Assembly: GCA_963576735.1 (NCBI GenBank)
Contig: OY755182.1
Coordinates: forward strand, 6,882,001 to 6,946,000
Length of the DNA stretch: 64,000 nucleotides
Direction: 5' to 3'
From: Bedellia somnulentella
Lineage: Eukaryota > Arthropoda > Insecta > Lepidoptera > Bedelliidae
The notes beneath the pieces are model-generated. The model was given only the letters and a program-made list of their open reading frames with translations, did no database searches and was not told the DNA's origin. Positions 1 to 64,000 of the stretch are shown piece after piece (position 1 is the stretch's first letter; the number at the start of each line of letters is the position of its first letter). Both the position numbers and the translations under genes were made by a program.

Positions 1-598
1 TATGAATAAACCAATCCAATTGTGCATTTTTGTCATGTTGTTCAAACTGCATTTTTACAGATTTCAAACATAGACAAAATCTATTTAATTATTTTGAAAT
101 TTATTATGTGTCTGTGTTTGTATGAGTATGCAAAAAGCTTCTCCTATTTAAAATATTTAGGCTAAATAGGAAAGGGAAAATTGGTGCACTAAGCCTGGCA
201 GGATATAAAAGTTGGTAGAAGTAAAAAACAGCCCTTAAAGGTTGTTACTTTCTAAGAATTGCTGTCTTACTTGCCTACTTATTTTGTATCAAAAATGCCA
301 CAAATTGGATTCAAAAGTTAGTCAGCCAATTTTGGTGGTTGTGTTGGTGTGGGGGAGATGATTGTAAAATAAAAAAAAAATCAGAATGGTTTCCAATTGA
401 AGTGACTTAAAAAGCCCCAAATTCGTTGCTAATTCATAAGACACCCACCAAAAGATAAGGGGTACTGCTATTCTAAACCAACATTCAACTAATCATAGTG
501 CTGTCTAAGTTGAGTGTAAAGATTGAAACATTTGGATACTATTAATATTATAGTATTTTAGTATGTAATCATTGTTAAACAACTTGTTTTTTTTTCAG
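1..598. other. Upstream intron of Rbcn-3A
   Basis: AT-rich sequence ending in a T-run and CAG acceptor at 596-598. Apart from a worn family-A element near 340-490, nothing recognisable is seen. The first coding exon must lie before the window. Confidence 0.7.
340..490 (-). repeat. Family A short element, badly decayed
   Basis: It retains landmarks of the minus orientation of family A: AAAAAGCCCC, a CACCCACC block and a CTATTCTAA block in the right order. Many mismatches make the borders vague. Confidence 0.5.
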
Positions 599-799
599 GC
601 TTATGCAGCAGGATGTAACATCGTGATACTAGCATCAAATTTCGAAAGAGTTCAAATAATCCCCGGTGCCATCCATGGGTACATTCGCATTGGTTCTCTT
701 GACTGCAGCACTGATACTGGCAAAATAGCAGCCGCTTATGGAGCGGAAGTCTGCATATTTGAACCTACTCCGCTTATACATTCGGCAGCTACAACCCAT
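599..799 (+). CDS. Rbcn-3A: Rbcn-3A exon 1 of window (phase 0 to 0)
   Basis: 67 codons between a strong polypyrimidine-CAG acceptor and a GTGAGT donor. It encodes AYAAGCNIVILASNF... ending SAATTH, the conserved N-terminal block of DMXL proteins that opens the first beta-propeller. The preceding residues are outside the window. Confidence 0.95.
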
Positions 800-3700
800 G
801 TGAGTTTTAGAATACAATTATGACTATAAGACCATATTGTATAGCACACACAAAGTTAAGGAGAAAATAAAAGGTATTTGTTGTTAATTGTAAAAGATTG
901 ATGACTAGTGAAATATGAAGTACTAGTTAAGCCGCCAGACTTTGTACATACATACATACATACATATGCTCACGGCTATATATCCCTATATACGGGGTAG
1001 CCAGAGCTTTGGAAATAAAATATTCCTCAGTCACTTTCGGCAGTTAAGTGGGGAAAAGATGGTAATAATAAATAATTGTTGGTGACGGGTCTCCAACCAC
1101 ATCGCCCAAAAGTTACTTAAAAAGCCCCTATACCCTTGGTTGCCTCTTATGATCACCCACGGGTAGAAATGGGGTAGTGCTATTCTAAGCCGACACTACA
1201 CAGATCTACTTACAATTGTTTTTTTTTCAGATTGTTTTTTTTATGAATTTCACAAATATTCTTTTTCTCTTACATTCTGTTTCTCCTACCTACATAGTTT
1301 ATTTGAAATTGTAATCAAAAACTTACATACCAATTATCATACTGTTAAGTCTAGAACTAGAATTGAGAAAAATACTTATTCGAACCTTAAACATACCCCC
1401 TTAAAGGATGATTCTTTAAAAAATCCTTTCAATTGCATGATGAAAAGAGCACCCTTATATCATAATAGGAACCTCAATTTTCAAGTTTCAAGGTACAGAA
1501 ATGAGAAAATTCGGATACAAAAATAACATAAAAACATAACATAAACGTTCACGCCGTTTATCCCCGAAGGGGTTGGCAGAGGTACCAATACTCCTGAACT
1601 CACATGGCAAGCGCCATCTAGTTTCCAGAGAAGGTACCCACGTTTTGCTTAGACAGTGTACTCACGTGATAGGGGGCAGGCCTATCGCCGTTTTGTACGA
1701 ATACACTGTCACATGGCTAAGTATAACTCAGCCATGTGGGTTTCCTCACGATGTTTTCCCTCACCGTTAGCAACCATGATAAATTAACCACACATATGAC
1801 TTTAGAAAAGACAAATTGGTGTAGGCCCGTCCCAGGATTGGAACTCACGCCCTTCTGTTTTCGGGCGGGTGTTCTACCCACTGGACTATCAGGTCGCTAA
1901 TTAAAATACAAAAATGTAATCAAAAACCTGTATAGCAATTTTCCAACTTCTAAGTTCACAGTTGGAAAAGTTATATATAAAGTGTACTCCCCTATTCCAT
2001 ACCCTAAGGGGTTTAACATCAATTAGGCAGTTAGTGTCAATTATCTGTTTCTTTAAGATCATGGTTTACAATTTAAAGTGAGTTTAAAAAACTAGGTTTG
2101 TTGTTGTGTAGTGTCGGCCTAGAATAGCACTACCCCATTTTTTTTCCGGTGGGTGTACGTAAGAGGCGACTAACGGTATTGGGGCTTTTAAGGGATTTTT
2201 GGGCGATGAGGTTGGAGACCCATCACCAACATCCTTTATTTTACCATCTTTTCCCCACTTAACTTTCCAAAAGTGGCTGAAGAATTTCTAATTCTTTAGC
2301 TCTGGCTACCTACCCCATCTAGGGATTTATAGCCGTGAGTATATGTATGTATGTTGTTGTCACTCTGATTTTGATTTTGCTAGGACTCCTTGAAATAACT
2401 GTGAAAGAGATAACCTATTCTTTTGTGGTAGATTTAAACATTTCCGATAACTTTAATCAAGATCCGTCCAGTAGATTTAACTTTTTCGAAAATTACAAAT
2501 TTTATATTTTGTATCGACTAAATTAGCATATTAAACTGGTTTAAAAAATAATGTATTTGTAATGTACACTTTTGTTTCGTGACCAAAAGTGTGTTATTGT
2601 TTTATAATAGTATAGAAGAAACAAATTCAGATATAAAACACATTCAAATATATAAGTAAATAATTAAAAACTGTGTCAATAAAAACAAACCCAACTTGTA
2701 CTAGTAATAAAGGTGCTTGAATAATTTAAAAATAACTGGTTACATAGGTTGCAAAACATTCTCCAAACAGCTTTCGCCTGCGCCATGAGACTGTATCTCT
2801 AAGCTCAATATAAGAGAAATAAGCAGTGTTAACACTATTTCTAATTCTGTTTAAGAAAATTATGTACAGAAGTTTATTTTTTACATGCAAAAATTATCCA
2901 TACATATTGGTACTTAAAGCCACGATTATGCGCCTCATTTTTTACGTTTATTTCGTTTTTTACGAATCTCTTAGACACAATTGGCCAATATTTGTTTGTA
3001 TGTATATGTCCACATAGATAAATTAACTAACCGTGAAAGCACTAACATACAACCTTTATTTCACACTTCTAATATAAAATATTAGTAGAAAGGGTGAGGC
3101 GTGTCTTCGTGATTGAACTATCTATACTTATTTATTATACCCTAAATCAAAGCGTTTACGCCTGTAGTATTGTGATCGGGAGTGATATGTATGTAGCACA
3201 TAAACAATCATATCTATCTAAACTCACGGACATCACCGTCAAAAGGGGTAAGCAGTACGTCAACTAATCGACTAAAATTTCAGCAATTTTTTAAAGTTTA
3301 AAGATGGTAGAATGGTGTCGATGATGATTGAAAGGGTAGGTAGCCCAAGATTATCTTATTGCATCCACGGGAATATAAATAATTATATGCGGACATATAT
3401 TACACAGATCAAGTTAGCCCCAAACTAAGAACAACTTAATGACTTGTATTATGGGATACTAACAAAATTCAACGACATATTTAATACAATATAATACACA
3501 CATATGTTATCCATCTGAAATACATAAACATAAACGTTCACGCCGTTTATCCCCGAAGGGGTTGGCAGAGGTACCAATACTCCTGAACTCACATGGCAAG
3601 CGCCATCTAGTTTCCAGAGAAGGTACCCACGTTTTGCTTAGACAGTGTACTCACGTGATAGGGGGCAGGCCTATCGCCGTTTTGTACGAATACACTGTCA

Positions 3701-6700
3701 CATGACTAAGTACAACTCAGCCATGTGGGTTTCCTCACGATGTTTTCCCTCACCGTTAGCAACCATGATAAATTAACCACACATATGACTTTAGAAAAGA
3801 CAAATTGGTGTAGGCCCGTCCCAGGATTGGAACTCACACCCTTCTGTTTTTCGGGCGGGTGTTCTACCCACTGGACTATCATGTCGCTTCTGTCCACCAT
3901 CTGAAATGTCCATTCTTAATTTGAATCAATAAATATATCGCTCGTAAACAAATAGGTCAAAATACATTTAATGTTAGGTGGGTTGCGGAAATAAAATATT
4001 ATACTCATTATGGTTTATGAGTATGTAACTACATAGTATGAGTAACTAAATTTAATATAAGCCGTTGCTTCATTTAACTTATTTGTAACGAAATAATTCT
4101 TTATATTTGAGTCTGGAACATAATACTCACGGCTATATATCACAAAAAATAGGGTTCCCATAGTTTCAAAATTGGAAATTTCTCAGTCATTTTAAGGAGT
4201 TGAGTGGGAAAAAGATACTGAAAAAAGGGTTTGTTGCTGATGGTCTTCAGGTACATCTTCCGACATCACAAAAAAACCCCTAAAACCATTAGTCGCCTAT
4301 TACGACGACCGCGGGAAGAAATGGGTTTGTGCTATCTAACCCAACACTCCACAGCTTAAGCCTAGAAACCATTTATATAAAGAACCTGTCCAAATTTCTA
4401 CTGTCCTATAAGTTATAGCCTTGTATATCGTTTTTTTCCTTCTCAGGGCTTAGAATATCGGTGGGTGCAAACTGGAAAGTTGACAGCAGATGGTCCAATC
4501 ACAGCTCTATCTTGGAATCTGGAGGGTACCAGGCTACTGACTGGAGGGAAAGTATTGCAGCTGTGGCACCAAGCGTCGCTGTATCATGAAGATAGCCAAC
4601 GTAAGTAAATGTGATTGCATGGAAAACTTTGGAGATTAATTTTGGTATCTTTTTTTACTAATTTATTTTGTCATAAATTAATGTAGTATATCTATACTTA
4701 TTTAATTATAATTCCCTTATCCACTTTTGGACTTTGAGTGGGGAAAAGATTGTAAAATAGAGGTTGATGGTCATGGATCTCAATCAAATGGTTCAACAAT
4801 CCCTTAAAAACCCCAAAAAACTAAGTCGCCTCTTACGAACACCCACGGAAAGGCATAGGGTTGTGCTATTCTAACCCGAGACTGCTTAGTTTGTTATTAT
4901 TTCGATTTATAGCTGATATATTTCAGCCGCTTTTACGCGACTGGAATTTCTTATTCCGAAAGATACCTTTAAGTAATTTATAGCTGTGTATATTATATGT
5001 GATGTATTATTAAGTCTACTCAGGGGAATTTTTAACCGATGAAAAGCAGTTGAGGTCAGACACTCAAAAACTCGGTAATAATTGCAAAAGCGTATTACGT
5101 TTACTTATACCTGAGATCTGAAAGTTAAACAAAAACGGTTACATAATTTTCCTACTGAGTTTCAAATTTAACAAATATATTACCTTAAAAAAGTTCAAGG
5201 TTACCTTACTTTACCTTACTTTACCTGTGAACTGTAATAATCGCCTGAAATCATTATCCTAAGGTATCTTTATACCACTTGTGGGTCTGCTATTAAATAC
5301 GACAACAGTAGCACGTTCAGTTTTAATGGTTGAATATCATTAAAATATTATGCTAGTAAATCGCCGTGTAGTGTCGGCTTAGAATAGCACTACCCCGTTT
5401 CTACCGATGGGTGTACGTAAGAGGCGACTAACGGTATTGGAGCTTTTAAGGGATTTTTGGGCGATGCAGTTGGAGACTCATCACCAACAACCTTTACTTT
5501 ACCATCTTTTCCCCACTCAATTTTCCAAAAGTGGCTGACGAATTTCTAATTCCTTAGCTCTGGCTACCCCTTCTAGGGATTTAAAGCCGTAAGTATATGT
5601 ATGTATGTAAATATAGACACAAAATCATATCATCTTATGAATGACTAACAATCCGGGCCGGGTTAACTGGATATAAGACTTTTGTTAATACGGACTAATG
5701 TCTCGGGTGATATATGAATAATGGAATTTCATACTAGTGACATGACTCACGAAATAGGTTTAGAATTTCTAAAGACTCTACGTCTTTAAAATAAAGAACT
5801 AGAAAAAACAAATTGACAGGTATGAGTTCCGTTTAGTGCCGGCTTAGAATGTAACTACCCCTTTCTACCCACAGGTTTCGACTAAGGGTATGAGGCTTTT
5901 TAAAGTGGTTTTTAGGCGATGCGGTTGGAGATGCAGACCCATCACCAACGATACTTTATTTCTACCATCTTGTAATGTACCCTATTAACTTCCAAATGTG
6001 GCTGAGGAGCTTCTAGCTCTGAAGCTCTGGCTACCCTTTTTAGGTATCTATAGCCGTGAGTCTAGTATGTAAATGTATGTATGTATATATGTATTTCTGT
6101 AGTTTTTATTTAATTACTTACTCTCTACGAAGTAGGTCACTAAATCGTGTCCGAAACTTCGAAGTTAATAAAAAAAAGTACTCAATTAAATATTAAAATA
6201 AACTACGCAAATAAAACTCGCAGATTATAAATATAGTCGTGGAAGTTTCAATGAATACATATTATCAGTTGTGTTGTGGTGGAATTATCTTTGCCGCTAT
6301 TGTTTCTCATCTTCCGGCACGTTATGAGAAACTGGATTTATTAACAAGTAAATGTTAACCCGTTTTAGCTCATTGGGTAGAACAACACTTATCGTAAGGT
6401 TCGATCAGACCAGCCCTCATGGTCCAAATCCCCGGTCCAGCCTATACCAATTATATTTCTAAAAGTCACATAGTGTGGTTAGTTTATCATGGTTGTTAAC
6501 GGTGAGGCATAACATCGTGAGGGAACCCACATGCATTCATACAAAACGGCGATAGGCCTGCCCTTTATCACGTGAGTACACTGTTCAAGCAAAACGTGGG
6601 TAGCCTGAACAGCAGGTGACAATGTCTCACGATGTTCAGAAGTATTAGTACCTCTGCAAACCCCTTCGGGGATATACAGCTCGAACGCTTGTGTTTGGGT

Positions 6701-9700
6701 TTGAGTAAATGATGGTATAATGAAGGATGAAACAATTAAGTAATAATTTTCTGATGTGGTTAAGCTGCCAAAAATAGATCTATGATCTTTATTATTTTTT
6801 ATAACGTATGATTTTATAATGTAATTACATAATTAAAATGATACAAACAAAATACCGAATGGGAATACTAAAGTAGGTACTTTTCAAGAATTAAATTCAA
6901 GCAGATCAAGTTACAAAATTTTAAGTCAACTTTATATTCACTGGCAAATCTATCGAAATGAAAACTTTTTATAATATTTTGTTACTCTTCAATACAACCG
7001 AGCCCTCTTCAATCTACGATATCGGTATTACCTCATACTAAGATCCATGAAAGGGATCCTTAGCATAAGTATTTGTATGAATTTATGTTTCTGGAGTTAC
7101 TGACCACTCAAACGGGCAGCCCGCTATCTTTACGTAATCCAATATTTATATCTTTAATATCTTTGAGTGAGCTAATTCATCGTGATTCGGAAACAGAATG
7201 TTGAATATAAATTACAGTGACGTAGCGCCCTAATTACTGTGTTTCTTCATCGCCTCTTAGGAGCGCTAATAAATAGTTTTTTTTTTTTATATAGCGTAAA
7301 TAGTTGAGTGCAATAAATTGTATTTTAATGTTTTTTGACATGAATTCCTCATGTGGAGATTATTACTCATAAATAAAAGATGTTATTAAAGGAAAGAAAA
7401 ATTTCGACACTGGCGGGGTTCTGGGGGCTATCTGAAAAGGTAGACAAGTGGCCGTCCGAATTAGTTAAAATTCGGAGGTAGGAAACGCAAACACTACTTG
7501 AACGTGTAAAAAAGAAACGAAGGATAGAGAAATTTCGCGCTGGATGCCAACTGACACTGTAGCTCAGTTGGCAGAGCGACGGGGGCGTATACCCGAAGGT
7601 CGCGGGTTCGAACCCCGCCAGTGTCGAAATTTTTCTTTCCTTTAATAACATCTTTTATTTATGAGTAAATTGTATTTGTTTTAAAAATAAACCATTTCAG
7701 ATTTCATAATTTTGAGTAAGTATAAAGTTTTGTGATTAGGAGTTGGGTACTATAGGCAATTGCGTCATATATTCACTGTGTTAGGACTTATTCCATGATA
7801 AACCATAGATGTACCCCTATGAAGAGTAAAATCTACGAAAGTAAAAATGTAGTTCAGAATAGTAATCGCAATGCTAAATAAATAACAAAATTATTTACAC
7901 CTAAAATATTTTGCTATATTAATATCATGCCGTTACTTATCTAAGAACTGACATTGATGTGAAAAGATAAGATTTACATCTAAGATTTGTACATTGGACG
8001 CGAGAATATGCATGTTAACTTTGATTGTTTCCTCAGACGACTCATAATAATACCTCTGTTTACTATCTGATACAGTCACGGTAATTTTATGGTACATATA
8101 AATACACGAGCACTGGGCGCATGTGTGCGTGCGGGCGTAAAAAGACTTCTATACGATTGACATAAATAGATTGGCAATATATTACACAATTATTAGGTTG
8201 AAACTGAAATAATGTAACAATTGCGGCTAAATTATATTCTTAAGACTACAAAATACTTCGGCATAAATAATATAAAACTTAGAAATTTAGGAAAATAATC
8301 GAAGTATTTTCTCTTTTTTCTATAACGTTTCAGATACTATAAACAATTTGTGATTTTATTATAGCTACAATTTCATTGTGCAAGAATGATATTTTATGTT
8401 CATTTATTAAGTAACGCTCCGTTAAACATTATTTTTTATTATCAAGTTTATTGGTAATTTTATGTGATTTCTTTGCACTATTCCACTTGGCTAGCGTACA
8501 ATCTGGCAATAGTTGTATTTCAGGGTCAACATATTTATAATCAAAATTTTTGAGTAAATAAAACCTCTACCATATTATAATTTTCTGTCACATTTAATCG
8601 CTTACATGAATCACTTAAAAAGCCCCGCAACCTTGTGTGCCTCGCACGACACTTGCAATAAAAAATAAGGCCTTTCGAAAACTTGAAAGAAACATAATAA
8701 ATAACCTATTAATTACCTCAGGGAACAACTATGTACATAACCCAATTTCGTTGCAAACTATAAATGTGTTTCACCTTCGATCATAGAAAGGTACCTTTGA
8801 ATTCTAAGTGAACTATCCAAAGCATGAAATGCTTGCAAGCCAAAACAATTAAACACACATGTCGAATCGATATTTGTCCAGGGTTGAACACGACCACAGC
8901 AGACAGGTCAAGCATGTTTAGTAAAATAGTTGTCGGGTGGTAATAAATGTGTAGCGGAGCGCACTAAATCGAATGCGCTGGAACTTGGTCAATAAGAGGT
9001 TAATGAGCACTTTGGTACATCCACTAGAGTATTATGGCCAGGCTATTCAAAATGCATAATTCCTTTTTATACATATTCGACTTATTTTTTTTATTTAAAT
9101 GATAAGGTATTTCATTTGTTTAGGTGCAATACTTTTCGTCGAAACAGATACGGTACTCATAGGTATAAAAATATGTAGAAACGTAATTACTTACACTTAA
9201 AATAATATGGTCATAGGAAAGTTTAAATTTTTAAGTTATACTCAGACAAACTCTTATTATGATAGAGTTTGTCCGTAGTTAACCTGTAGCGCTTTATAAT
9301 CCCACCCAAATTGATACAAAACAATATTAAAAATATATATTGTAATGTGTTGTTGCAGCGAGTTCCGGAGTGACATTCCAAATAGGCGGCAGTGATAAAG
9401 ATGACAAACCTAAACAACAAGAAGAGGATGAACCGGTGAGTAACACACTTTTCTGATGATTAATTTACATACATGCGTTTACTGACGCCATTTGTTCCCG
9501 TTGGGGTAGGCGGAGACTCCCAACAGCCACTTCTGGAAACCTCTCGATACTATCGTACGATCCTGGAAAACCTCTCGAGCTTCGTCTGCATTCATCAATC
9601 TTTTCATACATGCTCTTTTATTCTTCATGCTTCGGACTGGTGGATTTAACGGATTGTATCTTGTGCCACCTATTTTTTTTACTGTGGAGGTATTGAACAT

Positions 9701-12700
9701 TGAGTGATTGCAACAACACAGTATTTTTTACTATTGTCGTCTGTAATCGAAGTCTAGTTCTCTTTTTTTACCAAGTTAAATGTTTCAGTATACTTCATTT
9801 TATCCTTTTTATTTGTAAAGCTTTTAAGTAGGGATGGTTTTTATGCCGGTTGCACAAATATAACATCGTAACAAATATACCTGCGCCAATTATTCAAATA
9901 AGTTGCATACGTAAACAAATGCTACTGATTCAGCAAATAAACAAATACTATCAAAACTGTAAATATTATGCATTTTTAAAATAAATGTTTAAGATACATG
10001 CATACCATATACTTGAACCAAATTTCCAAGTGCCGCAGACGTTGGCAAGCGATGCAGCTCTTAAAAAGCATTCGTTCCACGAGGTGTATTAGCTAACCAC
10101 AATTGAGCAAACCGCTTGTAAATAGATGAAAGATAAAAATAATTTTACGGCTGAGTATAAATTTGCCGTCAGACTGTACCGCATAATGGCATCATATAAC
10201 ATTAACTACGCCCAGTACAGTTGACTGAAAAATAAAACTTAGTTTATGACTTCAGAACGACGCGAGCTTGGCGCATAGTGTCGATTCTTAGGAGATAGGC
10301 AACTCATTACCATGTATTTAACTGGTTATGAGTGTTGTGTCGGTTTAGAATACCATTGCTATTCTAAGACTTTGGTAATAGTGTCTAAATGGTCTTCTTA
10401 TTGATTCAGGGATAATGTGACCAGCAATTGTTTTGTTTGCAATTTATTTGTGGTAGGGTAATCTATACCCGTCAGTACTACAAAACAACAATAAATGCAC
10501 CCTTATAGTCCAAAAAATATTACGCAGGCTAAGCAACTTTTTTATATGGAGTTTGGGATATTATTATGTTTTAAGTTAATTTGTGTACCCGGTTTCGGCT
10601 CCAACAAAACACTCCAGGAGGCACAATAATGACCATTATAAATCTGTTTTGGTCCTGAAACGCCTTGTTTGGAAAATTTCAGCATCTTTCGTACGTGTTA
10701 TATCGCCCGTACGGTTAAGTGGACAATAAAAAAACTTTATAGCGAATAGTGAACGTATTAACTTTACTCGTATGACGCATCAGCTGTTGGTGTTGCTTGG
10801 GTTTCACAGCATATACCTACAAACAATAGCCATTTGGGTGGGCAGAGTTAATCGATCTTCACTCTGTACGATTCTGGCAGACCTCTGGTGCCTCATTTAC
10901 ATATTTACAATCTACTAACTTTTCATACATGCTCTTTTAACCTCCTCACTTCTGACGCTTGCGTGTTTATGCTCAATTAAAAAGTTCATAAATTAATCCT
11001 TTATCTTTATATTCTTTTACAGAAGCCCTTTGAATAGACATCAAAGAAATACATTCCTTTATTTTAACTATCTTATGTCCAATCCACTTCCAAAAGTAGT
11101 TGAAGAATTTCTTATTCTGTTGTGAGCTCTGGCTACCACGTTTTGGGATTTATAGTCGTGACTTTATGTATGAATGTGACCGTTACAAGTTTTTTTCCCA
11201 ATCCCATTGGGATAGGATTGTCTCTGTGGCTAAATAATATCTAATTCAGAAGCTCTGGCTATCGCTATTCGGGATTTACACCCTTGAGTATGTATATGTA
11301 TGTAATACATTCCCATCGCTGAATTAATGGTTTTAATTATTATCTTACAGTTTAATTCATTGACATAAATGTAGTGTTTGTACACACAGAAAGACATATA
11401 TTTACTATCACGGTTTTAATATCAAAAAGGGAGGTGTGAGCTTCGGAGAGATGATTTCACAAACGTTTAAGCACGAAAATCCAAAATAGTAAAACGAAGG
11501 ATCTATGACAATAGATTTCATAACGTATTCAAGAATCACATTAATAGCCCCAGATTACTAAAGCCATCACTTTTAAAATCTTGTTCTTTTTATCATATCT
11601 GTATATTAATTTGAGGTGCAGTTTACCGCTTCCATGACGTGTTTTGTTTGAATCATATGTAAATTCAGAGGATACCACAATATTGTTTAATGTCAAAGAA
11701 CATGATGTTTCTAGTCACGAGCGTAGCTGATTGGTGGTATTGTTTTTTAGTACGACACACATTTGTTGCTATGTTTGGTTTACATCGTGGATAGGTTTGC
11801 AAATATTATGCGATGAGACTGTTACTGTTATTTCTTTGACACATAACTTGAGCCCTTGTATATTTTATTACCTTTTATGCTACATGTGCTGTGTAGTGAC
11901 TTCGAATAGAACTACCCCATTTCTTCTCATGGGTGATCGTTAGAGGCGACTGAGGGTATTTGGGCTTCTTAAGGTATTTTTGGGTGAAGCGGTTGGAGAC
12001 CCATCAACAAAACCTATATTACTATCTTTTCCCCCCTCAGCTTTTAAAAGTGGCTGAGGAATTTCTTATCCTGAAGCTCTGATTACCCCTTCTGGGGATT
12101 TATAGCCGTGAGTATATGTATATGTATGTATGTAAAAAAGATTTTAAGACAGTACACCGATCACTAAAAGAACTTCGTATAGGAAAGCGCCGCCTGTTCA
12201 ATATCATTGTTTAGTGATTTATAATGGATGCTACCAGCTCGACGTCTGACTGATGACTATGTGATGTCATGTGACCAACCAGTGTCGTAATCTTAACAAA
12301 GTTTGATCAAATGAGCTCGCCTTGAATGTATGTATATATGTTTAAGCTACACACAAACTGCAATATGGTGATATGCTCTATCTAACCAAAGCTGCTAATA
12401 CACAGCAAAAAAATCTGGTCTATCTATACCAATATTATAAAGAGGAAAGGTTTGATTTTTTGTTTGTTTGTTTGTTTGTTTGAATTGAATAGGCTCCAAA
12501 ACTACTGGACGGATTTGAAAAATTCTTTCACTGTTTTGATGCTACACTATTCCCGAGTGACATAGGCTATATTCCATTTTCAAAAAAATTAGGGATCCTT
12601 AGGTAAACTTCAAAAATGTAACCCAAGGTGTTAAAGAAATACCAAAAAAAATCCTTACATCGTGTGCGCTGCGAAAACTATTGACAATAGAATAAAATTA

Positions 12701-15700
12701 TGTACTACAATTTTATAGAACACATTATTATCTAAAAAAAATGCCCCCACAGCATATCTCTAACTATTATAGTTATCTCACAACAAGCGTCATTATATGA
12801 AATTATTTAAAAATTAAATTAAAATCCTGCTTTAGAAAAGGCTCTTTATTTGTACCTATCTAATCCTTATAAAAAAACGTATATATTATTTCAGACTACT
12901 TCAATACCCTTATGTTACTTTTTGAATTATTCGATTCGAACATTCCATTCGAAAGTTATCTCGAATTAAAAAAATAGATAAAACTCCGCTCGATTAGCTA
13001 TGCATAGTAAGTTGTTGCAGGCGTCACGAAGGGGTACGGGAGGCTGCTTATCAAAGAGTTAAAGCAAAATTTAATTGTAGCGACTATTATCACTGGCCCA
13101 GCAGCCGGTCAATTAGCTCATATACCGAGGATACCGATGATCCCTACTGATCTGCCAATTCCATTTAAACGGCTACAATTTCCGGTTAAAACATCTTTTG
13201 CTTTAACAATTAATAAGTCCCAAGGCCAAACCTTCAAATTAGTAGGGTTTGACCTGCGAAAGAATTGTTTTACTCACGGTCAACTGTACGTTGGCCTGTC
13301 GCGGGTGGGAGCCCCTGAACATCAATTTATTTTGCTGCCCCAAAATACAACAACGTCGAATATTGCTAACAGGGAAGCTCTAACTCTATAAATTGAATGG
13401 CTTTTGATGTAATTACTCATTATGAAAAATAAAAAATAAAAAAAATATATCTAAATATAAATACAAAAAAATATAACATACATACATACATATACTCACG
13501 GCTATAAATCCCTAGAAGGGGTAGCCAGAGCTAAGGAATCAGAAATTCCTCAGCCACTTTTGGAAGTTGTGTGGGGAAAAGATGGTGAAATAAAGGTTGT
13601 TGGTGATGGGTCTCCAACCGCATCGCCCAAAAATGCCTCAAAAGCCCCAAAACCGTTAGTCGCCTCTTACGTACACCCACCGGAAGAAATGGGGTAGTGC
13701 TATTCTAAGCCGACTCTACACAGCAAAAAAATATAACATAGCTTAAAACTTAAAAAAAAAATATTAAAATAATAATACATGTAATAAAATAAAAAACAAA
13801 ATGTTAATGATAATTTATGCCCGAGCGAAGCCGGGACGGGCTGCTAGTACGAGTATAAAGGTTAAATGAGTGACCGAATACCTGTAGAGCTAGATAATGA
13901 GTAGGATTTTCCTTAAATGTGTACAGCCCACGTGTCTACCTGCCCTGATAAGATTGCGAACAATTTGATAACATTGTTCATCTATTCCGCACTGATATTT
14001 TTAGGAACATTGCCACGCTGAAATCTTCTCGCCGCTACAGCGTTATGAGTTTTTTACTGCATACTTAGCCTTTGTTTACTTGAAGCGTATTACTACTTTG
14101 TTCATATGTTCCGTTTTATGTATTCCAACGTTTATAAGCCACTTTGGCAAATATTATTAAAATATGGGTTGTGGATGTAGTAGAAGCATAGCTTAACAGT
14201 TTTACACTTAATCGCTTCTCACGATTCTCACTGAGAGAAATACGACAACGTTTCCTTCGTATACAGCTCTTAAAATTAAATCAGACTATTAAACATCCAT
14301 AAAAAAGATTTTAAGACAGTACACCGATCACTAAAAGAACTTTGAAAGCGCCGCCTGTTCAATATCATTATTTAGTGATTTATAATGGATGCTACCAGCT
14401 CGACGTCTGACTGATGACTATGTGATGTCATGTGACCAACCAGTGTCGTAATCTTAACAAAGTTTGATCAAATGAGCTCGCCATACTAGGTCATACTGGA
14501 CGGTCGCTGCAATGAATTGCGACTGACATACTATAAAGCTTTATAGTTCATTTTTTTACTTTGATTTTTTATTGGTCTTTCTCTTAAAACATTTATTATA
14601 ATACCGTCTCATTTATATGAACTTCGATGAATACATGCAATTTATTGTTAAAGCAATAAAGCTAGACAGGCAGGAGGGAATTTTGCCTTCTCCTGAAAGC
14701 TATTCACTTTTTATATAGATATAACATCACGCCTAAATATTTTGATAAAGATAGCCGTGTAGTGTCGGCTTAGAATAACACTACCCCATTTCTACCCGTG
14801 GGTGATCGTAAAAGGCGACTAAGGGTATAGGGGCTTTGAAGTAATTTTTGGGCGATGTGGTTGGAGACCCGTCACCAACAATTATTTATTATTGCTATCT
14901 TTTCCCCACTCAACTTCCAAAAGTGGCTGAGGAATTTCTTATTCCAAAGCTCTGGCTACCCCGTTAAGGGATTTATAGCCGTGAGTATATGTATTTGCTG
15001 TGTAGTGCCGGCTTAGAATAACACTACCCCATTTCTACCCGTGGGTGATCGTAAGAGGCGACTAAGGGTATAGGGGCTTTTCAAGTGTTTTTTGGGCGAT
15101 GTGGTTGGAGACCCGTCACCAAAAACATTTTTATTACCATCTTTTCCCCACTCAACTTCCAAAAGTGGCTGAGGAATTTCTCATTCCAAAGCTCTGGCTA
15201 CCCCGTCTAGGGAATTATAGCCGTGAGTCTATGTATGTATAGCCTCTCTCTGCATGTCATGATCTTGCATCTCTCGTTTCTCATAGACTTTCAGTTCACG
15301 ACTATGCATCTTAAAACAGAGGAGTTGTTTAATTACTCTTCGATCTCTGTAAACTACTACTCGTCGTTTAGATTTACTCAATTTGTTGCTTAAAAAAGAG
15401 ATTACTTTATGCATCCCTTTTGTTACTTAAATATTCGTATGTGTGCTACATAATAAACCCATCTGTTACTCTGTATCTAGACAATTGTGTTGATAGACTC
15501 ATTTGAATGAACGAATTGTGCGCTTCTGGTTTGAGGTCTAATTGATGTTTCATGATTGTAATAGGTGTATTATTAGCGAGTCGTGTTTCGCATTAATTGA
15601 GACTGACTGTTCAACTTATACCACAGAGGAGACGTATTTATATGAGTCTTTTATTTGAGAAGAGCTTGTTATGTTTAATTTTATAGTGGTTCATTATCTT

Positions 15701-18700
15701 CACTGCGACAATAAAAGAAATTTAAGTAACACTAAGTATGAAAATATTTATTGGAGCTACGAAGCTTAGACAGGTTACAAGAATCCATACATCCATCCAT
15801 CCTTCAAATTGCCGATCCATATTCCCTGCCTAGCTGCCTTCCCATATGGCATGTGTATATGTATATATATGTGTATTTTATTCCACTTCAGTAGCTAATA
15901 TCTAAGTAGTATATGTTCAAATATCTTTTTCATTATTACTATTCTCTAGTTATATTTTAAAGGTTTATATGTTCAAATATCTTTATTAGTGTATGCGTAC
16001 GCGACAAAATAGGAAATAAATTATGATTTTTTCCGATGTACGAAAGTTTAACATGTATAAAGCATTTAGTAGCACAAATTATGGCACAAACATGTAGGTA
16101 AAACAAAAACATACAATCTGACATGAATCTGGAAGTACTATATGTAACTTGTGTAAATATTTCTCACTGATAACGCTGTCATAATGCGGATATGGTTGTT
16201 GAATCACCAGGTGTTCTCATGACCAGGTTGCTTGGACAGTCAAAATCAATTATATTCATGTCTTTTATTCCTAGAGGAGGAGGCAAAGAATATCGATCGT
16301 CACTTAGCATGATCCTGACCAATATCTCTTGCTTTCCTTTCAAGCACCATGCGTGTCTGTTCTCTACTAAAAAGACCATCCATATTGCTTCATCATCATC
16401 ATCATCATCATTCATCCGCTCCATGAGCCTAAACCACCTTATGATTCCTTTTTCTGTCTTGTACATAACGTCACCTTTTATATCTTGCTATCATCTTATC
16501 TTCATAAATTATGATGTGTCATGATTTGTGTATTCAATGCTTTGATAATTCTTCCTGAGATCAGAGTCATACATTTTCACTTGATGTTTTGTTGTTTTTT
16601 TTATATGCATCAGGATAATGAAAAGCTGACAAAGTCCTAAGCATCCATAAATATGTTGTATTTATAGCGCTCCCGCAGAAAGTAAATATAGAGGTCTACA
16701 ACTACATAGCGTCTAGGATGTATATCTGTTAACTGTTGGCAGAGGTACATTTTTTTGATTAAAACAACATTTTTTCCATAGAACTAGTATTAAGCTATTC
16801 TAACTCCCGTATACTCACACGTATATCTATTCCAGGGTTGGATATGCGTGTGGCAGTGCCAGACGGCGACGCCGACGCACCACCTCGCGTTCTCCCCGGA
16901 CGGGGTGTTGTTCGCCACGTCCGGGGTCAACGACCGGCTCGTCAAGATTTGGTATCAGAATAAAGGTAGGAAACTTTTGTATCTTCGTCAGTAGTCTAAT
17001 GCCTTATTAGCGTGCTGAAAATAGGTGTCAAAATAATTTGACTAGTTATAAGAATACTGATATTAAGCTTCTAAAAAATATCATAGAGTTTAACTAAAAA
17101 AATGACTTTTGTATGCTATTAACTTCACATTATACAACTACCCACATCAGACATCTTCGACAGAATAATTAGAGAATTAATATATTGTTTATTTCAGTAC
17201 TTCTTCAAATGCAAACGGAACACACGCCAGAGTTTAACTACACCTTCATTTACATTGCGCACCCCCGAGCTATCACCCATCTGTCTTGGAGGAAGACCAG
17301 CAAATATATGCCCAAGTATGACTAGCTAGATTTAACACTGTTTGTGAAGTTGATCGAATGTTTTGTTTGATAGTTATATCCACATTATTAGGAGCCCCAC
17401 AAGTAATTTAAATCGAAATTGTAAAATCCAGTTCAAAAGATTAGAAGTTAGTCTTTCCATTAACTACACCGATTTAAATTCCTTATTAAACCTTACCAGA
17501 GCACTGTGGAAAAAGGTAGAACAAGAGCATATCGAAAATACTTTTTACGAATATCATAATTTGTCTAATATGGTTATTTTATTAGGTTCTCTAATAATTG
17601 TTATATAATATTCATTACGTTTTTTCACAAAATTGCACAAAATTACATTATTTTTCATGTGTAGAAAGTATATACAACACAGGAGTACCAAACTTATATC
17701 TTTATGTACACGTATTTCAAAACCATATTGTGAAAGAAATATTTGGTACAGATATGCAGTATCATACATTTTTGGAAAGGTTGTTTCATGTTTATTACAA
17801 TACATGTCTTTGATTTCTAAAAAAGCGACAAATGTTTCAGTAGGTACTTAAAAAGTGACATACCATATTTTTCACTGATTTATTTTTTTCTTCGAAGGTT
17901 TTCATTATTACCCACGTCTCCCCACGCGCTACATTTTGTGTTAATTGATAGTCTAACTATTCTTTAACACAAGAAAAAAAAATCAGCTGCGGATGTTTGC
18001 GGTTTTGGAAAATATCAGCAAGAATGTTATAAAGGACGGAACAGAAAATCGGTATATTTTGCGGTTTACCACCGTTCAAAATTAATTAATATTCATTGAT
18101 AACGAGGGTATATTATCAAGTTTGCACTCATTTTGCGAAAGAATAAAAAAAAAATAAAAAAAATTTTTTTTTTTTTAGAAATTATACATTATTTGAATAT
18201 CTACACCTTACTGCATATATGTACCAAATTTCATCACTTTAGGACAAAAACTCATGAAGTTATATATTTTCGATCCGATACCGACCTGTCCTGCCCACAG
18301 TGCAGAGGCAGGGTAGGCACGGTAGTGACGTCATGCGTAGGAAATACCTATCGAGTGTAGGCCGAGACTTCCCTACCAGAGGACGAACGGGGTGACAGTG
18401 TTACTGCGCACTCCATCAGTCCACAGTGATCCTGCCTAAAATCTCTAAACTCATGCAATATTAAGCCCTCTTTAAATATCCTTTTGGCACTCATCTAGAG
18501 TCATGCTGATTAAAATCCATCAAACCACACTATATAAAACCTTCTTTTAACTACTCAGGGGAAGTGTAGGCAACGTGCTAGTGACGTCATGCGTAGACAA
18601 CATCTGTCGCGTGTGGGCTGAGACTTTGCTACCCGAAGACGAATGGGGAGGCAGTGTAACAGCGCACTCGAGATCGCCCCCGAGAAGACATCGCGCCACG

Positions 18701-21700
18701 CATAGACATAAACATCGGTTTATGCAACGGTTGAAGCATATGAAGTAAGTTGACTTTGAATTTTCGTTTTATATTATTTAGAAAAAATACAAGAATAATA
18801 TCGTCAATAGGTGTTCATTGTTGGACATAGGCCTTCCGAAAATCGTGCCCAATTGCGCTGAGCGTACCAGGACAGTTACCGGTGTGTGCGGCGAATAAAA
18901 TGTATTTAGTTTGTTGACATGTTGTGCTACAAGTAGAGAAATATAGTGATTTGTAAGTCATCATGAATTATACGTAAATGTAAATTAAAAACTCGTTATA
19001 TAATCTTCTATTTTATGCATTATTATGGAAAGATACTGACAGTTGAAAATCTCATGGCACGTTTTGAATGTACCATTGCCAACCCTCAGTGGTTCATAAG
19101 TTATATAGCAAGAAAAGTATAAAGACTAAAATTTCCTTATTAAAAGTATTAAGCACAATTTAGCTGATAGTAGTAAATGCCTGCAAGTGGCGGCGGTTGA
19201 GTGGTGTGTTGTGTATCAGGACATGTTTCCACATCAGACGGCACGCGCAGTCGTCGCGCACGCCGGCCGCGCCGCTGCCCACGCTGCCGTCCACGTACAG
19301 CGCGCACGACTTCCACGGCGCGCACCACGTCACCTCCTACACGGGCGGTGAGTACACCCACTACACTATTAGACATGTTTCCACATCAGACCGCGCCGCT
19401 GCCCACGCTGCCGTCCACGTACAGCGCGCACGACTTCCACGGCGCGCACCACGTCACCTCCTACACGGGCGGTGAGTACACCCACTACACTATTAGACAT
19501 GTTTCCACATCAGACCGCGCCGCTGCCCACGCTGCCGTCCACGTACAGCGCGCACGACTTCCACGGCGCGCACCACGTCACCTCCTACACGGGCGGTGAG
19601 TACACCCACTACACTATTAGACATGTTTCCACATCAGACCGCGCCGCTGCCCACGCTGCCGTCCACGTACAGCGCGCACGACTTCCACGGCGCGCACCAC
19701 GTCACCTCCTACACGGGCGGTGAGTACACCCACTACACTATTAGACATGTTTCCACATCAGACCGCGCCGCTGCCCACGCTGCCGTCCACGTACAGCGCG
19801 CACGACTTCCACGGCGCGCACCACGTCACCTCCTACACGGGCGGTGAGTACACCCACTACACTATTAGACATGTTTCCACATCAGACCGCGCCGCTGCCC
19901 ACGCTGCCGTCCACGTACAGTGCGCACGACTTCCACGGCGCGCACCACGTCACCTCCTACACGGGCGGTGAGTACACCCACTACACTATTAGACATGTTT
20001 CCACATCAGACCGCGCCGCTGCCCACGCTGCCGTCCACGTACAGCGCGCACGACTTCCACGGCGCGCACCACGTCACCTCCTACACGGGCGGTGAGTACA
20101 CCCACTACACTATTAGACATGTTTCCACATCAGACCGCGCCGCTGCCCACGCTGCCGTCCACGTACAGCGCGCACGACTTCCACGGCGCGCACCACGTCA
20201 CCTCCTACACGGGCGGTGAGTACACCCACTACACTATTAGACATGTTTCCACATCAGACCGCGCCGCTGCCCACGCTGCCGTCCACGTACAGCGCGCACG
20301 ACTTCCACGGCGCGCACCACGTCACCTCCTACACGGGCGGTGAGTACACCCACTACACTATTAGACATGTTTCCACATCAGACCGCGCCGCTGCCCACGC
20401 TGCCGTCCACGTACAGCGCGCACGACTTCCACGGCGCGCACCACGTCACCTCCTACACGGGCGGTGAGTACACCCACTACACTATTAGACATGTTTCCAC
20501 ATCAGACCGCGCCGCTGCCCACGCTGCCGTCCACGTACAGCGCGCACGACTTCCACGGCGCGCACCACGTCACCTCCTACACGGGCGGTGAGTACACCCA
20601 CTACACTATTAGACATGTTTCCACATCAGACCGCGCCGCTGCCCACGCTGCCGTCCACGTACAGCGCGCACGACTTCCACGGCGCGCACCACGTCACCTC
20701 CTACACGGGCGGTGAGTACACCCACTACACTATTAGACATGTTTCCACATCAGACCGCGCCGCTGCCCACGCTGCCGTCCACGTACAGTGCGCACGACTT
20801 CCACGGCGCGCACCACGTCACCTCCTACACGGGCGGTGAGTACACCCACTACACTATTAGACATGTTTCCACATCAGACCGCGCCGCTGCCCACGCTGCC
20901 GTCCACGTACAGCGCGCACGACTTCCACGGCGCGCACCACGTCACCTCCTACACGGGCGGTGAGTACACCCACTACACTATTAGACATGTTTCCACATCA
21001 GACCGCGCCGCTGCCCACGCTGCCGTCCACGTACAGCGCGCACGACTTCCACGGCGCGCACCACGTCACCTCCTACACGGGCGGTGAGTACACCCACTAC
21101 ACTATTAGACATGTTTCCACATCAGACCGCGCCGCTGCCCACGCTGCCGTCCACGTACAGCGCGCACGACTTCCACGGCGCGCACCACGTCACCTCCTAC
21201 ACGGGCGGTGAGTACACCCACTACACTATTAGACATGTTTCCACATCAGACCGCGCCGCTGCCCACGCTGCCGTCCACGTACAGCGCGCACGACTTCCAC
21301 GGCGCGCACCACGTCACCTCCTACACGGGCGGTGAGTACACCCACTACACTATTAGACATGTTTCCACATCAGACCGCGCCGCTGCCCACGCTGCCGTCC
21401 ACGTACAGCGCGCACGACTTCCACGGCGCGCACCACGTCACCTCCTACACAGGCGGTGAGTACACACACGTACGAATAACTTGTACCTAGCCATGTGGGT
21501 TTCCTCACGATGTTTTCCCTCACCTTTAACAACCATGAAAAACCTCGAATATGACTTTTAGAAAAGACAAATTGGTGTAGGCCCGACCCGGGTTTTGAAC
21601 TCAGGCCCATTTGTTTTCGGGCGGGTGTACTACTCATTGGACTATCATGTCGTACCCATTGGACTATCATGCTGTCGTTTATATAAGTCTTACTTGTTTA

Positions 21701-24700
21701 GTGTCAGAAGAAAAAATATATGGCTCAGAATAGCCATTTCTTTTCGCGGGTATTGTAAAAGGCGAATTAGGGTTTCAGAGCTATTTAAGTAATTTATTTA
21801 CTCAACTTCCAAAAGTAGCTGAAGAATTTCTAATACTTAAACTTTGGCTACCCCTTTTAGGGTTTATAGCCGTGCATCTTTTTATGTATGTAATATCTTA
21901 GTCAAAACCGAGCGCTTCCCTGTGACTTTTTATTTGATTTGATTCCCCTTGATTACAGCGACCTATGTGATTAATTGGTCGCTGATTCAAATATTAACGC
22001 ACCCAATGTGAAAATAAGATTAATTTACAACAATTTAAAATGTACTGATTTGTTTAGAATAGTTCGAAGTTTATTTTAAGAGAGGGTATTGTTTAATTAC
22101 CATGAAATAGTGATACATTTGTTACTTTCCTGTAGGTCTTCATTTCCACCTGTCAGCGTCAATAAATGCGGAAACAGATATACCACTGGTACCCTCTTTA
22201 TCTGGCGGAGGGCGGTTCATACTACATTGGTTGCATAACAAAGAAATGCATTTCACCAGTCAAGCGGAGGCCATATTACACGATCTCACCAAAAAGGTAA
22301 ACTATACAAACATTATCTTGTGTGTGTTTTCCAGAGAAAGATATTTTTACATTCAAATGCCATGTTGTGTTAAACTAATTAAACTCGTGTGTACTATATG
22401 TAAAGAAAAATATGCCTCTGTTTTTTGTCTTTCTTTAATAAATATTTTTAGCATACAAGACCATTGCAGCGTTTTAATAGCGTAAAAAACCAATGCCGAA
22501 ACACTTTTGGATTTCCATAATTTGCTTGTCAATTTGCGTTTCGTCATAATAACATGTGCATCAATAAAATATAAGATTAAATTTAATAAATGAAATTGGT
22601 TTCAGATTTTGGACAAAGAAGAGTCTGATGAAATCGGCTCGGGTTCAGAACACACACATAATGAAGGTGAACATGAAAGTAGGTTACCATTTTTTTCACT
22701 TTAATAAACATATTCATAAATTACTGCTGTTGTAGGTAAACTATGGCGGCTTTTAGTAACAAAGATGTATAAGTAATTCGTTGAGTATCCATAAGAAATG
22801 CTTATTTGTATCTAACGTTATAATTTCTGCTATTAGGCTTCGTAAATATTTAGTCAACGAAGTAAAATTACGCGGCTTTTTAATACATCGGGTTAATAGC
22901 AAATAATTGTAAATTAATCTAAAACCTTAAAAGGTTTGATGCCAGGAGTAATTAATTATCTGCTATTAAAGTAGTTTTTAAAACTTGAAACATATACTTT
23001 TAATATACGTTTAAATTATAACAATGAGCGTAACATCATCAAATTGTATATTTCTGCCAGGTTGGCAAAAAATACGAAGCAGTAAAAAATATAGTTAATA
23101 ATATTTCGAATGCCTCTTCCAATTAAGGCAATAATTGCTATAATGCAGTAAATAAGAGATTCAACCGTCACATGAATCTAATAATAAACCATAACAAGGT
23201 CTCAGTACAAGGTATATACGTAGTAAATTTGGTCATTAGTTTCATGCTGAGCCTTTTATGTAATATTTGTGTATGATTTCCATAGTGGTAAATCCATTGC
23301 TTATTTCATGCTGCTATTAGGACCTAGGCGAGCGAGTCATCAGTTAATTAAAACGCAATCTGAGGACACTAGCAATAGTGACGAGCATCAACCAGGTACT
23401 GTAATATTTGTTTGAGGAAAGTTATATCATTGTAGGAAAAATAATAATTCTACTCTGACGGTCAACTCTTCACATCGAAAACGATAATAGGCATACCTAT
23501 CTCTTCTCTTCTAACCCCTATTAAAACGTATTTCTGTCTTGCTGACACGAAACGAATATTCGTATTTTGACATTTCTCCTATATGAGAATACATACAATA
23601 TTAGAAGAATCCAACGATACCTGCGTAGTTGTCTTTGGATTCATCGACTCGAAAGCGACAATATTAATATTGTTCTATACATTTCAAAATGTCAAAATGG
23701 TGCGAGCGAGACAGAAATAAATGTTAATATGGGTAGAAGAGGATCGTATTCTAATTATCGTTCTCGGCGTGAAAAGTAGACCTTTTGCAGCTCAGGCTAC
23801 CCTTTTTTGGGATATATGGCCGTGAGTATATGTATACATGTGAAAAATATTGAGAGGAAGCTTTTTTGGAATTCCAAATTTTAATACTATTTTAACAAAA
23901 ACTACTGCTAGTTAATATCTAATTTCGGCTCACAATAACTTGCTGTGGCAAGTTACAAGGCTACTAAACGACTGAAACTCATCACCAAGACAAGACAAGG
24001 TTAGACAAAGTTATAGACAAGGTTAAAACTAAATTAGGTTAATTAAGGAAAATCCTACTCAATACAAATAATTAACTACCAACCACATGGTATCACAGGT
24101 AGCGTGAACCACAGCCACCCAACTCTGTCGAACACCACCTCCATAAACTCCATAGCGACCGACGTGACTTGCACTCATCTGCCAGATTCGCTGGACGCTA
24201 AAATTGAAGTGCTTTTGAGGGATTGGCATCAGAGTCCTGATTTACTGTTCTCTATTCATCCTGTTGATGGCAGTTTTCTTATTTGGTGAGTTGATTTCCT
24301 TAGTAATATCATCTAAAAACATACTAACACGGTGATGCACAAATATGTCTGAGATTATATAGATCAGGGGTTAAAACATTTTATTACATATGAGCTAAGA
24401 TATGCGAAAAACATTGTTAAGACTTGGTATAACTTGTACTATTAATCTTAGTAAGTTGAAGTAAATGAATTTTCCCAATTAGATATATATTTTTATATAA
24501 AAATTATGCCCAAAATCACAAGGTTCTATGTGTACAAAGTTGGCAGGCCTTTGATATACCTGTTCAAATGACAGCAAGAGCGGAATTGATTTAAAGTCCC
24601 ACTAGTGCCAAGTCATAGTCATAACTTTGTTGGAGGTTAAGGAAACACCGATCTTTTATAATTGTAGTATTTGTTCAAAATAAGATACTTGCTGCTACTG

Positions 24701-27700
24701 CTTACATTATCACCTTGTGTAATTCTTCATTACACTTGAATAAAACATTAATCTATCCAACCATATGCGACCAGGGTATGTGAATGGCTCGACGAAATGC
24801 AAGCCGGTGCCATACGCCAAGCACAAGTGTCGTTCTCGGCTCGAATCCCGTCCGCCTTTCCTCTAGGCGATGCGACCACCATGTGTACCCCTGCGGCGCT
24901 ATACCACGCGGCCGCGCAGCCTTTGTACGTTAGACATCGGACTAAGCCTGTCGTGCCAGGTAAATATATGAAATATTACTTACATATACTGACTGAGTAT
25001 AATGATCCCCAATGTTAAGAACTCTTTTCTATCCTCTAGTGAACTGTGTTCGACTTTTGATTATATATTGTTTATAATATTTGACTAATGTAAATTTAAA
25101 CTGAAAAAATATACTTTGATTTTAACCATCATCTCGTTAACATTTATTTCTCCCTTAGTATTTTTATTCCCAAAATCAACTCTAGTATAACTATTAGAAT
25201 CAGCGTATTCCATCCGTAATACCTAGTTTGTACGATCCTGGCAACCTACAGAACGTTATTCATAAAATTCGACGTAATCATTATTCCTACCTAAAATAGT
25301 AAATTTTTTTGTTTGATCTGTGTGTTTTATATAGGAGAGAAAAAGAGACAAAAAAGAGTTATTGAGCCATATGATTTCCCTATATCTATCTCGCTTGCAC
25401 ACCCGACGGTCTGTACATTCTTTGGTTCTGTATGAAGATTAGAACATAATTTTGGTAATCAAGCTATTAACAATATTAGATACAACATGAGAAAACATTA
25501 ATTAGAACACGAAAATTGTAGAAACGCTGCTTTTAGTACATAAAATAACAAATACGTACAAGGGCCACTGTTTATCAATTTGACCCCACATTACCAATAC
25601 AAACCAAACTAGGGAATTTATAATGCCGTTTTATTACCTTAGGTAGAGTACTTCAATTTGAATGTTTTTATTTAAGAAAACCTCATGTGGGGATTATTAC
25701 TAATAAATAAAGGAAAGAAAAATTACGACATAGGCGGTAATCGAACCCGCGACCTCGGGTATACGCCCCAGTCGCTCTGCCAATTGAGTTACCGTGTCAT
25801 TGGCTGCCAGTGCAAAATTCTTCTATCCTTTGTTTCTTTTACACTTTTAAGTAGTGTGTAAGTGTAGGGTTCGATTCCCGCCTGTGTCGAAATTTTTCTT
25901 TCCTTTATTTATTATAGCACTTCAATTTTATTACTGCACTTAAGAAAAGTTTATTTCTTTATGTTGAAAGAGTTAACATAATTTTATATATTCAGGACAA
26001 CAACAGCAGCCAGAAACAGTAACAACTCCTTTAGCAAGCGTTCAAGAAGAGAAAGAAGAGAACGAGTGGCCAGCCAAGGAGACGGAGGATGAGACACAAG
26101 GCAATGGTTTGTTTTGTTTCAGTTTTTCTAAAATATAATATTTTGTAAAAATATTAAAATAATTTTTCTTATAAAATGTAGACGCGCTATGACTTCGCTT
26201 CCTTAGATTATCCTAGCTTTTGATTGTCTTTTATATTTCTATAATTGTTTCATTTTAATCTTAAGGTGCTAAGATTAGGCCTTTTGAGTGTAGTAAAACT
26301 TATTAATATTAGGTTATGACAAATTGGCAATGGAGTAAACTCAAATATCTTTTATGACCTCTTTTGATGTACCTTAACTTGCTATTAAAGTTATCCTCTC
26401 ATCACAAATGATCCTCATAATACAGAAAACCACCCACGGCCTTAAAGTGTACATACAAGCTATAATTTATACAAGAGTTTATCACTTGCACCACATAATT
26501 AAAAATATGTCTGCAGGTCCCACAGAAGAGCACCCACACGAAACCAAGCGCAAACAAAGTGTAGCCGCCGAAGAACAAGAGAACCATGAAGGAGATGTCC
26601 TTGAGTCAGCCCCAGTTATTTCCATGGTCACCAATCACACCAACGGCACGCTTAACTTGTGGCAACTCACCTTTGACGACAAGTCTAATTTCTCACAGGT
26701 GCGAAAATAGGTTATGATAAGTATACAGAAAAATTTAACTCTGTTGTCCAAAAAAATAATAAATTTATAAGATTTTTTTTTAACCGACTTCATTCTTAGA
26801 CACCACAACTAAGTTACTTTGGCATAGTTTCGATTTGTATCTCTAAACTTATTGAAATATTGTGGAAAATATAATCAAATGAGGTGAATGAAATATTATT
26901 GAAATTAAATAATGTAAAACTTCAATATCGAACGGACAGTATTAATTAGCGACTCATTTAATCATACAAGGTCAATAACGTAGCAGAATGACGTCACAGG
27001 ACCACGCCCATTTAAATCAATTTGTAGTACTATTGTTACTAATGTGTTTTTAATATGATTTTTATTTGTTTCTAGGTGTTATCAATCGGTCACGCGTCTC
27101 GAGCCTCCGGCCATAGATTTAGGGTTAACGACATCACATGCCATCCAGTATTACCGTTATTACTAACGACTAGTCATCACAATATATCAGGTAATTATTA
27201 GTTTTTTGATGTGATTTTAATGGTTTAAAAAGTACGAATAATAGTCTGTTTAATAAATTGTTTTTAAATGCTATGGGCAGGTGCGACGCAGTTTTCTGAG
27301 ATAAATATCAAACCCATCAGATTGGTTGCAAGATGTGTCATTTTGTTATAAGTTTCTGCTATCAATTTATACATACATACAAACTTAAAGCTATTCCAAG
27401 AGGTGGTAGCCATATCTTTAGAATTATGGATTCCTCATCCATTCGTTTTGGAAGTTAAATGGGAAAGGATTATAAAATATAAGTAAAATTATACAACAAA
27501 AATCCTGAGCGGAGCTTTGGGTAATAAAGGAGTTAAAATATTCGACATATTGGGATCTCTCCAATGTTACCAAACCTAAAAGCTATGAATATAATGCAAT
27601 AAAACGTTCGGGTAAAAAATCCTGGAGTTAGATTCCTCGGGGGTGAAAGCAAGCTTAAATCACATGATATGGATGGATCACTGGAAAATTCAAATAATTC

Positions 27701-30700
27701 CGTACTTTAGAGAGCACAATATCACGGTAGCGACTGCTAGGCGTCGTCCTAATTGGGAGCGATCGTACGTTGGCGCGATGCGTTTTTCATCTCACAATCA
27801 ACGATTACTCGAGTGATCGCGCGATTACTCGCGAGGTTCAAATAGGACACTGATGAAATCTGTATGTTTGAACGACGAGAACGCATCGTGTCATCGTACG
27901 ATCGTTAACTATTAGGACGACTTCCCAGTCTTCCAATCCTAATCAGTCCAACGCTATAGGCATACTCACAAACCTCCTGCTATATTATTCCAGACCGCGA
28001 CCGCGGCGCCACAGCGGCAAGTGAAGCAAGCGCCGGCGGTCTCTGTTCCGAGCTGATAATGTGGCGCGTGGAGTGCGTGGGCCCGCTCGGCAAGTCGGGC
28101 GGCGTGGCCGAGCTGGCGCGGGTCAACTCGCCGCACCTGTCCGCCTTCAGCAACGTGGCCTGGCTGCCCACGCTGTTACCCAGGTATACCACTACCATCA
28201 CTCATTTTTGTGGAAGCAGCCAAGATATACTGGCCAGTACTTAGGTAGAAAAACTTTTACATACCGCGATGTAGAATTGTAAGAGAGAAGCTGCTATGTT
28301 CGATTGAGTCCGATGTAGTTTGCGATCAACTTAACATGCCCTGGCTGCCCACGCTGCTACCCAGGTATACCACTATCACACAAACTGTATCAAATCATAA
28401 CACTACCACCACACACACCATATATCAACGTAACGTGGTATCATCTAAGTCGGAGCTGATAATGTGATGCGTGGAGTGCGTGGGCCCGCTTGGCGAGTCG
28501 AGCTGTCGCTGTTAATTAATTAACGAACACAGCAAAAATATCCTGGCTAATACTTAGCTAGAGAAACATTTAGATACCGCGATGTAGGATTATGAGAGAC
28601 GCTGCTATGTTCGAGTGAGTTCGCTGAAGTTTGTGCTCTATTAGTACCCCCACTCCTATATATCAACTTAACGAGGCCTGGCTGGCCGCTGCTGAGGTAT
28701 ATCTCTATTATACAAAACTGTATCAACTCTTTAAGTCTAGTGCCATACTCAACATTTATCAACATAATGTGGCCTGGCTGCCCACGCTGCTGCCAAGGTA
28801 TACCACCATAAAACTTAGAGCGGAAACCAAATGTAGTACCAGACACACCATATATCAACATAACGTGGCCTCATCAAACTCGGAACTGATCATGAGGCGC
28901 GTGGAGTGCGTAGGGCCGCTCGAGAAGAAGGAAACGAGATCTCCGCTATAATCTTTAGTTCAGTCGAAACAACATGCGACAATAAAAAACACATATTCCT
29001 ATCCTATTCGCACTATGTATTAAAAATACCGTGTCCATAAATTGGGCAAATATCACATTCCAAATAAATATAAACAAACTTTTTTTCACAAGCATTTTTT
29101 GTTTCTTATGGCTACTGTTACAAGGTAATGTCGAAATTATTATTGGCCTTGTTCTATACCATCCTAAAAAACAACATAGATTTTACTACCAATTTTATAC
29201 TAATTAAGTTTCTCTTTTCCAGCACAACCTTAGGCAACCTATCGAATACCCCGTCCGCGTGTTTCGTGGCAAGCGACGGCGAGAGCCTGCGCGTGTTCCA
29301 GGCGGTCATCGACGCGAGGACGCTACTGGCCGAGATTGCGTCGTCTGAGAGGAAACATAAGAATGGACTTGTAAATATATTTTTTTGCACGTTTTTGATC
29401 TTTGATTTTTGGTTATTGTTAGAGATTTTTGGGGTTTCGAACCTAAAACGGAGCCTATTGCTAATAAGACTAAGCTGTCTGTCTGTCATCAGACTATATC
29501 TAATAAACTGTGTTCAAATAAATCGTGATAACTAGAAAGTTGAAAATTTCACAGAATATGTATTCCCGATGCCGCTGTTGCAGTAAAATCTGATTAAAAT
29601 ACATATTTACTGCTACTATATACGTATTTATGTCAATTTAAATTGAAGTTAAACTCATTCTGATATAAATGGTCTCTAATTAACTTAATAAATCATATAT
29701 TTATTAAGTTAATTATTTATTAGCCTAGTTATTTATTGACTTTACCATCCATTAAACCTTGCCTAACTATTTTTAACCGTCTTCAAAAAAAGGAGGTTCT
29801 CAGTTCGATTGTTTGTATGTATGAATGTTTGTCCGCGATTATATAATTTGCATTTGATATTTGAAGTGTTATGGTTTTCCCGCTAGAACCACGACACAAC
29901 GTCAATGTCCTCCCAATCATCGCTGTCGTCGTGCGGGCCGCCGCTGCACACGCGCGTGCGGCTGGTGTCGCAGCAGTCCACGGCGCGGCCCGGCGCGGTG
30001 GTGCAGCTGCACGCCATCGCGGACGCCACGCACGACTGGCACAACACGCAGCTGCTGCACGTCTTTCAGGAGCAGCTCATCACTGGTAACTATTGGACTT
30101 GCCAATGTATTTGTAATACTGACAGAATGTGTATATTTGGTGTATAGACGATTATGTTATATGAAAATATCATGAGAAGATAGCGATAGGAATAACTCTT
30201 TCTTACTCAGACTTAACTTACCGGCCTTTGGAAGAGATAGAGATGCATTACAATCCGAACGCTTAGGATTACGTTTTATATGTTGTATTTACAGTGTAGC
30301 AATTTACTGAATAAAAATGTGGATATTTTTTTAATTATCATTATTATCTGGTATTCCCACCAAATTGACCTCTCGCTATAGCCTGTAGAAAGTATTATTG
30401 AGATTTCGTAAATTTTATATCTGATAATCTTTGTACCTTCCAGGCGAACGCACATCTTCCTCAGCTAGTTCCGATGACGGTTCAGATGGTATTGACATGA
30501 ACCCAATGGGCGAACCCGGGTTAGAGGCGATGGTAGATCTACGAAAATCAACAGTGTTCAATGAACCATTCTACATTGTGGTTTTGGAGAGGACTGACGG
30601 TGGCTCCACAGTGCATATGTGGAGACTTACGATATCTTCGCAGGCTGATCCTAGCGGTAAGTTGTAGAGATGAAAAACATATTTACAGCCAAAGGGTACT

Positions 30701-33700
30701 AGGAAAATTAATCAAATAATGTCTTAGGTAGTTGTTTTTATTGCGGCTTACTACTCTAAAAGGTAAAGATTTAGACGGAAGCATTCCTAAATATTATTTG
30801 ATCAGTCAATACGAGACCTAATTAAGTTGATTACTAGTCCGTTAAGCTGAATACTATTAATTTATGCATAGAAATTACTTTTTTTACATTGTTTTTATGT
30901 ACACAGTATGGCCTTCCAGCCGTTTCCTTTACCTAAACCTTATAACTTGCTAACAGATGACCTGACAAGTAGTATGTACGTACCAGACAGTGCGTTAGTT
31001 CAGGAAGACGACGGTGCGGAGTCTCGTAAAAATTCTGTGTCTATGGCCGATGATCGCCCGATACCGCAGAGCCATGTGGATGCGCATCTGTCTATTTCTA
31101 CGAAAAAGGTATAGTACTTTATTGTTCAATGTAATTATTATTCAGTAATTTTTATTTCAAATACGAACTGTTTGATAAAACATTCGGTTTAAACCACACT
31201 TTCTGTTATTATTTATAATTTTATACTGCACAGGTTATAAATTCATTTTCTAAGGCAACAAAACATTATGCTTCTAAAAAACGATATTACTTACCCTTGC
31301 TTTGTTTAATAATTAGGTAGCTTCTATACATCCTAAAAATAATATATCTTACTAAAACACTACACATTGATAAAACAATTTTCCCCAAATTCCAGGTGTG
31401 CGAATGTCCCCTAGCATTACCCGATGGTGTAGACGTGATCCACGCTACGCCGGCCGCCGGCCATCTTAGCTCGGCGTCTATATACCCGGCTTGCTTAGCG
31501 CCCTATATATTGGCTACGGCTTGCTCTGATAGCACTTTGAGGTTGGTACACTATATAGTACATTTACATTTATTAATTACATTGAATGTAACAATCAGTT
31601 TCTATAATTACGATTTCACGCTACGTACTGCAAACACTGCAGTACCTAATTTAAAATACGCCACTAATGTTTCCTTTCTTTTCTTTATTTATTCTTTATT
31701 TATTAGTAATAATCCCCACATGAGGTTTTCATGAACAAAAAGGTAGGAAACGCAAACAATACTTAAACGTGTAAAAGAAATAAAGGATAGAAGAATTTCG
31801 CGCTGGCAGCCATTGACACGGTGGCTCAATTGGCAGAGCGTCGGGGCGTATACCCGAGGTCGCGGGTTCGATTCCCGCCTGTGTCGAAATTTTTCTTTCC
31901 TTTATTTATTCTTTATTAGTAATAATCCCCACATGAGGTTTTCATGAACAAAAAGATTTAAGCCACTAATGTTGTTAAGAACATATTTTACGTGATTGTA
32001 AGTTGTATTATAGTTTGGCGCTCTCTTCTCTATAGTGTTGTTATTACTAAATAAATAAATTAACGACACATGTTTTTTTTCTTTTTTGTAAATATAATGT
32101 ATGGACATTATAGGTGATAATTTCTTAGTCTTGGATGTGTATTGTATAATATTTATTATTTTGTCGAGTTAGGATCATTAGTTAGTTATAGTTAAATTAT
32201 TGTACTTTTCTGGTAATTAATTTGATCTGAATTCTATATCTAATAAACATATAAAATTCAATTTCTTTTCTGACAAATTATTTAAAACTAGACGACGAGA
32301 GTGTCAATGTGTGACACATATTTAATTTTAAGACTTATTTTTGTTTGTTTCTAGATTCTGGAAATGTAGTGTTACTAAGAAAGATGACGGCGAGTACGAT
32401 TACGCATGGAAAGAATGGGAAATGATGAACAAAAATCAAGAATCTGCTATTGACATTCCAGGTAAATATATAGATTTAGAATTCAGTTAATCAATGATAC
32501 ATTTCATTGCCTTAGTCACTCAGATTTATTTTAACAGATATTTATATTTGTTAACTAATACCACCACACTACCCTAGTTTAGTACGTTAGCATAATATAT
32601 ATGCATATTTAGTGTAGAAAAAAATAAAATTAATTTTATATTGTTTCAGGACAACCATTACACATAAGCGCGGCCTACAGCGGGCGTATAGCATGCGCAT
32701 ACAAATGTGGGCGTTCGTTCACCAAACCGAAAGTCGCGACAGACAAACCGTCAAACAACCCTGACGCTCGTTTCGTCAACTTGTGTGTTTGTGTGTATGA
32801 GTGTGAGAGCACTGGAGGGGCAGAATGGCTTCTTGAAGATACGATTCCGCTGAGAAATGTTAGTTTGCCAAGAGTAGGTGTATGTGCCGATACGCAGATT
32901 GATTTGTCATATCTGCATGACTCGTCGTTTATGCAGAAGAGACAACGGTTGACGCAGGTGTGTTATGCATTGTTTGTTTATCTTGAAAATTAGTATTGTT
33001 GTTATAAAAATATATGGACATATTTGTTACGAAAAGGTCATATATTGGTATTTGATCAAGCATTGAAGGAACAGTAAAATTTTCCATTTAATTATTTTGT
33101 TATTTGTAATGAAATCACGGTTCCAAAGAAAACTTAGTATTAAACTTACATTCCCAACTAATGTCGAGTCCGCAAAAGTAATAATGAATGTGCTTAACTA
33201 TATAAGCAAATTTATTAACACATTCACGCTCCTGGGAAATAAAGCAGGTACTATTGCCACATCCTTAAATTAAATAAAAAACATAATAATTTAAACAAAA
33301 CATCCACCTAATTCCAGGTCCTACAAACGCTATCCCACGAAGAGAACCGCAACAACCGCAACGGCGAAGGCGACACAGGCAAATCGGCCGGCCTACTCGC
33401 AGTCCCTTCATTCTCCACCCTACAATCCTTACGAAGAAGCATCATGGAGAATGGAAATACTTGTCCTTTGACCCAGAAACATCTGGTCCAATTAGATTGG
33501 GTGTCCAAAGAAGACGGGTCCCATATATTGACTGTCGCCGTTGGTTCGAGAGTACTGCTGTTCACACCCGTGTCTAGCGATTTGGCTCAGGCTAATTTGA
33601 AGGTATGGTTGATAAAAACGATAATTTTACTAATTTTTATTATAACGATTAATATGAAGTTTTTTTGTGTACTTCAGGGCGAATGTTCATTATGCCGTGG

Positions 33701-36700
33701 AAAGCAGATGAATCTTAGGGCCGGCGCTCACTGCCGGCATGGCATGGCAAAGGATTTCGGTACAGATACAGCATTTTTAATCTTATTGCCATGCGTATAG
33801 AATTCATTTTGACACAACGATGCCGAGGGAGGCCGCGGTAGGACAGAACGTCGGCATCGTTGTGTCAAAATGAAGTAAAATGAATTCTATACTCATGATT
33901 ATAAGATTAAAAATGCAATATCTGTACCGAAATCCTTTGCCATGCCATGCCATGCCATGCCGGCAGTCAGCGCTGGCCCTTAATGGAAAGGTTACAGCTA
34001 TTGAAATAGTTTAATATTTTTAAATTAGTATTTGTAATGTTTCTAGGGCGATAACATATTGATATATATTTATTTCTAGTTAAGTTAAATAATCAGTTTT
34101 GAGTTTTTTTGTAGTTATTAAGGTTTCCATCGAGAAGATAATCATTTCAAGTATAAAATCTGCTAAACATAGTGACTAGTTTAATAACTAGTATTTCGTG
34201 AAATAATAGTTAGATGAAATATTAAAATAAGTACTTCCTTGTATTGTTTTCTAGATTTGTATTTAAGTAACTTACTGTTAGATATAGTTAAAGTAATTTT
34301 TTTTATGAGATCTTTATCAGTAATCCTAAGCACTGATTTCTATTTGCATAAAAGACTGCAAGGCAATAGTCTTCTTTATAATAAATCAGGTTTACAGTTT
34401 CATTCCTTATCTTGATTTATTTATTGTTAAGCCGGCTCTTTAATAATTACAGGCAATGAAAGAATCAATAAACAACAACCGTCCGATACTCCGAAAGGCC
34501 TCATCTCTCGCCGCCCCATTATTCGTGGAAGAGATCAGATGGATGCAACTCCGTAGAATAGACCTGAAGACGGCCGATGGTCTACCACCATTGCCCATGC
34601 AAATCACGTGGGTCAGAGATGGTATATTGGTCGTGGGGATGGACTCAGAGATGCATGTGTATTCGCAATGGAAGCCTGAACATCCGCAGTCTTCTTGTGG
34701 GTATATTGGCCAAGTGAGTATTATAAAATATATTCGAATTTATGTTTTTGAATTACTATAGAAAACTTTGCTACTAGTGAGAAATTACTTGTCAATGATT
34801 AATTTAAGCCAATAATTATCGGACTTTGTGCAATTAAGTATTTAACGGTTTCTGTTTTACTAACTATAAAAACAAGTTGTTTCAATAACATGACATACAT
34901 ACACTCACGGCTGTAAATCCCTAGAAGGGGTAACCAGAGCCAAGGAATTATAAATTCCTCAGCCACTTTTGGAGGTTGAGTGGGGAAAAGATGGTAAAAT
35001 AAAGGTTGTTGGTGATGGGTCTCCAACCGCATCGCCCAAAAACCCCAATACCGTTATTCGCCTCTTACGTACACCCACCGGAGGAATGGGGTAGTGCTAT
35101 TCTGAGCCGACACTACACAGCAGTATTATTCAATAAGAAACCCAAAAAAAATATACTTTTAAATGCTTCTGGATCCTTTCACCTAGTTTTATTCCACCTT
35201 TGACCTAAACTATACGCCTATGTAATCAAGTTGCCGCCATTTCCCCATCTACCCTCCAGTTTCCACATTCTCAAAAATCAATTCCACCTATCATACACCT
35301 ATAACAAGCCACCATTCTCCCCAGGAGGTAGACGAAGGCAGCGAATCCCGCGCTCTCCGCGACGCAGACCTGCGAGTGTCAGCTCCACACTTGAATCGCG
35401 TGTCGTCCATCAACCTGCAACTGTTAGAACGGGACGCTAAGCGGAGGAAAGCGCAGCCGGATCAGCCGCAGGTAGGATTTTTAAGAATTTTGCATTTTTT
35501 TTATCAATAAACTAGGAATGTATGTACAATCTATATCTATTACAAAAAAAAGGATTGTAAACAAACCATTGCCGGGAATAAAATCGTAGATTTCATCAAG
35601 AAAATACTTCCATGACACTAGAATTTCACATCCGTCAATTATAAAACACATTCGTCGAATGATCCAGCTAAAAACTAAGTATTAATTGGAGATAAAACTT
35701 GCAAAACACAAAAAAAATTAAAAATTTGGTTACTTAATATTTTTTCCAATGCAAAAATTTGGGATGGGTATTGACATTAAATAGTAATGAAAGAATGACA
35801 GTAATCGATTACCGATTGATGAATCGATGTAAGAAGATCCAATATATCAAAATCGCAGTGAATAAAATGTATAACACTGTAAACTATTGTATTTTTAACA
35901 AAAATAATAATATGTATATTGATACACAAAACAAATTTATTACGTTTTAAGTTCAGAAATGGTTAGTGAGTATGTAGATTATACCTATTTTACTATTACA
36001 TTAAAGTTTTATTTGGTTCGGGCCGATTCTGGTCTTTTTTTAGAAATGTCTTTTATTAATCGACTAAGGATTTTGCCGTGTAGTGTCGGCTTAGAATAAC
36101 ACTACCCCATTTCTACCCGTGGGTGATCGTAAGAGGCGACTAAGGGTCTAGGGGCTTTTTAAGTGATTTTTGGGCGATGTGGTTGGAGACCCGTCACCAA
36201 AAACATTTACTGTTACCATCTTTTCCCCTTTCAACTTCCAAAAGTGGCTGAGGAATTTCTCATTCCAAAGCTCTGGCTACCCCGTCAAAGAATTTATAGC
36301 CGAGAGTATATGTATGTATGTATGTAATCGACTAACGGCCCGTCCCGGCTTTGCACGGGTTGACACATTTAATTTACACATACAAAACATTTCGTTATTA
36401 AAGATAAGTCAGGTATGAATAATGTGATGCGTTTGGCATTAATATTGGCTGTCAGTCACTCGGGGAATTTAATCTGTCTTTTTAATTTTATGCATAGGTG
36501 TAACTTCTAAGGTTTATTGTGGGATTGGGATTAGTTTAATTTTATTAAATACGTAAAAACGCCTGTTCTATATTTACGTATTTAATCATTTTATTTCTGT
36601 AGCAATTGCTCCGGAAAATCGCTATACTAATTTTTGCTCAAATGTGCTCTCATGTTAGTACGAAAAAAAACGAATATTAAAAAAGGTTATAGACGATATG

Positions 36701-39700
36701 GCCGAAAAGCAAAATATCCAAGTACTACGTCTTCCTCCGTACCACTGCGAACTGAACCCAATAGAACTAATTTGGGCTCAAGTAAAGTCATATGTAGGAC
36801 GGAACAATAAAACATTTAGAATGCCCGAGGTTAGGACTTTACTGGAAGAAGGTATAGCAAAAATTGGTGCAGCGCAGTGGACAGGATGTATTAGTCACGT
36901 TATAAAAGAAGAAAAAAAAATGAAGGACCTGGAAGGTTTAATTGATGCTGCGACGGATTCCATACAAGAAAAAATTATAATAAATGTTGGCGACTCTACG
37001 ACCACTGATGATGAATCGGATATCGAAGACCTACCTGAGACAACCTAAATTATACATTAATACCTAAGTTATGTTTGCCTAAATTACTATATTAAATCCA
37101 TTTTCAATGTAAATGACTGCCTCCATCTCGCGGTTAAGCGCTTGGTTTCAAGTACGGGGTCTTGGGTTCGATCCCCGAGGGGTGGTAACTTTACAAAGAT
37201 TTGTAAGATTTAACCCAGTTTGGAAGGATATTGCAAAATTAAGATGATTCCGTGCTTCGGGCACGTTAAGCCGTCGGTACCGGCTACTATTACGGTAGTA
37301 GTCTTTAGTCTACCAACCCGCAATTGGCCAGCGTGGTGGATTATGGCCATATCGCCCTATATAGGGTAGGCTCGAGCCCCTTGGTGGGAACATATATGGG
37401 CTGTGAGGAATTTAAATAGTAAATTGTTTGGTAGCATTTAAAAATAATAATAATGTGAGTGTTAACGATACAGTAACTATTATTTCATACTTTTAACTGA
37501 AATTTTAAACATATCTTGGTTTTTTGTATTCGACTATCTTGAATAATTTTATAAGAAGTGTATGTACATCACACATTTACACAAATTAAATTATATATAT
37601 ATATATTATATATATATATATATATAATTATATATATATATATATTATATATATTATAATTTAATTATATATATATATATTTAATATTATTTCAAAGTGA
37701 AAAGATAAATCTTTGTTTTTTGAACGTCAAAATTCAACTTAATGGTAATGGCGTAGGTATGTGACGACCCCACCGCCCGTTGTTGGAATGGCGTCGAGAT
37801 GATATGTTCATCAGCTTGCCTTTCACTGTACTATCACAGTTCTATTCACCCTGCTGTGTATCAATCAACAAGTAATTTGTATTTATACTTTAGTAAGAAA
37901 AACATTTCGATGCCATGATTTGGATATTTTTATGACCCTGCTAGTGTGCGAATGAGTTCGCCGTCTAGAGGTCGCAACAGTCTCTTCTCTGCATACCCCA
38001 ATGTTGGCTAACGTGAGTATATGCATAAAAGTTATTATAGGGAACGAATGTGTGTTTTACATCTGTTTATAAGTATACGATTAAATTGGATCAAGAAATT
38101 TGCTTACAATTAGTAACGTATTCGATGTTTACGTCGCCGTCGATTATATTGGTTACAACACTAAAATACTAAAAGGTCATTGACGTTTCTTTGTTTACAA
38201 CCCTATTTTTTCTAATTGATACAGACGGTATTTGTTTATCTTTTTTTTTAAATCGTTGCCATAGTCCATAATAAAAAAAAATTAGTCCAATAACCTACCA
38301 CGTGCAGCTGCTGAAACGATAAACCAAACAAAAGAACGCGGAGCCGCATCAGCCGCAGGTAGTATTTACGCGATTAGATTTTTTTACATTGTTTTAGTAA
38401 CTATAAATGGCAACAAAATGGAATTCGTCCATCAATGACATTAAATATTATTTAATAACAGTCCTTTTTTTAATCATCCGTCTAACAACAAAAAAACAAG
38501 TCCGTAAAGACATAAATTTAAATTTAATAAAAGGCATTTATTGTGGTTTGTATTGGAATTATCGCGACCGCACTTGATTCTGAATTTGGGATGGGTTGTT
38601 GTGTTCTCCATTCCATATATCATCACAATACTATACTAAAAATATCTTCTTCCAGCCACTCCTAGACTATCTCCCAGACTACGGCCTATTCGAAGCGTCC
38701 CAGATGGCGTGTCCCGTTTTGCCCCAATACCACCCCAAGCAGTTGATGGAACTGTTGAATAGCGGCAAGATTCGATGTGTCAAGGCAATATTGGCGCATC
38801 TAGTTAGGTCAGTATAATGACACTAAAATAATGTATTTCTATATTAGGTTTATTATTTAGCTTGTAATCTGCTGGTAATATTTTATGACAAATTGGCATA
38901 AAAACGGTTAGTATATGTATACGTTAGGAATGCAACGAAAAATATGATGTGGAACTTACTGTTATATTTTTTAAACTCAAGCAAAAAAAACACTTAAGGA
39001 CTTATTTATAGTTAAAGTAGCTAACAACTTGGCCTGGCTTCGCGCAGCAAACTTTATGATTGCATCATGCAAAGCGCAGTATTTGTCACCTTAAAGTGAA
39101 TATACGTTACTTTTTGTGAAAACCTTTTCAAAATCAGTTCAGTGTATTGATAAATAACTTTTTAAATTAGACCTCTTTAAAAAATTAGTATGAATAAAAT
39201 AATACATCTTAATTGCTGATTACTTTGTCTTATAATCCATAGATGTATTGGTGGCAGTTACGCCAGCCGTACTTCGCAAGGCGACGAAGACAGCTTATCT
39301 AGACAGGTATGTCAATTACTTACATATAAACGATAAAAGCATTGTATGTCCACTATATAGCACGAAACTCTATCATATCAAATATACACAGTTATGTCAC
39401 AACTATGTTATCAATGCTGCTAATTTCTGCTAAATATTTTGATACTCTGTGAATCAAGCTAAAAAAAATTCTGCTAAATATTTTGATACTCTGTGAATCA
39501 AGCTCGTGCACATATTGCTTTTGCAATGTTGTATATATAAATGTATGATTTAAATTTAAAATGTATGTCACGAATTATCAGATGCAAGTTGTCAAGTTTT
39601 TTTTCATGGTATTTCATCTACGTGTAAAACATAAAAACAATATTTACATAACTTCCCAGTATGCGTGGAAAAGGAATACACACATTTCAAAACATAGGAA

Positions 39701-42700
39701 ACAGGATCCACAGGGATAAATCTGTAGGCCAAATACTCTTTTGATATAGGTCATATCAATGAATAGAAACGCCCTATTAAATTTTACGAATAAATACGTC
39801 ATCAGTTGAGTGAGTAGGGAAGGTAAAATTATTGAATTTAATATATAACTATTAAGATACAGGCAAAGAGAAAAATAATAAAGTAAAGAAAAAATATTTA
39901 TTCATTGCACATTATTAGAATAAAGAAATATAAGTTTTTATAATGCACTAATATAAAATAGACAAAATAAAAAAAATAGCAATGTTTCTTGTTGTAAGTT
40001 TAACCTCACAACAATAATTTTGGGTTGGCATCGCATCAATGCGACCTATTTAAGTGGATACGAATAATATTGATAAATGCCCTGATTTCAAATATTTTTA
40101 TAAAGCCATTTCACTAACAAAATATTGAAAATTATTCAAACAGCAACTTTATTCCGAATGCTCATCAAAGTTTCTGAAGTGACTATGCCGCACAAATCAG
40201 TATTTTAGTGCAGTTAAATATATTTCTAGTCTACGAAATAAAACAAAAATATTATTTATACACACAATGTGAGTGAAGACTTGTTAATACGGCTATATAT
40301 GAATGTTGGTTGGTCACCACCGCCTATATGTAAATGTATGTGTATCACGGCATGGCACGTGCACGTTTGTTGCAGCGCGGCTGGTCTCGCTCGCGCACGT
40401 AATATACAGCGTATACCACTTGAAACAAAATGTAGCTTGCTTTAGCTATAGAAAATGAAATGATTTACACTATTTACTTAGGATAAATGTTCAGAGCTTA
40501 AAATGTTTATTACAATTATGGCAACTTAATCGTAAATCAAATGTTTCAAATTATCCATACAGCATCATAATCTTGCCTACACATCAAAGATTCTGAATTG
40601 CACACAACCTGAATGTGCCTTGCAATTACGTTTTTAACGACATTTTCGTTCTGTGTTAGGTTAGTTACAGACTTTATTTACTTGCAATCATTCTAGACTG
40701 CAAGATTATAAAAAAATGTAAGTAACGAAAGGTCACAGGCTATATGTGAATGTATGTGTATCACGGCATGGCACGTGCACGTTTGTTGCAGCGCGGCTGG
40801 TCTCGCTCGCGCACGCTGTCCGTCTCTTTCGCTGCGGGCGCCGCCTCGCCGATAGATGGCGTTGCTCAGGTAAGTGGTTTACTTTCGCATTGGGAAGGTT
40901 GCTGTGATTGTTGAAATGAAGAGTGATTAGCGTGAGATTATAAACATTAAATCAAATTTCTTATATTAAAAAAAATACATTGATCGCATTGTAGATGTGG
41001 CTGAGGAATTTTTGGGAGCTCAGATTCCAATTTTTCGTATTTTAAAATCTTCCCAGACATAAGAGCTTGTTGGCCAAGTTCTGTTTGGAAAAAAAGTTAA
41101 ATCGACCCTATTGAAGAAAAATCGCGACTTAAATTTCTCCTTCAATCGCTTTGCTTCTTTCTTTTTTACACAGTTTATTTTTGAAAATGATTAGCTTTAT
41201 TAGCTATCTAGAATTGGCTTATAATTGCACTAACTTTAATCTTCTCGTGGGTGTTCTTCAAGACTTCTAAGGGTATAGGACTATTCTGGGCTGGAAACCC
41301 TATATCAACGTTACCAAACATCTGTCTGTCTGTCTTTCTGTATGTCCGGTCATCACGTTAAATTCATCAAGAAGCCGCCTCACCTACTTGTACCACAGCA
41401 GTTACATTTCTGGTTCCGTCCCCATTGACAAGTGCGGACGATATACGTAGTAATAAAAAGTCTCCGCATGGAAGTAGGACGTGCAGACATAGTAATACAG
41501 TGTTGTTTCACGTAGATATCGTATTACGTGCATACATAGTAATACAGTGCTGTTTGACGTAGATATCGGAGGACGTGCAGCTAGACTACGCGGAGCTGAC
41601 GTCAGTGCCGCCGCTGCCGCTGTGGACGCTGCTGGTGGCGGACCGGGAGTCGCCGCACCACCCCTCCACCGCGCAAGAGGCTAAGGTTAGTGGTTGCCGT
41701 CTATACGGAAACATATATCTTACGGAAACTACTGGCTTTTAACAATAGGCCTCATCAGAAGCCAATACTTCAAAGCACAATAGAGAGGGTTATGTTACTA
41801 GTTTCACTAGGTGATTAAATCTGAAACGAGGGAACCGTAGACTTGGTATACGGGACCGGGATAATTGACATTACCCAAAGGACTGCGAAACTCAAGTGGC
41901 AGGGCAAATTTGCTCGCAGAACCAACGGCCGTTGGCGCTCGAATGTTCTGGAGTGACGGCCACGTAACAGACGACGCAGTGTGGGTAGGCCTTCTAAAAG
42001 GTGGACCGACGACTTGGTGAAAGTTGCAGGTAGCCGATGGATGAGTACAGCAACAGGACCGGTCGTTGTGGAAATCTTTAGGGGAGGCCTTTGTCCGTAC
42101 GTCTAATAACACTGTACACAATAGCGATCCCAAAACAGCGGTCACAAATATATGGCGTAATTTGGCACTGTGTCTTGTTTTACTGCCATTCATTCCGTCG
42201 GAAAGCGTAGTTGATACAGCATAAATATATTGAGTGTTTTCTCTTTATCAATTCCAGTTTCCATATTTAAATGGTTTTGAAACATTTGGATATTTAACTT
42301 TGACCAAAATTAAATATTTGTGTAAAAATATGCGATTACTTAGTAATGTTTTACACAATTTGCGTGATGTTTATTTCATGTATGTCATACATGAAATAAA
42401 CACAGTATATAAATTTTCCTACTCTGTGTAAACTAAATATGATGTTAAAGGACTACAACGAGTTGTTCGAGGGCACAATGGACACGGACGAAGACCTAGA
42501 CAAATTGCTGTTGAGCGATGAAGATGGCATCGACCGCAGACCTTCTATGCCGGAGAGGCAAGCCTTGTCACACTTTGGACCGCGACAAGGTAATATCAGT
42601 TTGCTTTTTTAATTCCTTGTTGCCAAGAACCGAAAACCCTATTTGGATTTTAATAATTTAAACGTGTTTCATAAAAGTAGATAAAATATGGTGTTTCGTT

Positions 42701-45700
42701 GTAGTTTATCTTTAAGAAAGTCTACCACTACCCCATTCAGCTGTTTCTGTAGATTACGTCAAAGACGACTAGCGCCAAAATGAGGAAAATGAGTTGTCAC
42801 GAAATGGCGTCATTGCACATTATAAAGAAGAATATAAGCCATCGTATAAACTTACAAGTTAAAAATCAATCTCAATTTAAAGATGCCAGTTTTATTTCTC
42901 GTTGCCGTCATAATCAAAACTAACCTACTTCCAGGTCGAATCTTATCCCGTCTGCTGACCCACACCCACCTCCCGGGACTCAGCTCGCTAGACCAAATGC
43001 ACTTATTGGCTCTAGCCGATACTGTATCGACGTGTGACGCTGACTTCGCCGAGAGGTTCGCCACTAACTCGAAGGTGGACGGAAATTTGACTGCGCAGGA
43101 TGTTGCTCCAGGTATTATACTAAGTTTGCTAGACAAGGTTAGAAGTGAGAGACTGGCAGATTTTGTATGAATAATCGGTCGGTTTCTCACTTCTCTTGTG
43201 ACATACCCACTATCACAAGCCTCATACTACTGGAGCATTTGTTAGCACTAACCGATACAGTATCGACGTGTGACACTGACTTCGCATAATATTAACCAGG
43301 TATTATACTAAGTTATCTAGAGCAGCATACCTAGTACGAGCGGCCTTTTTAACTAGATATCGCGTGGTATAAAGCAGCCATCTCTTACGCACTTACTTAG
43401 TGTCGTATACTCTCATCTCATTTTAACCATTATCGTGTCGATAAAATAGCGCTCGTACTAGGCCTCGTGGTGCACTTGTTAGAACTAGCTGATACAAATC
43501 TAATCCCGTCTGCTGACCCACACCCACCTCCCGGGACTAAGCTCGCTAAACCAAATGCACTTATTGCTGATTTTACCGAGAGGTTCGCTACCAACTCCAA
43601 GGTGGACGGGAATCTGACTGCGCAGGATGTTGCACCAGGTAAAGTTATATAAAAGTAAAATATACGCAAATAACACTTAAATTAAAACAATACAAAAACA
43701 TTACAAAACTATCTGAAGCAAGAAATGGTTTCTGCGAAGACTGCTAGGACAGATGGCTGGTTTTGAAACTGGATATTTGACAGCGATTTATTTAAAACAA
43801 AAAGATTTGGCAGCTGACGATAAGTAAAGCTTGATCTATATTTTGATTCTCGTTCATTGTACTTGATATAATAGAATAGAATAGAAAACTCTTTATTGTA
43901 CATCAAATATGGAAAAACAATTACAAATACACAGAATGAATTAAAAAAAGTACAATTGGCGGTCTTATCACTAAAAGCGATCTCTTCCAGACAACCTTTG
44001 AATGGAGAGGTTTCATAATCACCATGGTTTCAGCCAATAGACGTTTGTTGTTTCATATAAGCACATCCTTTAGCTAGATTATTGTAGATATACAAGATAA
44101 TGTTGACAAATTGTGAGTGTCCTCATATAAGGAGTATGGCTTTTCTTTTTAAATTCACCACTTTTCGACCATTTTGATAGCTTGAAGAGGTTAGAAGAAG
44201 GAGATAGAAAAACACCTGCCGAAAATTCAAGAGGCATGAGATCAAATCTTGAAGTAAACCCTTGTGCTTTGTAATTTTTTTAAACAATTCCGACTGTTGT
44301 TTTTTAAAGGAAATCGTATATCGCTGACTTTGCATATAGTTTTGTGACTGAGTGTATCCAAATCTTCTGTCGAAGTGAATAGTGACTATTACGACCACTA
44401 GTGTAACTAAATCACCACGTGAAATACAGCAAACCTTATTCTCTGCAACCCGTGTTATTTCAGATTCGCTAGACGATTGCGGTCTTCGTTTCCTGCTAGC
44501 AATGAAGCACTACGGCTACCTGCTCCGCTGCCTACCCCTAGCGCAGCGGGCCAGCTTGCAGCGAACTGGTGTGGGCACTTGTAACGTGGTCTGGGCGTTC
44601 CATTCGGAAACACATGAACAGTTGTTGCAACTCATACCAGGATATGCTAAAGGCACGCCGAAATGGAGCACTATGAGGGAACTTGGTAAGTTTCAGATAC
44701 GAAGTAAGTTTGGACAAGACAGAAGCACATTCGAATTAAACTGAAAGTGTTTGCTGGATTTACTGGATGGTTGATGTTTATTTGCTGATGGTTTTAAGAG
44801 TGATATAATTGGTCTAAACTTAAACTTTTCTGACGTGAAAATGTCTTAGAAATAGACGAACGGAGGCTACATGCACATAACAGTGTCATGTCCTGCGAAC
44901 GAGAGCGAGAATAAGCGCCGGCGATCCATTTGTAAAATAACATACATACATATACTCACGCCGTTAATTCCCATGGGGGTAGGCAGAGACTATCGATCGC
45001 CACTTCGTACGATCCTGGCATACCTCTCTTGCTTAGTTTACATCAATCAATCTTTTCATGCATGCTCTTTTATTCTTCATACTTCGGACGCCTGCCTTTT
45101 TGAGCACACTCTCAATTTGGTCCAAGTGTGTCTTTCGTGGCCGTCCTCTACTAACATTACCTTCCACATTAACTCTATAGATACATTTTACCAATTTCCT
45201 ATCATCCATCCTCTCGATGTGCCCAAACCATCTCAACAAGAATCTTTTTAGTATATTTGCTAGCTATATAGATGTCATTACTGTCAGTACTTATTAAATA
45301 ATATAATCTAAGGTTAACCACCGTAACTAAACCGTTTTTTTCCACAGGCGTAGGCTGGTGGCTCCGTGGGCGCGACCTACTCCGTATCTGCGTAGAAAAG
45401 CTGGCACGAGCCGCATACAAATCACACCAGGATCCGATGGATGCAGCACTATATTACCTTGCTATGAAGAAGAAAGCGTTGTTGTGGGGACTGTTTAGGA
45501 GCCAGCGGGATGAGAAGATGACTGCTGTAAGTATATTTTATTGATCTATACTATAATAAGACTGTACCGAGGTCAAAACTGTACATTGAAGAAAAAAAAT
45601 TAAAACCGGTGGAGTATGTTAAATTTTCAAAACTGAAACGAAATTTTTGCTTTTTGAAAAAAATGACTGTCTGTCTGTCTGTCTGTATGTCCGGTCATCA

Positions 45701-48700
45701 CGTTAATTCTACCAAACGGATCTTGATCAAATTTGGTATGAATGTAGCTTATACGCCTGGCCAACATATATGATATCATTTGTTTCGGATTTCGCAAGGG
45801 ATCCCACAGGAGCATCACAAAACCATAACCTTCCATACCAAATCGTTACTAATGTATATATTTTATACTAGATGGCGCGAGTAGTTGCTTTCTACATCGC
45901 GGTATGAGTTCTTCTTTTCTTTTTATAAATACTTCAGTTCAGACTAAACTTTAATGACAGTTCGAAGTCTGCCGGGTCAGTTAGTATGTAAGTATTAACA
46001 TACATTACAACCCAATTTTAGAACTACCATCTATTACTGATCGGCTACAAACTCTTACACAATCACCAACGGTCAGTGTAGGGGGCGGCACCGGGCCACC
46101 ACCGCAGCGCCAAACTACTATCCATCCATAATTCGAAAGATATTCTAAATATAGTTACTTGGTACAAAATTGTTAGTTTCATGATTCTTATGAACCATTT
46201 AAAAGGGTTTTTGAAACTCAACCCCTAAGGGGTTGAAATATCAAGTACATATATATTAGTATAGACATTTTTGACATTTCTGTATCTAGAAATTTGAAAC
46301 TTGTTTTGATTGACTGTTATAACCACTACAAAAAGGAATATATGAAATTCATCTATTAATCATTCATGAGTATATACTAACCGCTATAAATCCCATAAAA
46401 GGGGACCCATTGCTTCAGAGATAGTAATTCTTTATCCACTTTTAGAAGTTGAATGGAGAAAAGGTAGTCAAATGGGTCTCCAACTGCATCGCCCAACAAT
46501 CACTTAAAAAGCCTCAATGTTCTTTATATCCGTTGTTGTTATTAAGACCGCGGGAATATAAATATAAAAAATAAATATTTTGGGTGTAAACTGGATGCAA
46601 AAAAAAAGTCCACTCGGACGTAGTCGGGGGCAAAAAGCTAGTTAGTATTATATACTTACAAGAGTTAGGCGTTGGGGCTCGATTATTCTTGAGTGGCTCC
46701 CACGTGCTGAAACCGTGTGGGTGATGGTAGGCCTTCCACAAGGTAGACCGATTTCTTGGTGAAAATCGTGTGGAAGTCGATGGCTGAGGGCAGCACATTT
46801 ACGGTGGTTGTGGAAATCATAGACCCACTGTGACATATTTACTTTGCCTTCAATAAATGTAAATTTTAATTTATTCAAATAGCTCATCCGATTTTTTTAA
46901 TACTAAATATTTAATTACTTTTATTTTATTTTCAGTTCTTTGCAAACAATTTCACTGAAGAGCGCTGGCGCAAAGCTGCATTGAAAAACGCGTTCGCTTT
47001 GTTAGGAAAACAACGGTTCGAACATGCTGCTGCTTTCTTCTTACTTGGTGGAGCCCTGAAAGATGCACTAGAAGTAATATATTCATTAAATATTTGTAAA
47101 ACCACCTCTCTTAGTGATAAATACTAACCAAATTGGGATAGCATTTAAAAAAAATATAATAAGGCAAGAACAACGAACTTTCATGTGTTCCTTGAAGATA
47201 TCAGCTCTCAGCAAGATCATGCAATATTTAACTCGTTTCCTTGTATCCTGTGTGGTAAATATTATTGTGTGAGTAAATCAAAAGGTTCTTTCTAAGCAGA
47301 TTTACTTAGGTCAAAACCTAGACGCAAAATAGAGAGAATGAATAAATACTATTTTTAATATTTATTCATTCTCTCTATTTGGCGTCTAGGTTTTATTAAT
47401 TATTTTTGATATTTATCTCTTAAACCCAGAAGTGAAAATGCATATAGTAATGAGACCAATAATTATTCTTGTAATATGATGTATTAACACTAAACGTATA
47501 TTTATATTCTAGGTGTTAATATTCCGACTTGGAGATCTGCAATTGGCAATGGTTGTGTCTCGCCTGTACGAGTCGGATAAACCGCAGCCAGATAGCCTGA
47601 GGAAACTGCTCATCGATGACATCCTAGGGTAATATTGCTTTTCACGTATCACACTTCTTTTATTTATGCTAAACATAAAAAAACTGTGTTTTGTTGTTTA
47701 TTCCAACTGTGAAATGCTATGACCAAACTCACTTGATAAATAATATACATAACATAAACGTTCACGCCGAATATCCCCGAAGGGGTTGGCAGAGGTACTA
47801 ATACTTCTGAACATCACGTGACTTTGTCACCTGGTGTTCAGAGTACCCACGTTTTGCATGGACAGTGTACTCACGTGATAGGGGGCAGGCCTATCGCCAT
47901 TTTGTACGAATACACTGTCACATGACTAAGTACAACTCAGCCATGTGGGTTTCCTCACGATGTTTTCCCTCACCGTTAACAACCATGATAAATTAACCAC
48001 ACATATGTCTTTAGAAAAGACAAATTGGTGTAGGCCCGACCCAGGATTTGAACACTAGTCGTTTGCACGATAACCGAGTGTTCTACCCACTGGGCTATCA
48101 CGGTTATCACTTGATAAAGCAGCTAAAAACACCATTATTATTAATGGTATTTTGGATTCAATAACTTTTTGTCTCAAAATCAAACGTTAGAGCCGTATAT
48201 CCCTGATGGTGTGGAAGAGGTATCACAAGTTTGGAATATCACGTGACATTAATACCACCTGGTATTCAAAGTACCCATGTTTTGCTTGGACAGTTCACTT
48301 ACATAAAGGGGCGGGCCTATCGCTGTTTTTGAACAAATTAATAAGTACAACTCAGCCATGTGGGTTTCCTCATCTTTTTTTGACATTCGACTCAGGACAC
48401 AGCGCTTCTCTGCATGAGAGGCGTTGATGATCACACTACAGTAATATTAGTATTCTAACTAAAAAAATATATTCCAGCGGCGACCCAGAAGACAACAGCA
48501 CATTACACGAGAACTCACACGCCGACCCGTTCGTTCGTTCAATGGCGCTGTGGGAACTAAAACAATATGGCGGCGCGCTCGACACGTTACTATGCGCCGC
48601 CAGACCACACCACGCCGCTGACCACGAGCCGCAGCCCAGTGTCTTCAACTTCTATATATACCTGCGAACGCACCCCAGATTGAAACGACATAATATGCCT

Positions 48701-51700
48701 GCGCAGGTGAGTTTCTCACACTAATTTACAACTAAAACAATATGGTGGCGCAAGATACGTTTCTATGCGACGCCAGACCACACCACGCCGCTGACCACGA
48801 GCCGCAGCCCAGTGTCTTCAACTTCTATATATAAACGAACGAACGAAAACGAACTCGTTTACTTACAATAACAGTTATTACATACATACATACATATACT
48901 CACGGCTGTAAATCCCTAGTAGGGGTAGCCAGAGCTAAGGAATTAGAAACTCGTCAGCCACTTTTGGAAATTTGAGTGGGGTAAAGATGGTAAAATAAAG
49001 GTTATTGCTGATGGGTCTCCAACCGCATCGCCCAAAAGTCTCTTAAAAGCCCCAATACCGTTAGTCGCCTCTTACGTACACCCACCGGCAGAAATGGGGT
49101 AGTGCTATTCTAAGCCGACACTACACAGCAACTAGTTGTTAATTAAATGAATATTATATAAATTGTTTTATTAAGACATTTCAATACGTAAATAAACTAG
49201 CCTGTATAATGTAAAATTATTTTATTTTATTTTATTGAGGAAACAAACAGTCGTTTTAACAAATATGTATAAAGTTTACAAGGACATATCATAAACCTAT
49301 AGTTCCCTAAATATATAGAAACAATTGAAATTAGCGTAGTTTCCCTTATAATGGTTAATTTTTATGTACTGGCAATACTAATATCGATGACAGCGACGAC
49401 CTTACCGGCCAAGAAAAGATTGTGGATCTGTACATGTAACTCTTGTTCTTAAAATAACTTTTTTAAATTTTATTTAATGTTAACTTCTTAGTAAAAACAA
49501 ATCTATTGTAATACAGGGTGGCACCGTAGCACTATTCAACCAAGACGAAGAAGGAATAACACGTCTCGAACGAAGGCTATACTTCCAAACGGCGCACGGC
49601 CACTTCAAGGCCGGTTGCCCAGCCTTAGCCTTGGAAGTGCTGAGCAAACTCCCTTCGAAGATTCGTGATGAGAAGGTGCGGCCTACGGCTTCGGAGTCGC
49701 TGGATAAAGATGGAATTATCACGGGCCAGTTGGAATCGGGGCCCGGCAAAAGTACGCCTATTTCACATCCGTTTGTACGTCTATGTGCCTGTTTTGTTTC
49801 GACACTAACTTACGCAAGTTCTCGCGAGAGGATTGTGGTATGCTTGCGGAATTTTACTTTTTTTTGCAACGTTTGCTTTGGCACGCTTATGTTCGTATCT
49901 GCTCACATTTTGAATAACCAAAAACTGTGTGTATTATATTGAAACATGTCGGTTAAATAATTAACTAAAATCTTTATCCCTAGACTGCATGAACTACTGG
50001 GTACAATTACCATTCACATGATCATTCCCATTTTTTGGAATTGGTTACAATTCATATTAAATGCACATTTTTTGACATGACAATTATTTCCTTTATATTT
50101 GTACAATTTTGAATAACATAATCATTATTTGCTTTAAAATTATGACATAACTTTTATCACCTAATAATTCAGATTTATTGTTGTTACATATTTTCAAAAT
50201 TTAAGTTCGTAACTTTTAAACAACACGCCTGGCGCACCTGGCTAATAATTTTGCAATTTAACACCACTTCACAGGTTGTAGTTTTTTTGCTTTATTTAAT
50301 TCATCATATATTTCACGGTGTGATATACAGAGGTGATTGCTTGCTAGCCTTTCCTATGCATATAGAACTAAAATATAAACCTGTAATACGTTTATAGCAG
50401 CTCCGGAGCCAAGCGTAGATTGGGGAGCGCCTAGCGCAGATATAGACTGGAGCGCGCCTGTCAGCCAAACTAAGAACGATGAATTAGTGCTTAGCTGGGA
50501 TGATGAAGGGGAGAAGAGGTACTGTATTATTGTTCTATTGCCTGGTTATTGGATTGTCTTTAATTTCTTGTGAATATTTATTCCATATTTTATAATATCG
50601 ATCTATAAACCTTTAACGGTTCGTAGAAGTCTAGAGCTAAGACTAAATGGGAGATACAAAAAATATAGGGAAAGTCGTAAAGTATTTTTTTTAATAATAA
50701 GAGAAAACTTTATTTTTGTCTATATATAAATTTGTTTAACGACGATGACTTTATACTTTAGAATTAGTTATTATAACAAAAATATAGATCCATAGAAAAG
50801 ACTGATTTAAACAAAGCATTTAATATATAAAATAAAATTAGTCAAAATGAAACTGATGTTTTCAGTCCCGAGTCCGGAGCGTCTACTCCTCCGTTAGAGA
50901 TGAAAATGGACAAAAAAGAAACCCCGAATGGTAAAAAGCCGTCAACTTCCGAAAATGACGCAGTACCACAGGTTGATATAATGGCGCAGCAGCTCAAATT
51001 TGTAGCGTGTCTCAAAATATTGATGGAGGAACTCAGCACGTTGGCCACTGGATTCGAAGTTGATGGTGAGACATTATTGTAAATAATTTGCAATATATTT
51101 AACCTACTTTGCAAAAAAATATATTTTGTATTAGGTTGAGAAAATGACTAGTACTCGTATGTTGATAGAATCTGCGAATTATAGCACTGTTTATTTATAG
51201 CTTATTGTACCATTAATCATTATTATTGAAATGCGGTAGCAGACTGCAGGGCGTCTTAAGTCGTACCTAAATATTTTAATTGCTATATGTTGTTGTTAAG
51301 AAACTGTAGACTCAATTTCAGTAAAATGTAACCTGCAATTCATTTTGCAAACAACCTGCCTGTTTTAGTTATTATCGCTATTATATCATAAACATGTAGC
51401 GTTCATAAAAGATTTGATCGGTATCGCAGGCGGGCACCTCCGCTACCAGCTATACATCTGGCTGGAGCGGTCCACGGCGGCGCTGCGGCGGCTGTGCGGG
51501 TACGCTTGTGCGCGCGGCGGGGAGCTGCTGGGCGCCGAGCACGAGCCGCCCGCGCTGCCCGACCGGCCCACGCTGCACCAGCTGCTCAGCAAGGAGAAAC
51601 ACGACTTCGAGGCCAAGGTACAGCGCGCCGTCAAGAGGAAGAACTGGCTCAAAGGTGAACATGTACATTTTATCTGTTGATATTAGAAATAACAGTGACG

Positions 51701-54700
51701 GAAGTCGACTTAAAAGATAAAATGACTTAATTGTAAGACATGTCCAACTGTATTAGTGTGTGTCTTCGATCATATATACCAAAGATACACAAACAAAGCA
51801 CGAAAAACGGACCGGCCAAACAGTGCTTTATAATAGGCTATTTGACTGTAATAAAAATATACATTTCTTTTATTTCACTAGTCTTAATATTTCTTTTTTG
51901 GAGCAATATGTTACAATGCGAGATAAAAATATTGCATTATTTCACTAAAATCCGTCTTCTAAAATAAGTATTTTCGATGCAACTGTCACGTGACTAAAAA
52001 CGACCGTGATTGGCTATTTCTATAATGACGTAGATCGTGCATAAGCAGACGGTGTATCGCTACGCTCATTGGTGGTTAATGCGGAATTGACGTCATTTGT
52101 GCTACAGCCGCCATATTATTTAAAGTCGCGTTTTCGCGGCACATTTGAATATTGCATTTTCTTTTTCGATTTTTTAATAAAATAGCTAAAATGAAGACAG
52201 AAAAATATTTTTTTAGGGCTCCTTACAAACAAATTAACACCGTAAGATAGTTTTCAAAACTTAGTCAAATAGCCTATTGGTAAGCACTGCTTCACTGACA
52301 GTCGCGTTCTAGATCTTGCAATAAATGATAAGTCTTATGAAAATGCGGTAAGGTCGATAATTGTAGAAAAATAAATATTTAACTGTCAAAAGCTTGTCAT
52401 TCTCGAGGTCCACTTTTGTGCGTTGAATTTGTATGTACTGCGGCATCTTGGGTATATATGATCGAAGGTGTGTGTCTACTGCTTGCAATGAGCATTTGAC
52501 GCAGTTTGTTTAATTCTTATAAGTTTGAGTATACTGATCCAATGATACGCCTTTCGATAGAAGGTAGTTAGTTTAGTTATACTAATTATGATTTAAAACT
52601 AAATAATTTCAATATTTTTTTCCCTTTCTTTGTAGTCGTTTTGAAAATCTGTTATATTATATTGAGTTTATATTATAGCAACAGCCATCGAAACTCTACT
52701 CCGCTTTCTATGTCCTACTGCTCGCAGCAAGGCTTAAGCATCGGCGAGCTGGCATCCGTACGCACTGAGCTAATATGATATTATGAGCGGTGGCTCAATG
52801 TATTGATGCGAACAATATTATTAACTAGCTGTGTAGAGTCGACTTAGAAAACCACTGTCCCATATCTTTCCGTGGGTGTTATTAACAGGCGGCTAAGGTT
52901 TTGGGCAATGTGGTTGGAGGCCCATCACCACTCACTCACTAAATAACATATAATTCCAGCCAACGAAACTCTAGTCCGCACTCTATTTTCCTACTGCTCA
53001 CTCCTAGGCGCGCGCGGGGCTGCAGGTTTGCATCCTTTGCATCCACAGAACTAATATGATATTACGAACGGCTGACTTGATGTACCGATTTGGACTATAT
53101 TATTATGTAAACTACTATTGGCTAAACTGCTTGCCTCGGCAAAATGTCGGAAAGCCCGCAGATAATTTAAAAGGGAAACTATTTATGGTGACGAAAGTTT
53201 TATCAGCTTTTACATGATATAAAACGCATTACACATAGAGCTCACCTTGCCGCCGACATATGTCGGCGGTCTAGTTTTCATACATAAGTTTGACATGATT
53301 CTTTTCATACAGGCCGCAGGGTCTTGTCGCCGAGCTCTGTCCGCGGGCCGGCGGGCTCAGTGTTTATTGCGCTTAAAGTGTAATTTAAAAACAATTGTTT
53401 TTTTTAATAAGCTGTAATTTTCCTATTACTCACAACTGCAATTACAATAATCCATAATCCACCATAATACCAATTCCAGCCAACGAAACCCTGGTCCGCA
53501 CACTGCTATCCTACTGCTCCTTGCAAGGCGCGGGCGGCGGAGGACTCGCCTCTGTTCGAACCGAACTAATCCTCCTACTCCAAGAGCTGGGCCAGGAGAA
53601 GCAGCATCAGCAGTTGTTGTCGCCGCTGCCGTTCCCCACCACGCTGCCGTTGCTGGCGGCTGCCGTGGCCGCTAATAATACCGTGGTGGCTGATGTTTGC
53701 CGGCATTTGCAGGTATGGCATTGTAGTAGGGCTTATGGTTTCGAAATTAATGGTTATAGCACTGCACGTTATTTTAATGGAAATTAATATTTTTAAGATT
53801 TTTATAGTCTTTTTAATGGTTCATAATGCATCAACTGTAAGAATCTGTTTGACCTGTTACAAGATGTGACCTTATTACTTGCCATTTTCTTTTTAATTCT
53901 TTTAGTTATTTAAATAAACTTATTACTACTCGGATAACAATATTTTTAATTAAGACTATACAAATAATCATCATAAACCAATCATTAACCTCCACTGCTG
54001 GACTGGATAGGCCTCGCAGTTATAGCATTAAAGATAAACGTACTGTCCTAAATAGTACACTAACAGAAATCTGTTTTTATTATAAAATAGATTGAGTGTA
54101 ACATAAGGATGATTATTACATTTCGAATTATTAAATTCGCGATCAATAAATTATTCTTAACAACACTCCCCAAAACTCTTATCCATTCTTAAGCTCCTTT
54201 CCGATTTGCCTCATATTTTAATGATATTACATAAATACCATCACCCCAGGCCGTAGCCCACGACATGCTCGCCACGACCAGCGAGCTCGGCGTCCCGGGC
54301 AGCTCAGCAACCCGCCTTCTTCACACCTTACGAGAGCTGGCCGTGGCTTTATCGGCCTGCATCTACCAGAGCCTGTGCGATTCGGACGCGTTCTGGAAAC
54401 AGCACGATGACGTCACTACACACGTGCTGAGGCAACGGAGGCAGTCGGTAGATGAACTGCAGGTTACTACGCCTCCTAATAAGTGGCCAGGTGAGTTTGA
54501 TTATGACTAAGGTTTTTAATGAACGGAATGTAAGGGAAGCTAGAGAGATTCGTCAAGATCGCGCAAAGTAGAGATCGATAGTGGTCTGATTATCCTAATG
54601 GGAATAATGGGCGTGAGTATAAGTAAGTAATAATGAACGGAACCCTACGCGAGCTGGCCATCGGCCTGCATCTACCAGAGCCTGTCCGAATCGGACGCGT

Positions 54701-57700
54701 TCTGGAAACAGCACGATGACGTGACTACTCACTTGTTGAGGCAAAGAAGGCAGTCGGTGGAGGAACTGCAAGTGGGCTGATCAATTGGATCTTTGCTGTA
54801 TTAGAAATTAATTTTCAAAAAGAGTATTTATGAAACTTTACCTCTTGATCGAAAATTTAACCTTAATAAAGGGACTGTAAAAAAAATCTTTCTTCAAAAG
54901 GTTACTCATCCTAAATAAATCAAATTATTTTATTTGGCACATAATAGGCCTAATTAAAGCCAGTGTGCATGTCATTATAGATAATGATTTTAAGCCACTT
55001 GTCATATTCTAATGTTAAAAGTTGATTGTTTGTGTTATGGTATTTCTTTCATTTCATTTAATTAATAGTTGAGCTGGAAAAATAGTGTTATATAAAGGAT
55101 ACTTATCCTTTTGGCTACATTCCAATTTTGGCTACCCTTTTCTGTGATTTGTAGCCGTGGGATCCTGCTAATTATTTAAATATAAATAAACTATCTCGTA
55201 TACGCCCTAATCTTCCCCCAATCACAGACGTTTCAGCTCCCGTGGCTTAACCGTCCGCGCAGCAGAAATCGCTCCGTCTATCAGTAGTACTACTAGTCTT
55301 ACTACTGGAGACTCTTGTAGTATACCTGGTACTACTGGGCTGGTCACTGCTAGCTTGTGATGCTCATAAACTATCTTATGTACACCCTAATCTTTTCCAA
55401 TATCTAAAACAAATTTCTCCCGTTTCTTAGGCGTATCGGCCCTCCGTGGCCTAGCCCTTCGTGCGGCTGAAGAAGAAGACTCCCCGCGATTATCAGTCCT
55501 TCTACTGGAGACCCTCGTGGCAGTATATTTAGCACTACTGGGCTGGTCTCTAGCGGCTCGTGATGCTCATCTCCTGTATCGCTTAGCTGCGGTGCAAATG
55601 GATGCTCATACGCATGCGAAATTGTTTGGAGGTGGGGTGCGGCGATTGCTTACTACGGCGCCGGCGCAGCCACAGGTAATTTATTTGGTTTCGATTTTGT
55701 TGTTTTCGGATTTGTAAATTATCTTAAGAACTTCAGAACTGAAGATGTGTTAACGACTATTGGCTAGAATATAAATTTCTTGATAACCTGCGTATGACGC
55801 ACAAGAAAATGAAAATTATATTCATTGGTAGACGTTTTAGTGTTAACAAAAATATATAAAAAACTAATATATCTTTTGTCAGATTGCACCCATTGACTTA
55901 AAGTATTCTATTTATAATAAACTCGTTTATTAATAATATGCGTTTCTAAAATTGCAGCCAAAACTAGTAGAACGTCAAGAAGGCATGTCAGTTTGGTCGT
56001 CTCTACGAGAGAAACGCGCCTTGCTCAACATGAAGCTGCTAGGGTTGGCGCCCTCCTCCGTCCCTCATAAGAACATTCAAGAAGGCAGACCTACCTATAG
56101 AGAACAATTTGTACCGCCCAGCTGCAATATGCTGACGTACCTGCTTGCTAAGGTGAGTTATTTCTTTGTTTCAAAAGTCACTTCTGTAACCTTATATTGT
56201 ATATCTTCTTAATATATTTTGTGAGACAATTCATCGGCGATCATCAAAGGACAAATTGTTAAAGACGAATATTTTGTTATGCAATTTAAAATAGTGACAG
56301 TTTAATGATAAAATTTTATCTAATGAAAATGTAGGAGGAAATTGTTGTTCTATCGAAGGTATACAAGATCTGTAAAATACACTTTATATCGTAACTAACA
56401 ATCTGGTGCATTTAAATGAATTCATTTCTATATATTATCAGTATCAGAGCCTATGTACAATTGTTTTGTTTTCAATACTTATTTTAATTTGCAATTTTTT
56501 ATATCAACTATGGAACTATTTAGAAACTTTATAAGACTAGAACTTTTCTGTATTTTTCTCTTGCTTGAAATATTGTGTACCGTTTGTTTCTCAAATAAAT
56601 AAATAAGTAACTAACATACAATAACTCCCGCAGCCGACAATCGAGCAAGACCCCGACGACTTCGAGTACGATTCCGCGGAGTCGGGGCCGGAGGATGTCG
56701 CGGACAGTGAGAGCGAGGATGACGACGACGATATCTTTGATACCACCACTCCGGCTAAGTGAGTTTTTGATGTGTTTGACTATGAAATATCGCATGATTA
56801 TAGGTTTTTGCTGTTTTGTATTATTGAAATTTGTAATATGTATTGGTTATTTTAACATTTCATCAGATTGCCTGAATTATTCTTTTACTCAATTATATGA
56901 TAATGATAATTTCTTCTGTCTCTTTAAATTCGTATAAATTTCAATGTATGTGTCTCTCGTATGATATTAAAATTCGGATTTGACAGTAGTGGTATTTGAC
57001 GAATCCAAAAGATGCAACCTTCGTTTAACCTTTGTGGTAGCGAGTACGACACGAATACACTTTACAAAGAGTTAAAAAAGATACGGGCAATATTATCGGA
57101 ACTTGTTATAGCTTTTAAATTTAAAATCTATATGTGAGTAGCTTTGGTATTTCAAAAACTCAATATTAGTCTAGCTGTATAGGTAGCATGAGGCGTGTGA
57201 GAGCGTGTATGTCGCGTGAGAAGTGAGAAACTGACAGATGTTGTATGAACAATCTGTCAGTTTCTCACTTCTCACGCGACATACACGCTCTCACACGCCT
57301 CATGCTACGGGGGCTGGTTTGTTGTGAATCAGCGCCCGTAGTTAAATATTCAAATGTGTATTTGTACGATATTGCAGGAAGGACAAGCGCAAGAAAAGCG
57401 ACAACCGCGAGCACTCGGACCCCGACTCATACACGTGGTGCTTGATGCGCGTGGCCGTGTTGCGGCTGGCGCAGCACAAACTGCAGAGCTTCCTGCAGAT
57501 CTGCGGGATCGACATGTCCGGTATAACACACATACACACATATTTACATTAGTGTTGGCATTCAGTTTTTGTACTTAAACTATTTCGAAGGCAAGTGTTA
57601 ATTGGGAAACATTTTCAGACTATGAGTAGCATTGTCCCATCTCTGTATTGTGTGAATAACTCAAATGTGTGATCTTATTAGCCGGGTCCACTCCAATGCG

Positions 57701-60700
57701 TAGCCAGAACCAATTTGGCAATATGATATTTGTATGTTTTTTTGTTACTAAATCATTGTATTTTATTATTATTTTTGCCAAATAAATTATTATTTTTCTT
57801 CTTCAAATGACAAAGCGTTTAGTGTGGACGTGGCTCGCTCGATATAAGCTGCAAATTTGCCTCGCCCCGTGCGATAAACGCATCACGAGCTCCAGTCGCT
57901 TAGCTCGCGATGTGCAACGGTGGAGATTGATTTGGGCAATCTTTGCTCTAAAACTATGGCAGTACGGATAGTTGTGTAGACAAATAGGGATGTGTTTTAG
58001 ATCTTAAATATTTAAGTAAAATCCAGAGGGTATATTGTGGTATTACATGAGTGACTCCATAGCAAGATATAGTTCATCTGATAATCAGTATGGATCATTT
58101 AGCCTTGCTTTTGAGCGTCTTGGAGTACCTCGGCAGGATCGCTTATATTTACAACTGGATTGCTGCTGTTAGATGTATCATTTGGTATCGACCCGGCTTT
58201 TAAGGGGGTTAAGGTGGGTCATCAAAAACAACGATTATTTTAATTGGATTTATTAAATTATTTAAAACTATTAAAATATAAGTATAACAACTTGATCTGC
58301 CATGTGAATTCAGAAGTATTGGTACCTCTGCCAACCCCTTCGGGGATAAACGGCGTGAACGTTTATGATCGTTTTATGTTATGTTATTAAAATATAAAGA
58401 CGACCAATTTCTTGTTAACCACAGAATTAGCAACAACAAGTCCGATGATCCACGGCGCCCTTCGTCGCGTGGACCAATGGCAGCAGCAGTTGTCGGAGTC
58501 GCTGGAGTCACGTGGTGCGCCGCCCGACTACATCCCCGGCTGCTACCCCGACCAGACCACGGCCGGCCCGCCCATCAACAAGTATAGGTATAACAACTTG
58601 ATCTGCGTATAATATGTATATTTATTTATTTAAACTAGAAAACAAACTTACATATTACATACATACACTGCTACCCCAACCAGACCACGGCCGGCCCGCC
58701 CATCAACAAGTATAGGTATAACAACTTGATCTGCGTATAATATGTATATTTATTTATTTAAACTAGAAAACAAACTTACATATTACTTACATACACTGCT
58801 ACCCCGACCAGACCACGGCCGGCCCGCCCATCAACAAGTATAGGTATAACAACTTGATCTGCGTATAATATGTATATTTATTTATTTAAACTAGAAAACA
58901 AACTTACATATTACTTACATACACTGCTACCCCGACCAGACCACGGCCGGCCCGCCCATCAACAAGTATAGGTATAACAACTTGATCTGCGTATAATATG
59001 TAGATTTATTTATTTAAACTAGAAAACAAACTTACATATTACTTACATACACTGCTACCCCGACCAGACCACCGCCGGCCCGCCCATCAACAAGTATAGG
59101 TATAACAACTTGATCTGCGTATAATATGTATATTTATTTATTTAAACTAGAAAACAAACTTACATATTACTTACATACACTGCTACCCCGACCAGACCAC
59201 GGCCGGCCCGCCCATCAACAAGTATAGGTATAACAACTTGATCTGCGTATAATATGTAGATTTATTTATTTAAACTAGAAAACAAACTTACATATTACTT
59301 ACATACACTGCTACCCCGACCAGACCACCGCCGGCCCGCCCATCAACAAGTATAGGTATAACAACTTGATCTGCGTATAATATGTATATTTATTTATTTA
59401 AACTAGAAAACAAACTTACATATTACTTACATACACTGCTACCCCGACCAGACCACCGCCGGCCCGCCCATCAACAAGTATAGGTATAACAACTTGATCT
59501 GCGTATAATATGTATATTTATTTATTTAAACTAGAAAACAAACTTACATATTACTTACATACACTGCTACCCCGACCAGACCACCGCCGGCCCGCCCATC
59601 AACAAGTATAGGTATAACAACTTGATCTGCGTATAATATGTATATTTATTTATTTAAACTAGAAAACAAACTTACATATTGCTTACATACACTGCTACCC
59701 CGACCAGACCACGGCCGGCCCGCCCATCAACAAGTATAGGTATACTGCACACACACACGTATTTGTTCATCATTATTTAACACTATACATTTTGATCAAG
59801 AATACTGGTTTAAAGATATGTAAGTAGCGTCAAAAAACTGCCATATGATGAATATCTAATATAAAACCGATGATGAATGACCTATTGCTCACTTTTGTGG
59901 ATGATTTTCAACCCACTTGTGACGATAATTAATTACCAATTAATATAAAGAAGCAACTATAATAATAGAAATACATACATACATATTCTCACGCCGTTAG
60001 TTCCCATTGGGGTAGGCAGAGACTATCGATCGCCACTTCGTACGATCCTGGCAAACCTCTCTGGCTTCGTTTACATCCATCAATCTTTTCATACATGCTC
60101 TTTTATTCTTCATACTGCGGACCCCTGCCTTTTTGAGCACATTTTCTATTTGATTCAAATGTGTCCTCCGAGGTCGTCCTCTACTAACATTACCTTCCAC
60201 ATTGGCTCTATATATCTCTTTCACCAATTTACTGTCATCCATCCTCTCTATGTGCCCAAACCATCTCAACATTCCTTTTAATATAAATACTACCATATAT
60301 AATCAATTTGTTAACAAGGAAAAAAGAAAATGGTTAACAAATCACTTTAGTTTTCTTTTATACACCGCGCATGCGAAACAGCTGAAATGGCAAAATAGAT
60401 AACGTCAATTAAAATGTGAAGGAAGTTGCAAATCATATTAGAAAAAACCAGTTTTGTCAAATTTATAAATAATACTGAGAAATAATTATAAATTAATGAC
60501 GTCAAAAAAAAGCCAAGACCAAATATTTTGTATTGTTTGTTAGTACCAAGTGACACGATGCTTTCTTGTTTCGAAATTTCAGGTGTCTTTTGGAAAAGCA
60601 CAATACTCCGTTCCACTCGGGATTGTTCAGCGCTGCTCCAGCGCGCAGATTGTGGGGATACCTCGTTCGACAAGAACAAGTTCAGGTATGAAAAACACGT

Positions 60701-62906: not shown

Positions 62907-63194
62907 GTATGGATGTTATTTTGTATATAGAGAGTATTTATTTATTTATGATAAATAAATATTACCATTACAGATTTTTGTAACCCAATTCGGCTATATT
63001 TCACATTAAGACAATATATGCATAAGCTTACAAACAAAGAAAGAAATTTACCATATTACACACAAATTAAGTTTTACATACCGTAACACAAAAAATATAA
63101 AGCTACGCTTGTAAAGTGAGCCAAAGAACAAGAAAATAAATCTGTTTGTTCGGCAATATGGTTATTATGGTTATATGGATATTCGTCCGTCGAT

Positions 63195-63223
63195 TCGATA
63201 TATATATATATATATATATATAT
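63195..63223. repeat. (TA)n microsatellite
   Basis: About 13 TA units, just outside the LINE fragment. Confidence 0.9.
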
Positions 63224-63269
63224 AAGTAGGCTCATTATAAGTGTGTTCTGTGTAGAACCTCTCAAAACT

Positions 63270-63850
63270 TTAAATAAATTAACAATCAAATAGAGCTCCC
63301 TCCTCACACCCAGTTTGGTATTTTGTTTCATGTGGAGCCCATATGACTGAATTGAATTCAAGTTTGCTCCTAACTAAAGCATTGTACAGTGCCTTCATCG
63401 CTCTAAAATTTGTAAACTCACGAGATGTGCGTATTATAAAACCAAGCATTTTAAACGCTTTCTTGCAAATGTCGACAATGTGATTACGAAAAGAAAGGTT
63501 CGATGTGAAATTAACCCCTAAATCTCCTGCACGCGACGCACCTCTACTCCGTTGATTGTATAAGTGTAAATGTGAGGTGCACGCTGTCGGCTAAATGTAA
63601 TAACCACACATTTTTTTTTAATTGAGCTCTAACTTATTTGCTTTGATCCAATTTACAACATTATTTATGTCTCTTTGAAGCAATTCGCAATCTGTGGGTG
63701 AAGAAATTGGGAGAAATAGTTTTACATCATCCGCAAACATTAGGCAAGTTGAATGTTGGAGGACTAATGGCAGATCATTTATCATGATTAAATTAATGGG
63801 CCTAAGTTGCTTCCCTGATTAACACCCGAGTTATTGAGTATTGTTTAATA
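63270..63850 (-). pseudogene. Jockey-like LINE reverse transcriptase fragment
   Basis: Minus-strand reading gives MFADDVKLFLPISSPTDCEL with the FADD catalytic box, then LQRDINNVVNWIKANKLE. After a frame change come DLGVNFTSNLSFRNHIVDIC, KKAFKMLGFIIRTSREFTNF and ALYNALVRSKLEFNSVIWAP. This is the palm and thumb region of a non-LTR reverse transcriptase. Frameshifts and missing ends show it is dead. Confidence 0.85.
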
Positions 63851-64000
63851 TAGATACAAAAGTCACAATATAAACAAAACTTATCGGGTTTTATTTTAAG
63901 TCACCGACTACATTAGGTAAGATAGTGCAAGACAAACAAAACGGAGAAGTATGTTTTTTAGAGTCAAACTATTTGGTTGTTACCATGAGTACTATTTCAC

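Follow-up and report, generated by a model that had tools for sequence, protein, structure and literature searches.

Repeated exon boundaries in a Rabconnectin-3A/DmX-like gene of Bedellia somnulentella: a probable idle mirage and local exon copies along one gene

Introduction

When the boundary between an exon and its intron is repeated many times over inside that intron, the gene could acquire either a supply of optional coding cassettes or a series of splice sites that the spliceosome has to ignore. This question is raised by a 64,000-nucleotide stretch of the Bedellia somnulentella genome (contig OY755182.1, positions 6,882,001 to 6,946,000 of the forward strand), called here the window, in which copies of an exon boundary follow exon 7 of a conserved gene. 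A preliminary description made from the letters of the sequence offered both answers, reading the copies as a combinatorial source of protein repeats in a WD40 loop or as a burden of decoy sites. The analysis below combines a model of the gene with comparisons to homologs, searches of the assembly, and scoring of splice sites and reading frames, and it sets the locus beside repeat systems described in other organisms. Coordinates are those of the window.

Results

Rabconnectin-3A/DmX-like proteins are large WD40 proteins of the Rav1 family, RAVE regulators of the V-ATPase, and the plus strand of the window holds most of one such gene, which extends beyond the window into the adjoining 10 kb. 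Identity of the gene rests on a match to Rav1 (9cop, E 1.8e-25, the one match in the PDB) and on a search of proteins that gave 1514 matches; among the best 120 of these 1514, the top 36 include 35 named lepidopterans. Fitting splice sites to one ortholog, a procedure that leaves some exon borders uncertain, gave a model of 50 exon segments and 49 introns, with 8367 bp and 2789 codons that contain no stop when read through the donor of the first boundary copy (copy 0). The model protein is 76 to 82% identical to the top 36 listed orthologs, and its match to orthologs is collinear and keeps the frame intact, as a member of this family should. An ortholog profile search of the assembly placed all 19 scored matches inside the window (17 of 69 candidates were scored). 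An intronic open frame at 13011 to 13388 is presumably akin to the PIF1-type helicases of Helitrons, and minus-strand open frames at 63282 to 63818 seem to us to resemble fragments of a reverse transcriptase from a non-LTR retrotransposon.

Three plus-strand exons frame the repeats that we call array 1. Exon 6 (18559 to 18744) ends in phase 2 according to the ortholog-guided splice fit and phases, exon 7 (19220 to 19347, 128 bp) is entered in phase 2 and left in phase 1 and serves as copy 0 of the repeated boundary, and exon 8 (22136 to 22296, 161 bp) was placed by the splice fit. In 34 of the top 36 listed orthologs the exon 7 segment (KTCFHIRR...SYTGG-like) runs into exon 8 (GLHFHL) without an insert, the remaining two being without the search motif for that segment.

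Array 1 is a real feature, far beyond chance. It occupies 19348 to 21455 on the plus strand as 17 units of 124 bp, each opening with 24 bp of intron-like sequence, headed by GTGAGT, and closing with a copy of exon 7 that is short of 28 bp. The number and length of the units had been given in the preliminary description, and both were borne out by a donor-to-donor spacing of exactly 124 bp (first donor at 19348, last at 21456) and by Tandem Repeats Finder (19267 to 21469, period 124, 17.8 copies, 99% matches). Its further statement, that each unit presents an AG, a 99-bp cassette, and GTGAGT, agrees with inspection of the units: the first cassette spans 19373 to 19471, the next ones follow at 124-bp steps until the last at 21357 to 21455, and beyond the last GTGAGT (21456 to 21461) intron 7 continues with a different sequence. 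The 28 bp said to be missing from every cassette are indeed a single gap, the exonic part of the unit starting at the first base of exon 7 and matching it at 100 bases without a difference. GGGCG/GTGAGT stands at the donor in 18 of 18 copies (0 to 17), with GCGGTGAGT at the copies displayed. A second AG in each unit, 42 bp past the donor, delimits an 82-bp cassette.

Differences among the units are few (mean pairwise difference, 0.27% per site). Fourteen of the 17 are identical, C78T is common to units 5 and 12, seven apart, and G120A occurs in unit 17; the last unit and its downstream flank deviate from the inner units. All 17 matches to array 1 in a DNA search of the 548.9-Mb assembly (486 contigs) fall at this locus, and a dispersed transposon was rejected as its source because nothing elsewhere in the assembly matches.

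To compare splice sites, matrices were built from the model's 49 introns, with leave-one-out reference scores and with exon 7's sites excluded from training when exon 7 and the array were scored. The donor of copies 0 to 17 scores 8.35, at the 67th percentile of real donors, a value reached by 1% of the 3444 other GTs in the window. The two candidate acceptors in the array score -0.4 and -1.7, with 1 of the 49 real acceptors lower and 43 of the 49 at 4 or above, and these two scores are matched or exceeded by 36% and 48%, respectively, of the 3107 other AGs in the window. The acceptor of exon 8 scores 10.6 (exon 8 kept in training), and that of exon 7 scores 1.2 (8th percentile, with 25% of window AGs equal or better), a lead of 1.6 bits over the better of the two in the array. 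With exon 7 itself served by a weak acceptor, the matrix separates less well than its scores suggest, and the array acceptors may still be usable. The site at 19200 to 19219 is an acceptor among the weakest of the gene, attached to an exon with a strong donor, and recognition of exon 7 may depend on that donor. Since exon 7 may rely on it, 17 extra copies of the donor are not obviously harmless.

When spliced to exon 8, copy 0's donor leaves the reading frame intact, and the donors of copies 1 to 17 each lead to a stop; omission of exon 8 (161 bp) causes a frameshift. As every later donor brings a stop, the productive path would run from the copy 0 donor to exon 8 and discard the array. The claim that a cassette is open after the phase-1 donor of exon 7 and itself ends in phase 1 held up, in that the whole model stays stop-free with one 99-bp cassette inserted; one 82-bp cassette brings in a stop. 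This openness is no evidence of coding, because all three frames of the 99-bp cassette are open, and a length divisible by three is a one-in-three event by chance. Spacers between neighbouring cassettes measure 25 or 42 bp, and the shortest of the 49 introns in the model measures 188 bp, so the 25-bp spacer had correctly been called too short for an intron. For the route proposed around it, from donor n to acceptor n+2, the distance of 149 bp was right, but as an intron it too would fall short of the 188-bp minimum. Selection on the cassettes is unsupported, with three open frames and only two variants, and a special RNA structure is likewise unsupported (two-unit fold z, -0.6).

Homologs were searched for any trace of the cassettes. 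The cassette peptide is absent from all 177 collected homologs, a set whose best identity is about 82% and which includes no close relative, so that it is silent on the species' own transcripts; nor does the TLPSTY motif occur twice in any of the 177. Among the 143 homologs in which the exon 7 to exon 8 spacing is measurable, it is 18 residues in 107 and 19 residues in 36. A protein search with a two-cassette insert returned 57 proteins, none with a cassette, and a search with the array's stop-free frame returned one match, a single-copy reading of exon 7. A PDB search with exons 6 to 9 gave no matches.

The preliminary description had array 1 right but overlooked another array in the same gene and the exon copies scattered more widely along it. 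Array 2 follows a plus-strand exon at 58425 to 58587 (splice fit and alignment), the last 48 to 50 bp of which form its seed, and it consists of nine 128-bp units at 58588 to 59739 on the plus strand, each composed of intron DNA, the exon end, and a donor (Tandem Repeats Finder and unit inspection). The assembly DNA search found it at this sole locus. Its donor lies at the 8th percentile of real donors, the donors of copies 1 to 9 each lead to a stop, and the two best AGs delimit cassettes of 77 and 32 bp, neither divisible by three. Because array 2 is without a cassette of this kind, the in-frame 99-bp cassette of array 1 is probably incidental.

What is new here is this second array together with local partial copies beside 11 of the 50 exons of one gene. 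Self-comparison of the window, with repeated families removed and local direct copies clustered, yielded 13 clusters, 12 of which overlap exons. Circular shifts (n = 2000) placed a mean of 5.8 and a maximum of 11 clusters on exons, in a test that is favoured by exon conservation and in which two clusters fall on a single exon and a match of 34 bp counts as a cluster. Outside both arrays, best copy identities range from about 70% to 96%. The next four copied regions lie on the plus strand. The exon at 27994 to 28183 is followed by decayed, re-ordered copies as far as 28922, apparently a decayed array (28152 to 28922). A 96% copy of the acceptor end of exon 40792 to 40869 lies at 40318 to 40399, a 92% partial copy of exon 48478 to 48706 at 48730 to 48833, and an 85% partial copy of exon 54250 to 54490 at 54642 to 54773. 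More partial same-strand intronic copies of neighbouring exons, some strongly decayed, are found at 18303 to 18413, 43497 to 43641, 52952 to 53017, and 55295 to 55367. Copying from RNA was rejected because some local copies carry intron flanks.

Exons with copies have a GC content of 0.62 versus 0.52 for those without (rank test with no cut-off, p = 0.0004). At a cut-off of 0.55 chosen post hoc, local copies stand beside 10 of 21 exons with GC of at least 0.55 versus 1 of 29 below it, in a comparison where exon conservation makes old copies easier to detect. As a control, none of 38 matched exon segments from seven other genes has a copy (Fisher p = 0.002), and since only 1 of the 38 reaches GC 0.55 (control mean, 0.43), effects of the gene and of GC are not separated by this result. 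The controls were three BEACH and four dynein heavy chain genes (46.5 kb), picked for several close-set matches and leaving out other BEACH and dynein genes and exons unmatched by the profile; overlapping profile spans in these searches were attributed to alignments extending into introns. One local copy, of 35 bp, occurs in the 46.5 kb, outside the matched exons. Decayed copies easily escape such profile searches of other genes, and the ortholog search of the same kind (17 of 69 scored) recovered none of the local copies known from the window.

Eighteen random 10-kb stretches contained 14 local clusters in 180 kb, versus 13 in the 64 kb of the window, with repeats filtered in a sample-dependent way. 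One of these stretches carries an AT-rich minisatellite (L023:6959-7814, 45 bp x 19), and two others carry local direct copies, some of them GC-rich, at 0.55 to 0.74 (L014:4926-5850 and L016:5988-7290).

Discussion

Minisatellite-like tandem duplications of exon-intron boundaries have been described as mirages in the amphioxus Adh3 and globin genes (PMC3087553), and by its sequence anatomy array 1 belongs with them. In both, boundary copies lie head to tail in an intron with splice signals in the units. The amphioxus report describes AG and GT signals in many units, to which correspond the strong GT donor of every array 1 unit and AGs that are present but weak; it also describes homogenised centres with the edges excluded, together with length and somatic instability (PMC3087553), and in array 1 the inner units are homogenised (14 of 17 identical) and the edge unit and flank differ. 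The differences lie first in scale, as mirage units of 150 to 160 bp occur as 6 copies in one BflGb6 haplotype and as 3 in the other (PMC3087553), compared with 17 and 9 units here. The array 1 unit also keeps both exon ends and owes its symmetric cassette to an inner 28-bp loss, and the present case comes from another phylum, with two arrays and single copies within one gene. The authors of the amphioxus study called the cause unclear and offered an intron-gain model (PMC3087553).

We think it quite likely that array 1 is a young, functionally idle mirage that arose at a GC-rich exon boundary. Exon 7 would itself have seeded the duplication, since local copies are frequent beside the GC-rich exons of this gene. 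Its boundary would have been duplicated in tandem, the duplicate would have lost 28 bp, and unequal exchange or slippage would presumably have amplified it to 17 near-identical units. The array would now be transcribed and then removed together with intron 7, the copy 0 donor being joined to exon 8 and the other 17 donors acting as decoys. In a minor fraction of transcripts the next donor may be used, or exon 8 skipped, and either event would break the frame. The earlier suggestion of a burden of decoy sites fits the sequence, with 18 donors of equal score among which only the first keeps the frame.

The main rival gives these decoys a task. It proposes a length-dependent brake, in which decoy donors are used so often that a large part of the transcript goes to decay, or cause exon 8 to be skipped, so that array length tunes the output of the gene. 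Eighteen equally strong donors, a stop after every later one, and an exon 8 whose 161 bp break the frame when skipped are all compatible with it, and a precedent comes from the human ABCA7 intron-18 VNTR, which begins with the exon 18 donor and for which length polymorphism and splicing effects are demonstrated: about 2% of transcripts keep one unit, and exon 19 is skipped more often as the VNTR lengthens (PMC5954066). Array 1 resembles that VNTR in having the upstream exon's donor in every unit (18 identical donors) and departs from it in that the ABCA7 unit is 25 bp and intronic and the 124-bp unit here includes coding exon. Against such a brake, mirages in amphioxus are reported not to interfere with regular splicing, as followed by RT-PCR (PMC3087553), and the present sequence data hold no sign of regulation or of an effect on expression; we regard it as unlikely.

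Decidedly improbable is the other answer of the preliminary description, that 99-bp mini-exons are spliced in combinatorially and extend a loop between WD40 blades by repeats of 33 residues. The cassettes are symmetric (1-1) and open, one of them can be inserted with the model still stop-free, and both variants, only two in number, are synonymous in that frame. Human UBC, moreover, indicates that combinatorial splicing is possible for tandem repeats with splice sites: there a dual-specific site serves as donor and acceptor, and the repeats are coding monomers (PMC10809524). A splice site in every tandem-repeat unit is common to UBC and array 1, but the GCG/GTGAGT donor here has no AG preceding the GT, unlike a dual-specific site. 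The reading gives way before the weak array acceptors, spacers of 25 or 42 bp, three open frames, a cassette peptide present in 0 of 177 collected homologs, a spacing of 18 or 19 residues in all 143 measurable ones, and an array 2 that lacks such cassettes in the same gene. As the exon 7 acceptor hardly outscores the ones in the array, spliced cassettes gain slightly in credit and the idle mirage loses slightly.

Hardly credible is an assembly artefact, with one or few units in the true genome, which the near identity of the units would suit but which is opposed by the absence of any N in 64 kb, the position within an 18.7-Mb contig, variants recurring in separate units of both arrays, and the differing edge unit and flank, even if the exact copy number of array 1 could be off.

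The idle mirage that we favour shares single traits with further systems. Mutually exclusive exon arrays such as Dscam also present repeated exon-like copies within one gene, and the copies there are full, diverged exons, each with a functional acceptor, with longer spacers between them. In human paralogs, repeats of a boundary can become new introns (PMC2812944), and introns have been described as gained by tandem genomic duplication, when an exonic AGGT segment is doubled (PMC3443670). In that system, as in array 1, an intragenic tandem duplication supplies new splice sites; unlike it, array 1 duplicates an existing boundary inside an existing intron. Searches of open-licence literature yielded boundary-repeat cases from amphioxus and human and none from an insect, which is not proof of absence.

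GC-rich exons may be seeds of boundary duplications. More broadly, and only tentatively, since we hold it to be somewhat less than an even chance, GC-rich coding exons across this genome might be copied repeatedly into adjoining introns, occasionally explode into donor arrays, and then decay. If that is true, one gene displays all the stages, with two arrays still young, another decayed, and several copies that stand singly, and the process would be an active supply of decoy splice sites and future introns outside amphioxus. The pattern of exon copies and GC content provides a testable idea for the origin of exon-boundary arrays, and array 1 provides a natural experiment in which, within a conserved gene, the spliceosome has 18 identical donors to pick from.
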